64,000 nucleotides of DNA from Flavobacteriales bacterium (GTDB taxonomy: Bacteria > Bacteroidota > Bacteroidia > Flavobacteriales_D > Sanyastnellaceae). A model generated the notes under the pieces. The model was not told the DNA's origin, made no database searches, and saw only the letters and a program-made list of their open reading frames with translations. Made by a program: the position numbers and the translations under genes. The stretch spans positions 2,108,001 through 2,172,000 of the forward strand of contig JAGYJM010000002.1 of the NCBI GenBank assembly GCA_018402085.1, written 5' to 3'. Shown here one piece after another: positions 1 to 64,000 of the stretch. How positions within the stretch are numbered: the first letter of the stretch is position 1; each line of letters starts with the position of its first letter.

Positions 1-22
1 AGGATCAAACAGAAGTGCAAAA

Positions 23-661
23 ATGGGGTTCCCCTACAGCTACATAACCATAGAGGGTAATATCGGAGCAGGTAAAACCTCACTTGCTACACGTCTTGCA
101 GAGAAGCACAATGCGCGTCTCGTGTTGGAGGAGTTTGCCGAAAATCCTTTTCTGGAGCCTTTTTATAAAAACCCCGAGCGCTACGCTTTCCCCTTAGAGT
201 TGAGTTTCGTGGCTGAACGCTTCAGTCAGCTCAAACAAGAACTGTCGAACCGGGATCTTTTTCAAAGTCTTGTCATTTCTGATTACTTCATTCAGAAGTC
301 ATACATCTTCGCAAAGGCCAACCTCAATGCTGACGAGTTTGGGTTGTTTATGCAACTTTTTAAGATCATCGAAACAAACCTTCCGAAGCCTGAACTGCTT
401 GCCTATCTGTACCTCCCGACGGAGCGCTTACAGGAAAACATTCGCAAGCGCGGACGATCTTACGAGCAGGAAATATCGGATCAATACCTGCAAAGCATCG
501 AGAAAAGCTACTTCGCTTTTATGCGGCAACATCGCAAGATGCGGGTCGTCATTATTGACACTTCAGATGTAGATTTTGTAGGCAGTGAAACTGACTTTGA
601 GCGCATGGAAGAACTCTTGTCACAGCCCTACAAGCCGGGTATGCACCGGGTGAAGGCATGA
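23..661 (+). CDS. Deoxynucleoside kinase (dNK family)
   Basis: Predicted cytoplasmic kinase that phosphorylates deoxynucleosides for dNTP salvage. The 212-aa protein has the P-loop GNIGAGKT at residues 12-19, the acidic EEFAENPF segment at 36-43 where the family places its catalytic Glu, and an arginine-rich lid RKRGR at 141-145. The length is normal for bacterial dGK/dAK-type enzymes. The canonical DRS triad is replaced by SDYFIQKS at 86-93. The start is the first ATG; the frame stays open to the left edge, but family members begin just before the P-loop strand. The stop overlaps an upstream candidate ATG of the next gene (ATGA), so the two may be coupled. Substrate specificity cannot be read from the sequence. 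Confidence 0.9.
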   Translation: MGFPYSYITIEGNIGAGKTSLATRLAEKHNARLVLEEFAENPFLEPFYKNPERYAFPLELSFVAERFSQLKQELSNRDLFQSLVISDYFIQKSYIFAKANLNADEFGLFMQLFKIIETNLPKPELLAYLYLPTERLQENIRKRGRSYEQEISDQYLQSIEKSYFAFMRQHRKMRVVIIDTSDVDFVGSETDFERMEELLSQPYKPGMHRVKA

Positions 662-699
662 TCACTTTTGCTACATTTAGCAACCGATCAGAAACCTCT

Positions 700-2073
700 A
701 TGAACCGTAACGACTTTCTTCGCCTGAGTGCTTCACTCGGCGCCTTTCTTTCACTGCCGTCCGGCACCACCATCGCCACTGAGCAAATCAACGAACAACT
801 CCTTGCCGTTCAAGGCAATGGCAGCGCACATGCGCTCACCTCCGAAGCCATTAAAACCGTGCGTGTGGCCATCATTGGCGCAGGGAATCGCGGACGTTCA
901 CTGCTTGACATGTTCGAATATATGATTGGCGAAAAGCAAGCCGAAGTGGTCGTACTATGTGACCTGGATGAAAAAAAAGTAATCGAAGGTGCCAAGGTCA
1001 TTCACAAGTACCAGGGCAACACACCTGATATTGTGAGCGGTGACCCGAAAGGGTGGCGAAAAGTGGTGGCTCGCGATGACATCCATCTTGTGCTTATTTG
1101 CACACCTTGGGAGCTTCATGCCGAAATGGCCATCGAGGCAATGGAGCAAGGCAAACATGTGGCTACTGAGGTTCCGGCGGCCTACAGTCTTGAAAATTGC
1201 TGGAAGATCATCTCTACAGCCGAGCGCACCCGAAGGCACCACATCATGCTCGAAAACTGCTGTTACAACGATGAAGAGTTGTGGTTGCTGAATATGGCCG
1301 AGCAAGGGGTTTTCGGCGATTTGACGCACGCTGAATGTGCCTACATCCATGACCTGCGCATGCTGATGATGGATGATAGCTATTATAAAGACCAGTGGCG
1401 TCTGAATCACCATGTTGACCGCAATGGGAATCTTTATACCACTCACGGACTGGGTCCTGTGAGTTTCTACTTCCACATTGGCCGCGGAGATTATTACCGG
1501 CGGCTCGTATCGATGAGTTCTAAAGAAGCTGCGCTAAGCGCCGCCACCAAGGGTACTGCATTACCGCAGAACTTCGCATGTGGCGATATGAATACCACCT
1601 TGCTGAAGACCTATGGAGGAAAATCGGTGATGCTGCAGTTTGATACGCACACCGGTCGCCCCTATTCGCGGATCAATACACTTTGTGGAACAAAAGCCGT
1701 GCACCAAGGCTACCCTTCACGACTTTACATTGACCATGGTCCGACCTGGGACTGGCACCGCTGGTGTGATGAGGATACGTACGATGAATATCGTGAGAAG
1801 TACCGTCACCCCTTTTGGGAGAAGATGAAAAAAGAAGCCGCGGCCAAAAGTTTCGGCCACGGCGGAATGGATTTCATTATGGTGTGGCGACTGATTCGTT
1901 GCCTGAACGAAGGCATCGCCCTTGACCTCAACGTGTATGACGGTATTCTCTGGAGCGCAGTCACCCCGCTTTCAGAGCTTTCCGTAGCTCAAGACAGCGC
2001 CCCAATAGATGTGCCTGACTTCACTTCAGGCAACTGGCAAAAGGAAGGCCAGCTTGAGATCATGCGAGGGTGA
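700..2073 (+). CDS. Gfo/Idh/MocA-family oxidoreductase, GH109-like (alpha-N-acetylgalactosaminidase type)
   Basis: A 457-aa NAD-binding protein of the Gfo/Idh/MocA family. It resembles glycoside hydrolase family 109, which removes alpha-linked GalNAc by an NAD+-dependent mechanism. The Rossmann motif GAGNRG is at about residues 60-65, followed by TEVPAA, an ENCCYNDEE segment and a C-terminal GHGGMDF typical of GH109. The N-terminus MNRNDFLRLSASLG looks like a Tat-type leader, but the twin Arg is degenerate (NRND). I chose ATG 700 because it begins this leader; ATG 658, overlapping the kinase stop, is the alternative and adds 14 residues. Family assignment is strong. The GalNAc specificity is inference and would fit the M60-like peptidase gene downstream. 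Confidence 0.82.
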   Translation: MNRNDFLRLSASLGAFLSLPSGTTIATEQINEQLLAVQGNGSAHALTSEAIKTVRVAIIGAGNRGRSLLDMFEYMIGEKQAEVVVLCDLDEKKVIEGAKVIHKYQGNTPDIVSGDPKGWRKVVARDDIHLVLICTPWELHAEMAIEAMEQGKHVATEVPAAYSLENCWKIISTAERTRRHHIMLENCCYNDEELWLLNMAEQGVFGDLTHAECAYIHDLRMLMMDDSYYKDQWRLNHHVDRNGNLYTTHGLGPVSFYFHIGRGDYYRRLVSMSSKEAALSAATKGTALPQNFACGDMNTTLLKTYGGKSVMLQFDTHTGRPYSRINTLCGTKAVHQGYPSRLYIDHGPTWDWHRWCDEDTYDEYREKYRHPFWEKMKKEAAAKSFGHGGMDFIMVWRLIRCLNEGIALDLNVYDGILWSAVTPLSELSVAQDSAPIDVPDFTSGNWQKEGQLEIMRG

Positions 2074-2079
2074 TAGTGA

Positions 2080-2949
2080 CTAGCCTAACACTTCGGCCAT
2101 TTTCTTGCCGATCTCCGCGGGCGAATCCACCACATGGATGCCGCATTCAGCCATGATTTTCTTCTTGGCCTGTGCTGACTCTTCTTCGCCGGAAACGATT
2201 GCTCCTGCATGCCCCATGGTACGACCTTTTGGTGCAGTCTCACCGGCGATGAAACCAACCACCGGCTTGGTGCCATGTTCTTTGATCCAGCGGGCAGCTT
2301 TTACCTCAAGGTCACCACCGATCTCACCAATCATGATGATCCCGTCAGTTTCAGGGTCATTCATGAAGAGCTGAATCGCCTCCAGCGTAGTAGTGCCGAT
2401 TATAGGATCACCCCCGATACCAATCGCGGTTGACTGCCCCATGCCGGCTTTGGTGATCTGGTCTACCGCTTCGTATGTCAGTGTGCCCGATTTCGATACG
2501 ATTCCGATACGCCCGGGCTTGAAGATGAAGCCCGGCATGATACCGATTTTGGCTTCGCCGGCCGTGATGATTCCCGGACAGTTTGGTCCGATCAGGGTAC
2601 AATCGAGGCGATCAACATGAGCTTTGACCTTCACCATGTCATTCACCGGAATACCTTCGGTAATGGTCACGATAACCTTGATCCCTGCGTCCGCAGCTTC
2701 GAGGATGGCATCTGCAGCGAAGGCAGGTGGAACGAAGATGATGGAAACATCCGCTCCGGTTTTTTTAACAGCATCTTCTACCGTGTTGAAAACCGGTTTA
2801 CCAAGATGCTCCTGACCACCTTTACCGGGGGTCACTCCGCCGACCACCTGCGTGCCGTATTCAATCATTTGCTCAGCGTGGAAAGAACCTTCACTTCCGG
2901 TGAAGCCCTGCACGATGACTTTGGAATCCTTATTGACGAGTACGCTCAT
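2080..2949 (-). CDS. sucD: Succinate-CoA ligase [ADP/GDP-forming] subunit alpha
   Basis: Alpha subunit of succinyl-CoA synthetase, the TCA-cycle enzyme making ATP or GTP from succinyl-CoA. The 289 aa match the usual length. Visible motifs are the CoA-binding N-terminal domain (GFTGSEG at 15-21), GPNCPG at 121-126 and the phosphohistidine segment GRTMGHAGA with His247. The gene is convergent with the GH109-like gene, only 6 bp from its stop. The beta subunit (sucC) is not in the window, so the genes are unlinked here, as is common in Bacteroidota. A promoter-like -7 element lies about 31 bp upstream of the start. Confidence 0.97.
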
Positions 2950-2979
2950 TGTTGTTGTTTATGCGCTGATTAACGCCTG

Positions 2980-3010
2980 CGAAAATAGGGGAAGATAACG
3001 CAGTATGAAA
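2980..3010 (-). promoter_or_regulatory. Predicted Bacteroidota-type promoter of sucD
   Basis: On the minus strand a -7 element TATTTTCG (2980-2987) lies 19 bp downstream of a -33-like TTTC (3007-3010). This is close to the TTTG-N19-TAnnTTTG consensus and places the transcript start about 25 bp before the sucD ATG. Confidence 0.45.
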
Positions 3011-3480
3011 ATGAAAGTGGAACGAATAGCCGTTGATGCCCTCAAAATGCTTGCATAACTTCCTGACCTCCGATCGCAGCCTGATATGCACTGCTTGAAG
3101 ACGCAATTTCATATTCTTCTGCGCCTTAGAACAATTCCGGACGTGAATTTCGGAACACCTATTCATGGTGATTTTATCTGCAATCACCATAACCGGCAAT
3201 GATCTGCCCCCCTCCTTTGTCTCCTTTTCAGCGATCGCTGCAACCATCATGAAATTTTGCTGCTGCTATAGAGCAGAGTCGAAATTCTGCATCGCCATGG
3301 TAATTGCAAATGCTGGCGCTCTACTATTGTAGCCAATTACAAGGCTAAACTGACCAATTGCTCAATCATGCCTACAATGCACATATCGATGGTATATTTA
3401 TGATTACCAGTAATTTAATTTTACCTTCAAAGCACCTCAGTTAAATTCTATCTCATACGCTTTAACCAAAACTTAGATTT
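3011..3480. other. Intergenic region without a recognised gene
   Basis: About 470 bp between divergent sucD and the secreted-protein gene. It is AT-rich near 3380-3480, as expected for a promoter of the downstream gene. No conserved ORF or RNA gene is recognised; a 106-codon minus-strand ORF here has no family features. Confidence 0.5.
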
Positions 3481-4638
3481 ATGAAATGTTTAAAATCTCT
3501 CCTCTGGCGAGGGGTGTTCAGCATTGCCCTGCTTGTGGCAGTAAGTACCAACGCCAATTCGCAAACCGGTTGCACTGACTCGAACGCATGCAACTTCGAC
3601 CCCGGTGCTGTTACTGATGACGGCTCCTGCGCTTATACGGGAATCTTTATTCCTGTGAATGTGGGTGATGGGCCGGCAATTGAAGCATGTGCCGCCCCTG
3701 TGGGTTATTACTTCGCGGATCAGGCATGTGTAGCTTCTGTCGTCGCAAGTGACCCTTTTTGTATTGACCCGGCTGGCTCATGGGATAACCTCTGCGAAGA
3801 AGCATACAACAGCTGTCTGGGCTGTGTAGATCCCGCCTTTTACATTCCTTACAACATAGGCACGGGACCTGCCGTGGAGGTTTGCGACGGATCCGAACCG
3901 GCTGGTTATTACGCACCTGACCAAGCTTGCTTAGAGTCAGTTCTCGGTAGCGATGACTACTGCATGACCGTTGAATGGGACGATCTCTGTCAGAACGATT
4001 TGGATCAATGTACTCTGGGATGCTTTGCCGATTGGCATATTCCTATCGTTGCCGCTGATGGTCCTGCCGTTCGTGACTGTGGACCTCCTGCAGGCTACTG
4101 GACACCAGATCAGGATTGTGTTGAATTCACCATTGCAGCAGACCCCTTCTGCACCGAAACCGAGTGGGACATTCTCTGTCAGAACGCCTACACCAACTGT
4201 TCTGTTGGCTGCTCAGATGCTCAATGGTACATTCCAACATCAGCGGGCGTAGGTCCGGCAGTACTTGAATGTGCACCACCTCCGGGCTACGAGTTACCGG
4301 CGAGCCCTATCTGCTTCTTCGAAGTAGTAGCGGCAGACCCTTTCTGCATTCAGATCGAATGGGACCAGGTGTGCATTGACGCATACGACGATTGCACCAG
4401 TGGCTGTACCTACGAATTTGCTTGCAACTACAGCCCGGGAGCGTTGTTTGACGATGGTTCTTGCGGCCAGCAAGGTTGTACGGATTTGAATGCCGTCAAC
4501 TTCAACCCATCAGCCGTCTGTGACGACGGAAGCTGCGTGCTGCAAAATGAATGTCCGGCCGATTTTGACAACAACAATACAGTAAATGCCGCTGACCTGC
4601 TGCAATTTCTAACCTTCTTCGGCAATACCTGCGAATAA
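3481..4638 (+). CDS. Secreted Cys-rich repeat protein with GCTD repeats and dockerin-like C-terminus
   Basis: A 385-aa exported protein of unknown function. A Sec signal peptide occupies about residues 1-28 (cleavage after ANSQ). It is followed by one GCTD...DDGSC repeat, then four divergent modules of about 60 aa with six conserved Cys each (pattern GPAV..C..P.GYY..DQ.C, then DPFC, WD..C, C..GC), then two more GCT repeats. The last 28 residues start CPADFDNNN and contain AADLLQFL before a final Cys. That ending resembles one half of a dockerin/EF-hand Ca-binding loop and recurs at the ends of two other secreted proteins here. No T9SS sorting domain is visible. A terminator follows 30 bp after the stop. 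Confidence 0.85.
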   Translation: MKCLKSLLWRGVFSIALLVAVSTNANSQTGCTDSNACNFDPGAVTDDGSCAYTGIFIPVNVGDGPAIEACAAPVGYYFADQACVASVVASDPFCIDPAGSWDNLCEEAYNSCLGCVDPAFYIPYNIGTGPAVEVCDGSEPAGYYAPDQACLESVLGSDDYCMTVEWDDLCQNDLDQCTLGCFADWHIPIVAADGPAVRDCGPPAGYWTPDQDCVEFTIAADPFCTETEWDILCQNAYTNCSVGCSDAQWYIPTSAGVGPAVLECAPPPGYELPASPICFFEVVAADPFCIQIEWDQVCIDAYDDCTSGCTYEFACNYSPGALFDDGSCGQQGCTDLNAVNFNPSAVCDDGSCVLQNECPADFDNNNTVNAADLLQFLTFFGNTCE

Positions 4639-4666
4639 AGTGAAGTCAAAATAGAAATGGTTCACG

Positions 4667-4696
4667 AAAGCCCTGGCGAATGCCGGGGCTTTTTTA
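4667..4696. terminator. Bidirectional rho-independent terminator
   Basis: The stem AAGCCC-TGGC pairs with GCC-GGGGCTT around a GAAT loop, and a T-run follows on the plus strand. It sits between two convergent genes (ends 4638 and 4694) and can serve both. Confidence 0.8.
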
Positions 4697-5518
4697 TTGC
4701 AGTAATGGCAAGCGACCCCGATAGATCGAGCTTCCGCTTTCATAGCGATAAATCAGTAACGCGCGCGGCTCAAGCGGAATAAAAGTCTCGTTATCAAATA
4801 GCGCGATTTCTGTGTAAAGTTGGCCGTCCGGCAAATAAAGCTGCAACTTCGCTCCGCGCGAAAGCGCGGGATGCGAGAAGGTGACCCCGTTGCGGGTTCG
4901 GGCGATGCGCAAAGCTCCGCTCAAAGCAGTGTCGGCAACACTTACATTGCTCAATACTTCATTCACAGCTTCACCCACGGCTTCAATCACTCCATCTACA
5001 TCCCCGGCCCAGGGGTCATAAACAACGGTGCCGTCAGGGCCAATTACGACAAACATAGGATAACCGTAAAAAGTGCCGAAGTCATTTTCAGCAGTGTACG
5101 GAGCGATCGCTGCAGAAGCACCTCCTTCGTTACTGATTACCGGTAGACTGATACCGTGCGACTCGGCAAAGGCGATAATTTCACTGTTGTCGTCAAAAGC
5201 AGACATCAAGAGGAAATTTACTGGAAGCGCCTGCGAATCGGCCAGGTTCGCGTACTCCTGAAGCTGAGGGTACATGTCATCCAGCATCGGAGCCCCAATA
5301 TAAAAAAGCCCCAATACGACTGCACGCCCCTCATTGAGGTAGTCATCGTACAGTTGATGCAATTCACCATTCACGTCTGTGACCTCAAAGTCAGGAGCCT
5401 GCTGAGCGCACAACTGAAATGGTAACAGTTCAGGCAATACTACGAGCAAGAATAGAGTTATTTGCTTCAAAATGGGATAGCTTCGTTTTTCAAGGTTATT
5501 ACATCCCCAAATCAACAT
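4694..5518 (-). CDS. Secreted redoxin-like (thioredoxin-fold) protein lacking catalytic cysteines
   Basis: A 274-aa exported protein. After a hydrophobic leader ending around LCAQ (about residue 39) comes an AhpC/TSA-Redoxin-like domain (APDFEVTDVNGELHQLYD, VVLGLFYIGAP, then YGYPMFVVIGPDGTVVYDPW). Where CxxC would sit after the first beta strand the sequence reads IGAPMLDD, so neither redox Cys is present. The last 70 residues (from RTRNGVTFSHPAL) look like a T9SS-type C-terminal beta domain. A hairpin element (4855-4873) lies in this tail. The gene is 54 bp downstream of the DUF2892 gene on the same strand and may be cotranscribed. Loss of the Cys residues argues for a binding or structural role rather than redox catalysis. 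Confidence 0.75.
   Translation of the reverse strand: MLIWGCNNLEKRSYPILKQITLFLLVVLPELLPFQLCAQQAPDFEVTDVNGELHQLYDDYLNEGRAVVLGLFYIGAPMLDDMYPQLQEYANLADSQALPVNFLLMSAFDDNSEIIAFAESHGISLPVISNEGGASAAIAPYTAENDFGTFYGYPMFVVIGPDGTVVYDPWAGDVDGVIEAVGEAVNEVLSNVSVADTALSGALRIARTRNGVTFSHPALSRGAKLQLYLPDGQLYTEIALFDNETFIPLEPRALLIYRYESGSSIYRGRLPLLQ
4855..4873 (+). repeat. GGATG hairpin element, locus 1
   Basis: Stem CGCGC, loop GAAA, stem GCGCG, then GGATG. It lies antisense within the redoxin-like gene. See the finding on the dispersed family. Confidence 0.75.
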
Positions 5519-5572
5519 CCCCTACCCGAGTCTGAACGTTTTTGTCAGAGCGCTTGGAAAGCTGCCTGCCGC

Positions 5573-5779
5573 TTACGCTTTCGTCTTGCAGGTATTCAAG
5601 CCCACCAGTCGGTACAACGGACAAAATCCCACAAGGGAGGTAAGCAAAAATATACCGCCAATGGCCAACAGTACATAAGCCAGCGTACCGCTTACCGTTT
5701 CAGTGAAGAACAAGATGGAGATCGCAATGGCGATAACGATGCGGATCACACGATCCGCGTTGCCCATATTCATTTTCAT
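5573..5779 (-). CDS. DUF2892-family small inner-membrane protein
   Basis: A 68-aa protein beginning MKMNMGNADRVIR, with two hydrophobic helices (about residues 14-28 and 33-50) and the C-terminal GFCPLYRLVGLNTC that marks the DUF2892 (YgaP-like) family. The family is found fused or next to rhodanese and sulfur-handling proteins, but its function is poorly known. It is 12 bp downstream of a 33-residue hydrophobic peptide gene and upstream of the redoxin-like gene, all on the minus strand. Confidence 0.88.
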   Translation of the reverse strand: MKMNMGNADRVIRIVIAIAISILFFTETVSGTLAYVLLAIGGIFLLTSLVGFCPLYRLVGLNTCKTKA

Positions 5780-5791
5780 AGTTCGTGTGTT

Positions 5792-5893
5792 TTATGCCTG
5801 CAACCAACCAACTCCGTAAACGATAGCTGTGATCAATCCGATACACAACAGGCATACGAGAATAAGGCGAAGCCAAACAGGCCATGTTTTCAT
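5792..5893 (-). CDS. 33-residue single-pass membrane peptide
   Basis: A short ORF starting ATG at 5893 and ending TAA at 5792. The peptide begins MKTWPVWLRL, continues with a run of about 20 hydrophobic residues, and ends GVGWLQA. It is positioned 12 bp upstream of the DUF2892 gene in the same direction, like the first gene of an operon. The basic/aromatic start plus one transmembrane helix is typical of real small membrane proteins. I cannot name a family. A chance hydrophobic ORF remains possible. Confidence 0.55.
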   Translation of the reverse strand: MKTWPVWLRLILVCLLCIGLITAIVYGVGWLQA

Positions 5894-6029
5894 ACAATGA
5901 AAGGTCTAGCAATTTCAGTTCTGAAAAAAAGACATTCGTCAGGTTCAGGACGGTCAACCGTCTGCCGTCTGCGGTCTGCGGTCTGCGGTCTATGAATAGT
6001 TAGTCCTGAAAGAGTCTCGAAGGAGTCTT

Positions 6030-6037
6030 TATCTTCG
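6030..6037 (+). promoter_or_regulatory. Candidate -7 element for mnmE
   Basis: TATCTTCG matches TAnnTTTG with one mismatch and lies 16 bp before the ATG at 6054. No clear -33 element is seen. Just upstream (5950-5992) is a short GTCTGC(C/G) tandem repeat. Confidence 0.35.
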
Positions 6038-6053
6038 CCTAAAGTATCTGAAT

Positions 6054-7439
6054 ATGTTCTTCCACGCTGACGATGCTACCGTCTGTGCCCTTTCAACAGC
6101 TCCGGGAATGGGAGCCATTGCGGTGATTCGCGTTTCCGGACCGGACGCTATCGGCATTTGCCATGACCTCTTTTCCGGCGACCTGGTGAAGGCAGATTCA
6201 CATACGGTGAAATACGGTCGCTTCATGAAAGATCAGGAGACCCTGGATGAAGTTGTCATGACCGTCTTTCGCGCACCAAACAGCTTCACCGGAGAAGATG
6301 TCGTAGAGATCTCATGCCACGGGTCAGTCTTCATTCAACAAGAGATACTGCGCATTCTCGTTGAAAACGGTTGTCGCTACGCCGAGCGCGGCGAATTCAC
6401 GTTCAGGGCTTTTCAGAACGGTAAAATGGACCTCAGTCAGGCCGAGGCGGTGGCTGACCTCATTGCGGCAGAGAGCGAGGGTGCGCACGAACTGGCCTTG
6501 CACCAGATGCGCGGCGGATTCAGTAAAGAGATCAACGACTTGCGTGAACAACTGATCCATTTCGCGGCGCTCATTGAACTTGAGCTCGACTTCAGCGAAG
6601 AAGATGTAGAGTTCGCTGACCGCACTGAGTTGACCAAGCTTCTGCTAAAAATTGAAGGCGTGCTCACCGGTCTCATCAACAGTTTCAGATCAGGCAACGC
6701 CATCAAGAATGGTATTCCGGTAGCCATCGTGGGGCGACCGAATGCAGGTAAATCAACCTTGCTGAATGCGCTTCTGAACGAAGAGCGCGCGATCGTGAGC
6801 GACATTCCGGGTACCACGCGCGACACCATTGAAGATCGTGTGACCATTGATGGCATTCAATTTCGCTTCATTGACACCGCCGGGTTGCGCGATACCGAAG
6901 ATGCGATTGAGAAGATCGGCGTAGAGCGCAGCCGTGAAGCCATTAAGAAGGCCTCAATCATCGTCTATCTGTTTGATATCAACGAGATGGATGCCACTAC
7001 AGTTGAGCACACCGCCGAAACGATCCGCAATGAGTTGCATGAAGACCAGCACATGTTGATTGTGGCCAATAAGCTTGACCTTTCTGATGAGAGCGCCGCA
7101 AAAGCGGCGGATGGCCACCCGCGCGAGACACTCTTCATTTCTGCACTCAACCGCAAAGGACTCGAAGACATGAAAGAATCGCTCATTAACCTGAGCAACC
7201 TCGCCCACCTTGACGGACAGCAGACGATGGTGACCAACATCCGTCACCACGAAGCCCTCACAAAGGCCTACGCTGCACTTAAAGAAGTCATGCAGGGTAT
7301 GGAAACAGGGCTGCCCGGCGACCTGCTGGCCATCGACATCCGAAAGGCGCTTCACCACCTCGGTGAAATCACCGGAGGCATTGACGTTGACCGCGACATC
7401 CTCGGAACGATTTTCGGGAAGTTTTGTATTGGGAAGTGA
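6054..7439 (+). CDS. mnmE: tRNA uridine-5-carboxymethylaminomethyl(34) synthesis GTPase MnmE
   Basis: Cytoplasmic GTPase that, with MnmG, modifies U34 of tRNA anticodons using a folate C1 unit. The 461 aa match the family length. An N-terminal folate-binding TrmE domain (about 1-120) and a helical domain surround a G domain with GRPNAGKS at 227-234, DTAG at 274-277 and NKLD at 339-342. The protein ends in the diagnostic CIGK. A hairpin element (7095-7113) falls in the variable stretch just after NKLD, encoding about residues 348-354. Start chosen at the MFFHADDATVCALST context typical of the family. Confidence 0.97.
   Translation: MFFHADDATVCALSTAPGMGAIAVIRVSGPDAIGICHDLFSGDLVKADSHTVKYGRFMKDQETLDEVVMTVFRAPNSFTGEDVVEISCHGSVFIQQEILRILVENGCRYAERGEFTFRAFQNGKMDLSQAEAVADLIAAESEGAHELALHQMRGGFSKEINDLREQLIHFAALIELELDFSEEDVEFADRTELTKLLLKIEGVLTGLINSFRSGNAIKNGIPVAIVGRPNAGKSTLLNALLNEERAIVSDIPGTTRDTIEDRVTIDGIQFRFIDTAGLRDTEDAIEKIGVERSREAIKKASIIVYLFDINEMDATTVEHTAETIRNELHEDQHMLIVANKLDLSDESAAKAADGHPRETLFISALNRKGLEDMKESLINLSNLAHLDGQQTMVTNIRHHEALTKAYAALKEVMQGMETGLPGDLLAIDIRKALHHLGEITGGIDVDRDILGTIFGKFCIGK
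7095..7113 (+). repeat. GGATG hairpin element, locus 2
   Basis: Stem GCCGC, loop AAAA, stem GCGGC, then GGATG. It is in the sense orientation within mnmE, in a region of the G domain that varies between species. Confidence 0.75.
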
Positions 7440-7571
7440 GCATTACAGATTGCTGATCGCTGACCTTTCTGACCTTCCCTAAATAGCGTTGACCGTTTGG
7501 TTCAACATTCATCTATTTTCCACTCTAACAAGCTCACATAAAACTCCTATCTTTCAGTCAACCAATCAACT

Positions 7572-10500
7572 ATGAAGACTTTAATCGCTGCAAGCTTACT
7601 CCTCCTCTCATTCCAGTCCACAATGATCGCGCAATGCGGAGCCAACGAAGTTGAAATCAGCATTGAAATCACAACTGACGGATACGGAGATGAGACCTCG
7701 TGGGCTTTCACCAATCAAGAGGGTGAAGTGCTCCTTGAAGGCGGACAAGATGGTGCCTATCAGAACAACACGACATACTCAGACGAGATTTGCGTGGTCG
7801 ATGAAGGCTGCTACTTCTTTGAAATATGGGACACCTTCGGAGACGGTATACTGTCACCGGGTGGCTATTCTGTGTTTGTCAACGACGAACTCATTGCTAC
7901 AGGATCGAACGAAATTGGCACGTATGCCAGTGAAAATGTACACTGTCCGGCAGCCGTTTGCGATGAAAACCAACTCGAACTCAAAGTCGTTGTAGATACC
8001 GATCAGTACGGTGGAGAAACCTACTGGACCATTACAGACCTTGAAGAGAATATCATTCTTCAGGGTGGTCAGGACGGCGCGTACGGCGGCAATACAACGT
8101 ATGCTGACAGTATCTGTGTTGCTGATGATGGCTGCTTCTTCTTCGAAATCTATGACACCTTCGGTGACGGTATCTTCTCCCCCGGCGGATACACATTCTT
8201 CATCAATGATGAGCCGCAGTTCAGCGGAGCCGATGACCTCGGTTCTTACTTTGGGGCAACGGTTCACTGTCCTGCTGCTTGCGGCATGGTGAACGATGCA
8301 CTCCTTGCCACGAACAATCATATCAGCGGACAAAATCCCTTTTCAGGTGAGGAGTTACTGGAAATCATGGATACCTTCTTCACCTTTCCGGAGTGCCTTG
8401 CTTCAAGCGAAGAAATGATCCTCCTCAGCAAGAGCGTGATCGAGGCGTTTGACAGCCAAGAAGGCGCACTCTTCATGACACCTGAAACAGAATACGGCTT
8501 TGAAAGAGATCCTGCAGCCAACCCCGGAATGGAGCTACAACATGCCATGATCGCCCTTGAGCAGGGTGTTTTCGACGAAGTCTTCACTCCTGAAGTTTAT
8601 AATGAATTCCCGGAGCACTTGCATCAATGGCTCTTCAGCTCATGCGAGAACTTTCCCGCTTATGTTGAACCACCGGTAGATTCAACTGAAAGCCATACCA
8701 CACTGATCAGAGCGAATTTTGCTGAACCTGACGGAATGAACCCCTATTTTGATATCAATGCTGACGGTACCAACCACGCTTTACGCCCCACCGGCACTTA
8801 CCTGGCACCGGGTTCATTCGCCACGGTAAGCGTTCCACAAGAACTTGTGAACCAGGATTACTACATCCGCGTGGGTTCACATGAGTGGGACTTGTCAAAC
8901 AAATGGATCTACAAGCGACTTGACAGGGTTTCAAAGAAATTCCAGATCACGTCAACAAGTACTGTTGTCTTCAACCCACTGGGCGGAGCAATATCCATAC
9001 TTGTACCTTACGGAGCCGATGAAGGCAACGTTGAAGTCAGCGTTACCAACGCACTCGAAGCACCTTTCTTCTCAATCAAGTCATTCGATTACACTGAAGA
9101 CTTTGATGCCGAGCTCGACAAGCCGGCTCCATGGGCGGTGTTTGAATCAGAAAATGTCATGTACTCCATTCCCAAACACTCGATAATTCCCGGTCAATAT
9201 GACCTCGAACAAACCTTGATGGATTGGGAAACAGCCTTACGGGGTGTCAATTCCATTATGGGACGTGAAATCATCCCCGATAAGCACAACATGTACATGA
9301 TCTCGGACTTGATCATTCGCGGTGGCGCTTATTCTATCGGCTATCCCATGTCGAATACGCCTCAAGACTACATCGACGTACCCGGCCCCGCTTACTTCAT
9401 CAACGGCCCCGGACCTGATGACGAAGTCAACTTTCACGAAACCGGTCACGCGCTCGCAATGTCCAAATTCCCGGGTGAGATTGAGGCCTTGGTCAATTTC
9501 CCTTACATCATGGCAATGAACTATGGTTTGGGGGTTGACCTTAACGAGGCCATCAATTACAGCTTTGTGCCAAACACCTTCGATCTTGACCGAACCGCCA
9601 CCCATCGCATGGTCTCCAACACCTTCGGTGTGGAGCGTGATATTTCAAATACGACTACCGACGAGGTGCGGTATCAGCACCGTGGCTACGGCCATTATTT
9701 CGAGATCGTGAACCTTTTGGGATGGTGTCCGCTTAGAAATTTCTGGAGACAAGAGTATATCGACTACCAGAATGGCATTGATCACGGGATTAACGGACAA
9801 GACATTGACAGCCGCATTATACGAATGTGCCAGGCCGCTCAAACTGATCTTCGACCCTTGTTCCACGTGTTTGGCATCCTGTCGCAAGACCCTCCTGCTG
9901 TTCAAGCTGCTCTCGACGCCGCAGAAATCTCGCCGTCATTGGAGATTTATAACAGGCTTCAGGAGTACCTTGAACTGATTCCACAAGACAATGATGCCTT
10001 TGTAGAATATGCGCAGAGCGTCTACCCTAACCTTTACGATGACGGACCGGATGCAAACCCTGATTACGGTGTGGGGTGGCACTTCCTCAAATCGCTGTCG
10101 TATGATGCTGCTGAGGCTGCAGAAAGAACCACTCTTCTCGAAGAAATTATCGACCAATACTATCCGAACGGTGCGCCGCAAGGAAACACCCCGGATGTTT
10201 GCTGTGTGCTAAATCAGATGGATATCGACTTCGACGGTAACGATGTTACTGTCACAGGTGGTGTTGCACCTTATGACATTTCGATCGAAAGCGAGGGTGA
10301 GCAACAGGTTGTGACGGTGACCGATTACGACAACTGCGTTCTTACGGAATCATTCGTCAATATCAGCACCTCCGAGCAGGCAACGAGCTTCTTTAAAGTC
10401 TACCCGAATCCAACCTCAGGTGAAGTGCAACTCGAAATTAGTGGAATAGGAGTTCCCATTGTCATTGACATCCGAGACCTTCAGGGTCGCCTGGTGCAGT

Positions 10501-10625
10501 CTGTGAATATCTCACAGACCAATACAGTGTTTACATTCACGATGCCTGAGAGCAGCGGGGTATATCTTCTCGAAATCCGGTCAGGAGGTCATAAAGTTGG
10601 ATATACACGAGTGGTCAAGCAATAG
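7572..10625 (+). CDS. Secreted M60-like zinc metallopeptidase with T9SS sorting domain
   Basis: A 1017-aa exported protein with a signal peptide at about 1-21. Two similar N-terminal beta modules of about 105 aa follow (each with GGQDGAY and DTFGDGI..PGGY), at roughly 22-130 and 131-235. A peptidase region resembling the M60/enhancin (mucinase-like) family comes next: an APGSFATVSVP..L beta domain, NPLGGAISI, then the zinc motif HETGH at 622-626 with a downstream Glu at 636. LGWCPLRNFW further on also fits the family. The end is a type A T9SS sorting domain (VYPNPTSGEVQLEISG to the C-terminus). Expected role: extracellular cleavage of glycoproteins or mucin-like substrates. The family call rests on motif arrangement, not a profile search. 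Confidence 0.8.
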   Translation: MKTLIAASLLLLSFQSTMIAQCGANEVEISIEITTDGYGDETSWAFTNQEGEVLLEGGQDGAYQNNTTYSDEICVVDEGCYFFEIWDTFGDGILSPGGYSVFVNDELIATGSNEIGTYASENVHCPAAVCDENQLELKVVVDTDQYGGETYWTITDLEENIILQGGQDGAYGGNTTYADSICVADDGCFFFEIYDTFGDGIFSPGGYTFFINDEPQFSGADDLGSYFGATVHCPAACGMVNDALLATNNHISGQNPFSGEELLEIMDTFFTFPECLASSEEMILLSKSVIEAFDSQEGALFMTPETEYGFERDPAANPGMELQHAMIALEQGVFDEVFTPEVYNEFPEHLHQWLFSSCENFPAYVEPPVDSTESHTTLIRANFAEPDGMNPYFDINADGTNHALRPTGTYLAPGSFATVSVPQELVNQDYYIRVGSHEWDLSNKWIYKRLDRVSKKFQITSTSTVVFNPLGGAISILVPYGADEGNVEVSVTNALEAPFFSIKSFDYTEDFDAELDKPAPWAVFESENVMYSIPKHSIIPGQYDLEQTLMDWETALRGVNSIMGREIIPDKHNMYMISDLIIRGGAYSIGYPMSNTPQDYIDVPGPAYFINGPGPDDEVNFHETGHALAMSKFPGEIEALVNFPYIMAMNYGLGVDLNEAINYSFVPNTFDLDRTATHRMVSNTFGVERDISNTTTDEVRYQHRGYGHYFEIVNLLGWCPLRNFWRQEYIDYQNGIDHGINGQDIDSRIIRMCQAAQTDLRPLFHVFGILSQDPPAVQAALDAAEISPSLEIYNRLQEYLELIPQDNDAFVEYAQSVYPNLYDDGPDANPDYGVGWHFLKSLSYDAAEAAERTTLLEEIIDQYYPNGAPQGNTPDVCCVLNQMDIDFDGNDVTVTGGVAPYDISIESEGEQQVVTVTDYDNCVLTESFVNISTSEQATSFFKVYPNPTSGEVQLEISGIGVPIVIDIRDLQGRLVQSVNISQTNTVFTFTMPESSGVYLLEIRSGGHKVGYTRVVKQ

Positions 10626-10704
10626 AATACGTCTATGCTCAAAGCCACCGCTGCATTGAATGCTACATCAGGCCCATGTTGTTGCTCGACCTTTTGATAA
10701 GCAG

Positions 10705-12972
10705 CTATTGCGGGCATGAATTTCCGTACAAGGTTAGAAACAGTAAAAGATCTGCTATACCAATTTCTCCATCATTGTTCAGGTCTCCCGCACATTCTGC
10801 GCTGTAAACGCAGCTACCATCATCATCCAGCGCTTCTGCGCTGTAATTACAGGCCTGAGGATCAGTACACCCTGAAAGATCAATGCAGCCATTTCCCGGA
10901 GGAAAACTACCTGAACAAACGCCGTTCGGATCGTCGCTAATGCCAAAATCACCGCAATCAAAGCCCCATGACTCACAGTTAAAATTCACCGGAATTCCGA
11001 AGTATTCAAAGCTGTTATCGTCTCCAATACCATCACCCAGCCAGGCGAGAACGGAAATAGGAATTGACTGACCATCACAGTCACAAATGAAGCCACAATT
11101 TCCGTTGTTAAATACCACCTCTTCTGAAATGCTTCCGGTACTTGTGGTGTAGTAGATGTAGTAAAGGGTGTCAGGCGCTGTATCACTGAGGTTGACCGAC
11201 TCGCCATCACCGATTTGAATGCCTTCTGCGATAAGGTCAATGCAGGTGTAGTCGGCCGCATCTTCAGTTTTATAGCAAAGTGTTTCTACAAGACACGATC
11301 CTGACAGGCTGAACTGCATATTGATCACCGGAAGCAGCCCATTACCGTCATCCTGGCATGCAGCCTGGCTGACTTGCAATCCGGAAGGCTCGCAAACGAG
11401 TGATTCTTGCGTCCAGACACAAACATCTACTTCTCCAAAGGAGTTATTGTTGAACTCCCATATCCTCAAATAATATGTAGAACCGGGTGTCAGTCCGTCA
11501 AGTTCAAGAAAAGGCAAAAACCCGGGTCCGCTATCATCATCACAGGCTACCAACTGACTGACTTCATTGCAATCGTCTGCACTGTATACCGCCAGCACGG
11601 GGTCAGTTAGATCGCTGCCCGCAACCAGGTCAAACTCGATAATGACCGATTCAACAGGCGCTATAAAACTGGCCCACACATCGCCACCACCGTAACCAAC
11701 AGTGGGGTCACCGGCGCAGTCAGGAGGCGCCGTAGGGCTTCCAGTTGCGAGGGTATTTGACAACGTTGCAAAATTGCATACTTCTTCAACTGTCAACGTC
11801 AATGATTCGCAGGCTTCATCATTGGGGTTATCGCCGGCTAAAGATTCTGTTATGCAAACACTCGTGTAGAAATTATCCAAAATGGTCATGTAGTCGAGTC
11901 CGTCATTGGCAAAGCCCTGCGCCCCGCGCTGGCATAGCCCTACACCATGACCGAATACATGTCCGGAAGAACCGCATGAATTCGGAATTTCGCAGCAATC
12001 TCCTTCTCCGGCAATGGTGCAGTCAATGTGCCCACTGCAATCGCGGCACACGCAATATGGCAGCGCATTACCGCTAGTGGAACAGTTCGGAGAAGGACTA
12101 TAAGATCCTTGATTGGCATTTTGCGTTTTCACGCCATTGCAGCGAGCTGAATACAGTGCCTGAATCAGGCTTCCATTGTATAAAATAACCTGGCCTGATG
12201 TGGCATAAGATGCTTCGAGGCAAGTAGCCGAGATATTACTGCTGTATGCCTGTCCGCAATTTGCTCCCGAACCGGCACTGAGCCGCCAGAGTCCGAAAGT
12301 TCTGGCTGCTACGCTTTGCGCCTTGAGCGCTTCAAACGGAAAAAAGGATCCCATTTCTGCCTGAATGACGCCTGCAAAAAAATCGTCTGTAGGGATGTTT
12401 CCCGTGAAACCATTTGAAGGGCAACCATAGCTGTTGTAGCCATCGATCAGATTATCTACAAATACCTCGCCCGGCGGCGCATAGTCACAGTTTCCTGTGA
12501 ATGCCTCAGGCTCGTAGGGCTGAGGACCGGGATAATCCCCGTGCTGCTCGTTCAGCAGTGGATGTCGAACCTCTGCATCCCAGAACGCTGCGTATGCACT
12601 GTACTCGCTTGATGACAATCTTGATGACCACATCGGAACCTCAATGACTGATGTGGCTGCGGCGAGGTGGTGGTGATACATTATTTCGTAGCCTTCAAGA
12701 GAGAACCTTAAGACAAAGGGCGCTTCTTCTGAAAAAGTATCGGGCAACTGAGTCACACCGGTTTTACCTGTATAAACGGCGAACTCCGGAGTTGCAGCGA
12801 GGGCCTCTTCAATGGACATTACCCTGTCATTTTTGTCATCCAGAAGTAGCCAGCCTTCAACCCGCACGTTCTGCAAGGCCTCTCTTTCAACCAATGAGTA
12901 AACCCTCGCTTCTGACTGCGCAAAAGCGCAGGATGCGACAAAAACCATCAAAAAAAGCAGAAGTGTTTTCAT
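10705..12972 (-). CDS. Secreted SpoIID/LytB-domain protein with dockerin-like C-terminus
   Basis: A 755-aa exported protein. The start at 12972 begins a clean signal peptide (MKTLLLFLMVFVASCAFAQ). Central residues about 180-385 match the SpoIID/LytB domain: a PFEALKAQSVAARTF segment, ATSGQVILYNGS, CNGVKT and GHGVGLCQRGAQGFA, the family's signature near the active cleft. SpoIID is a lytic transglycosylase on stem-less peptidoglycan in spore formers. Here it is followed by two beta-rich modules, a GCTD-type repeat and a terminal CAGDLNNDGEIG...DLLLFL segment like that of two neighbours. No T9SS domain is visible. It is convergent with the M60-like gene. Two hairpin elements lie in this gene, one in the signal-peptide codons. 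Confidence 0.82.
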   Translation of the reverse strand: MKTLLLFLMVFVASCAFAQSEARVYSLVEREALQNVRVEGWLLLDDKNDRVMSIEEALAATPEFAVYTGKTGVTQLPDTFSEEAPFVLRFSLEGYEIMYHHHLAAATSVIEVPMWSSRLSSSEYSAYAAFWDAEVRHPLLNEQHGDYPGPQPYEPEAFTGNCDYAPPGEVFVDNLIDGYNSYGCPSNGFTGNIPTDDFFAGVIQAEMGSFFPFEALKAQSVAARTFGLWRLSAGSGANCGQAYSSNISATCLEASYATSGQVILYNGSLIQALYSARCNGVKTQNANQGSYSPSPNCSTSGNALPYCVCRDCSGHIDCTIAGEGDCCEIPNSCGSSGHVFGHGVGLCQRGAQGFANDGLDYMTILDNFYTSVCITESLAGDNPNDEACESLTLTVEEVCNFATLSNTLATGSPTAPPDCAGDPTVGYGGGDVWASFIAPVESVIIEFDLVAGSDLTDPVLAVYSADDCNEVSQLVACDDDSGPGFLPFLELDGLTPGSTYYLRIWEFNNNSFGEVDVCVWTQESLVCEPSGLQVSQAACQDDGNGLLPVINMQFSLSGSCLVETLCYKTEDAADYTCIDLIAEGIQIGDGESVNLSDTAPDTLYYIYYTTSTGSISEEVVFNNGNCGFICDCDGQSIPISVLAWLGDGIGDDNSFEYFGIPVNFNCESWGFDCGDFGISDDPNGVCSGSFPPGNGCIDLSGCTDPQACNYSAEALDDDGSCVYSAECAGDLNNDGEIGIADLLLFLTLYGNSCPQ
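10824..10842 (-). repeat. GGATG hairpin element, locus 3
   Basis: On the minus strand: stem AGCGC, loop AGAA, stem GCGCT, then GGATG. Sense orientation within the SpoIID-domain gene (codons NYSAEALDDDG). Confidence 0.75.
12917..12935 (+). repeat. GGATG hairpin element, locus 4
   Basis: Stem TGCGC, loop AAAA, stem GCGCA, then GGATG. Antisense within the signal-peptide codons (ASCAFAQ) of the SpoIID-domain gene. Confidence 0.7.
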
Positions 12973-13176
12973 GAATGTAGTTAGGTATCTGTTGTTCAGA
13001 GCTGTAAAGATAAAGCCAACTTGTACACTCCCCATCTGTTTTTCGATGTAAGCCCTCAAAAAGCATATCCAAAATGCCCATCAGATCGACCAGATCACAT
13101 ACCAGAGTCTCGCCGAAGGTCATCTGTTATAGTCTTTTGTGATTTCATTACCCATACATTGTTTATCATACCGTTA

Positions 13177-13389
13177 ATGAAAAGACACAAAATTCTCGTT
13201 TCACTAATCCTGACTTTAATTCAGACCTATGCAGCAGCTCAGATACCTAACAATATCGATCCCGGAAATCCAGGAGGTGAACAAGGCACGTCTTATTTTT
13301 GGGATCAACCCGCATTGTATATTTCAGCTTTGACGCTGGTGGTGCTTACAATGCTCATTTTGTGGTATGGAAGCAAGCGCCGAAAGTGA
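13177..13389 (+). CDS. Small exported membrane protein, 70 aa
   Basis: The start at 13177 (MKRHKILVSLILTLIQTYAAAQ) gives a signal-peptide-like N-terminus, a short Pro/Asn/Gly-rich linker (PNNIDPGNPGGEQG), one transmembrane helix (about residues 45-65) and a basic end KRRK. An upstream ATG in the same frame at 13021 has no leader features and was rejected. No family is recognised. It is divergent from the SpoIID-domain gene, about 204 bp away, and stands alone. Confidence 0.6.
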   Translation: MKRHKILVSLILTLIQTYAAAQIPNNIDPGNPGGEQGTSYFWDQPALYISALTLVVLTMLILWYGSKRRK

Positions 13390-13933
13390 TTTTGGTCAAA
13401 ATTACACGCCGTTACAACACTTTTACCGATCTTGCATGTTCAATCCATCACTGCAAGGAAATGGATCACATACTATGGTATCCGCGTAGCGGATCAGGCA
13501 ACACATACTTCAACGGACGGCTTCGACGGTTCGCAGACAGTTCAGATGAACATCTGAACTGGGTTCAGGCCAAGGAAACGAAGAATTGCGATTTGGCGAA
13601 ATTAAAACATCAACGATCCCGAGCTGTTTCAAGTAATAACGAGTCACTACAGGACTTTCTTTTCCGATGCGCACCGGAGCGAACGTTAAGCATCTCCGAT
13701 CATAGCAGATTTGAGCCTGGTATTGCACTCCTTAAAGAAACCTTCCGGCACATGAGCCACCGCAGAAATTGAAAGGAGCGCCAAAAGCGAAAGTCCATGT
13801 TGAGCACGTTCAGCAAACATTACATTCATTTTTTAATCCCTTTGATGCAACACGCACCTCCGTTAGTCGGCTTTAAGCCCCTGTTTAGGGGTAACATTTG
13901 CGTGTTATTTCTCAGCCCTTACCTTTGAGGCGA
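13390..13933. other. Intergenic region with strong inverted repeats
   Basis: About 540 bp without a recognised gene. ORFs on both strands are short and have no family features; some minus-strand segments could be remnants of a decayed gene. It contains the ATCCGC/GCGGAT palindrome at about 13480-13495 and the perfect inverted repeat listed separately at 13538. Confidence 0.5.
13538..13561. repeat. Perfect 11-bp inverted repeat
   Basis: The arms CAGTTCAGATG and CATCTGAACTG are separated by AA. No T-run follows, so it is not a normal terminator; it could be an operator or a relic repeat. Confidence 0.7.
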
Positions 13934-15085
13934 ATGACAGACCAGATAGCACACCCCACGGCACAGCATAAACTGCCTACACAGGAAACCCCTGTTCGTT
14001 TTACCAATCGTGAACAGAACGACTTCGCGAAAACCCTTCGCAAGCGGGTAAACGACTACTTTAAATCAAAAGGCATCAGCCAGAATGCAAATGCATCGAT
14101 GGTCGCTAAAACGTTCATCTTGCTCAGTGCATACATCCTGCCCTTTGTGGCCTTGCTCGTATTCACACCTCCATTGTGGGCATCCCTGCTTATTTGGGCT
14201 GTGATGGGCTTTGCGCTCGCCGGTATCGGGATGAGCGTAATGCATGATGCGAACCACGGAGCTTATTCCAAAAACCAGAAAGTCAACAAGTGGGTAGGTT
14301 ACACCCTCCTCATGCTCGGCGGAAACGTGTACAACTGGAAAACACAGCACAATGTGCTGCACCACACCTACACGAATATTGCCGGAAAAGACAACGATAT
14401 CGATGGTTCTTTCTCGATGCGTTTCGACCCACACCAGCCACACAAGGAGTTCCACAAACACCAGTGGTATTACGCGTTCTTCTTCTACAGCATTATGACA
14501 CTGTACTGGTGCACAGGGAAAGATTTTGTGCAATTTGTGAAGTATAAAAAAGAGGGGGTCAACAAACAAACCCCGGCACAAAACCGCAAAATGCTCTGGA
14601 ACATCATTGCTTCAAAAGCAGGTTTCTTTAGCGTTTTTATCGGCTTGCCCCTGCTTGCTGGTATACCCATCGGACAAATACTGCTCGGTTTTTTGATCAT
14701 GCATATTATTGGTGGACTTGTACTATCACTGATTTTTCAATTGGCTCACGTGGTTGAAGAAACCGAATTCCCGCTGCCTGACGCATCAGGGTCGATGGAG
14801 CACTCATGGCTCGTGCATCAGTTGCACACAACAGCCAATTTCGCTCGTGAAAATTTGATTCTCAACTGGTACAGCGGCGGACTAAACCACCAGGTGGAGC
14901 ACCATTTGTTCCCGAACATTTGTCATGTGCACTATCCGAAAATCGCTCCGATCGTGAAGCAAACCGCAGAAGAGTTCGGCTTCCCTTACAACGAGCACGA
15001 AACATTTGGCGGCGCGTTGAAATCGCATGTCAAGATGCTGCGCCGCTTTGGTGCCCCATCGCTTGAAGAGATTGCCAACGGCTAG
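13934..15085 (+). CDS. Membrane fatty acid desaturase (acyl-lipid/linoleoyl-CoA type)
   Basis: A 383-aa integral-membrane di-iron desaturase introducing a double bond into fatty acyl chains. The three His boxes are HDANH at residues 104-108, HNVLHH at 139-144 and HQVEHH at 319-324. The Gln in the third box is typical of front-end (delta-5/6-like) desaturases. Hydrophobic segments lie at about 55-110 and 210-270. ATG 13934 (MTDQIAHP) was preferred over 13898, which adds residues without homology features. Likely function is adjusting membrane lipids or making polyunsaturated fatty acids. Regiospecificity cannot be read from sequence. Confidence 0.92.
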   Translation: MTDQIAHPTAQHKLPTQETPVRFTNREQNDFAKTLRKRVNDYFKSKGISQNANASMVAKTFILLSAYILPFVALLVFTPPLWASLLIWAVMGFALAGIGMSVMHDANHGAYSKNQKVNKWVGYTLLMLGGNVYNWKTQHNVLHHTYTNIAGKDNDIDGSFSMRFDPHQPHKEFHKHQWYYAFFFYSIMTLYWCTGKDFVQFVKYKKEGVNKQTPAQNRKMLWNIIASKAGFFSVFIGLPLLAGIPIGQILLGFLIMHIIGGLVLSLIFQLAHVVEETEFPLPDASGSMEHSWLVHQLHTTANFARENLILNWYSGGLNHQVEHHLFPNICHVHYPKIAPIVKQTAEEFGFPYNEHETFGGALKSHVKMLRRFGAPSLEEIANG

Positions 15086-15205
15086 TCCGTCTGCCGTCTG
15101 CCGACAACCGTCTGCCGTCTGCCGTCTGCCGTCTGCCGACAACCGTCTGCTGACTGCTGACAGCTGACTGCTGACTGCTGACTGTTGACTGCTGACTGAA
15201 ACACA
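15086..15205. repeat. Short tandem repeats (GTCTGCC heptamers, CTGACTG-type)
   Basis: A run of (C)CGTCTGC units passes into GACTGCTGACTGCTG units directly after the desaturase stop. A similar GTCTGCC/GTCTGCG stretch lies at 5950-5992. No coding role is apparent. Confidence 0.8.
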
Positions 15206-15389
15206 ATGAAAGGTGAATGATCGAGGGTTGTTCACCTTTTTTCTTTCCCAATGAAAACTTCCATCTGACAGACATCAACACCGATTGTCATGAGATTTCG
15301 CGGTTTTATCGAAAATTACCAATCCTTAATCTTTAACGTAAACTATTGCATTGCGCATGTGGTTATTTTCGCATATCGAAACCTTAACC

Positions 15390-18224
15390 ATGAAAAGCAA
15401 CGCTCTTTACCTTCTCGTTCTCATAGCATCCTGCGCTTTTGCGCAGCAAGTAAACGCTCAGTGTAGCTCACTGTACTACCCACAATCGGGACGTGTATGG
15501 GTCAACCACGACCTCGGCGGATTGCCAAATTATACGAAATACGTGCGATTTAAAATCGACACACCTATTCCTAACCCGAATGTCACGCTCTTCATCTTTC
15601 AGAGCCCGAATGGGTTTTTGTCTTATGACCCGGTGAACAACCGCATGGGATACGGCGTTACGCACAACCGACAGGGCTGCAACTGCTGCGGCAATGGCTG
15701 TTCATCTACAGAGGGATACACCTTTGCCAGCGGCCTCACACTCAATGAATGGCACACGGTCGCCATTGCTGTTGACAGCAATGACGATGTGACCATAATG
15801 CTAGACGGTGTGATTCAATCACCCGTTGGTCCGTCTTTTGACGGATGTTGCAGCGGAAATTACAACTACACGGTTATCGGGAACCTTATCGGCGGAAACA
15901 ACCCGAGAGGCTTTTATGGATGGATTGACGAAGCAGCGCTCTGGAATACCGAATTGTCAGCCGCAGACCTCATCGCGCTAAATGAGTGCGACGCAGCACC
16001 ATTAAGCAGCGCCTACGGATACTGGGATTTCAACGAAGGAACCGGGGCCGTAGCCGTAGATCAATCAGGGAATGGCTTTGACGGAAACGTGCAAAGCCTC
16101 ACATACACGGATGACACAGGCGACTGTTGTGCTGCCGGCTGCACAGATGAGAACGCGGCGAACTATGACCCTTCAGCACTTGAAGACGACGGCTCGTGCA
16201 TCTTTCCCGGATGTACAGATCAAAGCGCTGACAACTACGATCCGAACGCCAATGAAGATGATGGATCGTGCCTTTTCAACGGCTGCACAAATCCTGTAGC
16301 CTGCAACTACGACGCCAATGCCAATTCGGATGACGGCTCATGTATTTTACCCGGGTGTACAGACGATGCCGCATGCAACTATGACCCTCAGGCAGGATGT
16401 GATGATGGCTCGTGCGCATATACCATTGACTGCGCAGGAATATGCGGCGGCTCTTTTGTAAATGACGAATGCGGCAATTGCTATGACCCCGCATTGGCCA
16501 ATGAAACTGTTGAAGTGATCTTTGATTATACCGGTTCTGCACAGTCATGGGTTGTTCCTGAAGGGGTGACCCAGGTTACGTTTGATGTTTATGGTGCACA
16601 GGGAAGCGACCAGGCGCATGGTGGCTGGGGCGGACGTGCCAGTGGATCGCTCAATGTGAACAGTGGAGACGAATACCTTATTTATGTTGGGGGTAGCGGC
16701 TGGACAGGCGGCTGGAATGGAGGTGGCAACCTCGCCTCAGGAAATGAAAGACGCGGAGGAGGTGCCTCAGACATCCGTCATGGAGGAGCCTCGCTCACAG
16801 ACCGCATCATCGTTGCCGGAGGTGGCGGTGTGCGCGGCAATGCCACAACTTCAGGCTGCAACAGTACCGATATTCCGATCACTGGTGGCGCCGGAGGCGC
16901 CGAGACAGGTGAAACCGGTGGCAACGGCGGAACCGCAACAGGCGGAACCGGCGGCACCCAAAATGCCGGTGGTTCACCCGGTTCAGGAAACATTGGGTCA
17001 GGAACCCCCGGAACCCTCGGAGCCGGAGGTAACGGCTTTAGCAACGACGCCTTCGGAGGCGGAGGCGGAGGTTACTACGGAGGCGGCGGAGGTGGCACTT
17101 CCGGCGGATGCAACCGCGGCGCCGGAGGCGGCGGCTCTAACTACATTGGAGGTGTAACCCCTATACTCTCCGAAAGCGGGGTAAATGAGGGCAGCGGACA
17201 GATCATCATTTCGTATAACATAGCAAATGTACCCGATTGTGTTCTTGGATGCACTGACGATAACGCTGACAATTATAACGCTGAGGCAACCAATGACGAT
17301 GGCTCGTGCATATACCTTGGCTGTACCAACGAACAGGCTGACAATTATGACCCCAATGCAAACCAGGATGACGGGTCGTGCATTTTCTCAGGGTGCACAG
17401 ATCAAAGCGCTGACAACTACGATCCGAACGCCAATCAAGACGATGGGTCTTGTATTTTCAGCGGCTGCACCAACCAGCAAGCTGACAATTATGACCCTGT
17501 AGCCAATCAGGACGATGGCTCGTGCATCTTCTCAGGTTGCACCGACAGCGGCGCAGACAACTATGACCCCATAGCCAACCAAGACGACGGATCATGCATT
17601 TTCTCAGGTTGCACAGATGAGAATGCAGATAACTATGATCCACAAGCGAACAACGAAGATGGTTCATGCATCTACCTCGGCTGCACTGACCTGGAGGCCG
17701 CTAATTACGATGCGTCTGCAAATCAAGACGACGGCTCGTGTATTTACCCGGGTTGCACAAATGATGCAGCAGTCAACTATGACCCCCAGGCCAATCAGGA
17801 CGATGGCTCTTGCATCATTGAGGGCTGTACATATGAAAATGCAGTGAACTACAACGCTGAGGCCAATAAAGATGACGGAACCTGCATTTTCCCTGACTGT
17901 CCTGCCCCCTCAGGATGCACAGACCAGCTGGCATGCAACTATAGCCCCATTGCAATAACCGATGACGGAAGCTGTACTTACGATTGCTTCGGCTGCACAT
18001 ATACCACAGCTGACAACTATGATCCGGCAGCCACCGTTGACGACGCCAGTTGTATATTCACGGCAGGTTCGGAATTCTGCGCAGATGGCACTACCTGGGA
18101 TAGTGAAACAGAGACATGCATCCCTCTGCCTGATACTTGTCCGGAAGACTTCAACGATGACGGTCTCGTCAATTCAAGCGATTTGTTGTTCTTCCTCGGG
18201 CGCTTTGGTGGAAGCTGTGAATAA
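15390..18224 (+). CDS. Large secreted LamG/glycine-rich/GCTD-repeat protein with dockerin-like C-terminus
   Basis: A 944-aa exported protein. The start at 15390 gives the signal peptide MKSNALYLLVLIASCAFAQ. Residues about 30-215 look like a concanavalin A/LamG domain (LDGVIQSPVGPS, WIDEAALWNTELS). Five GCTD...DDGSC repeats follow, then a Gly-rich domain (about 390-610, with VTQVTFDVYGAQGSD and GGGGGYYGGGGGGTSGG; Pfam Gly_rich type), then about ten more 24-aa GCTD repeats. The last 29 residues (CPEDFNDDGLVN...DLLFFL) form the dockerin-like end shared with two neighbours. Each repeat carries two Cys and several Asp, so disulfide-linked, Ca-binding modules are likely. Probably a surface or matrix protein. 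No enzyme is evident. Confidence 0.85.
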   Translation: MKSNALYLLVLIASCAFAQQVNAQCSSLYYPQSGRVWVNHDLGGLPNYTKYVRFKIDTPIPNPNVTLFIFQSPNGFLSYDPVNNRMGYGVTHNRQGCNCCGNGCSSTEGYTFASGLTLNEWHTVAIAVDSNDDVTIMLDGVIQSPVGPSFDGCCSGNYNYTVIGNLIGGNNPRGFYGWIDEAALWNTELSAADLIALNECDAAPLSSAYGYWDFNEGTGAVAVDQSGNGFDGNVQSLTYTDDTGDCCAAGCTDENAANYDPSALEDDGSCIFPGCTDQSADNYDPNANEDDGSCLFNGCTNPVACNYDANANSDDGSCILPGCTDDAACNYDPQAGCDDGSCAYTIDCAGICGGSFVNDECGNCYDPALANETVEVIFDYTGSAQSWVVPEGVTQVTFDVYGAQGSDQAHGGWGGRASGSLNVNSGDEYLIYVGGSGWTGGWNGGGNLASGNERRGGGASDIRHGGASLTDRIIVAGGGGVRGNATTSGCNSTDIPITGGAGGAETGETGGNGGTATGGTGGTQNAGGSPGSGNIGSGTPGTLGAGGNGFSNDAFGGGGGGYYGGGGGGTSGGCNRGAGGGGSNYIGGVTPILSESGVNEGSGQIIISYNIANVPDCVLGCTDDNADNYNAEATNDDGSCIYLGCTNEQADNYDPNANQDDGSCIFSGCTDQSADNYDPNANQDDGSCIFSGCTNQQADNYDPVANQDDGSCIFSGCTDSGADNYDPIANQDDGSCIFSGCTDENADNYDPQANNEDGSCIYLGCTDLEAANYDASANQDDGSCIYPGCTNDAAVNYDPQANQDDGSCIIEGCTYENAVNYNAEANKDDGTCIFPDCPAPSGCTDQLACNYSPIAITDDGSCTYDCFGCTYTTADNYDPAATVDDASCIFTAGSEFCADGTTWDSETETCIPLPDTCPEDFNDDGLVNSSDLLFFLGRFGGSCE
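15427..15445 (-). repeat. GGATG hairpin element, locus 5
   Basis: On the minus strand: stem TGCGC, loop AAAA, stem GCGCA, then GGATG. It lies antisense within signal-peptide codons ASCAFAQ, the same sequence as at locus 4. Confidence 0.7.
17247..17890 (+). repeat. Tandem 72-bp coding repeats (GCTD modules)
   Basis: About nine in-frame 72-bp units encode GCT...NYDP.AN.DDGSC modules. Units differ mainly at third positions, so the array is older than the 153-bp array in the next gene. Confidence 0.8.
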
Positions 18225-18282
18225 AATAGAACACCTCAGCAACCCTTTCTGACCAGAAGAAAGACCTTAAGCCGAAAAACCC

Positions 18283-18316
18283 AAAGCGATGAACCTATCC
18301 GTTCATCGCTTTTTTA
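18283..18316 (+). terminator. Rho-independent terminator
   Basis: AAAGCGATGAAC pairs with GTTCATCGCTTT around CTATCC and is followed by further Ts. It lies 59 bp after the stop of the LamG/GCTD gene. Confidence 0.88.
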
Positions 18317-18618
18317 TTGCCTAATCAAAGCCAAAAACAACCCACTGGTCGAAAGTATCGACCGACTGCCGGTCAGTGCCGTTTACCCTATTGAACGCAC
18401 TGCTAAAGTGCTTCAGCCCTGCTTAACCAGGTACATCTATATATATCGCCCACGGGCACTTAAGCCGACTCTTTGAGAAGAGTCGGCTTGTACCTATTTC
18501 CGAAAATCCTACAAAGGCATCAGACAAAGCGACGTCACCTCTGCTGATGTGGGGCGTAACAACTGACATGCTGTAAAAAAGCAGCATTTGTTTAACCCTT
18601 CACTAATCATCAAGGATT
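18317..18618. other. Intergenic region upstream of giant repeat protein, with a 12-bp hairpin
   Basis: About 300 bp. A perfect 12-bp stem (AAGCCGACTCTT/AAGAGTCGGCTT, loop TGAG) lies at 18462-18489 with no following T-run. No ORF or RNA gene is recognised. It may hold the promoter of the downstream gene, but I see no clear consensus. Confidence 0.5.
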
Positions 18619-21600
18619 ATGAAAATACAATTATCCACTCTCATGAGCGCCGTCATTATCTTTTGCGCGCTCATTAATCAATTGCAGGCGCAAACGTCGT
18701 CTCTCTATGACTTCAACACGCCCGGTGAGCTGGCTGAAAACTTCAATCAAACCAGCAACAGCACCAACATTTCACAATCTACCAATACAGGGATTGGAGG
18801 TACAGGAGCCATCAACGTCACAAATGGTTCCACGAACGATGTCTTCACTACCCAGGAGGGCTACAGTTTAGGCGTAACCGGTTCTGAATACGTTTTTGAA
18901 TCATATATCAAAAGTGTGTGGAATTCGGGCTACAGCGGACTCGGTTTTACCAATAATTCGCCCGCTATTGCCTCAGGTAGTTTTCCCTACCGACCAAACA
19001 TTGGTTTAGGCATTTCAGTACACGGCGGAGGTTATGTCTTCCATAATAATGGTGAAAACATATTTGGGAGTTGGGCGAGCGGCGAGCCTGCAGGTGTTAC
19101 CGTCGTGAAACATGCAGCTATATTCGACCTACTGAACAACGGTTCTCCGGATGACTGGTACCGCGTGGTTTTCACAATCAATCGGGTTTCTCCAACCACC
19201 TATGACATGCGCGTCGAAATATGGCCCGCATATACCGATGGTACCCTGATCTATCCTGACGAGGCCAACGCCATCATGGAAATGAACGGCATTGAGAATG
19301 CAGACATTACTGACTCTGACATCCTCTACAGTTACTTCAGCTTCTCAGGAAGCCGTGTTTCTGATTTTGATAACTACTCTATCAACCTCGCCGGCGGTGC
19401 TACCGTTGTTGAAGCTGGAGCGCCTGTGGTATTCACCAACAGCTCTTCATTTGACAACAATGTGATTACAGTGAACGGCAATGCTGCCAACGACAACGGT
19501 TCAGCAATTACGGATCGTGGCATTGTGTACGCCACAACAAATGATCCTGACCTGAATGACAATGTGGTTCAAGCTGGCAGCGACGTCGGCGAGTTTACCG
19601 CGTCAACGCCGTCACTCGGTGAAGGCACCTACTATGTCAGAACATATGCTGTGAACGAAGTTGGTACATCATACGGATCAGAAGTAACTTACACTGTAGA
19701 AGCACCGGAAGTTCCCGGTTGTACAGACGCTGAGGCATGTAATTTCAATTCTGATGCCACCACAGATGACGACTCATGCTCCTACCCCGAAGAAAACTAC
19801 CTCGATTGCGAAGGCAACTGCCTCAACGATGCCGATGAAGACGGTGTGTGTGACGAGATTGAAGTACCTGGTTGTACCGATGAAGCTGCATGTAACTTCG
19901 TCGCAGAAGCGACGGATGACGACGACTCATGCTCCTACCCCGAATTCACCCTGAACCTGACTCAACCCGATTGCGAGAACGCCACAGGAAGCGCATCGAT
20001 TGACATCCCGCTCGGAGATGCCCCTACACCCGTCGATTACTTCCCGGCCAATGAGCCGTATGTAATGGGCTATGGATTAAATGACTTTGTTGAACTGTCC
20101 ATTGGCAATGAATGGTTCTTCTTAGAATCATGGTTTGATTATCACAATGTAGTTGACTACCAACCTGTGACCATTAATCCCGGGGAGCCTCTTGCGATTG
20201 AATTCTGGTACCCCTTCTTCGGCTCACAGGAGGTCGGTATTGGTATCGACATCGATGGCGACGGTCATTTCTACGGACCTGATGAGGTTTTGCTCTACGA
20301 TTGGGGTATCCCTTACTACACTTTTGTCGATATCCCTGAAAATCTCTCGCCAGGTGACTATAACCTGCGCATCCTCGTAGGTGATTTTGTAGATTACCAA
20401 CTGGAATACGTTGATTATTATGACGACGGCCTCTCTGCTGATTTCCTCGTGCAGGTTGAAGACGAGGAACCACAACCCCTCTATCAGGTAGAATGGTCTG
20501 ACGGGTCAACAGCTAATACCTTCGGCGATTTAGAACCGGGAACGTACTCTGTAACTGTATTCAACGATCAATGTACAACCACTGAGTCGTTCGAAATCAG
20601 CGCTCCACTCGAAGGCTGCACAGACGAATCAGCGTGTAACTTTAATCCGGAGGCAGCGTGCGATGACAACTCCTGCGAATACGCAGCACAGGGCTTCGAC
20701 TGCGAAGGCAACTGCCTCCACCAGGCGGTAGATACAGACGCGCTCACGAGTACACTCTGGCTGTACTCGCAAGTCAACTGCGAAACCCAGGAGCTTATTG
20801 AATCAACTATGTTATGGACCTTCGATGATCAGGGTCTGATCTACCTCATTTTTGAGAACGAAGAGCCGATTAATATCGGTGGTTACGCTACAGACGGATG
20901 TACCATTGACCTTCTTGACGCAGTGGGCGAAAACAACGTCATCTACCAGAACGGAAATCTCTTCTGGGATAACACTGACAACAGCGGTAATTGCTACCTA
21001 TGGACACCGGTACCGGAAGGATGTACCGACGAAACCGCTTGTAACTTCGACCCTGAAGCTGACTTTGACGACGGATCATGCACCTACCCAACTGAAGACT
21101 ACCTCGATTGCGAAGGCAACTGCCTCAACGATGCCGATGAAGACGGTGTGTGTGACGAGATCGAAATTCCAGGTTGTACCGATGAAGCTGCATGTAACTT
21201 CGTCGCAGAAGCGACGGATGACGACGATTCATGCGCCTACCCAACTGAAGACTACCTCGATTGCGAAGGCAACTGCCTCAACGATGCCGATGAAGACGGT
21301 GTGTGTGACGAGATTGAGGTACCTGGCTGTACCGATGAGTCTGCATGTAACTTCGTCGCAGAAGCGACGGATGATGACGATTCATGCGCCTACCCAACTG
21401 AAGACTACCTCGACTGCGAGGGCAACTGCATCAACGATGCCGATGAAGACGGTGTGTGTGACGAGATCGAAATTCCAGGTTGTACCGATGAAGCTGCATG
21501 TAACTTCGTCGCAGAAGCGACGGATGATGACGATTCATGCACCTACCCTGCCGAAGACTACCTCGATTGCGAGGGCAACTGCCTCAACGATGCTGACAAT

Positions 21601-23142
21601 GACGGCGTATGCGACGAAATTGAGGTACCTGGCTGTACCGATGAAGCTGCATGTAACTTCGTCGCAGAAGCGACGGATGACGACGACTCATGCACCTACC
21701 CAACTGAAGACTACCTCGACTGCGAAGGCAACTGCATCAACGATGCCGATGAAGACGGTGTGTGTGACGAGATTGAAATTCCAGGTTGTACCGATGAAGC
21801 TGCATGTAACTTCGTCGCAGAAGCGACGGATGACGACGACTCATGCACCTACCCAACTGAAGACTACCTCGATTGCGAAGGCAACTGCATCAACGATGCC
21901 GATGAAGACGGTGTGTGTGACGAGATTGAAATTCCAGGTTGTACCGATGAAGCTGCATGTAACTTCGTCGCAGAAGCGACGGATGACAACGGTACCTGCT
22001 TCTACGCAGAGCCCGGCTTCGATTGCGAAGGCAACTGCCTCTCAGCCGGTATCGATAACGCTACAATTGTCAATACATTCTGGGAGATCGGAGTGGCAGA
22101 CTGCGAAACAGGTGAGTTCATCATGGAAGACGGCAATGTCGTCATTGACTTCCTGCCAAGTGGATATTATGAAGTAATTTACATCAATGAAGGTGAAAGC
22201 GAGTTTGGCGAGTGGTCTACAAATGGCTGCACCATCACCTTTGACGGTTACTTTGTGATGACGGGTGACAGCAACGCCTTCTTTGGCAGCGATATCGAGT
22301 GTATTGCGATGATACCGCTCGCAAGCGGCTGCACAGATCCAATCGCCTGTAACTTTGATCCAGAAGCTGAGTACGATGATGACTCTTGCTACTACACAGT
22401 AGATACCTACTACGATTGTGACGGCGTTTGTCTCAATGATGCAGATGAAGATGGCGTTTGCGATGAGCTTGAAATTCAGGGATGTACAGATGTGACTGCC
22501 TGTAATTTCGTCGCAGAAGCGACGGATGATGACAACTCCTGTGAGTACGCAGATGACTTCTTTGATTGCGAGGGCAATTGCCTGAACGATGCAGACGGAG
22601 ACGGCGTGTGCGATGAACTCGAAGTGGAAGGCTGCACCGATGAAAACGCATGCAACTACGATCCTGAAGCATCCGAAGACGATGGTAGCTGCTTTACTCC
22701 GGTTGAAGGTAACATCGCCGGTTCCGTTCAGGTGCTCGCATTCGCTACTGAAAGTTACACCTACCCTTCAACGGGTGAGTATGAAGTTGTCTGGACTGTC
22801 GATAATGGCACCATTCTCAGCGGCCAGGGAACCGCAGTCATCGAAGTGATTTGGGATGAAGGCTTTAGCGGATACGTGAGAGCATACGAACTCCTCGGAG
22901 ACTGTGAAGGACCGGAAGCTGAGCTCCGGGTGACCATCTTCGGCACGGTACATGTTGACGAGATGAGCGATGCAAGCCTTTCAGTCTATCCGAACCCTTC
23001 AAACGGATGGGTCACGGTTGACGCAGAAAACCTCACTGCACCGGCCCAGCTCGAAGTTCTCGACGCTTCCGGGCGCCTGGTGCACCAGCAAACTGTCAAC
23101 AGGCACTGCCGTATTGCAGCTCGCTCACCTGGCAGATGGTAA
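18619..23142 (+). CDS. Giant secreted GCTD/TSP3-like repeat protein, sorting domain disrupted by frameshift
   Basis: A 1507-aa exported protein with a signal peptide at about 1-25. Residues 30-255 look like a lectin/LamG-type domain. A fibronectin-like beta domain follows (about 265-365), then GCTDE.ACNF...DDDSC repeats alternating with DCEGNCLNDADEDGVCDE, which resembles a thrombospondin type 3 Ca-binding loop. Two unrelated beta inserts interrupt the array. From about residue 1455 a T9SS sorting domain begins (SVYPNPSNGWVTVDAENL) but runs out of frame after HQQTVN, ending RSPGRW. The missing end is encoded in the +1 frame to 23206. The protein as read would lack its sorting signal unless the shift is an assembly error or is bypassed. 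Confidence 0.85.
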   Translation: MKIQLSTLMSAVIIFCALINQLQAQTSSLYDFNTPGELAENFNQTSNSTNISQSTNTGIGGTGAINVTNGSTNDVFTTQEGYSLGVTGSEYVFESYIKSVWNSGYSGLGFTNNSPAIASGSFPYRPNIGLGISVHGGGYVFHNNGENIFGSWASGEPAGVTVVKHAAIFDLLNNGSPDDWYRVVFTINRVSPTTYDMRVEIWPAYTDGTLIYPDEANAIMEMNGIENADITDSDILYSYFSFSGSRVSDFDNYSINLAGGATVVEAGAPVVFTNSSSFDNNVITVNGNAANDNGSAITDRGIVYATTNDPDLNDNVVQAGSDVGEFTASTPSLGEGTYYVRTYAVNEVGTSYGSEVTYTVEAPEVPGCTDAEACNFNSDATTDDDSCSYPEENYLDCEGNCLNDADEDGVCDEIEVPGCTDEAACNFVAEATDDDDSCSYPEFTLNLTQPDCENATGSASIDIPLGDAPTPVDYFPANEPYVMGYGLNDFVELSIGNEWFFLESWFDYHNVVDYQPVTINPGEPLAIEFWYPFFGSQEVGIGIDIDGDGHFYGPDEVLLYDWGIPYYTFVDIPENLSPGDYNLRILVGDFVDYQLEYVDYYDDGLSADFLVQVEDEEPQPLYQVEWSDGSTANTFGDLEPGTYSVTVFNDQCTTTESFEISAPLEGCTDESACNFNPEAACDDNSCEYAAQGFDCEGNCLHQAVDTDALTSTLWLYSQVNCETQELIESTMLWTFDDQGLIYLIFENEEPINIGGYATDGCTIDLLDAVGENNVIYQNGNLFWDNTDNSGNCYLWTPVPEGCTDETACNFDPEADFDDGSCTYPTEDYLDCEGNCLNDADEDGVCDEIEIPGCTDEAACNFVAEATDDDDSCAYPTEDYLDCEGNCLNDADEDGVCDEIEVPGCTDESACNFVAEATDDDDSCAYPTEDYLDCEGNCINDADEDGVCDEIEIPGCTDEAACNFVAEATDDDDSCTYPAEDYLDCEGNCLNDADNDGVCDEIEVPGCTDEAACNFVAEATDDDDSCTYPTEDYLDCEGNCINDADEDGVCDEIEIPGCTDEAACNFVAEATDDDDSCTYPTEDYLDCEGNCINDADEDGVCDEIEIPGCTDEAACNFVAEATDDNGTCFYAEPGFDCEGNCLSAGIDNATIVNTFWEIGVADCETGEFIMEDGNVVIDFLPSGYYEVIYINEGESEFGEWSTNGCTITFDGYFVMTGDSNAFFGSDIECIAMIPLASGCTDPIACNFDPEAEYDDDSCYYTVDTYYDCDGVCLNDADEDGVCDELEIQGCTDVTACNFVAEATDDDNSCEYADDFFDCEGNCLNDADGDGVCDELEVEGCTDENACNYDPEASEDDGSCFTPVEGNIAGSVQVLAFATESYTYPSTGEYEVVWTVDNGTILSGQGTAVIEVIWDEGFSGYVRAYELLGDCEGPEAELRVTIFGTVHVDEMSDASLSVYPNPSNGWVTVDAENLTAPAQLEVLDASGRLVHQQTVNRHCRIAARSPGRW
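19900..19918 (+). repeat. GGATG hairpin element, locus 6 (and internal copies)
   Basis: Stem GTCGC, loop AGAA, stem GCGAC, then GGATG. Identical copies recur within the same gene at 21202, 21355, 21508, 21661, 21814, 21967 and 22510 as part of the amplified protein repeat (FVAEATDD), so all count as one locus. Confidence 0.75.
21070..21990 (+). repeat. Six near-identical 153-bp in-frame tandem repeats
   Basis: Units of 153 bp (51 codons) repeat with exact spacing, shown by the GTCGC element at 21202, 21355, 21508, 21661, 21814 and 21967. Very high identity between units implies recent expansion, so copy number is likely to vary between strains. Confidence 0.92.
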
Positions 23143-23206
23143 CTATATCGTGAAGCTCAACACTTCAAATACGATCATCACAGAACACCTGCTGATTCGT
23201 AAATAG
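23090..23206 (+). pseudogene. Out-of-frame end of T9SS sorting domain
   Basis: In the +1 frame relative to the giant repeat protein, the sequence encodes STGTAVLQLAHLADGNYIVK and continues to ...EHLLIRK with a TAG at 23204-23206. This is the expected second half of a type A sorting domain, including the closing basic residues. Restoring frame needs removal of one base or insertion of two near 23095-23105, where there is no homopolymer. Confidence 0.85.
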
Positions 23207-23226
23207 TATTGAATTACTAAGCATCT

Positions 23227-23255
23227 GAAAAGAGGGCTTCGGCCCTCTTTTTTTT
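23227..23255 (+). terminator. Rho-independent terminator
   Basis: AGAGGGC pairs with GCCCTCT around a stable TTCG tetraloop, followed by eight Ts. It lies just after the out-of-frame TAG at 23206, supporting 23206 as the original gene end. Confidence 0.92.
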
Positions 23256-23386
23256 CGTTTCGAACAATACCACTCGTCGAAATTAAACGCTTGTCAGTGA
23301 TATTCTTACAACCTTCAGAGACACGCGCAGGTATCTTCATCCCTGAAATTGAGTTTTATTCTCTGACACCCCTTAAAGTAAAGCCT

Positions 23387-24577
23387 ATGCTGCAATTCAA
23401 TTCCTCAAGTGCGCGTATTGTGAACTCTGCACGTGCCATGGCAGAATGCCTCGAAATCGCCACTGAAAACCAACCTGAAAAGGCTGACCTCATCATCTTT
23501 AACGCCTCCATCGGCCATGATTTTAATTCACTGCTGCGCGAAGCGCAGAGGCTTTCACCCAACGCGCAGATAGTAGGTGCCAGTTGCTGTGGAGTAGTTG
23601 GTAAAGAAGGCGTGAGCGAATCAATGAAAGATATCGCCGTGATGACGGTACAAGGAAGCGAATTCGGTGTAGCTTCCGTCGATGGGTTTTACGGGCACAA
23701 CGCCTACGAGAAAACAGTAGCATTGGCTGAAGAACTCAAAAGAAAGGCTCCGGGTGCCACCATGGTGAACTTTTTGTGCAGCGGAATTGATACCAATAAC
23801 AGTGCGTGCCTTCAGGCATTCACTGATGTTTTAGGAGAAGATGTCACCATTTTCGGAGCCACCTCTTCTGACAATATGAAGGGATACCTCAGCTATGAGG
23901 TGGCCAACAATGAGGTGCGGCAACACAGCGCATGGGCCGTCGCTTTTAATGACCCCAGCCTGAAGATTGTCACAGGCGCAACACATGGCTTCGTTGCTGT
24001 TGGCGAACCTTTGAAAGTGACCAAATCAGAGAATCACGTCATAAAAGAGCTGAATGGCAAGCCGGCATGGCAAGAATATACCCACCACCTCGGCTTATCA
24101 TCTGATGTTGACTGCGGTGAAACCATCCCGATTGGTGCACTGGGTGAAGCCCTGAGCGAAGACCTTGCCAATGAATATGGTAATCGTCATATATTGAGGG
24201 TGGTAACTTCATTTGAAGGCAACGACATGTATTACGCCACCGATTGCCCTGAAGGTACATCGCTTTGGTTAACGAAACGCGACGAAGAACTAATCTTCTC
24301 TGATATGGATCGCCTCACAAAATTACTGAGAGAGCAAGTGGGTAATGGCCAGGCGGTGGCTATATTCCATGCTGACTGTCTCGCCCGCGGTCGTTCTCTG
24401 TTTGGCAGAATTATGAAAGAAGAACTTGTAGGTAAAATGCAGCACCCCTTTCACGTCAACGGTGAGTGTCCGCCCTGGCTCGGTATGTACGGTTTCGGAG
24501 AATTTGCCAGACTCGGGGGTAAAAACACCTTCCACAATTACACTACGGCACTCTATGTGATCTATCGCCAGTATTAA
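23387..24577 (+). CDS. FIST domain signal-sensing protein
   Basis: A 396-aa cytoplasmic protein with FIST N and FIST C domains. The N-terminal part has ADLIIFNASIGHDFNSLL and AQIVGASCCGVVGKEG, and the C-terminal half has HADCLARGRSLFG and CPPWLGMYGFGEFARLGG, both typical of FIST. The family is thought to bind small ligands such as amino acids and often accompanies signalling domains. ATG 23387 was chosen because homology begins there; the upstream ATG 23291 overlaps the terminator region. It is followed after 6 bp by a histidine kinase and then a response regulator, so it is probably the sensory input of that pair. Confidence 0.9.
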   Translation: MLQFNSSSARIVNSARAMAECLEIATENQPEKADLIIFNASIGHDFNSLLREAQRLSPNAQIVGASCCGVVGKEGVSESMKDIAVMTVQGSEFGVASVDGFYGHNAYEKTVALAEELKRKAPGATMVNFLCSGIDTNNSACLQAFTDVLGEDVTIFGATSSDNMKGYLSYEVANNEVRQHSAWAVAFNDPSLKIVTGATHGFVAVGEPLKVTKSENHVIKELNGKPAWQEYTHHLGLSSDVDCGETIPIGALGEALSEDLANEYGNRHILRVVTSFEGNDMYYATDCPEGTSLWLTKRDEELIFSDMDRLTKLLREQVGNGQAVAIFHADCLARGRSLFGRIMKEELVGKMQHPFHVNGECPPWLGMYGFGEFARLGGKNTFHNYTTALYVIYRQY

Positions 24578-24583
24578 TTTCAG

Positions 24584-25888
24584 ATGGATTACAAAAACCT
24601 GTACGAACAACTACTGAAATCACATGAGGCTCTCCAGTTGAGGGTTACCCAATTCTCGAAAGTGGAGCAAGATCTCATCCAAACGCGTGACCTGCTTGAT
24701 CAGGAGGCGTTAATGTACAGGCGCATGAGCAGGTTTAACCTGAAAGCGATCGATAAAGATGAGCCACAAGATCTGCTTCAACTCATCGTTGAAAGTATTA
24801 TTGACATCTTCGAGGTAGAGGCCGCAGTTGCCTTCTACATTTGCCCGGAAGGTCAAAGAATGTCTGAATCAGAAGGGGTTGAACTTGAACCACCAAAACG
24901 GTGGCAGCTCTTCGCTGACATTTGCGATGCTCCTCACCACAAACCTAATGAATCAGGCATTTTATTTCCTTATGACCTCCCAAATCCCATGAATGTTGAA
25001 TTCATGCACCAGGCGTTTGTATATCACAAAACGGATAATGCAAGTCAAAATGAGCTCATGCTGATCGCTTTCAACTCTGTGGCAAAAAAACAATGGTACA
25101 CAAAACTCGATCCTCGTCATAACCCCATTTTCACAATCTACGGGCAAATAGCCGAAGCACTGCTGGTGAAATCTGAAATCAATAAAGCCCTCGCCCGGCA
25201 AAACGATGAACTGACCAAAGCCAACAGGGAGCTCGACCAATTTGTATACAGTGTCTCCCACGATCTCAGATCGCCCCTTCTCGCCATAAAAGGAATTCTC
25301 GATCTTCTTCAAACAGAACAACACGAAGACACAAAAAACAAGTACTTCGAGCTGGCAACTGACAGCATTGAGCGACTTGACAACAGCATTGAGGAAATTC
25401 TCAACTATTCGAGAAATGCCAGGGTAGATGTAAGTCCGACCTCCTTCGATCTAATCAAACTCATCCGTGAAACGGTTGATGCGAACCGCCACAGCAGTTC
25501 GGGCAGGGTGTCGGTTTCTTATGAAACTCCCGCCGATCTGATGGTGCATACTGATCACATCAGACTCACGGTTATTCTGAGAAACCTCATCAGCAATGCA
25601 CTCAAGTACGGCGCAGATCAAAATGGTCACACCAAGATCAGAATCCGCACTGAAAGCAGCTCACCCGGAACCAAAGTCTTTATCAGAGACTTTGGCCCCG
25701 GTATAAAAGAAGAAATCATGCCCCGCATTTTTGACATGTTTTATAGAGGCACAACCGCTTCTCGCGGTTCAGGCCTCGGACTCTACATTGTCAAAGAAAC
25801 CGTGACGAAGCTGGGCGGCACCGTAAAAGCAAGAACGATGTCTTCCGGAGGTACGGAATTCGAAGTGTTTATACCCGAAAACAAATAG
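24584..25888 (+). CDS. Cytoplasmic sensor histidine kinase
   Basis: A 434-aa kinase without transmembrane segments. Residues 1-50 are coiled-coil-like and 60-205 form a GAF-like domain (LQLIVESIIDIFEVEAAVAFYI). A coiled linker then leads to the H-box SVSHDLRSPLLAIKG with His226. The ATPase domain has NLISNALKYG, DFGPGI and GSGLGLYI. The gene sits 6 bp after the FIST gene and 1 bp before the response regulator. FIST output is probably relayed through the GAF-like region, but this is inference. Confidence 0.93.
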   Translation: MDYKNLYEQLLKSHEALQLRVTQFSKVEQDLIQTRDLLDQEALMYRRMSRFNLKAIDKDEPQDLLQLIVESIIDIFEVEAAVAFYICPEGQRMSESEGVELEPPKRWQLFADICDAPHHKPNESGILFPYDLPNPMNVEFMHQAFVYHKTDNASQNELMLIAFNSVAKKQWYTKLDPRHNPIFTIYGQIAEALLVKSEINKALARQNDELTKANRELDQFVYSVSHDLRSPLLAIKGILDLLQTEQHEDTKNKYFELATDSIERLDNSIEEILNYSRNARVDVSPTSFDLIKLIRETVDANRHSSSGRVSVSYETPADLMVHTDHIRLTVILRNLISNALKYGADQNGHTKIRIRTESSSPGTKVFIRDFGPGIKEEIMPRIFDMFYRGTTASRGSGLGLYIVKETVTKLGGTVKARTMSSGGTEFEVFIPENK

Positions 25889-25889
25889 A

Positions 25890-26267
25890 ATGACCAGAAT
25901 CGTTCTCGTCGATGACGACCGCACCATAAACATCATTCACGCTGCCATCATCCGGCGCTTTCGCGCCGATATAGAAATTGTCAGCTACGAATCAGCCACG
26001 AAAATGCTCGATGACCTGGAATCCCTGCTTACACCTAACTTTGACAAGCTTATATTTCTCATCGACATCAATATGCCTGAAATCAGCGGATTCGATTGCA
26101 TTCACAAATTAGACGCCACATCACCTGACCTGCATCATCGAGCCAGCCTGTACCTGCTGACTTCATCGCTCGATGAACGCGACAGAGCCATGGCCAAAAT
26201 GGATCCCAAAATTCGTGAGATGCTCGCAAAACCACTTGATGATCATACCTTGAAACGGATTCTCTAG
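25890..26267 (+). CDS. Single-domain response regulator
   Basis: A 125-aa CheY-like receiver with acidic residues VDDD at 7-10, phospho-acceptor Asp59 (LIDINMP), Thr91 (LLTSS) and Lys114 (AKPL). No output domain is present, so it likely acts through protein contacts or as a relay. The start is 2 bases after the kinase stop, indicating translational coupling. A hairpin element falls in codons 20-26. Confidence 0.92.
   Translation: MTRIVLVDDDRTINIIHAAIIRRFRADIEIVSYESATKMLDDLESLLTPNFDKLIFLIDINMPEISGFDCIHKLDATSPDLHHRASLYLLTSSLDERDRAMAKMDPKIREMLAKPLDDHTLKRIL
25949..25967 (-). repeat. GGATG hairpin element, locus 7
   Basis: On the minus strand: stem GGCGC, loop GAAA, stem GCGCC, then GGATG. Antisense within the response regulator gene (codons IIRRFRA). 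Confidence 0.75.
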
Positions 26268-26430
26268 CCCCATATTCAGTCCCTTACGGTATTTATCCCG
26301 GGCGGTTCAACAAAAGAAAAAGAGCTGCTTTACAGGCAACCATACAATGAAGTTTTCGTTATCTTTAATGAAAGCAATACTATTGCGCTGCAGTCTCTGC
26401 GCGCCTGACCTTGATCAAAATTTCTCTGCT

Positions 26431-29400
26431 ATGACAAAAGGCTACTCATTGTCTACATTGATTGGTACGCTCTTACTTACAATCAGCTTGTTTTTCTTAT
26501 CCGGCGCATCATCCAGCGCCCAAGAGCACTCCGTTGCGAAACAATGGAATGAAGTACTACTGCAATCGATTCGAAACGACTTCGCACGACCTACTGTGCA
26601 CGCCCGAAACCTATGGCACTCATCCGTCTTAATGTATGATTGCTTCGCAGCATACGACCCGGAATCTGAGCCCTACTTCCTCGGCCGTGAAATCTCCGGT
26701 TTTGAATGCCCGTTCGATGGCGTTCCCTCGCCTGAAGACATTCAGGCAGCGCAAGAAGAGGCCATGAGCTATGCCATGTATCGCCTGATCTTGCATCGCT
26801 TTGCGAATGCCCCAGGAATCGCAGAAATTAATTTTCTAACCAACCAGCTCATGGCAGACCTCGGCTATGATCCTGATTTCACTTCTACCGACTACACCAC
26901 CGGAGATCCGGCTGCCCTCGGAAACTACCTTATCGAGCAGATGATAGCGTTCGGACAACAAGACGGCTCAAATGAGCAGATGAACTATGGAAATACCTAC
27001 TATTTCTCGGTGAATCAACCGCTCGATATGGGTGCTCCCGGCAATCCCGACGTTGTAGACCCTAACCGCTGGCAACCTTTAGTTGTAGAAGGGGCCCTCG
27101 ATCAAGCTGGCAATCCCGTCAATCCTATTCTAGACTTTCTATCTCCTGAATGGGGTGATGTCGTTCACTTTGCCCTCGATGAAAGCGACCTGACAGTAAA
27201 AGAGCGAGATGGATTCGATTGGAACGTGTACGTAGACCCGGGTGATCCGCCATACCTCGATCAAGGATCGGGCGAAGGACTCGAGTCGTTGTGGAAATGG
27301 GGGCACATCCTCGTAGCCATCTGGCAGTCGCACCATGACCCGTCTGACGGTGTCGTCTGGGATGCCTCGCCAAACACCATCGGAAACAACCCCGAACTGC
27401 CGACCACTTTCGAAGAGTTTCTAGATTTCTATAATTTCTTCGATGGCGGTGATGCCAGCCAGGGCTATGACGTCAATCCCGCTACCGGTGAGCCTTACGA
27501 GCAACAGTTGATACCGCGCGCAGACTACACGCGCATCCTGGCTGAGTTTTGGGCCGATGGGCCTGACTCCGAGACTCCTCCCGGACACTGGTTTACGATA
27601 TTGAATGAGGTAAATGACCACCCCATGCTCGAAAAACGCTGGAATGGGCAAGGCCCGGTGCTTAGCGATCTTGAGTGGGATATTAAAACCTACTTCACCC
27701 TCGGTAGTGGCATGCATGATGCAGCCGTTGCCGCATGGAGTGTCAAAGGTTTCTATGACTACTCACGTCCGGTTTCAGCCATACGCCACATGGCGGAGAT
27801 GGGGCAATGTTCAGATCCTATGCTGCCCAACTTCCACCCAGACGGCTTCCCGCTGATTCCGGGTTACATCGAACTGGTACAGCAGGGTGATGAACTCGCC
27901 GGCGATAACGATGAGAATGTCAATGAGATCAAACTCTTCACCTGGAGAGGACCTGATTTCATCGATGATCCGCTGACAGATGCCGCAGGTGTAGGTTGGA
28001 TTCTGGCAAAAAATTGGTGGCCCTACCAGCGTCCAACCTTCGTGACCCCACCGTTCGCAGGTTACGTATCCGGTCACTCAACCTACTCGCGCACCGCAGC
28101 CGAAATCATGACCCTCATGACCGGTGACCCTTACTTCCCGGGTGGAATGAGCCAGTTCCCGGCTCCACAGAATGAATTTCTCGTGTTTGAAGAAGGTCCT
28201 TCAGTAGATGTAGAACTCCAGTGGGCAACGTACGTAGACGCCTCAGACCAGTGCAGCCTCAGCCGCATCTGGGGGGGGATCCACCCACCGGCTGACGATA
28301 TTCCAGGCCGCATCATGGGCAAGCATATCGGACCAAAAGTCTACGACAAGGCCACGTCATACTTCACTTCGGAGTCTCCCCGAGTCGTATCTGTTGACAC
28401 AGACCTTCCGGTCATCAACGAAGCTGCTGCAGGCGGCACCTTCACAGTAACGGTCGCATTCGATCAAAACATGGACACCTCGGTTGAGCCTGTGATTACC
28501 TATCCATTTGATGACCCTGAAGCCAATACCCTGACGCTCCTGAGCAGCGAGTGGAGCGATGCTTCAACGTATGCCATTACTTATGAGGTTGCCGATACTG
28601 ACGAAGAACTGTCAAATATCTACCTCCAGATCACCGATGCCGTTGACCCCGACGGTAACACCCAGGAGCCGTTTGTAGAAGACTTCGTTTTCGAAGTTGA
28701 TACCCGCGCCCCTGAAGTAGCTGAAACCGCTGCACCGGTCTTGATCGCAGATGCCAATGCTGGTTCAACCGTCTCCTTCGCCTACACCTTCGATGAAGCC
28801 ATGCAAGAAGATGTTGATCTACAGCTCACATTCCTTGGCGGCGACCCGCTCGCAAACAGCCTCACCTTCAACGCCCTCCTCAGCGGTTGGAACGGCAACA
28901 CCTACGAGGCAGTGTTTGATGTAGCAGATGCCAACGAAGAGATTTCAGGTCTCACAATTGAAGTTTTCTCAGCCACTGATGAAGCTGGTAACGTGATGCT
29001 CGCCGGCACCTTCGGCGAGGCTTTCGTCATCGACACACGCAACCCGGTGCTCACTTCTGCCTCGCCTTCAGCAACCCTCATCAACGACGCTGAAGCCGGC
29101 AATGTGCTTGAAATCAACCTCACCTTCGATGAGGAAATGAATACCGAAACCACACCGATAGCACAAGTAAGCGAAGGAGACCCTTTCGCGGCAAGCCTCA
29201 CGCTCGAACCTGATGCCGGTGGTTGGACTGATGCACAGAATTACACCATTGTCTACACTGTCAACGATGCCGAAGAAGAGTTCGATAACCTCGAATTTCT
29301 TTTCAACGAAGCCACAGACGTGCACGGCAACCTGGTGAGTCCTGATAACTTCAGTGAATTCATCAGCATTGATACCCGCAACCCGGAAGTACAAAATGCG

Positions 29401-30333
29401 GCCATTTCTGAAAACGTGATCAGTGATAACGACGCTGGAACTGCCGGTTTGTCGGTAGAAATCACCTTTGATGAACCTATGAATACTGACGGAAGTTACG
29501 AGCCAATATTTAGTGAAGACACTCAGGGATCCTTCGAATTCAATGCCCAGGCAAGCGACTGGACAGATGCCAGTACCTTTCTCGCAATTTTCGATGTGAT
29601 AGACCAGAACGTTGAAATTGACGCACTTGCTATATCTATCAGCGACGCCGAAGACGCATCCGGTAACCCCTTGACTCAGTTATTCGAACTTGGTGACATC
29701 TCCGTAGATACCCGAAATCCTGAAACGGTGATCCTCAGTGCGAGTGATTATATGATCGACATTGAAGATGTGGGTACAGGCAGCTTCAGCATTCTGGGAA
29801 TTTTTGATGAAAACATGAATCAAAACATTGCTCCGTTCGTGCTCTTCCCGGTTGAAAATCCGAACACAACCATTGCACTCAACACGGATGCATCCGGATG
29901 GCTGAACAGCACTACCTATGAAACCGTATACGACGTGGTTGATACTGAAAATACGGTTGAAAACATTGACGTCGTTGTGACAGGGGCCGTTGACCTCGCA
30001 GGTAACCTGCTGGTGCAGGCTGAGTACCTTGACTTCTTTGATATTGACATGACCACGGTAGGTATCAATGGTATCGACGAAGACGCCTTCAGCCTCTTCC
30101 CCAATCCGCTGCGTGCCGGACAAGACCTCATGCTCACCCTTGGAAAATCACAGGCCACATGGAATATCTCGTTGTTCTCAGGTAACGGACAGATGCTGGG
30201 TGACTGGCAATCAGTGCAGACTGAGAACGGTTTGTTCCGCATTCCTACAGCTGACCTTGCTGCCGGGGTGTACCTGATCGCCATTTCAGGAAAAGACAAA
30301 AGCCATACGGTTCGATTCGAGATCGTGCGCTAA
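26431..30333 (+). CDS. Secreted vanadium-dependent haloperoxidase-like protein with Ig-like repeats and T9SS domain
   Basis: A 1300-aa exported protein. ATG 26431 (MTKGYSLSTLIGTLLL) gives the signal peptide; ATG 26347 upstream adds residues without features. The N-terminal 630 residues belong to the PAP2/vanadium haloperoxidase superfamily: NDFARPTVHARNL, RPVSAIRHMAE, YVSGHSTYSRTAAE (His549) and SRIWGGIHPPADD (His618), the phosphate/vanadate-binding motifs. About five Ig-like repeats of ~110 aa (each ending VDTRNPE or similar) and a T9SS sorting domain (SLFPNPLRAGQ) follow. Possible roles are halide oxidation for defence or acid phosphatase activity. An eight-G run sits inside the SRIWGG codons. 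It is the first of two tandem paralogues. Confidence 0.87.
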   Translation: MTKGYSLSTLIGTLLLTISLFFLSGASSSAQEHSVAKQWNEVLLQSIRNDFARPTVHARNLWHSSVLMYDCFAAYDPESEPYFLGREISGFECPFDGVPSPEDIQAAQEEAMSYAMYRLILHRFANAPGIAEINFLTNQLMADLGYDPDFTSTDYTTGDPAALGNYLIEQMIAFGQQDGSNEQMNYGNTYYFSVNQPLDMGAPGNPDVVDPNRWQPLVVEGALDQAGNPVNPILDFLSPEWGDVVHFALDESDLTVKERDGFDWNVYVDPGDPPYLDQGSGEGLESLWKWGHILVAIWQSHHDPSDGVVWDASPNTIGNNPELPTTFEEFLDFYNFFDGGDASQGYDVNPATGEPYEQQLIPRADYTRILAEFWADGPDSETPPGHWFTILNEVNDHPMLEKRWNGQGPVLSDLEWDIKTYFTLGSGMHDAAVAAWSVKGFYDYSRPVSAIRHMAEMGQCSDPMLPNFHPDGFPLIPGYIELVQQGDELAGDNDENVNEIKLFTWRGPDFIDDPLTDAAGVGWILAKNWWPYQRPTFVTPPFAGYVSGHSTYSRTAAEIMTLMTGDPYFPGGMSQFPAPQNEFLVFEEGPSVDVELQWATYVDASDQCSLSRIWGGIHPPADDIPGRIMGKHIGPKVYDKATSYFTSESPRVVSVDTDLPVINEAAAGGTFTVTVAFDQNMDTSVEPVITYPFDDPEANTLTLLSSEWSDASTYAITYEVADTDEELSNIYLQITDAVDPDGNTQEPFVEDFVFEVDTRAPEVAETAAPVLIADANAGSTVSFAYTFDEAMQEDVDLQLTFLGGDPLANSLTFNALLSGWNGNTYEAVFDVADANEEISGLTIEVFSATDEAGNVMLAGTFGEAFVIDTRNPVLTSASPSATLINDAEAGNVLEINLTFDEEMNTETTPIAQVSEGDPFAASLTLEPDAGGWTDAQNYTIVYTVNDAEEEFDNLEFLFNEATDVHGNLVSPDNFSEFISIDTRNPEVQNAAISENVISDNDAGTAGLSVEITFDEPMNTDGSYEPIFSEDTQGSFEFNAQASDWTDASTFLAIFDVIDQNVEIDALAISISDAEDASGNPLTQLFELGDISVDTRNPETVILSASDYMIDIEDVGTGSFSILGIFDENMNQNIAPFVLFPVENPNTTIALNTDASGWLNSTTYETVYDVVDTENTVENIDVVVTGAVDLAGNLLVQAEYLDFFDIDMTTVGINGIDEDAFSLFPNPLRAGQDLMLTLGKSQATWNISLFSGNGQMLGDWQSVQTENGLFRIPTADLAAGVYLIAISGKDKSHTVRFEIVR
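28271..28278 (+). repeat. Eight-G homopolymer in catalytic motif codons
   Basis: Codons for the W-G-G of SRIWGGIHPP are TGG GGG GGG, creating G8. The paralogue encodes the same residues as TGG GGT GGT. Slippage here would truncate the protein before the active-site His. Confidence 0.8.
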
Positions 30334-30358
30334 AGCACTGCAAAACCAAGACCTGATT

Positions 30359-30410
30359 AGGGTTTCTCTGTAAGTAGCAGTACTCATCAGAGAAACCCTT
30401 CTTATTTTTA
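30359..30410 (+). terminator. Rho-independent terminator
   Basis: AGGGTTTCTCTG pairs with CAGAGAAACCCT across a 17-nt loop and is followed by a T-rich tract. It separates the two haloperoxidase-like genes. Confidence 0.82.
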
Positions 30411-30426
30411 CCAAAACTGCTCATCC

Positions 30427-33400
30427 ATGCATACCCGCCGGCTGCTCGTCATTTCGTCTTTCTGCTTATTGTTTGCTCCCAATGCCATCAGCCAGGAATA
30501 CTCCGTTGCCCATGAATGGAACGAAGCATTGCTCGAAGCCATTCGCAATGACTTTGCACGTCCCACTGTACATGCCCGCAATCTCTTCCACTCGTCTGTC
30601 GTAATGTATGACGCGTGGGCGGCCTACGACACGCTTTCTGCGCCGTATTTTCTCGGTGAAACACTCAATGGTATTGAAATTCCTTTTGAAGGTGTTCCGG
30701 AGCCTGATGACCTCGCAGAAGCGAGGGATGCCGCCATTAGCTATGCCGCTTACCGTTTGCTTCGTCACCGCTTCCAGTTCTCGCCCGGGGCGCCATTGAC
30801 CATTCCTACCTTCGACAACCTCATGCTCGATATGGGCTATGACACCTCCTTCATTTCCACAGATTATCTCTCCGGTGAGCCTGCAGCGCTTGGTAATTAT
30901 ATCGCTGAGCAAATGATCGACTGGGGTATGCTAGACGGTGCCAATGAGCAGGCGGATTATGCAAACACCTATTACCTGCCGGTCAATGATCCCCTCGATA
31001 TGACACTGCCCGGAATCTCCGGTCTCGATGACCCCAACAGATGGCAGGCCCTCGAATTGCCGCAGTTCATCGATCAGGCAGGAAACCCGTTTACGGATAC
31101 CCCTCCGTTTCTCAGCCCCGAGTGGGGCAATGTGGTGCCCTTCGCACTGGCTGACTCTGTTAAAACAACCTACCAACGCGACGGAAACCTCTATCATGTC
31201 TACCACGATCCCGGTCCTCCCCCGCTGATTGACACTCTCGGAGCACGTGAAAACGACGAAGCATACCGATGGGGGTTCTCGCTGGTCAGTATCTGGCAGT
31301 CTCACCATGACCCGTCTGACGGTGTGCTTTGGGATATCTCCCCCGCAAGCATCGGAAATGTGCAGTCACTGCCTCAGTCTTACGACGAATACCCTGAATT
31401 CTACGACCTCGAAAACGGCGGCGATGCCGGTATCGGGCACCCCGTAAACCCGGCTACCGGTCAACCTTATGAGCCGCAAATTGTACCACGCGCAGATTAT
31501 GCGCGCGTGCTCGCCGAATTCTGGGCCGATGGTCCCGATTCTGAAACCCCTCCCGGACATTGGTTCACCATTCTCAATACCGTAAGCGACCACCCACAAT
31601 TTGAGAAGCGCTGGCGTGGTCAGGGGCCTGAGCTTGACAACCTCGAATGGGATGTAAAAGCCTACTTCACCCTTGGCGGTGCGGTGCACGACGCGGCGAT
31701 TGCCGCCTGGAGTGTGAAAGGTTGGTACGACTACCTGCGTCCGGTGAGCGCCATCCGCTTTATGGCGGATCAAGGCCAGAATACCGATATGGACCTACCA
31801 TCATTCAATGCCGGTGGCATCCCGCTGGTAACGGGGTTGATTGAATTGGTAGAAACCGGGGATCCACTAGCCGGTGAAAACAACGAAAACGTAGGTAAAA
31901 TCAAGTTATTCACCTGGCGCGGCCCCGATTACATCGAAGATCCAATGACCGATGCCGCCGGTGTTGGCTGGATTCTGGCTGACAACTGGTGGCCCTACCA
32001 GCGCCCGACATTCGTGACACCTCCTTTCGCAGGATACGTTTCAGGTCACAGCACCTATTCACGCGCGGCAGCAGAGGTGATGACCCTGATGACGGGTGAT
32101 GCATTTTTCCCGGGCGGAATGGGTGAGTTTGATGCCCCGCAAAACGAATTCCTCGTCTTTGAAGAAGGTCCTTCTCAAAACCTCATCCTGCAATGGGCTA
32201 CCTACCGCGATGCCTCTGACCAGTGCAGCCTCAGCCGCATCTGGGGTGGTATTCACCCACCGGCAGACGATATTCCGGGACGGATCATAGGTATGAAAGT
32301 GGGCATCAACGCCTTTGACCACGCGGTTGAATACATTGAATCAGGACTCCCTCGTGTGCTCGAAGTAAATGCATCTGAAGAGGTCATCAACAGCCTTATG
32401 GCCGGCAATACGTTTACGATAGAAGCCGTTTACGATCGGGAGATGGATACCGGTGTACTCCCGACAATTGAACTCATAACAGGCAATGCAGATCAGGTCC
32501 TGACAGATCCGGAGTATGATTGGGTCAGCAGTGACACGGTACAGGTCGCATTTACCATCGCCAATGCGGGTATTGACATCAATGCTGTGACCGTTGCCGT
32601 GAGCGGAGGACAAGATGCGGAAGGGCTTCCTGCCGTCGGTATTGAAGAACCGAATGCCTTCAGCATTGATCAGCTTGCACCGGGCTTTCAGTCTGCCGAT
32701 CCTGAGGTAGCTGTGGTGAACGAATCATTCGATGGCTCCATCGTTGAGGTCGATCTCTTCTTCACTGAACCCATGCGCACTGAGAGTCCGCTGCAACTTC
32801 AGCTTGACCAAGAAGTCAGCGATGCGACTGCGGCAGAAGCCGGTGAATGGCTCACTCCTTTCCAGTGGCGACAGCCGTTTTTAGTCACAGATACCGATCT
32901 CGAGGCGGAGAATTTCATCATCGATCTGTCTGATGCCTTTGATGCTGCAGGCAATCCATTGGCTGACCCCAGTTTCAACGCCAACTGGTCGATTGATTTG
33001 CGCCAGCCCGAGATTGGCTTTGCTTCACCTTCGACCTTCACCGTGACTGCCGCAGCGATCGACACCGGATTTGAGCTCTTCTTCGCCTTCGATGAGGCCA
33101 TGGATACCTCGGTTGAGCCGGTGATTACCCTTGAGCCGGACGATGACACAGGCATGCTGACCGTGGTTGAAGCAACCTGGCTCAATCCGTTCAATTTCCA
33201 CGTGACCTATGCTGTTGAGGATTCGCCCGTTTCAGACGCGTTGATTGATGTGTTCGTCGCAGAAGCGACGGATGCGGCCGGCAACGTGATGGCACCGGCG
33301 AGCTACCCTGAATTCTTCATGATTGACCTCGACGGAACCAACGTAGAGGAAGAGACACTCTCTGAATTGAACCTCTACCCTGTTCCGCTTCTAGAAGGAC

Positions 33401-33597
33401 AAGCACTGATGGTGCAAACCGGCGAACTTCGTCTCGACTGGGAGCTGTACGATTCAAGAGGCAAATTGGTACTGAACGGCAACAGCAACGGTAGTGACCC
33501 GCTCATTCTTCCAACCGAAGCGCTGAGCGCCGGCAGTTACCTGATGCGGTTCAGCACCGACACTACCTCGCGAACCTTGCGGTTTGTGGTGAAGTAA
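30427..33597 (+). CDS. Secreted vanadium-dependent haloperoxidase-like protein (second paralogue)
   Basis: A 1056-aa exported paralogue of the preceding gene, with a signal peptide at about 1-22. The catalytic half keeps NDFARPTVHARNL, RPVSAIRFMAD, YVSGHSTYSRAAAE and SRIWGGIHPPADD. It has only about three Ig-like repeats, which explains the shorter length, then a T9SS domain (NLYPVPLLEGQ). The identical catalytic motifs and shared N-terminal order point to an ancient tandem duplication; the Ig-like regions differ much more. A terminator upstream suggests an independent transcript. Hairpin elements lie at 30712 and 33256. Confidence 0.87.
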   Translation: MHTRRLLVISSFCLLFAPNAISQEYSVAHEWNEALLEAIRNDFARPTVHARNLFHSSVVMYDAWAAYDTLSAPYFLGETLNGIEIPFEGVPEPDDLAEARDAAISYAAYRLLRHRFQFSPGAPLTIPTFDNLMLDMGYDTSFISTDYLSGEPAALGNYIAEQMIDWGMLDGANEQADYANTYYLPVNDPLDMTLPGISGLDDPNRWQALELPQFIDQAGNPFTDTPPFLSPEWGNVVPFALADSVKTTYQRDGNLYHVYHDPGPPPLIDTLGARENDEAYRWGFSLVSIWQSHHDPSDGVLWDISPASIGNVQSLPQSYDEYPEFYDLENGGDAGIGHPVNPATGQPYEPQIVPRADYARVLAEFWADGPDSETPPGHWFTILNTVSDHPQFEKRWRGQGPELDNLEWDVKAYFTLGGAVHDAAIAAWSVKGWYDYLRPVSAIRFMADQGQNTDMDLPSFNAGGIPLVTGLIELVETGDPLAGENNENVGKIKLFTWRGPDYIEDPMTDAAGVGWILADNWWPYQRPTFVTPPFAGYVSGHSTYSRAAAEVMTLMTGDAFFPGGMGEFDAPQNEFLVFEEGPSQNLILQWATYRDASDQCSLSRIWGGIHPPADDIPGRIIGMKVGINAFDHAVEYIESGLPRVLEVNASEEVINSLMAGNTFTIEAVYDREMDTGVLPTIELITGNADQVLTDPEYDWVSSDTVQVAFTIANAGIDINAVTVAVSGGQDAEGLPAVGIEEPNAFSIDQLAPGFQSADPEVAVVNESFDGSIVEVDLFFTEPMRTESPLQLQLDQEVSDATAAEAGEWLTPFQWRQPFLVTDTDLEAENFIIDLSDAFDAAGNPLADPSFNANWSIDLRQPEIGFASPSTFTVTAAAIDTGFELFFAFDEAMDTSVEPVITLEPDDDTGMLTVVEATWLNPFNFHVTYAVEDSPVSDALIDVFVAEATDAAGNVMAPASYPEFFMIDLDGTNVEEETLSELNLYPVPLLEGQALMVQTGELRLDWELYDSRGKLVLNGNSNGSDPLILPTEALSAGSYLMRFSTDTTSRTLRFVVK
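30712..30730 (+). repeat. GGATG hairpin element, locus 8
   Basis: Stem CTCGC, loop AGAA, stem GCGAG, then GGATG. Sense within the second haloperoxidase gene (codons LAEARDA). The first paralogue has AAQEEA at this place, with no hairpin. Confidence 0.75.
33256..33274 (+). repeat. GGATG hairpin element, locus 9
   Basis: Stem GTCGC, loop AGAA, stem GCGAC, then GGATG. Sense within an Ig-like repeat (codons VAEATDAAGN), where sister repeats read differently. Confidence 0.75.
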
Positions 33598-33639
33598 CAT
33601 GTTTATTGCTGATTTCAAAGTGCTGATTGATGATGTCGT

Positions 33640-34815
33640 CTGCATGCTTAGGGACGCATTAAATACGGCCCTACTCCATCTGAAGAGAGCCCTTTCGTAT
33701 GGATTTGACAAAACAAGTCTCCCCTGGAATCAGGGGAGATGTCCGCCGCATGCGGCGGACAGAGGGTCTTTCGAGTCGCTCCGGAAATTCACCTGCTCAA
33801 CCTCTCAGCCCCGCATCTGCGGGCAGCTCTCTCATCTGAGGAGAGCCTTATTCGTATGGATTTGACAAAACAAGTCTCCCCTGGAATCAGGGGAGATGTC
33901 CGCCGCATGCGGCGGACAGAGGGGTCTTTTCGAGTCGCTCCGGAAATTCACCTGCTCAACCTCTCTGCCCCGCACCTGCGGGGCAGCTCTCCTCATCTGA
34001 GGAGAGCCTTATTCGTATGGATTTGACAAAACAAGTCTCCCCTGGAATCAGGGAGATGTCGCCGCATGCGGCGGACAGAGGAGTCTTTCGAGTCGCTCCG
34101 GAAATTCACCTGCTCAGCCTCTCAGCCCCGCATCGACGAGGCAGTCTCCTCATCTCAGGAGAGCCTTATTCGTATGGATTTGACAAAACAAGTCTCCCCT
34201 GGAATCGGGAGATGTCCTGCCGCATGCGGCGGACAGAGGGATCTTTCGAGTCGCTCCGGAAATTCACCTGCTCAACCTCTCAGCCCCGCACCTGCGAGGC
34301 AGCTCTCCTCATCTCAGGAGAGCCTTATTCGTATGGATTTGACAAAACAAGTCTCCCCTGGAATCAGGGGAGATGTCCGCCGCATGCGGCGGACCGAGGG
34401 GTCTTTTCGAGTCGCTCCGGAAATTCACCTGCTCAACCTCTCAGCCCCGCACCTGCGGGGCAGCTCTCCTCATCTGAGGAGAGCCTTATTCGTATGGATT
34501 TGACAAAACAAGTCTCCCCTGGAATCAGGGGAGATGTCCGCCGCATGCGGCGGACAGAGGGGTCTTTTCGAGTCGCTCCGGAAATTCACCTGCTCAACCT
34601 CTCAGCCCCGCACCTGCGGGGCAGCTCTCCTCATCTGAGGAGAGCCTTATTCGTATGGATTTGACAAAACAAGTCTCCCCTGGAATCAGGGGAGATGTCC
34701 GCCGCATGCGGCGGACCGAGGGGTCTTTTCGAGTCGCTCCGGAAATTCACCTAATCAACCTCTCAGCCCCGCATCTGCGGGGCAGCTCTCCTCATCTGAG
34801 GAGAGCCTTAAAGCT
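33640..34815. repeat. Array of about seven ~160-bp palindrome-rich repeats
   Basis: GGATTTGACAAAACAAG recurs at 33701, 33858, 34019, 34176, 34335, 34497 and 34657 (spacing 157-162 bp). Each unit strings together four inverted repeats: CTCCCC/GGGGAG, CCGCCGC-AT-GCGGCGG, GCCCCGC/GCGGGGC and CTCTCCTC/GAGGAGAG. Open frames through it (up to 215 codons) simply reflect the repeat and look spurious. It sits between the haloperoxidase gene and a convergent secreted-protein gene. It is not a CRISPR array: repeats are long, contiguous and without unique spacers. Confidence 0.9.
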
Positions 34816-34832
34816 AGGGGCGCTTCAAAGTC

Positions 34833-34869
34833 TCCCGGTTTCCCGGTTTCCCGGTTTCCCGGTTTCCCG
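34833..34869. repeat. Tandem TCCCGGTT 8-bp repeat, G-quadruplex-capable on minus strand
   Basis: Five CCC runs occur at 8-bp intervals. The minus strand has GGG runs separated by five bases, so a quadruplex is possible. A related TCCCAGTT array is at about 55763-55790. Confidence 0.75.
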
Positions 34870-34930
34870 AATCGTCCATCGGTCTATGCGTCTATGAGTC
34901 CATCGGTCCATGCGTCTGACGATTTTCTTC

Positions 34931-36454
34931 TCACTCAATCACCACCCTCTCAGTAACCACCACCTGCCCTGAGCGGTAGGTGAGCACATACACACCCGCA
35001 GGTAGGTCTTCTACATTGAACATATAAGTGATATTGCCAATAGCTTGGCTAATGTGTTTCACATCTCGGCCTTGAAGATCAGTGAGCGTGAGTTCGCCAA
35101 CTTCTAGTGCAGCATCTGTAGCTAAGTATACGTTGAGGATGTTAGAGGCAGGATTGGGGTAGAGCTTGAATTGTGCCCTTACTCCTTGTTCTTCAATGCC
35201 CGTATGACAACCGGGTACCACGCAACCATGTTCGTCTGTTTTCACCACCCATACGTCTGAACTTACATAGTCATCATTGGGCTCAGCATGACCTGTGGCG
35301 ATCAGACCACCGTCAGGGGTGGGTTGCACATCTCTGAAGTCACTGTCGGTGCCGGTTTCAAAAGCGTAGTGGCGTTTCCAGAGCAGTTCGCCTTCTGAAT
35401 CAGTGCGAAGGATGTAACCGTAGTAGGCTGGTGTTAGAGGGTCGCCTGGCAAGGGCAAGAGTTCTGGGCCACAAACAACAATATCATTGTTTGGCATCTC
35501 AGCTACTCTCCGTACGACATACGAATGCCCCTCCTCTCCTACCGTTTTGGCCCATATCAGTTCACCATCTTCGCTATTGTACTTATGTAATACCACAATA
35601 GTTTCGAAGGTTTGCGTATTCTCTATTTCATCAATAGTCGATACAAGCACATTCCCATCTTGAGACATTTGTACATAAGCGGCATCTGTATCAGTATCAT
35701 TCTCGATAACGGTCCGCCAAACCTCATTGCCGTCTGCATCAATGCGCATGATGATCTTGTCATCATTTTCATTGATCCAGGGGTGCCAAATCACTAGCCC
35801 CCCTACTATCGCTCCGCCATCGTCGGTGGGTGTGATGCTAGGAAAAAGAGTACCGTAGTCTTGCTGACAGTAGGTCTTGAACCACAAGAGATCTCCTTCG
35901 GCATCACATTTCATAATGTGACCACAGTCGTTCGCTATGAAGTTGTTGTCAGTATTATTACCACATGCCATGAAACTACCGTCACTGGTCTCACAGACGG
36001 AAGATAGCACCTGAAAAGTACCGGGGGCGCCGGGATACTCACACGTCCAGAGCGAATCCAAATCCTCATTGAACTTTGCAATGCAGTTCACAGTTATGAT
36101 GTCTTCACCTTGCGGAAATGTTTTCTTCCGAAAACAACCCACTAAATTACCATCAGAAGTACACCTCAGCGAACTCGCAAAACCCGCCTGAATACGCACT
36201 GAGTCAGGGTAATACTGTCTCTCATCGATGAGCACACCACTCTCCGATACTTTGCCTAACCATAAGAAGCTATTAGAAGGATTGGATGGATGACGCGATT
36301 TGCCAAATACATAATAGTGATCATCAAGCGGCCATACACTGGTTGCACCAGCTCCAAGCTGCAAGCTCATTGGATCATATCGCAAATTAAACATCGTCTG
36401 AGCTCTGCCAACTACAAAAAACAAGCAGAACAAATTAAGCAATACTAACCTCAT
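34931..36454 (-). CDS. Secreted T9SS-sorted repeat protein (module copy A, second gene)
   Basis: A 507-aa exported protein with a signal peptide at about 1-18. The body has repeated beta motifs such as TPDGGLIATGHAEP, TDDGGAIVGGLV and ETSDGSFMACG, resembling a beta-propeller of the delta-60 or PQQ-like kind. It ends in a T9SS sorting domain (KLYPNPASNILNVYL). Its ATG overlaps the stop of the sorting-domain fragment upstream (ATGA at 36451-36454), so the two genes are one transcriptional unit. A second copy lies at 55912-57435; the last 170 codons are nearly identical between copies while the first 330 have diverged. Confidence 0.82.
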   Translation of the reverse strand: MRLVLLNLFCLFFVVGRAQTMFNLRYDPMSLQLGAGATSVWPLDDHYYVFGKSRHPSNPSNSFLWLGKVSESGVLIDERQYYPDSVRIQAGFASSLRCTSDGNLVGCFRKKTFPQGEDIITVNCIAKFNEDLDSLWTCEYPGAPGTFQVLSSVCETSDGSFMACGNNTDNNFIANDCGHIMKCDAEGDLLWFKTYCQQDYGTLFPSITPTDDGGAIVGGLVIWHPWINENDDKIIMRIDADGNEVWRTVIENDTDTDAAYVQMSQDGNVLVSTIDEIENTQTFETIVVLHKYNSEDGELIWAKTVGEEGHSYVVRRVAEMPNNDIVVCGPELLPLPGDPLTPAYYGYILRTDSEGELLWKRHYAFETGTDSDFRDVQPTPDGGLIATGHAEPNDDYVSSDVWVVKTDEHGCVVPGCHTGIEEQGVRAQFKLYPNPASNILNVYLATDAALEVGELTLTDLQGRDVKHISQAIGNITYMFNVEDLPAGVYVLTYRSGQVVVTERVVIE

Positions 36455-36696
36455 TTGTTTACGATCATTTTTTGTGACGACACTTGCACACCATCGAACG
36501 ACAATAATACAATGTAAAACCCTGATGATAAATCGTTTAATTCCAGCAGCTGATAACCATTATTGAGATTATTGTAGCTCTTAAGCAATCTACCGTTCAT
36601 GTCAGATACAGTGAGAACCACATTCACACCTTCCCCGGGTGGAGTGAATGAAACCAAGGCCTCATTCTGAGCAGGGTTTGGAACTACCCTGAACAA
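36451..36696 (-). pseudogene. Separated T9SS sorting domain of the module-A peptidase gene
   Basis: An 81-codon ORF (MFRVVPNPAQNEALVSF...) that matches the C-terminal sorting domain of the intact copy-B protein. In copy A it is out of frame with the main ORF because an A-run has four As where copy B has five (TTTT at 36735-36738 on the plus strand). It could be translated only by frameshifting or by reinitiation from its ATG, which lacks a signal peptide. Confidence 0.88.
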
Positions 36697-39600
36697 TGAC
36701 TCTTCTTCAATAAGTGGTTCACTACGCGTTGACCTTTTGAAGTAGGCAACAGTAGCGGCGTTTGATAAACCTCACCGGTGGTTCTGCGCAAGGCAGCTCG
36801 TGCCATTGAGCGACCTCCAGCAGTGGGGTCAGCAGCTAAGGTGCGAAGTATGGTTTCTTGCTGAGTTGTAAATCTTGGGCAATGTGCCGTATCTAAAAGC
36901 GTTTCGGCGATTGCCTTCAGCGCTTTTGCTTCAGTAGTCGTCGTTGGCAGACTTCCGATTAAAGAATCAGCCGTAGCCGTTTCTTTTGCAAAATAGTTCG
37001 CACCGATCTTGGCTCGAGGTGGAGCACCTTCTGCCTCCAGTCTTATTATTACTTCATCCCACTTGAGCGAATCTCCATGCAAGTAGCTCAAACGCTTGTA
37101 ATCCTGACGGGCGCGATCGAGCTTCAACTGAAGTGATGACATATCGGCTTCAAGAATAGATTTATGCGTTGGTCCGCCATTCTGACCATTCAGAACCAGC
37201 TGCTGGTAATACGAGCTAAGTCCTGAGTTCAACATCATTTGCTTGACGCGCAAGCTCAGCGGTGAGTTTGCCAGCAACACCTGCGCCATGTGCCAAGGCG
37301 AAAGCTCTGGGACGCGGTCAAAGGTGAGCTGAAAAAGTGAATCGCTTACATATGGACTGCAATTGAGCAGCGCGTTGCGTACTTCAAGACTGCTTAAGGT
37401 AGGGTCATTCACAGCATCCACAGCGACCTGACGGTTACCGCAATCGAGTAAGCCACGGTAAATGGCTTCAGTTTCCGCCAAGATGTCTTCCAAATCATCG
37501 ATTTCATTCAGCAGTTCTTGCTTGCTGTGGGTAAGTGAACCATCTGGCAGACATGGATTCTCAGACTGTTCGTCAAGAATATTATTCACAAGATCCGACT
37601 TACAGATCGGCTCTTCATCCGGTGATTCATCACCGAAATAATAGCTGAAACCCAATGCATCAATACCCAACACAATATCAGATGGATCATTCATGCCGGG
37701 GCATAAGTGCGAGAACTTATTGCCGGCGACAGCGTCATCTTCAGGTACACCTTGAATCAGATCTATCACTGAAAAATTGGCAAGTACGATGTCACCAAAA
37801 CTGTTATCTGTACTGCCACCAAACGTGTTACACGAGAACTCAAGCCCAGGTAAAAACGCATCGTTAAACCCTCCGTTGCGGCCTTGTGCAAAAGCTCCGG
37901 CATGGAGCGCATCAAACGTATTGAGGTAACACTCATTGGCTACAAGTGTATCAGTGTCAACAAAAGCAGCACCAATGAGTTGCTCTGTTCCTATGTGTCC
38001 ATTTGGGAGACCAATGAACGTGTTCTCTTCTATTTCAAAGCCCTGGGTTTCTTCCATCTGTACTCCGGCGAGCGCCCAACCCTGGTTCAGTCCGGTATTG
38101 TTCACAGGCAGTGGCTTTAACTCAAATGTGTTGTACATGATTGAAGGACCGTTGTAAATGCCTTCTGCAAGAATGCCAACGGCGTTGCCTTCGAATGTAG
38201 CGTCATTGACTTTGAAAGAACTCGTACCAAACTCATCGCTGGCATGAATACCAAAGCGCAGGTTGCTGAAAACACTTGGTTGCCAACTGCCTCCTGAACA
38301 GGTGCCGTCTGTGCCCGGCATACCGCTGCACCATTGTAGCACCTCAAAACTGCTGGTGCGGGCATCAATACCCGTACCCATGTTCTCTATACCATCGTCA
38401 CCGTAATAGCTCTGATAGGTGCTGTCATTGGCTACCATATCTGTAAAGGTGCATCCTCTGAACGGTATTTTGACGATTTCATTCAAGATGATGTGTGATC
38501 TGAACAGAAAATCACCATTGAGTGGTCGTGTTTGAATAAAGGTGACATCATCAAAGTAACTTACGTTGCGCGTGCTGTCACCCAACGCATTGGTCCAATG
38601 GTAAGGTGCATACTCCGCTCCGATGTAGCAATTGCGTATGGTTGAGCTTTCAGCATGCACGATACCGCCGCCTGAGCCTTGAACATAATCGCATAATTCA
38701 TCGTTCTCACGCACCCAGATACCTGTATGAGCGTTTTCAATGACGGCATCTTTCAACTCTAGCGTACCTTGTTGAGAAGCGATTTGCGGTTGGCTTGCAT
38801 CTCCCCAGACTTCAATGCCAATCCAGAGTCCGTCGCATTTCGTTGTAAAACATCCCTCCTCTACAATCAACTTACCTCCCGGCTCAATAATGACCCTACC
38901 GTCAAGGGGCATGTATACATGATTGCGCACTGTCAATTCAGCATTGGATCGTATGATCAGGTTACCTCTCACAATCTTCGCACTGCGCCATTCAACGGTC
39001 TCAAACGGATTGATCACAAGGTTGCATGCAGTGTCTAGGTCGCAGTAGTCTTGTTTGATAATATCAAACCGTTCTTCGTACACTGACCTGAACATACGAC
39101 CTAACTGTTGCGGTGTGAGACTTACACCATAATCAGTGTCTCTGCAGTAGTCCATTAAGTTGTTCGAGCATACATATTCTAAAGGAGGGTCGTCATTGGG
39201 CTGGTTGTCTGAGTAGTTATCCCAGCATGCAGTGCAGTCTACCCCACCATTGGAATCTCCATCGGCAGGATGAAAACCGTTGAAAACGGTAAGCACTGTG
39301 TCGGGAGTAGGCGTATCGGAGCAATAATCATCGATAGAAGAATCTAATAGGTAGTTCGACAAGGGAGGATTCCATATTAGTGGATCATTATCTTCAGTGA
39401 TATGACCGCCGCTCGCATGATATACATGATCAAGTTCAAAATTGTGACCAAGTTCATGCACAATCATTGTGGCTAACTCTTGCAGTCGCCAACCCAACCA
39501 ATCTGTTGAGTCGCATGGAGTATAGTTCTGAGTTTGAGCAGCGAAGTACTTGTAGTGATACCAAAAGTTAGATATCCTTTGTCTGTAATCAGTTGGATGC

Positions 39601-40253
39601 GCACTACCTGTCCAACCGTTTGATACAATCTCCAGAAAGTCTTCAGGTCCACCACATAAGTCGCTTATGCCTAGCCAATCTGCTGCAGACGTGGTATCTA
39701 AATTCGTTTCAGTGGATTGAACAACTATATGCATAGCGTCTTCATCGAATGTACCAGTAGGATAATTGCTCCAAGGAAAGAACTGCTGATAGCTTGTTGA
39801 TGCACTGCTATCCAGAATTGGATAGTCAATACTAACAACCTCAAAGCGGATATTGAATGGAAGAGTATCCAAATCTAAATTCAGGGCTTCGGCTATTGTG
39901 AAAGGCTGGTTTCCGGAAGCGATCATGTTGTTCATGATACGTGTAGTTCTCAAGGCAATGGTATCACCATTGACATCGGCATAGGAAGGAACTCCATCGA
40001 GTCCATCAATTCCGTCATCTGCAGCAGTGAAGTTATTTGTGACCGACACATACTGACCAAAATGCCATGCCAACTTGATGGTGATTGGCTTGTCGTAAGG
40101 TGTTGGCACGTAGTCATTACCCCAATCAGTGGTGCTTACTCCCCCCCCGCCTTGTACTACACAAGTCTGGGAAAGAGCCGTAGCCGAGAAAACAACTGAA
40201 CACATACCAATAAAGAGGAGCCGAAGGAGAGCAACTGATTTTGAGAGAGTCAT
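36684..40253 (-). CDS. Secreted zinc metallopeptidase/beta-helix protein, copy A, frameshifted before its sorting domain
   Basis: An 1189-aa exported protein starting at 40253 (MTLSKSVALL; signal peptide to about residue 29). Residues 30-400 contain HELGHNFELDH at 266-276 and a downstream NLMDY Met-turn, the pattern of metzincin-like peptidases such as M43. A parallel beta-helix-like region (ELTVRNHVYMPLDG, NAHTGIWVREND) follows, then an alpha-helical tail. The ORF ends KKSHCSG because of a one-base deletion; the sorting domain continues in another frame. Compared with copy B (57432-61244) the peptidase domain has diverged but the beta-helix and tail are almost identical. It has a well-formed promoter. 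Confidence 0.82.
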   Translation of the reverse strand: MTLSKSVALLRLLFIGMCSVVFSATALSQTCVVQGGGGVSTTDWGNDYVPTPYDKPITIKLAWHFGQYVSVTNNFTAADDGIDGLDGVPSYADVNGDTIALRTTRIMNNMIASGNQPFTIAEALNLDLDTLPFNIRFEVVSIDYPILDSSASTSYQQFFPWSNYPTGTFDEDAMHIVVQSTETNLDTTSAADWLGISDLCGGPEDFLEIVSNGWTGSAHPTDYRQRISNFWYHYKYFAAQTQNYTPCDSTDWLGWRLQELATMIVHELGHNFELDHVYHASGGHITEDNDPLIWNPPLSNYLLDSSIDDYCSDTPTPDTVLTVFNGFHPADGDSNGGVDCTACWDNYSDNQPNDDPPLEYVCSNNLMDYCRDTDYGVSLTPQQLGRMFRSVYEERFDIIKQDYCDLDTACNLVINPFETVEWRSAKIVRGNLIIRSNAELTVRNHVYMPLDGRVIIEPGGKLIVEEGCFTTKCDGLWIGIEVWGDASQPQIASQQGTLELKDAVIENAHTGIWVRENDELCDYVQGSGGGIVHAESSTIRNCYIGAEYAPYHWTNALGDSTRNVSYFDDVTFIQTRPLNGDFLFRSHIILNEIVKIPFRGCTFTDMVANDSTYQSYYGDDGIENMGTGIDARTSSFEVLQWCSGMPGTDGTCSGGSWQPSVFSNLRFGIHASDEFGTSSFKVNDATFEGNAVGILAEGIYNGPSIMYNTFELKPLPVNNTGLNQGWALAGVQMEETQGFEIEENTFIGLPNGHIGTEQLIGAAFVDTDTLVANECYLNTFDALHAGAFAQGRNGGFNDAFLPGLEFSCNTFGGSTDNSFGDIVLANFSVIDLIQGVPEDDAVAGNKFSHLCPGMNDPSDIVLGIDALGFSYYFGDESPDEEPICKSDLVNNILDEQSENPCLPDGSLTHSKQELLNEIDDLEDILAETEAIYRGLLDCGNRQVAVDAVNDPTLSSLEVRNALLNCSPYVSDSLFQLTFDRVPELSPWHMAQVLLANSPLSLRVKQMMLNSGLSSYYQQLVLNGQNGGPTHKSILEADMSSLQLKLDRARQDYKRLSYLHGDSLKWDEVIIRLEAEGAPPRAKIGANYFAKETATADSLIGSLPTTTTEAKALKAIAETLLDTAHCPRFTTQQETILRTLAADPTAGGRSMARAALRRTTGEVYQTPLLLPTSKGQRVVNHLLKKSHCSG

Positions 40254-40279
40254 AAGAATGATGTTAAGATTCAACTTTG

Positions 40280-40310
40280 GAAATATAGGAACGAATGCCG
40301 AACAATCAAA
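40280..40310 (-). promoter_or_regulatory. Predicted Bacteroidota promoter, module copy A
   Basis: On the minus strand TTTG (40307-40310), 19 bp, then TATATTTC (40280-40287), close to the -33/-7 consensus. The predicted start is about 20 bp before the ATG at 40253. The same arrangement is conserved in copy B. Confidence 0.75.
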
Positions 40311-40379
40311 TAACTCCTTCGTTTTTAACAGATTAGAAGAAACACCGTTACAATAGGTCAACTGGTTTCGAGAATCCTT

Positions 40380-40745
40380 GTGCTGTGATACCTCTCAGCC
40401 CCGGGTCTCAGGAGAGCCTTATTCGGTTGTTGATGATTTATTAAACGCTGCGCTTCAACGAACCGGCGGTAATAGCCGCTTACCAGTGCGCGCACACTGC
40501 AGTGTGCACCTACAATAGACCGGCGGTAAGAGCCGCTTACCAGTGCGCGCACACTGCAGTGTGCACCTACAATAGACCGGCGGCAATAGCCGCCGCCACA
40601 CTAAGGTCGCTTGAAAAAGCTTTACAGCGCAAATATGCGCTGCTCTCCATACCTCCCTACCTAGCTTTTTCCCTATCTCCCTACCTCGCTAACCGTCGAT
40701 GCGTCCATGCGTCGATAAGTCCATACGTCCAACACGTCTATGAGT
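40380..40745. repeat. Intergenic palindrome cluster, copy 1
   Basis: A mosaic of hairpins: GCCCCGGGTC..GAGAGCC, GGCGGCAATAGCCGCC (loop AATA, about 40578-40594), GCACACTGCAGTGTGC (twice, about 40492-40508 and 40548-40564) and CAGCGC-AAATAT-GCGCTG (about 40625-40642). A run of GTCNATGCGTC-like words ends at 40745. The same words in the same order recur at 55580-55760 and 61380-61690. Confidence 0.85.
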
Positions 40746-40764
40746 CCAATCCAAAAAAAGGTTG

Positions 40765-40772
40765 TATCTTTG
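40765..40772 (+). promoter_or_regulatory. -7 element upstream of the RNA helicase gene
   Basis: TATCTTTG is a perfect match to TAnnTTTG, but no -33 TTTG is seen 19 bp upstream. If used, it gives a leader of about 160 nt before ATG 40940, containing several hairpins including the element at 40884. Confidence 0.55.
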
Positions 40773-40883
40773 CGCCGTTCTTTTGTAAGGCTCGAACGTT
40801 CTGCGGTTGAGCACGATCTCATTTAAAGCGCTTTGCCCAAGAACCTCCATCTGAAAACCGGATGGTCGAACTTACAAACTTTA

Positions 40884-40902
40884 CATCCGGCGCTTCTGCG
40901 CC
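40884..40902 (-). repeat. GGATG hairpin element, locus 10
   Basis: On the minus strand: stem GGCGC, loop AGAA, stem GCGCC, then GGATG. It lies in the probable 5' leader of the RNA helicase gene, or in an N-terminal extension if translation starts at 40862. It is the only locus that may be outside a coding region. Confidence 0.75.
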
Positions 40903-40939
40903 GCATAATCTTTCGGAGCCAGAACGGCTCTTCCATTTC

Positions 40940-42259
40940 ATGAATCATACGAAAACGAAAAGCAGCCGCAAGCCTAAGGCAGCCGGCAGCAAAAAGCGAT
41001 CGCACAGCGATGGCAACAGCAACGTTCAATCGTCTGCTCCCTTCGGAGGCAGCGGTAAACGCAAAAAGCGATCGCACAGCGATGGCAACAACAACGGTAA
41101 CCGCCAACGTGGGCGCGGAAACAAAAAGAAGAAATTCGCCGGAAGCGATATCGACCTGAGAGACCTTGTCAAAAAGGCTGACCCGGTAAAAGAAGTGAAA
41201 GCTTTCGTGCCTACACTCACCTTTGACGAGATGGATCTTCATCCGAAGATGAAGAGCGCTCTCATGCACCGTAAATATATTGACCCTACCGAAATTCAAG
41301 AGCGCGCCATCGGCTATGCACTTGAAGGACGTGACGTGATCGGCGTGGCGCAAACCGGAACCGGTAAAACCGCTGCATTCCTCATTCCGCTGCTTGACAG
41401 TTACCTGCACACCAACGAACGTCGTCCGTTCACCGCTCTCATCATGGTGCCAACCCGCGAACTCGCGCTGCAGGTACTCGATGAATTCAAAGCGTTGACC
41501 AAAGGCATTCCGGTGTATGCGCAGAAACTGATCGGTGGTACTTCACTGCACCGCGATATGCAGGACCTGCGTCGTAAACCAAACGTGATCATCGGTACTC
41601 CCGGACGTATGATCGACCTTATGGAGCGCGGCGCCCTGCCCCTCCACATGTTCGATACACTCGTCATTGATGAGTTTGACCGCATGCTCGATATGGGCTT
41701 CAGCCACGATGTGATGCGACTCGCAAATGCGATGGAAAACCGCAGCCAGAACCTCCTGTTTTCCGCTACCGTTGACACCTCCATCAGAAAGTACCTCGAT
41801 GAACTCCTGACCGATCCGCAAGAAGTACGCGTGAGCAGTGGTACCAAGAGTGCTGACAGCGTAGAACAAAACATTGTACCTCCGGTAGAAGGCGAAATGC
41901 GGTTTGATACCCTCACCCGCATGCTCAATGAACCGGAATTCAAACGGGTGATCCTCTTCGCTGAAACCAAGCGTAAAGTGAGCCGACTCTGCCAGAAACT
42001 CAACAAAGCGGGCATCCGCGCTGAAGAGATTCACGGAGATCGTTCGCAAGGACAACGCCAGCGTGCGCTCGAAACCTTCCGCCGGAACAAAGCACAGGTG
42101 CTCGTAGCCACTGACGTAGCCGCTAGAGGCATCGACATTGATGACGTATCACACGTGATCAATTACGAGGTACCACGCACTTATGACAGCTACATTCACC
42201 GCATCGGCCGCACCGGTCGTGCCGGTCGAATTGGCAAGGCCCTGACCTTCGTGGATTAA
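40940..42259 (+). CDS. DEAD-box family ATP-dependent RNA helicase
   Basis: A 439-aa cytoplasmic RNA helicase. ATG 40940 (MNHTKTKSSRKP) starts a basic, low-complexity N-terminal extension of about 75 aa containing a duplicated KKRSHSDGN segment (28-bp direct repeat at 40991 and 41063). The core has AQTGTGKT, PTRELA, TPGR, SAT, RGIDI and HRIGRTGRAGR. Motif II reads DEFD rather than DEAD, a variant at the third position. An upstream in-frame ATG at 40862 would add 26 residues and include a hairpin element; a -7 promoter element at 40765 fits a long leader instead. Likely role is ribosome assembly or mRNA turnover, possibly cold-responsive. Confidence 0.93.
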   Translation: MNHTKTKSSRKPKAAGSKKRSHSDGNSNVQSSAPFGGSGKRKKRSHSDGNNNGNRQRGRGNKKKKFAGSDIDLRDLVKKADPVKEVKAFVPTLTFDEMDLHPKMKSALMHRKYIDPTEIQERAIGYALEGRDVIGVAQTGTGKTAAFLIPLLDSYLHTNERRPFTALIMVPTRELALQVLDEFKALTKGIPVYAQKLIGGTSLHRDMQDLRRKPNVIIGTPGRMIDLMERGALPLHMFDTLVIDEFDRMLDMGFSHDVMRLANAMENRSQNLLFSATVDTSIRKYLDELLTDPQEVRVSSGTKSADSVEQNIVPPVEGEMRFDTLTRMLNEPEFKRVILFAETKRKVSRLCQKLNKAGIRAEEIHGDRSQGQRQRALETFRRNKAQVLVATDVAARGIDIDDVSHVINYEVPRTYDSYIHRIGRTGRAGRIGKALTFVD

Positions 42260-42284
42260 GAGACGACCTCAATCATCTTACAAG

Positions 42285-42310
42285 AAAAGCACCGCAATTG
42301 CGGTGCTTTT
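42285..42310 (+). terminator. Rho-independent terminator
   Basis: AAAAGCACCGCAATTGCGGTGCTTTT is a perfect palindrome (13-nt arms) followed by another T, 26 bp after the helicase stop. Confidence 0.92.
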
Positions 42311-42423
42311 TGCTTGGTTAAAATTCACCTTTTGACACCGTGTATCAAGTCCACATTCACGCTATATGAAGAAGCAGAATATCCGTCAATGAATATCGAT
42401 AAACCGCTTACTTTCGCATTGCA

Positions 42424-43311
42424 ATGAAACAGCTTTCCCGATCTGAGTTTGATAAGCTCTTACAGCGCTCTCCATTCGCAGGCATTCCGGCTGACGAGCA
42501 GCAAGCGCTGTTTGAAGAGCACCGGCTCCTGCAGCAAAACCGCAAACAGGAGGTCTTCAGGAGCGATTTTAAAGCGCGCCGCTTCTTTCTTGTGGCGGCA
42601 GGCAGCTATCGATTGGTGCTGAAAAATGGCAGCACAAAAGTGCTGGATGCGGGAACGCTTTTCGGCGAAGTCGGTGCACTTACCGATTCGCAACGACTCG
42701 GTTCCGTGGCAGCTCTGGAGAACAACTCGGCGCTCGCGGCTTTCAGCCGGGATGCGCTCATCAGACGCAGACTACTCCCCTCTCCGGATCAACCCGGAAT
42801 TGCGTCCATTTTATACGGACAAGCGCTGAGCTACCTGCGCGATCAGTTTGACAACAGCACCGAAACCCTTCTCGAGAAAGGCGAAGGCATGCGTGTTGAA
42901 TTCAAGGAATCTGAGCGCAATGAAAAAATTGCCGCAGCAATCGCTTCGTTTCTCAATACCGATGGCGGTACGCTGCTCATCGGCGTGAACGATCGCGGCG
43001 AAGTGATCGGAATCGATGATTACTCGCTTGAAGGTGCTGATCGCTTTGACCAGGACCTTCAAAACATGCTGCGCGCCAAACTCGGTGCCACGGCCTTGCC
43101 CTACATCCACTTCTGCCATAACAATTACAACGGCAAGGGTATTTACCGGATCGACTGTGAACCGGCAGAGCAGCCGGTATTGCTGAACAATGGCGCCAAA
43201 AAAGGCGAAGCGTTTATGATTCGCTCCAGTGCCACGATGCAGCAACTGGGCTTTCGGGATGCACTGAAATATGTCGCTCGAAGGTTTCCGGATGAATTCA
43301 AAAGCGAATGA
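42424..43311 (+). CDS. Cyclic-nucleotide-binding-like plus AlbA_2 (Schlafen-type) regulator
   Basis: A 295-aa protein. Residues about 10-125 resemble a cNMP-binding beta-barrel (FFLVAAGSYRLVLKNGS, LDAGTLFGEVGALTDSQR), though the canonical ligand Arg context is only partly kept. Residues 155-290 are an AlbA_2/Schlafen domain (EGMRVEFKESERN, ASFLNTDGGTLLIGVNDRGEVIGID, FMIRSSATMQQL), usually nucleic-acid binding. This pairing suggests a ligand-responsive regulator, but that is inference. The stop overlaps the ATG of the next gene by 4 bp. A hairpin element lies in the barrel (42631). Confidence 0.83.
   Translation: MKQLSRSEFDKLLQRSPFAGIPADEQQALFEEHRLLQQNRKQEVFRSDFKARRFFLVAAGSYRLVLKNGSTKVLDAGTLFGEVGALTDSQRLGSVAALENNSALAAFSRDALIRRRLLPSPDQPGIASILYGQALSYLRDQFDNSTETLLEKGEGMRVEFKESERNEKIAAAIASFLNTDGGTLLIGVNDRGEVIGIDDYSLEGADRFDQDLQNMLRAKLGATALPYIHFCHNNYNGKGIYRIDCEPAEQPVLLNNGAKKGEAFMIRSSATMQQLGFRDALKYVARRFPDEFKSE
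42631..42649 (+). repeat. GGATG hairpin element, locus 11
   Basis: Stem AGCAC, loop AAAA, stem GTGCT, then GGATG. Sense within the cNMP-like domain (codons STKVLDAG). The stem here is not GC-only, which strengthens the covariation argument. Confidence 0.75.
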
Positions 43312-44531
43312 AACAGGTTGATGTGGCCGTAATCGGAGGTGGTGCTGCCGGATTCTTTGGCGCCATTCGCATAGCCGAACAGCGTCCTGATCTCGACATC
43401 CTGATCCTCGAAAAAGGGAAACGCCCTCTTGAAAAGGTGCGCATCTCGGGCGGCGGACGCTGCAATGTGACCCACGCTTGTTTTGAACCTCGTCCGCTCA
43501 CCAAACACTACCCCCGCGGTGAGCGCGAGCTGCTGGGTCCCTTCCACTCTTTCATGACCGGCGATATGATGGCCTGGCTCTCAGAACGCGGTGTGGAGAC
43601 GAAGATTGAAGACGACGGACGTGTCTTTCCGGTGACCGATTCAAGCCAGACCGTTATTGATTGCTTCCTGAACGAAGCGGCGCAGCTGGGCATTGACCTG
43701 TGGCTGCAATGCGGTGTAACAGGGATCACCCCACCGTCAGATGGCAAACAGTGGCTGCTTGAAACGACAACCGGAATGGTCAGTGCTTCGCGGATGCTTA
43801 TCGCTACGGGAAGCAGTCCGCAAAGCTGGAAAATGCTCGAGCAACTGGGTTGCCGGACAACAGAGCGTGTGCCTTCACTTTTTACCTTCAATTGCAAACA
43901 CCCGGTGATCGCCGATAAGATGGGTTTGTCTGTGCCGAATGCGCGACTCGAAATTCCGCAGGCAGGTCTTCACTCAGACGGCCCGCTTTTAATCACCCAC
44001 TGGGGACTGAGTGGTCCGGCCGTGCTTCGCCTTTCTGCGTGGGGTGCAAGAGAGCTTGCCGGACTGAAGTATACATTTGAGTTAAACATCAACTGGACCG
44101 GCTCGGATACCGATCTCGTGAGAGAGTGGATCGCTGCACAGCGCGCAGATGCCGCAAATCGAAAGGTGCGCAGTACCATGTATCCTGAAATACCTCGCAG
44201 GCTGTGGGAGGCTATCGTAGACCACTCCGGCTGCAAAGCAGAAGCCAACTGGGCAGATCAGTCGAAACAAGATCTCGATGAGCTCTTGAACGATCTCGTC
44301 AATCTGCCCATCATGGTCACCGGAAAAAGCACCTTTAAAGAAGAGTTTGTCACTGCCGGTGGCATCGAACTGAAGGAGATCCACTTTAAAACCATGGAGC
44401 ACAAGCGGTATCCGGGGCTCTTTTTCGCGGGTGAAGCGCTCGATATTGACGCGATTACCGGGGGCTTCAATTTCCAGGCCGCCTGGACCGGGGCGTGGAT
44501 TGCCGCAAATGGGATTGTGCAGTCGTTGTGA
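43308..44531 (+). CDS. BaiN/HI0933-family FAD-dependent oxidoreductase
   Basis: A 407-aa flavoprotein. It has the dinucleotide motif GGGAAG at residues 10-15, then the family signature SGGGRCNVTH at about 46-55, a central insert domain, and the C-terminal FFAGEALDIDAITGGFNFQAAW that binds FAD. The family (YhiN/aminoacetone oxidase-like/BaiN) has uncertain substrates. The gene overlaps the preceding regulator by 4 bp (ATGA), so both are cotranslated. Confidence 0.93.
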   Translation: MKQVDVAVIGGGAAGFFGAIRIAEQRPDLDILILEKGKRPLEKVRISGGGRCNVTHACFEPRPLTKHYPRGERELLGPFHSFMTGDMMAWLSERGVETKIEDDGRVFPVTDSSQTVIDCFLNEAAQLGIDLWLQCGVTGITPPSDGKQWLLETTTGMVSASRMLIATGSSPQSWKMLEQLGCRTTERVPSLFTFNCKHPVIADKMGLSVPNARLEIPQAGLHSDGPLLITHWGLSGPAVLRLSAWGARELAGLKYTFELNINWTGSDTDLVREWIAAQRADAANRKVRSTMYPEIPRRLWEAIVDHSGCKAEANWADQSKQDLDELLNDLVNLPIMVTGKSTFKEEFVTAGGIELKEIHFKTMEHKRYPGLFFAGEALDIDAITGGFNFQAAWTGAWIAANGIVQSL

Positions 44532-44750
44532 CTCATCGACTTATCGACCTATGGACTTATCGACATATCGAGAACCCGTTTGAAACAAGCACCCGTAGGG
44601 ACGCGATTTATCGCGTCCGATCGTCGATCCGCGTCCCTCATTCCGCACATCCCAAACCCCAAACCCCAAACCCCAGACTACAGTCGCCAAAACGCCGTTA
44701 GAGGATTAAACCATTACCCCCCCCTGAAGTCTAAATCAAAAACGTGCACT
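44532..44750. repeat. Intergenic repeats: GTC-word array, GGACGC palindrome, (CCCCAAA)n
   Basis: It contains CGACTTATCGACCTATGG-type words (44537-44575), the palindrome GGACGCGATTTATCGCGTCC (about 44598-44617) and four C-runs spaced by AAA (44651-44674), which give a canonical G-quadruplex motif on the minus strand. The start of the Spy-like gene is 77 bp further on. Confidence 0.8.
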
Positions 44751-45203
44751 ATGAAAATGATGAAATCACTTCTTATCTGCGGATTACTGGTCGCATCTGC
44801 GCACACTGTGCAGGCACAGAATACCGGTGACCAGGAAATGCGCCGTGAGCGCGCCCATGAAATGAAAAAAGAACGCGCTGAACGAGGCGAAAAGCTGGCC
44901 GATGAACTCGAACTTACCGAAGATCAACGCGCAGCGTGGAAAGAAATCCGCGCAAAATACAAGCCTGAATACACCGCACTCCGTGAAAAGCACAACGAAA
45001 ATCGCAAAGCGGCACGAACCGAGATGAAAGCCATTCGCGAGCAGCATCGTGCCGAAATGGAGCAGGTATTGACCGCTGAGCAACAAGCTGAATGGGAGGC
45101 CATTCGCGAAAAGAAAAAAGCCGAACGCGAACAGCAACGCGAATACCGGAAAGCGAAAGAACAAGAACGCATGCGCCAGGAAGCAGCACCTTCCGAAAAA
45201 TAA
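44751..45203 (+). CDS. Spy/LTXXQ-like periplasmic protein
   Basis: A 150-aa exported, highly charged, helical protein. ATG 44751 starts the signal peptide MKMMKSLLICGLLVASAHTVQAQ; upstream in-frame codons to 44580 run through repeat DNA and are unlikely to be translated. Two LTxxQ motifs (LTEDQRAAWKEI and LTAEQQAEWEAI) mark the Spy/CpxP-like fold, known for periplasmic chaperone or metal-stress roles. It sits just upstream of the ars genes but a terminator intervenes. Confidence 0.82.
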   Translation: MKMMKSLLICGLLVASAHTVQAQNTGDQEMRRERAHEMKKERAERGEKLADELELTEDQRAAWKEIRAKYKPEYTALREKHNENRKAARTEMKAIREQHRAEMEQVLTAEQQAEWEAIREKKKAEREQQREYRKAKEQERMRQEAAPSEK

Positions 45204-45211
45204 ATCTTTGC

Positions 45212-45240
45212 AAAACCTCCCTCCGGAGGTTTTCTTTTTC
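45212..45240 (+). terminator. Rho-independent terminator
   Basis: AAAACCTCC pairs with GGAGGTTTT around CTCC and is followed by CTTTTT. It ends the Spy-like transcript 25 bp before the arsR start. Confidence 0.88.
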
Positions 45241-45264
45241 ACTCAATCATCGTAATATTGCGAT

Positions 45265-45594
45265 ATGGGAATAACCAAAACCGAAGGCTTGCATCCGCTG
45301 CTTTTGCAGCGTGCAGAGCTCTTCAAAGCACTCGGACATCCTGCGAGATTAGCGATTGTAGAACACCTGTTGCATACCCCAAACTGCATCTGTGGTGAGC
45401 TCACTGAGGTAACCGGACTTTCGCAGCCTACGACTTCACAACACTTGAAAGCACTTAAAGATGCAGGTGTTATTCAGGGCATCGTCTCGGGTAACAGTGT
45501 GTGTTATTGTCTAAATCACCAAACCTTTGAAACGCTTCGAGAATTTTTCAATCACTCTTCAATCCACTTTAACGATCGCAATCAATGTTGCTAA
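45265..45594 (+). CDS. arsR: ArsR-family metalloregulator
   Basis: A 109-aa winged-helix repressor. The core ALGHPARLAIVEHLL and recognition helix SQPTTSQHLKALKDAGV are typical. Candidate As(III) ligands are Cys41 and Cys43 (NCICGEL); Cys80, Cys82 and the terminal Cys108-Cys109 could add others. It overlaps the arsenate-reductase-like gene by 10 bp, and acr3 follows, so it probably represses this operon. A hairpin element occupies codons 10-16. Confidence 0.9.
   Translation: MGITKTEGLHPLLLQRAELFKALGHPARLAIVEHLLHTPNCICGELTEVTGLSQPTTSQHLKALKDAGVIQGIVSGNSVCYCLNHQTFETLREFFNHSSIHFNDRNQCC
45292..45310 (-). repeat. GGATG hairpin element, locus 12
   Basis: On the minus strand: stem GCTGC, loop AAAA, stem GCAGC, then GGATG. 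Antisense within arsR codons HPLLLQR. Confidence 0.75.
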
Positions 45595-46334
45595 AATTTT
45601 CAACCGCGGCGACCTTTATCGTCGTTTTCGCTACCGCCTGTGAACCAACGGCTTCCGAAGAGCAAATCACCGTTACAACGGAAGAAATCCAAGCACCGGA
45701 CATGACTCAAAATCCCCAGCTCAATGCCGAAATTGAGACCGAACTCGCTCAATTTGAAGCATCATTTAACGAAATCCCTGAAGAGCGCAAAGCCTCATTG
45801 AATGCGCTGGCTGACTACATTCGTGAGCAGGTTCTCGCCGGAAAACCGGCGGATGTTACGTTTATCTGCACGCACAACAGTCGTCGCAGCCACATGAGCC
45901 AGCTATGGGCGAAGGCTGCCGCCGTCAAATGTGACCTTCCACAGGTGAACACCTATTCAGGCGGCACCGAAGCAACAGCCTTTAATCCGCGATCGGTCAA
46001 AGCACTGCGTACTTGCGGCTTTGCTATTTCGGATGGCGCTGGTGAAAATCCGCATTACACCGTGACTTTAGGTGAAGGCATCGAGCCTGTTGAGGCCTTC
46101 TCGAAAAAATACGATGATCCATTTAACCCGCAATCAGAGTTCTGTGCTGTCATGACCTGTTCTGACGCCGATGAAGCCTGTCCGATCGTTCGCGGTGCCG
46201 ATGCGCGTGTATCGTTGCCCTACATCGACCCCAAGCTTTCTGACAATACACCGCAAGAGGATTCAACCTACCTCGCACGCAGTCGTGAGATCGGGCGTGA
46301 ACTCTATTGGGCCATGCGCCAGGTGAAGCCATGA
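45585..46334 (+). CDS. Low-MW-phosphatase-type arsenate reductase-like protein with lipoprotein leader
   Basis: A 249-aa protein. Residues from about 88 form an LMW-PTP/ArsC-type domain with the C-x5-R loop CTHNSRR, in place of the common CTGNSCR, and a later MTCSDADEACP segment with candidate resolving cysteines. The N-terminus MLLKFSTAATFIVVFATAC has a lipobox-like ending (ATAC), suggesting an exported lipoprotein, which is odd for arsenate reduction. If translation begins at Met40 (45702) the protein would be cytoplasmic. It overlaps arsR by 10 bp and acr3 by 4 bp. The operon supports a role in arsenic handling. Confidence 0.85.
   Translation: MLLKFSTAATFIVVFATACEPTASEEQITVTTEEIQAPDMTQNPQLNAEIETELAQFEASFNEIPEERKASLNALADYIREQVLAGKPADVTFICTHNSRRSHMSQLWAKAAAVKCDLPQVNTYSGGTEATAFNPRSVKALRTCGFAISDGAGENPHYTVTLGEGIEPVEAFSKKYDDPFNPQSEFCAVMTCSDADEACPIVRGADARVSLPYIDPKLSDNTPQEDSTYLARSREIGRELYWAMRQVKP
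45837..45855 (+). repeat. GGATG hairpin element, locus 13
   Basis: Stem GCCGG, loop AAAA, stem CCGGC, then GGATG. Sense within the arsenate-reductase-like gene (codons AGKPADV), just before the catalytic loop. Confidence 0.75.
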
Positions 46335-47365
46335 GCGAAAAAAAGCAGATGCCTTTCTTTGAGCGCTACCTGACTATATGGGTGGCCATTTGCATCCTGC
46401 TGGGGATTGCCATCGGTGAGTTTTCGGGCGACGCCGTAGGTGTCATCGCTCAATGGGAGCTGTTTCACGTCAACATTCCGGTGGCCATTCTCATCTGGGC
46501 GATGATCTTCCCGATGATGGTGCAGGTTGATTTTGATGCCGTGAAGCGGGTGGGACGCAACAAGAAAGGACTTGGGCTAACGCTGGTGGTGAACTGGCTG
46601 ATCAAGCCCTTCACCATGGCTTTGCTGGCCTGGTTGTTCTTTGAACACGTGTTTGCCCCGTTCATCTCACCTGAAACGGCTGAAGAGTACATTGCCGGAG
46701 CGATCTTACTGGGAGCAGCCCCTTGCACCGCGATGGTCTTCGTCTGGTCGTACCTCTCAAACGGCGATCCGAACTACACGCTGGTTCAAGTTTCAGTCAA
46801 TGACCTTGTGCTGCTCGTGGCTTTTATCCCGATTGTGCAACTGCTGCTGGGCATTACTTCAATTACGATTCCGTGGGGCGTATTGTTGACGAGTGTGGTA
46901 GCTTTTGTGGTGATTCCGCTGGCAGCAGGATATGCCGTTCACAAGTGGATCGTACGCACAAGGGGAATGGACTTCCTCAAAACGCGCTTCTTACCCAAAC
47001 TCAAGCCGGTATCGATTATAGCGCTGTTGAGCACCCTGGTCTTGCTGTTTGCCTTTCAGGGAGAGCGTATTCTGGAAGAACCGTTGGCGATTCTGCTGAT
47101 TGCTGTGCCGCTGACCCTTCAGACCTACCTCATCTATTTCATCGGCTGGTTTGGCGGTAAGTTTCTGAAGCTGCCGTATGCGGTCTGTGCTCCTGCTGCG
47201 ATGATTGGGGCCAGCAACTTCTTTGAGCTGGCAGTGGCGGTAGCTATTGCCTTGTTCGGACTGGAGTCTGGCGCTGCCCTTGTTACGGTGGTAGGAGTAT
47301 TGATTGAAGTGCCTGTGATGCTCTCGCTCGTGCGTTTGTCAGTACGAAATCGCTATGACGCTTAA
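46331..47365 (+). CDS. ACR3-family arsenite efflux transporter
   Basis: A 344-aa inner-membrane protein with about ten hydrophobic helices that exports As(III). Family features are FERYLTIWVAICILLGIAIG at the start, the LLGAAPCTAMVFVWSYL segment with the conserved Cys in TM4, and the GASNFFELAVAVAIALFG region. ATG 46331 overlaps the preceding stop (ATGA). The ORF is convergent with the SbtB gene and overlaps its end by 4 bp. Confidence 0.95.
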   Translation: MSEKKQMPFFERYLTIWVAICILLGIAIGEFSGDAVGVIAQWELFHVNIPVAILIWAMIFPMMVQVDFDAVKRVGRNKKGLGLTLVVNWLIKPFTMALLAWLFFEHVFAPFISPETAEEYIAGAILLGAAPCTAMVFVWSYLSNGDPNYTLVQVSVNDLVLLVAFIPIVQLLLGITSITIPWGVLLTSVVAFVVIPLAAGYAVHKWIVRTRGMDFLKTRFLPKLKPVSIIALLSTLVLLFAFQGERILEEPLAILLIAVPLTLQTYLIYFIGWFGGKFLKLPYAVCAPAAMIGASNFFELAVAVAIALFGLESGAALVTVVGVLIEVPVMLSLVRLSVRNRYDA

Positions 47366-47652
47366 CCGACCCAATGGGCGTCGCTCACAAGAAACATTCC
47401 GCCAAAACGCTTTAACAGTTTTGAGACATCGTTGGCAAAAGCCTCGAGCTTATCGCCACTGCACACCACAAGGATCATCACATTCTCAAAAGCATCACTG
47501 AGTCCGTCACCATCGCGCATACCCCGCTCGCCTTTTCCTTGCACGTTGTGAATCAGGGTATACCCGCCAACTTCGTACGATTCGAGCAGGGAGATCACTC
47601 TTTGAGCATGGGGTGCGCCAGTGATGATTTCTACGCGTTTTACTTTCTTCAT
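47362..47652 (-). CDS. P-II-like regulator, SbtB type
   Basis: A 96-aa small P-II-fold protein (VKRVEIITGAPHAQRVISLL, GGYTLIHNVQGKGERG as the T-loop region, VMILVVCSGDKLEAF). Its start overlaps the stop of the SbtA-like permease by 4 bp, the standard SbtA-SbtB pair. SbtB binds adenine nucleotides such as cAMP/ATP and gates SbtA in cyanobacteria. The C-terminal Cys-containing R-loop of cyanobacterial SbtB is absent here. Confidence 0.88.
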   Translation of the reverse strand: MKKVKRVEIITGAPHAQRVISLLESYEVGGYTLIHNVQGKGERGMRDGDGLSDAFENVMILVVCSGDKLEAFANDVSKLLKRFGGMFLVSDAHWVG

Positions 47653-48623
47653 AGCGATTCGAGCAATTCAATGATCTGGTAATACAACGGTATTCCGATA
47701 ATGATGTTGAATGGGAAGGTAACCGCCAGTGCCATTGGTACAAACAATCCGGGGTTCGCCTCCGGCACAGCCATCCGTATCGCTGCGGGCACTGCAATAT
47801 AAGATGCACTGGCGAGCAGCACGGTAAGTAGCAGGGTGTTTCCTGCCGGAAGGCCAAGAAAATACCCGATCAGGATGCCGATCACAGCATTGAGCAGAGG
47901 CAGCCAGATGCCGAACAGCACGACTCTCCATCCGGCCCTTTTCAGGGCCTGCAAACGCTTACCCGCCAATAGCCCCATATCAAGTAAGAACAGGGTCAAT
48001 ACGCCTTTAAAAATATCGTCTGTAAACGGTTGAAGCGCCACTACATGCTCTTCACTGACCACCACGCCAATGAGCAGACTCCCCAGGATCATCACCACCG
48101 AACCATTGGTCATGGCCTCTTTCACCACACCGCCTAAGCCCTCTCCCACCTGATCTTCTTTCTTAAGGTTCATACGTATCAACAACACACCGACTATAAT
48201 CGCCGGCGACTCCATCAAGGCCATCGCCGCCACCATGTGTCCGCCGAACTCAATACCCACCGTTTCAAGAAAAGACACGGCGGTAATGAAGGTCACCGCT
48301 GAAATGGAGCCGTAAGTAGCTGCCACCGCCCCTGCATCGTAGATATTCAAGCGACGGCGGAGGTACAAGAAGCTGTATAAGGGCGTAACTGCAGCCATCA
48401 CCACCGCTACCAGCAAAGTGAGAAAGATCTCGGTTGAAATGCCGCTATGTGACAGTTCGACCCCGCCTTTAAAGCCGATGGCAAAGAGCAGGTACAACGA
48501 CAGCAACTTCGGTATCGGCTGCGGAATCGTCAGGTCTGAGCGCACCGCCTTTGAAAAGACACCCATGAAGAAGAACAAAATGGGCGGACTCAGAATGTTG
48601 GATAGAATCAGGTCGAGGTTCAT
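47649..48623 (-). CDS. Sodium-dependent bicarbonate transporter, SbtA family
   Basis: A 324-aa membrane protein with about ten helices in two inverted halves. SbtA-family features include SPPILFFFMGVFSKAVRSDL at the N-terminus, AIGFKGGVELSH, YGSISAVTFITA and LLTVLLASASYIAVPAAIR. It would import HCO3-, useful for anaplerotic carboxylation in a heterotroph. It is translationally coupled to the SbtB-like gene. A 6-bp-stem hairpin element lies at 47929. Confidence 0.93.
   Translation of the reverse strand: MNLDLILSNILSPPILFFFMGVFSKAVRSDLTIPQPIPKLLSLYLLFAIGFKGGVELSHSGISTEIFLTLLVAVVMAAVTPLYSFLYLRRRLNIYDAGAVAATYGSISAVTFITAVSFLETVGIEFGGHMVAAMALMESPAIIVGVLLIRMNLKKEDQVGEGLGGVVKEAMTNGSVVMILGSLLIGVVVSEEHVVALQPFTDDIFKGVLTLFLLDMGLLAGKRLQALKRAGWRVVLFGIWLPLLNAVIGILIGYFLGLPAGNTLLLTVLLASASYIAVPAAIRMAVPEANPGLFVPMALAVTFPFNIIIGIPLYYQIIELLESL
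47929..47949 (-). repeat. GGATG hairpin element, locus 14 (6-bp stem)
   Basis: On the minus strand: stem GGCCCT, loop GAAA, stem AGGGCC, then GGATG. Sense within the SbtA gene (codons ALKRAGW); the longer stem shifts the reading frame relative to the other sense loci. Confidence 0.7.
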
Positions 48624-48752
48624 AGCGTGATGCTGACCAAATTAGGTGTTTTCGATAAACACGCGACGGACTCATGGTCAGATGGTCGAACGGTCACATG
48701 GTCTCATGGTCTTACGGTCTTACGGTCTGATGGACGAAGATTTTCGCGAGCA
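48624..48752. repeat. Short GGTC-word repeats between sbtA-like and idh genes
   Basis: Words such as GGTCAGATGGTCGAACGGTC and CATGGTCTTACGGTCTTACG occur at about 48674-48735. They resemble, in reverse orientation, the GTCNAT words of other intergenic regions here. Confidence 0.7.
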
Positions 48753-48787
48753 AAAAGCCCCTCCCGATTGCTCGGGACGGGGCTTTT
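48753..48787 (-). terminator. Rho-independent terminator of the isocitrate dehydrogenase gene
   Basis: AAAAGCCCC-TCCCGA pairs with TCGGGA-GGGGCTTTT around TTGC. A T-run follows on the minus strand, 24 bp after the idh stop. Confidence 0.88.
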
Positions 48788-48810
48788 CCAATTCTTGAAC
48801 CGATCAACGC

Positions 48811-50259
48811 TTACTCCCCTTGTCCGAGGGAGTAGGCACGCACACCGTCAAAGGTGTAGAGGTGTTCGGTTTTGATAAAGTCATAGCCATTGGCCGTACA
48901 ATCGTTGAGAAGGGCTACTACATCTGCATTGGTGATCTTGGTTCCTTCTTCACGTGGAATGAAACGGCAGCGCCAGTGGTCTGTGCAGAAGGTCTCCGGC
49001 ATGCCGCCCGGGTAAACTTTCACACCGCGGTTGGTGATCATTTTCAGCTTGAGTTTGCTGCCGGTCATGGCGTCAAGTCCTTTACCGATGCTGTTCGGAT
49101 CGCGGTTGTCTTCGTTCCAGTCCATGAATACATCCACACCCACAAGCTCTTTGTTGCCCGGTGATTCCAACCTGGTCTCAACTTTAATGGCACCGGCTTC
49201 ACCGTATGCCGTTACCGGGAAGTGCTCAGGCATTTTACCGAGGTTGGCAATGACAGCTTGAGCAAACTCTTGCGTGCTGCAACGTTGCTTGCTGATATCA
49301 TCACGGTAAATGTCTCCGGTGTGGTGTCCTTCTTCGAGCGTGCGCAACCAGGCGTTCTCAATCATGGCGGCCTTCTCCGGGAAGCCCATGTGTACGAGCA
49401 TCATGACTGCTGCGTTGAGCAATCCTGAAGGGTTGGCGATGCCTTTTCCGGCGATGTCCGGTGCTGAACCGTGAATGGCTTCAAACATGGCTACTTCACT
49501 TCCGATGTTTGAAGATCCGCCCATACCGACAGAACCGGCAACGTCTGCTGCGATATCTGAAATGATGTCTCCGTAGAGGTTGAGGGTAACGATTACATCG
49601 AGCGTTTCAGGTCGATTCGCTACTACTGCCGAGCCGATATCGATGATCCAGTGATCTGCTTCAATATCCGGGTAGTCTTTGGCCACTTCATTGAACACTT
49701 CGTGGAAGAGACCATCGGTGTGTTTCATGATGTTGTCTTTGGTCATACAGGTGACCTTCTTACGTCCGTACGCTTTTGCGTACTCAAACGCGAAACGACA
49801 GATCTTCTCACATCCAGGACGAGAAACCAACTTCAGGGTCTGAACCACCTCAGGAGTCTGTTGGTGCTCGATACCTGCGTAGAGGTCTTCTTCATTCTCA
49901 CGCACCACCACGAGGTTCATCTTCGGGTGATTTGATTTTACGTAAGGCGTGAGCGCGCGACACGGACGCACGTTTGCGAACAAGCCCATCGACTTACGAA
50001 TGGTCACGTTCAGGCTTTTGTATCCTCCCCCTTGAGGAGTGGTAATCGGTGCTTTCAGGAAGATCTTGTTCTTGCGCAGCACATCCCAGGATTCGCTTGA
50101 AATACCGCTGAGTACTCCGCTTTTATAAACCTTTTCACCAATTTCAATGGTGTCGTACTCGAGCGGTACCTCCGCTGCTTTGAGTATTGAAAGCGTGGCC
50201 TCCATGATCTCCGGGCCGATACCGTCACCATGGGCTACGGTGATTCGTTTCTTCTCCAT
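48811..50259 (-). CDS. icd: NADP-dependent isocitrate dehydrogenase (long-form)
   Basis: A 482-aa TCA-cycle enzyme converting isocitrate to 2-oxoglutarate. Features are GDGIGPEIM near the N-terminus, the substrate segment SLNVTIRKSMGLFANVRPCR, VVRENEEDLYAG, NLYGDIISDIAAD and the cofactor loop EAIHGSAPDIAGKGIANPSG. A C-terminal extension of about 140 aa places it with the Thermus/Rickettsia-like long IDHs. Coenzyme choice is inferred from family. A degenerate hairpin (49763-49783: stem GTACGC, loop AAAA, then GGACG) lies in the gene. Confidence 0.93.
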   Translation of the reverse strand: MEKKRITVAHGDGIGPEIMEATLSILKAAEVPLEYDTIEIGEKVYKSGVLSGISSESWDVLRKNKIFLKAPITTPQGGGYKSLNVTIRKSMGLFANVRPCRALTPYVKSNHPKMNLVVVRENEEDLYAGIEHQQTPEVVQTLKLVSRPGCEKICRFAFEYAKAYGRKKVTCMTKDNIMKHTDGLFHEVFNEVAKDYPDIEADHWIIDIGSAVVANRPETLDVIVTLNLYGDIISDIAADVAGSVGMGGSSNIGSEVAMFEAIHGSAPDIAGKGIANPSGLLNAAVMMLVHMGFPEKAAMIENAWLRTLEEGHHTGDIYRDDISKQRCSTQEFAQAVIANLGKMPEHFPVTAYGEAGAIKVETRLESPGNKELVGVDVFMDWNEDNRDPNSIGKGLDAMTGSKLKLKMITNRGVKVYPGGMPETFCTDHWRCRFIPREEGTKITNADVVALLNDCTANGYDFIKTEHLYTFDGVRAYSLGQGE

Positions 50260-50327
50260 GTTGTTAATGATTGTCCGTGTTTTGCATCAAAATTTCCGCT
50301 GCAAAGAAAAGGTATAAAAGTGAGAAC

Positions 50328-50690
50328 GTAAGCGCACACTACAGTGTGCGCATGGAAATGGAAATTGAAATGGGAATGGAAATGGCGCCGCTTCCTTGCG
50401 GCGCTCTCAATCTTTGGTGAATAACAGACAGGGACGCATACCATGCGTCCGTGAATGTAAGCGCGCACTGCAGTGCGCGCCATGAAGTCGAGACGTAAGC
50501 GCACACTGCAGTGTGCGCATGGAAATGGAAATTGAAATGGGAATGGAAATGGCGCCGCTTCCTTGCGGCGCTCTCAATCTTTGGTGAATAACAGACAGGG
50601 ACGCATACCATGCGTCCGTGAATGTAAGCGCGCACTGCAGTGCGCGCCATGAAGTCGAGACGTAAGCGCACACTGCGGTGTGCGCCATGA
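50328..50690. repeat. 167-bp tandem duplication of palindromic words
   Basis: Two full units and a partial third start at 50328, 50495 and 50662 with GTAAGCGCACACT. Each unit contains GCGCACAC/GTGTGCGC, a GGAAATGGAAATTGAAATGG tract, GCGCCGC-TTCCTT-GCGGCGC, GGGACGCAT-ACC-ATGCGTCC and GCGCGCACTGCAGTGCGCGC. No gene is present; the track of ORFs here is repeat-derived. Confidence 0.88.
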
Positions 50691-50750
50691 AACCGAAATG
50701 TTCAGTAACTTTTGGCATATAATTTGTGTCTGATCAACAAAACGACCACA

Positions 50751-51425
50751 ATGAAGAAATTGACCTTAGTATTGCTTGCAGGGGTTATCCTGCTGACCGG
50801 GTGTCTCCGTGAAGACTCAGAGAACGTAAACCAGGATCGTATTTGGGCTCATTATGAGCTTTTTTACGACGCCAATGAAGACATGACCTATGCACGAGCC
50901 ACGTTTAGGTTCGGCGGTATGACAGGCACCAAACTTAACCTGACAGATCCTTCAGAAGTTCGCTTCAATGGTGATGTATTGCCATTTCGCGAAGGTCTCG
51001 CCTACTATGAAGAAGACTATGCCGGTTTTATTCAAACCGGCACCTTCGAGTTTGAAGACCTCGACGGCAACCAATATGTGAACGATGTAGAGATTCGAAC
51101 GATTGAATTTCCCGAGACCTTTGGCCCGATCGATCAGATGGCAGCTTTCGAGCTGAGTTGGGATGGAAGTGCACTGACAGATTTCGAAATTGTCAGTGTC
51201 TGGCTCAACGGCATCAACGAAGGGGATTCTCAGTTATTTCTCGAAGAAGGTGAAGGATCGACCGATATCATCTTGAGTCAAAATGATCTTGAAGAGCTTC
51301 CCGTTGGAACCACCGACGCATGGATAGAGCGCGCCTATCGTCCGCTCATCGATCAGGCTACAGATGTCGGCGGCATGCTCACCGGTCGCTATCGCGGTCA
51401 GCAACGTCCGGTGGAGATTCAATAA
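50751..51425 (+). CDS. Putative lipoprotein, 224 aa
   Basis: ATG 50751 starts MKKLTLVLLAGVILLTGC, a clear lipobox (LTGC) with Cys at residue 18, so the mature protein is anchored in a membrane. The remainder is beta-rich and acidic (DRIWAHYELFYDANEDMTYARATFRFGG). No family is recognised. The upstream in-frame ATG at 50712 would put 13 residues before the leader. The gene stands alone between the repeat region and a coiled-coil gene. Confidence 0.8.
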   Translation: MKKLTLVLLAGVILLTGCLREDSENVNQDRIWAHYELFYDANEDMTYARATFRFGGMTGTKLNLTDPSEVRFNGDVLPFREGLAYYEEDYAGFIQTGTFEFEDLDGNQYVNDVEIRTIEFPETFGPIDQMAAFELSWDGSALTDFEIVSVWLNGINEGDSQLFLEEGEGSTDIILSQNDLEELPVGTTDAWIERAYRPLIDQATDVGGMLTGRYRGQQRPVEIQ

Positions 51426-51593
51426 AGTTATGCACACATCTGCATAGCGTCTCACCATCGTGTGGGCCGTTCAACTTTATGGATGGCGTGTTTGAGTTTA
51501 CGGATGATCAACACCATGCGGTGTATAAATTCTAATTTGCACGTGTATTAGAATCTGACTTTAATGAGATATTGGAGATTGCAAAACAGAGTT

Positions 51594-51794
51594 ATGAGCG
51601 ACATCGAACAATTGAACCAGGAGCGCCAGCATTTGATGAAGAGTTTTCTCAAGGTCAAAGCTGAACTCGCCCGTGTACGTAAAGAAAAAGACCAGCTAGA
51701 GGCGGAAAACCGCAAGCTGAAGATCGATCTTGAAGAACAGGAAATTGAGTATGCAAATCTTTTCGGTGCCATAGAGGCCGAGGCGAATCTGTGA
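51594..51794 (+). CDS. Small coiled-coil protein, 66 aa
   Basis: A charged helical protein (MSDIEQLNQERQHLMKS, then heptad-like KDQLEAENRKLKIDLEEQ). Length and composition suggest a short homodimeric coiled coil. ATG 51594 was preferred to 51564 because the heptads start there. No family is assigned. A terminator follows about 100 bp downstream. Confidence 0.6.
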   Translation: MSDIEQLNQERQHLMKSFLKVKAELARVRKEKDQLEAENRKLKIDLEEQEIEYANLFGAIEAEANL

Positions 51795-51893
51795 AACCAA
51801 ATTGCTGACTTCACGTAAGAGAACTCAATTCCGCTTGTGCAGGAGATGAGGTAAGTGAAGTTGAGCGGAAACGTACTTATATAGTTAATGTGG

Positions 51894-51920
51894 AAAGCCC
51901 CTCTTTGAGGGGTTTTTCAT
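51894..51920. terminator. Bidirectional rho-independent terminator
   Basis: AAA-G-CCCCTC pairs with GAGGGG-TTT and is followed by TTCATTTTT. It lies between the convergent coiled-coil and hybrid kinase genes. Confidence 0.85.
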
Positions 51921-51930
51921 TTTTACCGGC

Positions 51931-54123
51931 TTAACGGAAGTTATCTAATAATTCGAGCAGCTGCTCAAGCTTCAGAGGTTTGGTGAGGAAGCCTTTCATT
52001 CCTGCCGCCGCTGTTTTCTCTCTTTCTTCGATGGTCGCATTTGCCGTTAAGGCATAGACCGGCGTTTCGGCGCCGTTGATATTGAGTTGTTGCGCTCTGA
52101 TTTCCGCCATCGCACCATAACCATCGAGCACAGGCATCATGAGGTCCATGAGAATCAAGTCAAATCTGCGCTCTTCGAGCACTTTGAGTGCCTCTTGACC
52201 GTTTGAGGCGATTGTCACCTGACAATTCTGTTGTTCCAGCATGAGGCGCACTACCATCTGGTTTACCACATTGTCTTCTGCCAGCAACACTGCAAGCGGC
52301 TTCTCTCCTTGTTCAAGAGTCATCTGTTTTTTCACCGGATCAGGTAGTTCAGCGGCTTTCAACGGCAGCAACACGGAGAAGGTACTTCCTTTACCAGCTT
52401 CGCTTTCGAGCATCAGATTGCCTCCCATGAGATCGACGATATCTTTGCAAATAGAAAGCCCTAGTCCGGTGCCACCAAACCTTCTTGTGCGCGAAGAATC
52501 TACTTGCACGAAAGCTTCGAAAAGTTCATCCTGTCGGTCTTTTGCAATACCAATGCCGGTATCAATGATATCGAATTGAATCTGCGCTCGGTGATCATCG
52601 TCTGTGAGGGTAGCAACGCGAAGCTTTACGCTGCCTTCTTCGGTGAACTTAACTGCATTATTCACAAGATTCAGGAGCACCTGCCGTATGCGGAGGGCAT
52701 CTCCCTCGACCGACTTTGGCACATTTTCATGGAACTCGAGGTGAAGAAGAAGGCCTTTTTTATCGGCAGCCGGTTTGAGCATTGTCATTAACTGGCTACA
52801 CTCGCGGTGCAGGTCAAATGGCTCAACACTGATGCTCATGGAGCCAGCGTCAATTTTCGAATAATCGAGGATATCTGAAATAACAGCCAGCAAGTTATCT
52901 GAAGAGTACTTGATGATTTCAAGGTATTCTTTCTGGATCTCATCGAGTGGTGTTTCGTGCATCATATCGACCATGCCTGCGATGCCATTGAGGGGTGTGC
53001 GGATTTCGTGGCTCATATTCGCAAGGAATCGTGTTTTGGCCTCTGAAGCCTGTTTGGCCTCTTCGGTCTGCTTGCGTAAGTCACTCACCAATTGTTGCAT
53101 GTGTGCCACCATTTGGATCACATTGCTCCGCAATCTGCCTATTTCATCTTTTGCGCCATCATCTTTAAGGTCGATCTCGGCATGCTCAAAGTTTGATTCG
53201 GTCAGTACATTGAGCGCGGTGGTCACCTGCAGAATATCCCGGCTCAAATATTTCGTGAGCACGTAGCTAAGTATAAGTCCGAGTGCGAAAAGCCCAACAA
53301 ACGTACCTATCCAAACCCCTGCGAGGTTTTCGTAAACCGCTTGCTCCTCGTCAATGTATCGCTCTACGATACTTGCTGTTAAAGCATCAATATCATGCTG
53401 CAACATAAATATCTCTCCAACCAATCCGCCTTTCGAGTTCAGTCCGATATGTTGATCCAGGTGCACAAGCCTCATGAAGCTTCGGCGGTAGTTCAAAAGC
53501 GTTTCTTGCTCACTACTCTGTAGGTCTATTCGTTGAGAAAGAAGCTGGTCTACCTCTGTATTAAACAGGTCAATGTACTTCTGATCACCACGAAGCTGGT
53601 AGTCTTTTTCCCTTCGCCTTAGCGAGAGAACTTCCGCCTTCGGGATCATTTCTTCGTCTTCGAGCTTGTGGGCATACTGCCGCATTTCACCTTCCGTACC
53701 GTAATCCCAGAAGCCTCGTTCGAGTATGCGATGGCGCAGTTCTTTCACCCGGTTCCGAAGAAGCAGGCTTTTAGACTGAACCTCAATGATCACACTATCT
53801 AATCTGGCATTCCGTGCCTCTTGACGGCGGCGAATGTCATCAAGGTAAGTCTGTACTGAATCCATTCGAAGTCTGAACCCTTGCAGAGAGGGTGAGTCTC
53901 CGAGCACATAAAAGGTAGTGTCATTGGTTTCAGCAAGAATAAATTCGCTCAACGCACGGTCTGCTTTCACGAAATTACCTCGTGCTTTGTAGATTTTATC
54001 TGAAAATTCATTCAAATCAAACCAACGGTCAACAAAAATGAAGTTGACCCAAAGCAGGGCAACCATCAATGAAATCAGGAGCAGAAAAGCTCCGAGAATT
54101 CTGGCTCTGAAACTCTTTAACAT
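51931..54123 (-). CDS. Hybrid sensor histidine kinase with receiver domain
   Basis: A 730-aa membrane kinase. TM1 is at about 9-29 and TM2 at 270-290, enclosing a helical extracytoplasmic sensor of 240 aa. A HAMP-like linker (290-345) leads to HisKA with His372 (NMSHEIRTPLNG), an ATPase domain (DTGIG 521-525, GGTGLGLSI 550-558) and a C-terminal receiver with Asp660 (LILMDLMMP). It resembles BarA/ArcB-like kinases without an HPt domain, so a separate phosphotransfer partner is expected. It is followed by a terminator and preceded at 50 bp by fabD on the same strand. Confidence 0.94.
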   Translation of the reverse strand: MLKSFRARILGAFLLLISLMVALLWVNFIFVDRWFDLNEFSDKIYKARGNFVKADRALSEFILAETNDTTFYVLGDSPSLQGFRLRMDSVQTYLDDIRRRQEARNARLDSVIIEVQSKSLLLRNRVKELRHRILERGFWDYGTEGEMRQYAHKLEDEEMIPKAEVLSLRRREKDYQLRGDQKYIDLFNTEVDQLLSQRIDLQSSEQETLLNYRRSFMRLVHLDQHIGLNSKGGLVGEIFMLQHDIDALTASIVERYIDEEQAVYENLAGVWIGTFVGLFALGLILSYVLTKYLSRDILQVTTALNVLTESNFEHAEIDLKDDGAKDEIGRLRSNVIQMVAHMQQLVSDLRKQTEEAKQASEAKTRFLANMSHEIRTPLNGIAGMVDMMHETPLDEIQKEYLEIIKYSSDNLLAVISDILDYSKIDAGSMSISVEPFDLHRECSQLMTMLKPAADKKGLLLHLEFHENVPKSVEGDALRIRQVLLNLVNNAVKFTEEGSVKLRVATLTDDDHRAQIQFDIIDTGIGIAKDRQDELFEAFVQVDSSRTRRFGGTGLGLSICKDIVDLMGGNLMLESEAGKGSTFSVLLPLKAAELPDPVKKQMTLEQGEKPLAVLLAEDNVVNQMVVRLMLEQQNCQVTIASNGQEALKVLEERRFDLILMDLMMPVLDGYGAMAEIRAQQLNINGAETPVYALTANATIEEREKTAAAGMKGFLTKPLKLEQLLELLDNFR

Positions 54124-54173
54124 ATCTCTCCCGAATATAAGCCAGCGAGGTTAAGGGAATGTCAAGAGTTCAA

Positions 54174-55061
54174 TCAAGCATCAATTACGGCAGAGCTGAC
54201 AGTAAATTTGCGATCTACTTTCTTGAAGAGCCCCTGGAGTACACGGCCCGGACCAACTTCCACAGCCTCGACGCAACCGTCTGCAATCATTTGCCGCATG
54301 GTTTGTGTCCAGCGAACGGGAGCGGTCAGTTGCTTCACGAGATTTGTGGCGATTTGATCGGGAGCACTTACCCCCGCCGCCGTTACGTTTTGGTATACCG
54401 GACAAACGGGCTGATTAAAGGTTGCGTTGCTGATAGCCTGCTCGAGTTCGCGACGTGCAGGCTCCATGAGAGGTGAGTGGAAAGCGCCGCCTACCGGAAG
54501 CAGCATGGCACGTTTAGCTCCTGCCGCACTGAGCTTCTCACAGGCTGCTTCAACTGCCGCATTTTCACCGGAGATCACGAGCTGACCCGGACAATTGTAG
54601 TTTGCGGCAACTACAACACCTTCAGTAGCTGCACACACTTCTTCTACTACATCATCTTCCAGCCCGAGGATCGCTGCCATCGTACTGGGATTGGCTTCAC
54701 AGGCGGCCTGCATGGCCTCTGCACGCTTAGACACCAGTTGGAGTCCTTCTTCGAAAGAAAGGGAACCGGCCGCTACGAGTGCCGAGAACTCACCAAGTGA
54801 ATGTCCGGCTACCATTGCCGGTTTGAAAGCATCACCGAGGGCTTCAGCAAGGATCACACTGTGTAGGAAGATCGCAGGCTGCGTGACGCGTGTTTGCTTG
54901 AGGTCTTCTTCACTGCCTACAAACATGGTGTCTGTGATGCGGAATCCGAGAATATCATTGGCATCTTCAAAGCGTTGCTTCAGGTGATCACTGTGTTCGT
55001 AGATATCTTTACCCATACCCGTGAACTGTGCTCCCTGACCCGGAAATACATATGCTTTCAT
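54174..55061 (-). CDS. fabD: Malonyl-CoA:ACP transacylase
   Basis: A 295-aa cytoplasmic enzyme that loads malonyl onto acyl carrier protein for fatty acid synthesis. GQGAQ is at 8-12, the nucleophile Ser88 lies in GHSLGE (86-91), and the His of the Ser-His dyad is His195 in GGAFHSPLM. The length is close to the usual 300-310. No other fab genes are adjacent. A -7 promoter element lies about 20 bp upstream. Confidence 0.96.
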   Translation of the reverse strand: MKAYVFPGQGAQFTGMGKDIYEHSDHLKQRFEDANDILGFRITDTMFVGSEEDLKQTRVTQPAIFLHSVILAEALGDAFKPAMVAGHSLGEFSALVAAGSLSFEEGLQLVSKRAEAMQAACEANPSTMAAILGLEDDVVEEVCAATEGVVVAANYNCPGQLVISGENAAVEAACEKLSAAGAKRAMLLPVGGAFHSPLMEPARRELEQAISNATFNQPVCPVYQNVTAAGVSAPDQIATNLVKQLTAPVRWTQTMRQMIADGCVEAVEVGPGRVLQGLFKKVDRKFTVSSAVIDA

Positions 55062-55080
55062 AGCGGCTTAAACTTTGCGC

Positions 55081-55088
55081 CAAAGGTA
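55081..55088 (-). promoter_or_regulatory. -7 element of fabD promoter
   Basis: Minus-strand TACCTTTG is a perfect match to TAnnTTTG, 19 bp upstream of the fabD ATG. No -33 TTTG is seen at the normal distance. Confidence 0.55.
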
Positions 55089-55129
55089 GTAAAGCAAGGG
55101 AAGTGATGCGATCTATGAAACCTGACCGG

Positions 55130-55299
55130 TAAGGGGCTATCTCGTTCAATTAAAATTCAAAATGCATAATGCACAATTCATAATGGTTGTCGAGCCCCCA
55201 CTAAGCTCCCAGGCGCTCTGGGGGAGATGTCACACGAAGCCGGGGCTGAGGCTTGCAATCCTTGTATCCCACAATACGGGACCGACTGCGTGACAACAC
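55130..55299. other. Intergenic region with a diverged unit of the 160-bp repeat
   Basis: GCTCCCAGGCGCTCTGGGGGAGATGT at about 55206-55231 echoes the CTCCCC...GGGGAGATGT phrase of the 33.6-34.8 kb array. No gene is seen. Confidence 0.45.
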
Positions 55300-55305
55300 A
55301 CTGCG

Positions 55306-55570
55306 AAGGCCATTTCAATAGTTTTACGAGCGGTTGCAACCTTGCGAACGACATTTCAACTTTTTTACGAACCGTTACAACCTTGCGAACGACAGTTCAA
55401 CTTTTTTACGAACCGTTACAACCTTGCGAACGACATTTCAACTTTTTTACGGACCGTTGCAACCTTGTGAACGACATTTCAACTTTTTTACGGACCGTTG
55501 CAACCTTGTGAACGACATTTCAACTTTTTTACGGACCGTTACAACCTTGTGAACGACATTTTACGTTTGT
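55306..55570. repeat. Six-copy 41-bp tandem repeat
   Basis: GAACGACA recurs at 55346, 55387, 55428, 55469, 55510 and 55551, exactly 41 bp apart. Each unit has a six-T run and ACGRACCGTTRCAACCTT. Units are contiguous and near-identical, with no spacers, so it is a minisatellite and not a CRISPR array. Confidence 0.92.
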
Positions 55571-55579
55571 GAAGGAGTG

Positions 55580-55905
55580 TTAAAACAGCGCTGCTGAGGC
55601 GCGCACAATGCAGTGTGCGCCTACAACAAACCGGCGGCAATAGCCCCTTACCAGTGCGCCTACAATAGACCGGCGGCAATAGCCGCCGCCACACTTAGGT
55701 CGCTTGAAAAAGCTTTACAGCGCAAATATGCGCTGCTCTCCCTACTTCCCTACCTCGCTTTCTCCCAGTTTCCCAGTTTCCCAGTTTCCCGAATCACCAC
55801 GAGTCCATGAGTCGATAGGTCTATAAGTCCATGTGTCTCCCAGTTTCCCATATCGTCCATCGGTCGATGCGTCTATGAGTCGATAGGTCTATGCGTCTGA
55901 AGATT
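55580..55905. repeat. Intergenic palindrome cluster, copy 2
   Basis: It has the same words as 40380-40745: GCGCACAATGCAGTGTGCGC, GGCGGCAATAGCCGCC and CAGCGC-AAATAT-GCGCTG, then TCCCAGTT 8-mers (55763-55790) and GTCNATNNGTC words up to the end of the copy-B module. Confidence 0.85.
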
Positions 55906-55911
55906 GGCACC

Positions 55912-57435
55912 TCACTCAATCACCACTCTCTCAGTAACCACCACCTGCCCTGAGCGGTAGGTGAGCACATACACACCCGCAGGTAGGTCTTCTACATTGA
56001 ACATATACGTGACATTTCCTGCGGCTTGACTGACGTGTTTCACATCTCGGCCTTGAAGATCAGTGAGCGTGAGTTCGCCAACTTCTAGTGCAGCATCTGT
56101 AGCTAAGTATACGTTGAGGATGTTAGAGGCAGGATTGGGGTAGAGCTTGAATTGTGCCCTTACTCCTTGTTCTTCAATGCCCGTATGACAACCGGGTACC
56201 ACGCAGCCGTGTTCGTCTGTTTTCACCACCCATACGTCTGAACTTGCATAGTCATCATTGGGCTCAGCATGACCTGTGGCGATCAGACCACCGTCAGGGG
56301 TGGGTTGCACGTCTCTGAATTCACTGTCGGTGCCTGTTTCAAAAGCGTAGTGGCGTTTCCAGAGCAGTTCGCCTTCTGAATCAGTGCGGATGATATAACC
56401 ATAGAAAGCTGGGGTGAACTGGTCACCCGGTAGAGGGAGTACTTCAGGGCCGCAAATCACTAAATCACCATTTGCCGTTTCTGCGATGCGTCGAACGACA
56501 TAAGCATCACCTTCTTCTCCTACGGTTTTAGCCCAAATCAGCTCACCGTCTTCACTGTTATACTTATGTATAACTGCGATATTCTCAGAGGTTTGAGTCC
56601 CCTCTATTCGATCGACCGTAGACATGAGCACATTCCCATCTTCAGACATTTGTATGTAGGCACTGTTGGTATCCGTATCATTCTCAATAACAGTCCGCCA
56701 CACCTCATTGCCCTCTGCATCAATGCGCATGATGATCTTGTCGTCATTTTCGTTGATCCAGGGGTGCCAGATAACCAGGCCTCCTACAATGGCTCCCCCA
56801 TCATCGGTAGGCGTTATGCTGTAGAAACTTGTGCTGTAATCCTGCTGACAATACGTCTTCATCCATAAAAAATCACCTCCATTGTCGCACTTCATGATGT
56901 GACCACAATTATTTGCAATAAAGTTATTGTCATCATTTAATCCAGAAGCCATAAAATCACCGTCACTCGTTTCACATATACCGGTGATATTTTGAAACGT
57001 GCCGGGCGCACCAGGATATTCACACGTCCAAAGTGTATCCAAGTTTTGATTAAACATGACAATGCAATTCACAGAAATCACTTCCGTATCAGAAGGATAT
57101 ACTTTCTTCCGGAAACACCCCACCAAATTTTCATCTGAAGTACCTCTAAGTGAACTTGCATAACCCGATTGTATCCGCACTGAATCAGGGTAGTATTGCC
57201 TTTCATCGATCAGCGACCCACTTTCAGATATTTTACCAAACCACAAAAATGGATTGAACGGCTCTACAGGATGGCGAGAATGACCCATTACATAATAATT
57301 CCCGTTCAGAGGCCAAATACTAGCGGAGGTTGAACCAAGTTCATACCCCATTGCATCAAAGCGCACATTGAAGGTGGTTTGGGCAACAACTACAGTGGCA
57401 ATCAGGCAAAAGAAATGTATAAACAGCCACCTCAT
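55912..57435 (-). CDS. Secreted T9SS-sorted repeat protein (module copy B, second gene)
   Basis: A 507-aa paralogue of the 34931-36454 protein, with the same length and architecture: a signal peptide (MRWLFIHFFCLIATVVVAQ), beta-propeller-like repeats and a T9SS domain (KLYPNPASNILNVYL). The C-terminal third is almost identical to copy A at DNA level, while the N-terminal two-thirds shows many substitutions, a pattern expected from gene conversion or selection. Its ATG overlaps the upstream stop (ATGA). Confidence 0.82.
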   Translation of the reverse strand: MRWLFIHFFCLIATVVVAQTTFNVRFDAMGYELGSTSASIWPLNGNYYVMGHSRHPVEPFNPFLWFGKISESGSLIDERQYYPDSVRIQSGYASSLRGTSDENLVGCFRKKVYPSDTEVISVNCIVMFNQNLDTLWTCEYPGAPGTFQNITGICETSDGDFMASGLNDDNNFIANNCGHIMKCDNGGDFLWMKTYCQQDYSTSFYSITPTDDGGAIVGGLVIWHPWINENDDKIIMRIDAEGNEVWRTVIENDTDTNSAYIQMSEDGNVLMSTVDRIEGTQTSENIAVIHKYNSEDGELIWAKTVGEEGDAYVVRRIAETANGDLVICGPEVLPLPGDQFTPAFYGYIIRTDSEGELLWKRHYAFETGTDSEFRDVQPTPDGGLIATGHAEPNDDYASSDVWVVKTDEHGCVVPGCHTGIEEQGVRAQFKLYPNPASNILNVYLATDAALEVGELTLTDLQGRDVKHVSQAAGNVTYMFNVEDLPAGVYVLTYRSGQVVVTERVVIE

Positions 57436-60400
57436 TTACTTACCACCAGTTTTTGTGTTTCAACTTGTATTCCATCAAAGGATAGCAACATCAAGTACAT
57501 ACCTGAAGATAAATCGTTCAGCGACACCAACTGAATGCCATTGTTGACGTTGTTGTACTCCTGAATCAACTTACCGTTGATATCGGTCAACTGCAGCGCC
57601 ACATTCACGCCTTCGCCGGGTGGGGTAAATGAAACCAAGGCCTCATTCTGAGCAGGGTTTGGCACTACCCTGAACAATGACTCTGCTTTAAGAAGGGGTT
57701 CGCTTCGCATTGCCCTTTTTGAAGTTGGAAGCAGCAGCGGTGTTTGGTGTACCTCACCGGTGGTTCTGCGCAAGGCAGCGCGAGCCATTGAGCGACCTTC
57801 AGCGGTTGGGTTGGCTGCTAAGATGCGAAGTATGGTTTCTTGCTGAGTTGTAAATCTTGGGCAATGTGCCGTGTCTAACAAAGTTTCAGTGATTGCCTTT
57901 AGCGCTTTTTCTTTTGTAGTGGAGGTAGGCAGGCTGCCAATTAGCGAATCAGCGGTAGCCGTTTCTTTTGCAAAATAGTTCGCACCGATCTTGGCTCGAG
58001 GTGGAGCACCTTCTGCCTCCATCCTTATTATTACTTCATCCCACTTGAGCGAATCACCATGCAAGTAGCTCAGCCGCTTGTAGTCCTGACGGGCACGGTC
58101 AAGCTTCAGTTGCAGCGATGAAAGGTCTGCCTCAAGTATAGATTTGTGGGTAGGACCCCCGTTCTGACCGTTGAGCACCAATTGCTGGTAATACGGACTC
58201 AAACCTGAATTTAGCATCATTTGCTTGACGCGTAAGCTCAGCGGTGAGTTTGCCAGCAACACCTGCGCCATGTGCCAGGGCGAAAGCTCCGGGACGCGGT
58301 CAAAGGTGAGCTGAAAAAGTGAATCGCTCACATACGGACTACAATTGAGCAGCGCGTTGCGCACTTCAAGACTGCTCAAGGTAGGGTCATTTACAGCATC
58401 CACAGCAACCTGGCGGTTACCGCAATCGAGTAAGCCACGGTAAATGGCTTCAGTGTCCGCCAAGATGTCTTCCAAATCATCGATTTCATTCAGCAGTTCT
58501 TGTTTATTGTGTGTAACCGAACCATCTGCAAGACACGGATTCTCCCCTTCAAACTCAATTTCATTCACAAGATTCGACTTACAGATCGGCTCTTCATCCG
58601 GTGATTCATCATCGAAATAATAGGTGAAACCCAATGCATCAATACCCAACACAATATCAGATGGTTCACTCATGCCGGGACACAAGTGCGAGAACTTGTT
58701 GCCGGCGACAGCGTCATCTTCAGGTAAACCTTGAATCAGATCAATCGTGGAGGAATCTGCCAGTACGATGTCACCGTAACTGTTATCTGTACTGCCACCA
58801 AACGTGTTACACCTGAACTCAAGCCCTGGTAAAAACGCATCGTTAAACCCTCCGTTGCGGCCTTGTGCAAAAGCTCCGGCATGGAGCGCATCAAACGTAT
58901 TTAGGTAACACTCATTGGCTACAAGTGTATCGGTATCAACAAAAGCAGCACCAATGAGTTGTTCATTTCCTATGTCACCATTTGGCAGGCCTAAGAACGT
59001 GTTCTCTTCTATTTCAAAACCCTGGGTTTCTTCCATCTGTACTCCGGCGAGCGCCCAACCCTGGTTCAGTCCGGTATTGTTCACAGGCAGTGGCTTTAAC
59101 TCAAATGTGTTGTACATGATTGAAGGACCGTTGTAAATGCCTTCTGCAAGAATGCCAACGGCGTTGCCTTCGAATGTAGCATCATTGACTTTGAAAGAAC
59201 TTGTACCAAACTCATCGCTGGCATGAATACCAAAGCGTAGGTTGCTGAAAATACTTGGTTGCCAACTGCCTCCTGAACAGGTGCCGTCTGTGCCCGGCAT
59301 ACCGCTGCACCATTGGAGCACCTCAAAACTGCTGGTGCGGGCATCAATACCCGTACCCATGTTCTCTATACCGTCGTCACCGTAGTAACTCTGGTAAGTG
59401 CTGTCATTGGCTACCATGTCTGTAAAGGTGCATCCTCTGAACGGTATTTTGACGATTTCGTTCAGGATGATGTGTGATCTGAACAGAAAATCACCATTGA
59501 GTGGTCGTGTTTGAATAAAGGTGACATCATCAAAGTAACTCACGTTGCGCGTGCTATCGCCCAACGCATTGGTCCAATGGTAAGGTGCATACTCCGCTCC
59601 GATGTAGCAGTTGCGTATGGTTGAACTTTCTGCATGCACGATACCGCCGCCTGAACCTTGCACGTAATCGCATAGTTCATCGTTCTCGCGCACCCAGATA
59701 CCTGTATGAGCGTTTTCAATGACGGCATCTTTCAACTCTAGCGTACCTTGTTGAGAAGCGATTTGCGGCTGGCTTGCATCTCCCCATACTTCAATGCCAA
59801 TCCAGAGTCCGTCGCATTTCGTTGTAAAACATCCCTCCTCTACAATCAACTTACCTCCCGGCTCAATAATGACCCTGCCGTCAAGCGGCATGTATACATG
59901 ATTGCGCACCGTTAATTCAGCATTGGATCGTATGATCAGGTTACCTCTCACAATCTTCGCACTGCGCCATTCAACGGTCTCAAACGGATTGATAACAAGG
60001 TTGCATGCAGTGTCTACTTCGCAGTAGTCTTGTTTGATGATATCAAACCGTTCTTCGTACACTGACCTGAACATACGTCCTAGCTGTTGCGGTGTGAGAC
60101 TTACACCATAATCAGTGTCTCTGCAGTAGTCCATTAAGTTATTCGAGCATACATATTCTAAAGGAGGATCGTCATTGGGTTGATTATCCGTATAAGTTGA
60201 CCAACATGCAGAACAGTCATACCCGCCATTGGTATCCCCATCTTGTGGGTGGAAGCCATTGAAGACGGTGAGAACGGTATCGGGAGTTGGGGTATCGGAA
60301 CACAAGTCAGAGATAGATGACTCTAAGAGATAATTGGAAAGAGGTGGATTCCAAACCAATGCTCCATTGCTTGTGGTAATGTAACCTTGACTATGATGGT

Positions 60401-61244
60401 ATACATGTCTTAACCTTAAAGCATGTCCAATCTCATGCCAAAGCAGTGTCGCAAGTTCAGACACTCGCCAATTGAGCCATGCCTCAGGTGGAGTATAGAG
60501 CAACGAATCGCAATCAGAGTAATTCTGAGTTTGAGCAGCGAAATATTTGTAGTGATACCAAAAGTTATGGATATTCACTCTATTCGTACCATAAGCCGCC
60601 GATCCTGTAAAGCCGCAATTGTCTATATCTTGAAAGTACGCTGGACCCACGCATGTGGCATCGAGCGTTTCCCATTCATAAAAAGGAATAGAGTCTATAG
60701 TCGTTCCTGAAGAGTGAACTACAACATGCATTGCGTCATCTGGAAGTAGAGAGCTAGGATAAGTCGACTGAATGTTGTCCTCGCAATATGGAATGGTGTC
60801 AGTCATTTGAGGGTAGTCTATACTGACTACTTCAAAACGCACATTGAAAGGCAGCACCTCAAGATTCTGATTGAATGCCTCAGATATAGTAAACGGCTGG
60901 TTACCAGTTGCAATCCGGTCATTCATTTTTGCCGTAGCCCAACGCGCTAACGAGTCACCAGTCATTCCCTGAAAGGATGGAATACCATCGCTTCCATCAA
61001 TTCCGTCATCAGTAGCTGTGAAATTATTTACGAGATCAACAGACTGTGCGAAGTGCCAAGCCAGTTTGATGGTGATCGGTTTGTCATAAGTTGTAGGTGC
61101 ATAATCACTCCCCCAGTCTGTCGTGTTTATCCCCCCACCACCTTGCACTACACAAGTCTGGGAAAGAGCAGTGGTCGAGCAAATAACTACAGACAAGCCA
61201 ATAAAGCAGAGCTGTATGAGAGCAATTGAATTTGAGAGAGTCAT
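57432..61244 (-). CDS. Secreted zinc metallopeptidase/beta-helix protein with T9SS domain, copy B (intact)
   Basis: A 1270-aa exported protein with a signal peptide at about 1-29. The zincin motif HEIGHALRLRH is at 270-280, with NLMDY downstream as candidate Met-turn. The first 350 residues differ from copy A at many positions and several indels; from about SNYLL onward the two are nearly identical through the beta-helix-like region and the helical tail. Unlike copy A the frame continues into the sorting domain (FRVVPNPAQNEALVSF...QKLVVSK). It is thus the functional reference for the module. Substrate unknown; M43-like assignment is tentative. Confidence 0.85.
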   Translation of the reverse strand: MTLSNSIALIQLCFIGLSVVICSTTALSQTCVVQGGGGINTTDWGSDYAPTTYDKPITIKLAWHFAQSVDLVNNFTATDDGIDGSDGIPSFQGMTGDSLARWATAKMNDRIATGNQPFTISEAFNQNLEVLPFNVRFEVVSIDYPQMTDTIPYCEDNIQSTYPSSLLPDDAMHVVVHSSGTTIDSIPFYEWETLDATCVGPAYFQDIDNCGFTGSAAYGTNRVNIHNFWYHYKYFAAQTQNYSDCDSLLYTPPEAWLNWRVSELATLLWHEIGHALRLRHVYHHSQGYITTSNGALVWNPPLSNYLLESSISDLCSDTPTPDTVLTVFNGFHPQDGDTNGGYDCSACWSTYTDNQPNDDPPLEYVCSNNLMDYCRDTDYGVSLTPQQLGRMFRSVYEERFDIIKQDYCEVDTACNLVINPFETVEWRSAKIVRGNLIIRSNAELTVRNHVYMPLDGRVIIEPGGKLIVEEGCFTTKCDGLWIGIEVWGDASQPQIASQQGTLELKDAVIENAHTGIWVRENDELCDYVQGSGGGIVHAESSTIRNCYIGAEYAPYHWTNALGDSTRNVSYFDDVTFIQTRPLNGDFLFRSHIILNEIVKIPFRGCTFTDMVANDSTYQSYYGDDGIENMGTGIDARTSSFEVLQWCSGMPGTDGTCSGGSWQPSIFSNLRFGIHASDEFGTSSFKVNDATFEGNAVGILAEGIYNGPSIMYNTFELKPLPVNNTGLNQGWALAGVQMEETQGFEIEENTFLGLPNGDIGNEQLIGAAFVDTDTLVANECYLNTFDALHAGAFAQGRNGGFNDAFLPGLEFRCNTFGGSTDNSYGDIVLADSSTIDLIQGLPEDDAVAGNKFSHLCPGMSEPSDIVLGIDALGFTYYFDDESPDEEPICKSNLVNEIEFEGENPCLADGSVTHNKQELLNEIDDLEDILADTEAIYRGLLDCGNRQVAVDAVNDPTLSSLEVRNALLNCSPYVSDSLFQLTFDRVPELSPWHMAQVLLANSPLSLRVKQMMLNSGLSPYYQQLVLNGQNGGPTHKSILEADLSSLQLKLDRARQDYKRLSYLHGDSLKWDEVIIRMEAEGAPPRAKIGANYFAKETATADSLIGSLPTSTTKEKALKAITETLLDTAHCPRFTTQQETILRILAANPTAEGRSMARAALRRTTGEVHQTPLLLPTSKRAMRSEPLLKAESLFRVVPNPAQNEALVSFTPPGEGVNVALQLTDINGKLIQEYNNVNNGIQLVSLNDLSSGMYLMLLSFDGIQVETQKLVVSK

Positions 61245-61269
61245 AAGAATGATGTTAAGATTTGATTTT

Positions 61270-61300
61270 TAAATATAGGAATGAATGCCGAACAATCAAA
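61270..61300 (-). promoter_or_regulatory. Predicted Bacteroidota promoter, module copy B
   Basis: On the minus strand TTTG (61297-61300), 19 bp, then TATATTTA (61270-61277). It is conserved with copy A although surrounding bases have changed. Confidence 0.72.
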
Positions 61301-61379
61301 TAACGCTTTCGTTTTTAACAGATTAGAAGAAACACCGTTACACAGGTCAACTGGTTTCGAGAATCCTCGTGCTTTGATA

Positions 61380-61700
61380 CCTCTCAGCCTCGGGTCTCAG
61401 GAGAGCCTTATTCGTTTGTTGCTGATTTATTAAACGCTGCGCTTCAACAAACCGGCGGCAATAGCCGCTTACCAGTGCGCGCACACTGCAGTGTGCGCCT
61501 ACAACAAACCTGCGGCAATAGCCGCTTACCAGTGCGTGCACACTGCAGTGTGCGCCTACAATAGACCGGCGGCAATAGCCGCCGCCACACTGAGGTAGCT
61601 TGAATAAAAATCAACAGCGCAAATATGCGCTGATGTCCCGACCTCTCTACCTCGCTTTTTCCCTATCTCTCTACCTCGCTAACGGTCGACAGGTCTATGC
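61380..61700. repeat. Intergenic palindrome cluster, copy 3
   Basis: It contains GGCGGCAATAGCCGC units, GCGCACACTGCAGTGTGCGC and CAGCGC-AAATAT-GCGCTG in the order seen at 40380-40745. The segment next to the module (61245-61450) is a true duplicate of 40254-40450. Confidence 0.85.
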
Positions 61701-61703
61701 GCT

Positions 61704-62711
61704 TTACCGGATAACCTTTTCGGTAATGACCTCTCCGGATGAAAGCTGCACGCGTACAATGTAGAGTCCTTCAGGCAATGTCCACTGCCTGGTCTCTTGA
61801 GGGGCGAACTCCGGTGTCTCGCTTCGGATCAACTGTCCTGACGGGCCGTATATATCAACTTGTGCCCGCTCGGGCGCACTGAGCAAGCTCTGAACAGAAA
61901 GCCCCGTGGGGGTCGTTTGGATCGTGAACGCATCCCGCGCTTCTGCGCGGAGAACCACCACCGGAGAATAGGCAACCGTGCCGTCATGATCCGTCTGGGC
62001 AAGACGCAGGTACCACAATCCGGGAGATGGAAGTTCTGCGGCATAGCTGTATTGCTGCGTAAGCTGTGTGGTGCCAGCTCCGTTGACGAAGCCAATAGAG
62101 GAAAAGTCTAGTCCTGTGCGGCTCAGCTGGATGTCAAAGCCGTGATTGTTGTTTTCAGAAGCGGTTGACCAGTCGAGGTAAACAGACAAGCCCTCTGCGA
62201 AGGCACTGAAATTGAGCAACTCAACAGGGAGGAAGAGGCAAAACGGACAATTTCCTGATTCATAGTAGACCTCGTAGGTGATGATCTCATCTGCCCTGTT
62301 CGCGTTGCCCTCAATGATAACCTGGCCCCCGGTTTGTGTATGCGAATCAAAGAGTGTGGCATTGTTTGAGCCGGTGACCCACGGCTCAGAACCGGAGATA
62401 TTGCGCACCCTTAGGGCGTCTCCTGAATCGCCACCTGAAGCCGAACAACCCGGGCGTGTAGACATGCGAGCTTCAACGGTAACTTCGCAAGTGGGCTCAA
62501 GGTCAAGGATGAACGACATCGATATTTGAGTACCGGGCACATCACAATTGCCTGTAACTCCGCTGCCGCAATCCGGACCTCCATAAGGGGTGAGATCACA
62601 ACCGTTCAAACAACCGCAGCCGGGTCCACTGACCGACAATACGCCGGTCAGACACTGAGAAAAAGCGAATAGCGGCGCGAGGGTGCACCACAAAAGGAGA
62701 GCGCTCTTCAT
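61704..62711 (-). CDS. Secreted protein with T9SS sorting domain, unknown function
   Basis: A 335-aa exported protein starting at 62711 (MKSALLLWCTLAPLFAFSQ signal peptide). The N-terminal 150 residues are Cys-rich and beta-like (CDLTPYGGPDCG, EPTCEVTVEARMS). Then comes LPVELLNFSAFAEGLSVYLDWSTASENNNHGFDIQLS, the fibronectin-like stretch that commonly precedes T9SS domains, and the sorting domain ends in EVITEKVIR. No catalytic motif is recognised. Confidence 0.8.
   Translation of the reverse strand: MKSALLLWCTLAPLFAFSQCLTGVLSVSGPGCGCLNGCDLTPYGGPDCGSGVTGNCDVPGTQISMSFILDLEPTCEVTVEARMSTRPGCSASGGDSGDALRVRNISGSEPWVTGSNNATLFDSHTQTGGQVIIEGNANRADEIITYEVYYESGNCPFCLFLPVELLNFSAFAEGLSVYLDWSTASENNNHGFDIQLSRTGLDFSSIGFVNGAGTTQLTQQYSYAAELPSPGLWYLRLAQTDHDGTVAYSPVVVLRAEARDAFTIQTTPTGLSVQSLLSAPERAQVDIYGPSGQLIRSETPEFAPQETRQWTLPEGLYIVRVQLSSGEVITEKVIR
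61931..61949 (-). repeat. GGATG hairpin element, locus 15
   Basis: On the minus strand: stem CGCGC, loop AGAA, stem GCGCG, then GGATG. Sense within the T9SS protein gene (codons RAEARDA), at the junction before the sorting domain. Confidence 0.75.
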
Positions 62712-62730
62712 TATCTGCAGTCTGAAATAC

Positions 62731-62758
62731 AAAGATGCGGCAAGTTGGCCGCATCTTT
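62731..62758 (-). terminator. Probable terminator after the DUF3078 gene
   Basis: AAAGATGCGGC pairs perfectly with GCCGCATCTTT (11-bp stem, 6-nt loop), about 40 bp past the DUF3078 stop. The T-run is weak. Confidence 0.6.
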
Positions 62759-62798
62759 GACATTCAGTACATTATCATTACGCTAAACCTGAGGAAAC

Positions 62799-63818
62799 TC
62801 AGAATTTGTAATTGAAGCCGATGGCAAGTACTTCTTTGAACTGAACCCCGGGGCCGCGACCGCTGTCGACCACCGTGCCTTCATCATTCAATACCGGGTC
62901 TTTCTTCTGCAGCGTGATATCATCATCGTAGATTAACTGAGTAGTGATGGTCGCACTCATGAATTTATTGATCTTCATTGAGATGAGCATCTCCCAGTTG
63001 ATATCAATATTTTCAGGGTTATTCAGGTAATTCGAGAAGAAGTCAGCGCGGGTAGTAAGGCTGACATTCTCGACGAGGTTTGCCGTGTAGGCAAGGCGAA
63101 TATACCCCCCGACCTCATGCCGGAAGTTGCGTCCGTCAGTCACTTTCTCTCCAAACTCATTGAATTCGGCGGCCTCCACACCGAATGCACCTACATCAGC
63201 AAGGCTGTCGTTGAGAACGATCGTCTGCTTGTAGGTAACAGGAGAAAGGAAAACCGTCAGCTTATCATTGGGTTTGTAGTCCATACCCAGCGAGGCGAGC
63301 GTGTAAGCCGGTGCCAGAAATTGCGAAATCAGGTTATTCTCATCCGGCACACCATCTACCAGCTCATAACCGGGTGCAAATTGGGTGCGGAAGTTGACCA
63401 GACCGCTGTAGTACCACTTCTTGCTTGCTTTATAGCCAAACTTTGAGGAGAAATCGAGGCGGTCATCAGTCTTGATCACCACGCCCTCATCCCCCTGACG
63501 CAGAATACCATAGGCAAGATCAAGGGTATTGTCCCACGAAAGGCGGTCTTTTTTATAGTTGGCAAAAGCGTTCACCAGTGCTGTACCTGAGATAGAGCTT
63601 TGCCCGCCCGCGGCCCAATTCTCGAGGTATACCTGTGAGAAATTGAGTCCGAGCGTACCGCCAGTATTCCAGGAGGTATCGGCGGGTGCATCCTCATCTT
63701 GAGGCGACTGCAGGTTCGTAAATACGCTTTCGCGTTCTTCAGGGTTCAATAGTTCATCCTGAGCGTTGAGCACTAATGAGAATAGCACAACCGGCAATAG
63801 TAGTAGATTTTTTTTCAT
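62799..63818 (-). CDS. DUF3078 outer-membrane-like protein
   Basis: A 339-aa exported protein (signal peptide MKKNLLLLPVVLFSLVLNAQ) with the DUF3078 signature NFSQVYLENWAAGGQSSISG and repeated amphipathic beta strands ending in a terminal aromatic (FNYKF), as in outer-membrane barrels. The family is restricted to Bacteroidota and its function is unknown. It starts 13 bp after the stop of an MscS gene on the same strand. Confidence 0.88.
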   Translation of the reverse strand: MKKNLLLLPVVLFSLVLNAQDELLNPEERESVFTNLQSPQDEDAPADTSWNTGGTLGLNFSQVYLENWAAGGQSSISGTALVNAFANYKKDRLSWDNTLDLAYGILRQGDEGVVIKTDDRLDFSSKFGYKASKKWYYSGLVNFRTQFAPGYELVDGVPDENNLISQFLAPAYTLASLGMDYKPNDKLTVFLSPVTYKQTIVLNDSLADVGAFGVEAAEFNEFGEKVTDGRNFRHEVGGYIRLAYTANLVENVSLTTRADFFSNYLNNPENIDINWEMLISMKINKFMSATITTQLIYDDDITLQKKDPVLNDEGTVVDSGRGPGVQFKEVLAIGFNYKF

Positions 63819-63831
63819 CGCTATGAGACTT

Positions 63832-64000
63832 TCAATCTTTAATCATGTGTACATCAACCTGCGGGAATGGTATGGTCACCCCAGCATTATCGAGCGCAAG
63901 TTTACAATTTTCGAGGGTATCGAAGTAGACATCCCAATATGCTGCGGGGTCGCACCACGGACGTACGGCCAGATTCACTGAACTGTCAGCCAGTTCTTGT
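63832..64000 (-). CDS. Mechanosensitive ion channel MscS family, C-terminal fragment (partial)
   Basis: The minus strand reads QELADSSVNLAVRPWCD, then YWDVYFDTLENCKLALDNAG, then TIPFPQVDVHMIKD and a TGA at 63832-63834. The SSVNL.VRPW and IPFPQ.DVH motifs are diagnostic of the cytoplasmic beta/alpha domain of small-conductance mechanosensitive channels. The gene runs off the right edge. It probably forms a transcription unit with the DUF3078 gene. Confidence 0.9.
   Translation of the reverse strand, partial: QELADSSVNLAVRPWCDPAAYWDVYFDTLENCKLALDNAGVTIPFPQVDVHMIKD

Follow-up and report, generated by a model that had tools for sequence, protein, structure and literature searches.

Half-dockerin C-terminal tails on exported proteins of a Flavobacteriales bacterium and their exchange with T9SS type A domains and lipoboxes

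Single dockerin repeats have a precedent in Ruminococcus flavefaciens, for which the part of PMC8063739 cited here describes functional half-dockerins that are not duplicated. Dockerins outside the cellulosome have one in the 'Planctosome' of freshwater Planctomycetes, in which, according to the cited part of PMC6461901, non-cellulosomal dockerins are borne by extracellular peptidases and cohesins by anchoring and adaptor proteins. T9SS CTDs are given in the cited part of PMC12618676 as about 100 residues (type A, a beta-sandwich) or 150-235 residues (type B). Within the literature library searched, no paper mentioned the GC-type dockerin, NF041540, anything dockerin-anchored or a dockerin sorting signal. 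The window analysed here (the whole stretch of DNA, 64,000 nucleotides, from a Flavobacteriales bacterium) encodes three exported proteins that end in a tail resembling half a dockerin.

An exported Cys-rich protein of 385 aa (3481..4638, + strand) carries GCTD repeats and a single half-dockerin tail, and its ORF had no Pfam match at E<=10; its C-terminal motif, CPADFDNNNTVNAADLLQFLTFFGNTCE (4552..4635, +), was recovered from its own genome with a profile E of 2.2e-18, this tail being one of the three rows used to build the profile. An exported SpoIID/LytB-domain protein of 784 aa (10705..13059, - strand; SpoIID PF08486, E 2.6e-10; TIGR02669, E 2.1e-30) has one GCTD repeat and ends in CAGDLNNDGEIGIADLLLFLTLYGNSCPQ (10708..10794, -), likewise matched by the profile as a built-in row. 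This ORF has its stop at the low end, 10705. The third protein, exported and 957 aa long (15351..18224, +), combines a glycine-rich domain (ALK_LTK_GRD PF12810, E 2.9e-10) and many GCTD repeats with the tail CPEDFNDDGLVNSSDLLFFLGRFGGSCE (18138..18221, +), for which an AlphaFold model of the last 40 aa predicted a helix at residues 25-34 (mean pLDDT 77.7). When the three tails were aligned, 9 columns were identical in 3/3 and all contained a D-x-[ND]-x-[DN]-x6-D loop, followed in the modelled tail by the predicted helix. The window form comprises one repeat between two cysteines, without an inner GC...C pair. An NCBIfam scan of these three proteins gave no match to TIGR04131 (T9SS type B).

The three-tail profile was used to search the organism's own genome at E<=10 and gave 93 matches in 75 ORFs, so the motif extends beyond chance; the sharing of a C-terminal motif by three window ORFs, as reported in the preliminary description, was confirmed, and the genome-wide set proved far larger than noted there. 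In 71 of the 75 ORFs the final copy lay no more than 12 residues from the stop (53 single, 18 tandem), which bears out, with few exceptions, the C-terminal position first proposed. The four exceptions are a chance-level match (E 1.3) in an ORF that lacks a signal peptide, two copies that directly follow the signal peptide at the N-terminus, and an internal copy in an ORF that extends beyond the fetched stretch; internal or cytoplasmic copies were not common in this genome. The copy in one relative (L124) was not C-terminal within its contig, with 39 residues beyond the motif and an open end. By a crude score, 62 of the 71 tailed ORFs have a hydrophobic N-terminal stretch, and 7 of the other 9, inspected by eye, start within glycine-rich or GCTD sequence and look as if they had been cut by a frame break. 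The statement that the motif always occurs with GCTD repeats was true for the three window proteins but not across the genome, where a loose pattern found the repeats in only 57/71 tailed ORFs and 14/71 lacked them. The absence of a T9SS domain, noted for the three proteins, extended to all 71 as far as type A was scored: none overlapped, by position and strand, any of the 144 matches to the T9SS type A model TIGR04183 that came from scoring 150 of 189 first-look candidates, a total that is a lower bound. Bodies with dockerin tails, mostly of the tandem form, include subtilase, M36, M12B, GH18 and GSDH, and there was no cellulase among the ten dockerin-tailed bodies scanned. No recurrent receptor-like neighbour of the tail clusters was seen by eye in 20 stretches of this genome, and a related-locus search with A4 gave no matches.

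As to the relation to dockerins, 16 of the 18 tandem tails were scanned: NF041540 matched 14/16 (best E 1.4e-8) and PF00404 15/16 (E<=10). Among the 16 of 18 that were aligned, a central GC was present in 16/16 and four cysteines in 15/16. The tandem form matched the PDB dockerin 2y3n at E 3.6e-8, and its predicted fold superposed on 2y3n_B with a TM of 0.85 (by target length) and an rmsd of 1.5; in both its sequence and its predicted fold, the tandem form is a dockerin. Single or last repeats taken in isolation gave weak NF041540 matches in 39 of 41 cases (E<=10; best 7.7e-5), the tail of the third window ORF (15351..18224), scored by itself, reached 20 bits against a cut-off of 29 bits, and the three full-length window proteins had no NF041540 match at E<=10. 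PF00404 was found at 2 places in this genome at E<=0.001, both above cut-off. The NF041540 and PF00404 matches, the similarity to a PDB dockerin and the predicted fold of the tandem form together support the original likening of the motif to half a dockerin.

Tail exchange within the genome was evaluated by comparing the 71 dockerin-tailed bodies with 49 ORFs that each had a TIGR04183 match. A PAD_porph-type pair, C2:569625 (dockerin) and C2:293656 (T9SS-A), was 63% identical up to the tail (502 aa); an FG-GAP-like pair of neighbours, C2:1556650 (dockerin) and C2:1553664 (T9SS-A), was 62% identical up to the tail (858 aa); and a trypsin-like pair, C2:1145619 and C2:2087640, was 40% identical over 614 aa. 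The dockerin tails in all of these in-genome whole-body swaps were tandem, not single. Single tails were represented in a cross-species comparison within one body family, for which 40 loci from across the order were picked by hand: 21 had a dockerin tail, 11 a T9SS-A tail and 5 no tail, with 3 unread; at the N-termini of 20 of these loci, a lipobox was seen by eye in 5/5 tail-less, 0/6 T9SS-A and 0/9 dockerin proteins. A gene cluster in genome G007 held two paralogues with tandem dockerin tails, with neighbours bearing T9SS-A-like tails (by eye). The SpoIID protein of the window (10705..13059) was set aside as a tail-swap test: its body was matched in 1/60 genomes, its own one (E<=1e-10). Because the tails swap with T9SS-A or a lipobox, a comparable localisation role for the tail is most likely, and the proposal that it substitutes for other sorting or anchoring signals is supported, within the limits of what such swaps can reveal.

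A cohesin partner was only half supported by the data. In this genome there was no Pfam cohesin (PF00963) at E<=10, and the cohesin profiles A5 and A6 found nothing at E<=0.01; by sequence, a divergent cohesin may still be present. In two relatives of another family (G618 and G044), a cohesin-like gene adjoins a dockerin-tailed gene, and its cohesin-like domain sits in a T9SS-A protein. Within the c15 cohesin proteins themselves lies a dockerin-like stretch (in L219, PF00404 E 0.0028), and so it may be this stretch that their cohesin serves. Among same-family genomes, the local cohesin type A5 occurred in 6/13 with 12 tails or fewer and in at most 1/24 with more than 12 (E 0.009, with stops), a limit of 12 that was chosen after the data were seen; this distribution runs opposite to the prediction from one shared A5-type receptor, and such a receptor for all tails was rejected in tail-rich genomes. 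At E<=0.01, Pfam cohesin showed no trend (3/13 low-tail and 4/24 tail-rich family genomes, 2 of the latter above cut-off, leaving 20/24 without a match), and with none in the own genome and matches in 12/114 family genomes (5 above cut-off), it was unsupported as a general receptor. In the tail-rich genome G011, one protein combines four cohesin-like repeats with a terminal tandem GC-dockerin; it matched the PDB scaffolding protein 1g1k at E 1.4e-4 and occurs in 1/60 genomes; A5 and A6 gave no convincing match to each other. The suggestion of a cohesin-like partner was partly supported, by the two relatives; the own genome and 20 of the 24 tail-rich genomes gave no match. A conserved 'VE.YY' domain (A9) was also rejected as receptor: it occurred in 39/60 relatives and the tail in 40/60, with both in 39, a co-occurrence that is no evidence of binding because A9 is itself part of tailed proteins (4/75 ORFs) and has no cohesin similarity.

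The explanation that best fits the data as a whole, to which we give about even probability, is that the single dockerin repeat is a localisation tail, interchangeable with T9SS-A or lipid, that docks on a surface receptor. The motif would be a single repeat of a dockerin, in which two cysteines close off a calcium loop and a helix; a Sec signal peptide would export the bodies, to each of which evolution would have given one of three exchangeable ends, namely a T9SS type A domain, a lipid at the N-terminus or a dockerin tail in half or tandem form, and GCTD repeats would often form a spacer on the anchor side of dockerin-tailed proteins. The tail would most likely hold the protein non-covalently on a receptor. 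In some relatives this is probably a cohesin-bearing T9SS-A protein whose gene lies alongside, and in the tail-rich own genome it would not be recognisable by sequence; the outer membrane might be crossed by being carried along with the T9SS-A partner. We infer calcium binding, the disulfide, surface location and docking of the tails, and a signal peptide plus docking module could leave tailed proteins in the periplasm. A further-reaching proposal, which we consider rather doubtful, would see a second surface-display system beside T9SS in one Flavobacteriales family, in which a disulfide-bracketed half-dockerin of ~30 residues is necessary and sufficient for sorting dozens of proteins per genome via a non-cohesin receptor or translocon, proteins switching systems by exchange of a C-terminal cassette (GCTD spacer plus tail).

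Alternatively, the half-dockerin could itself be a new outer-membrane secretion signal and not a docking module, recognised either by T9SS, as an additional kind of CTD served by a dedicated shuttle, or by a different translocon. The presence of T9SS-A or dockerin tails on related bodies in the same genome, the expansion of tails where A5 cohesin is missing, the abundance of T9SS-A cargo (no fewer than 144 matching tails) and the several CTD types read by T9SS via dedicated shuttles (PMC12618676, in the part cited) speak for this; however, the known CTDs of ~100 (A, a beta-sandwich) or 150-235 residues (B) in that source contrast with a tail of ~30 residues and one predicted helix, and by eye no shuttle-like gene was noticed flanking the tail clusters. 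We regard a new secretion signal as unlikely. An ordinary cohesin-dockerin assembly, with cohesins too divergent for sequence detection, would have to accommodate an own genome that is empty for PF00963 (E<=10) and for A5 and A6 (E<=0.01), a four-cohesin protein confined to 1/60 genomes and an unconvincing A5/A6 mutual match. It draws on the dockerin-like sequence and fold of the tandem tails, the cohesin-like genes that G618 and G044 have next to a dockerin-tailed gene, the Pfam cohesins in 4/24 tail-rich genomes (E<=0.01; 2 above cut-off, G011 among these) and the functional half-dockerins of R. flavefaciens (PMC8063739, in the part cited), and we judge it improbable. That the tail merely caps and stabilises the C-terminus of Cys-rich extracellular proteins, or gives them an end that binds calcium, with no localisation role, seems very improbable: the paired cysteines and the residues of the calcium loop suggest a role in stability and Cys-rich GCTD repeats are frequent alongside the tail (57/71), but these repeats are missing in 14/71, ordinary exoenzyme bodies bear dockerin tails, mostly tandem, and related bodies carry either this tail or one of two true anchoring devices.

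Surface-protein prediction in Bacteroidota leans largely on T9SS tails and lipoboxes. In this one genome, 71 ORFs, proteases and a chitinase-type enzyme included, have a common dockerin tail and no T9SS-A match. If the dockerin tail sorts proteins, it would constitute an extra anchoring route missed by T9SS-based counts and a 30-residue display tag, and the paralogue pairs with swapped tails would provide a clean test of the determinants of surface location; the question raised is what a dockerin binds where no cohesin is visible. Tail swapping is the main new evidence presented here, and the tandem form resembles the GC-type dockerin of NCBI.

Compared with known systems, the likeness to the NF041540 GC-type dockerin lies in matches to the tandem tails of the own genome; that model spans 67 positions, and its two repeats and central Gly-Cys are taken from its name and from the tandem tails, whereas each window protein has a single repeat and lacks the inner GC...C pair. 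The calcium-loop-plus-helix repeat (F-hand) of dockerins in general is present in the window tails, with calcium binding predicted, but a general dockerin has two repeats, to which the 18 tandem tails conform, while 53/71 tails give one profile match. With the PF00404 type I dockerins of cellulosomes the tails share the loop-helix repeat, the tandem form being predicted to fold like the type II dockerin 2y3n_B, and they differ in giving one profile match instead of two in 53/71 tails and in coming from a genome where the search for a cohesin found none. The 'Planctosome' model concerns another phylum and proposes a cohesin anchoring protein, and neither half-dockerins nor a tail swap is among the features given in the cited part of PMC6461901. 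The R. flavefaciens half-dockerins, likened here by description and not by sequence, sit in a cohesin-based cellulosome, whereas no cohesin was seen in the own genome and its dockerin tails alternate with T9SS-A tails. The T9SS type A CTD (TIGR04183) is a beta-sandwich and the dockerin tail a small loop-helix without sequence match to it, yet the two occupy the same position, occur on the same kinds of bodies and are exchanged between paralogues.

The three window ORFs that the preliminary description had credited with a shared C-terminal motif (3481-4638 and 15351-18224 on the plus strand, 10705-13059 on the minus strand) were confirmed together with their ends. Counted from the first cysteine of the motif up to the stop, their tails are 28-29 residues long. 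A profile of these tails (A1) identified 93 places in the bacterium's own 3.78-Mb genome, and frame reading of these places yielded 75 ORFs. In 71 of them, hereafter dockerin-tailed, the last match lay within 12 residues of the ORF end; 53 tails comprised one match (single tails, the window form) and 18 comprised two in tandem, and only one or two residues followed the last cysteine in 63 of the 71 (52 + 11). The claim that the motif is always C-terminal held for these 71 ORFs but not for internal and post-signal-peptide copies: among the four exceptions, one was a chance-level match (E = 1.3), two had the motif right after the signal peptide at the N-terminus, and in one an internal copy lay in an ORF extending beyond the fetched stretch. 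The post-signal-peptide arrangement was observed at genome positions C2:2606450 and C2:3123048, and one of these proteins has a coiled-coil-like end. A cluster of 14 dockerin-tailed GCTD- or glycine-rich ORFs occupied C2:733,900-832,200 (L041-L046, L239-L243); by eye, several seemed frame-broken within the glycine-rich part, seemingly placing signal peptide and tail in separate ORFs.

Sixty relatives were searched with A1 at E ≤ 0.001. All 37 genomes of the own family, Sanyastnellaceae in Flavobacteriales (own genome included), gave a match, with 1 to at least 109 matches per genome (counts are lower bounds in some rich genomes, where 136 candidates were scored), and 3 of 23 genomes from other families of the order gave one match each. 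In the Bacteroidota-wide profile search proposed in the preliminary description, A1 matched 9 of 395 genomes sampled evenly across the phylum, and multiple copies were found only in both own-family genomes of the sample (at least 20 each). A DNA pattern of the motif returned 56 stretches from named genome contigs, mainly metagenome-assembled Flavobacteriales (one assembly is labelled Chryseobacterium gleum, a name that may be wrong). Under a strict pattern, the motif lay inside the last 45 residues of an ORF in 48 stretches; L107 was a tandem copy likewise at an ORF end, the ORF in L124 continued past the motif up to the contig end, and six stretches (L103, L104, L108, L109, L142 and L148) were rejected as chance.

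Consistent with the original remark that the motif occurs without a T9SS domain, none of the 71 dockerin-tailed ORFs overlapped any of the at least 144 own-genome matches to the type A C-terminal tail of T9SS cargo (T9SS-A, TIGR04183). We looked for similarity between the 71 bodies and 49 ORFs each holding a T9SS-A match, drawn from stretches spanning 68 of the 144 T9SS-A places. Dockerin-tailed C2:569625 matched T9SS-A-tailed C2:293656 over 502 aa (63%), and in the neighbours C2:1556650 (dockerin) and C2:1553664 (T9SS-A) the match extended over 858 aa (62%). The likeness in both pairs spanned the entire T9SS protein as far as the tail; a third pair (C2:1145619 and C2:2087640) matched at 40% over 614 aa. 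The dockerin partner was of the tandem form in all three. Likeness between the neighbours stopped at one common point, past which the dockerin partner continued with GCTD repeats, another stretch and a tandem dockerin, and the other member with its T9SS-A tail. For single-tailed proteins of this genome, similarity to T9SS-A proteins was confined to shorter and weaker stretches (e.g., C2:1691705, 40% over 176 aa).

Between species, single tails are swapped too, in a body family matched in 171 of 249 genomes from the order (E ≤ 1e-20). At 40 chosen loci, with tails assigned by eye, 21 copies were dockerin-tailed (including four that belong to three further families of the order), 11 carried T9SS-A, 5 were tail-less and 3 were unread. 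By eye, a lipobox immediately followed by a GCTD-like repeat was present in all 5 tail-less copies, and a lipobox in none of the 6 T9SS-A and 9 dockerin copies examined; the chance probability of this lipobox split (6e-5) is only a rough guide because the copies are related and hand-picked. GCTD-like repeats immediately preceded the tail in 14 of the 21 dockerin copies (L158-L171), and none were seen in the last 85 residues of the remaining 7. Thus, the GCTD spacer, where present, sits on the anchor side.

Frame changes were also observed at T9SS tails in the window. A GCTD-rich ORF (18619-23142, plus strand) loses its type A tail at about 23040-23210, TIGR04183 matching positions 1-38 only and the remainder continuing in another frame. 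A two-gene block encoding 507-aa and about 1250-aa T9SS-type proteins seems, by eye, to be duplicated with high similarity (34931-40361 and 55912-61244). The ORF at 36684-40361 (minus strand), by eye a near copy of 57432-61244, has no in-frame T9SS-A tail; the tail lies just downstream (36457-36684) in another frame, through either a real change or an assembly error.

Ten chosen dockerin-tailed bodies (8 tandem, 2 single) were scanned against Pfam. Eight matched a family at E ≤ 1e-5 (subtilase S8, PAD_porph, GSDH, M12B reprolysin, trypsin-like, LVIVD, GH18 and M36 fungalysin), and are ordinary extracellular enzymes and repeats; two matched none at this threshold. A search of 59 other relatives with the body of the SpoIID/LytB protein at 10705-13059 returned nothing at E ≤ 1e-10, and the protein was possibly acquired. 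A ~230-residue N-terminal domain (LE.IIVE.YY...TYR.Y.D; alignment A9; L225 of G007, 2926-5543) occurred in 39 of 60 relatives on both T9SS-A and dockerin-tailed proteins. It had no match in the PDB at E ≤ 10, no Pfam match of its own in the proteins scanned and no convincing NCBIfam match.

A candidate for the suggested cohesin-like partner was found adjoining a dockerin-tailed gene in two relatives but not in the own genome, where Pfam and two cohesin-type profiles (A5, A6) detected no cohesin. Both G618 and G044, which belong to another family, have a dockerin-tailed gene and, 60-80 bp away on the same strand, a T9SS-A gene with a cohesin-like domain; in G044 this tail is the only one found. 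The domain is homologous to L094 (phmmer, 6.5e-26) and L095 (2e-14), in which it exceeds the Pfam cohesin cut-off, and a PDB search with its profile returned cohesins first, weakly (E = 0.026). These T9SS-A proteins also contain a dockerin-like stretch of their own, which could be the domain's true partner. G010 carries a cohesin gene ~5 kb from an unread-tail copy of the 171-genome body family, and in tail-rich G011, L092 (C45:54.7-56.3 kb) encodes a scaffoldin-like protein that combines four cohesin-like repeats with a tandem GC-type dockerin at its end, a type seen in 1 of 60 genomes. Within the own family, A5 was present in 6 of the 13 genomes with 12 or fewer tails and, among the 24 above this limit, in one at most (a weak match with stops), the limit of 12 having been chosen after seeing the data; this trend was absent for Pfam cohesin at E ≤ 0.01 (3 of 13 tail-poor and 4 of 24 tail-rich genomes, the cut-off being exceeded in two of the latter). 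Pfam cohesin occurred in 12 of 114 family genomes (5 over the cut-off) and in none of the own genus. A cohesin is therefore plausible as a local or ancestral partner.

Because the dockerin tail swaps with two real anchoring devices, the simplest account is that it does a job comparable to both, and its dockerin relatives suggest that it may work by docking; dockerin-tailed proteins would presumably be surface-located. Counted against this explanation are the opposition between A5 presence and tail number, the restriction of in-genome whole-body swaps to the tandem form, the motif copies that are not C-terminal, and the lack in the own genome of both a cohesin and a recurrent neighbour (no receptor-like one was seen by eye). 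The lack of cohesins, together with the export step, leaves some probability to the alternative that the tail is a new sorting signal.

The dockerin relationship underlying the docking account agrees with the initial reading of the motif as half a dockerin. After exclusion of the two most divergent of the 18 tandem tails, each repeat had its own C...C pair in 15 of the 16 aligned (A2), and the window form is one such unit. At E ≤ 10, dockerin type I (PF00404) matched 15 of the 16 and the GC-type dockerin NF041540 matched 14. An isolated window tail scored 20 bits against the NF041540 cut-off of 29, and none of the three window proteins, taken whole, had a listed NF041540 match. The window form was predicted as a loop plus helix (mean pLDDT 77.7); the AlphaFold model of a relative's tandem tail was confident (pLDDT blocks of 84-96 from residue 31), with helices at 42-50 and 70-79. 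Tandem tails resembled the cellulosomal type II dockerin 2y3n in both sequence and predicted fold, as this entry was the top PDB match to the tandem-tail profile (3.6e-8) and its chain 2y3n_B the closest fold to the predicted structure.
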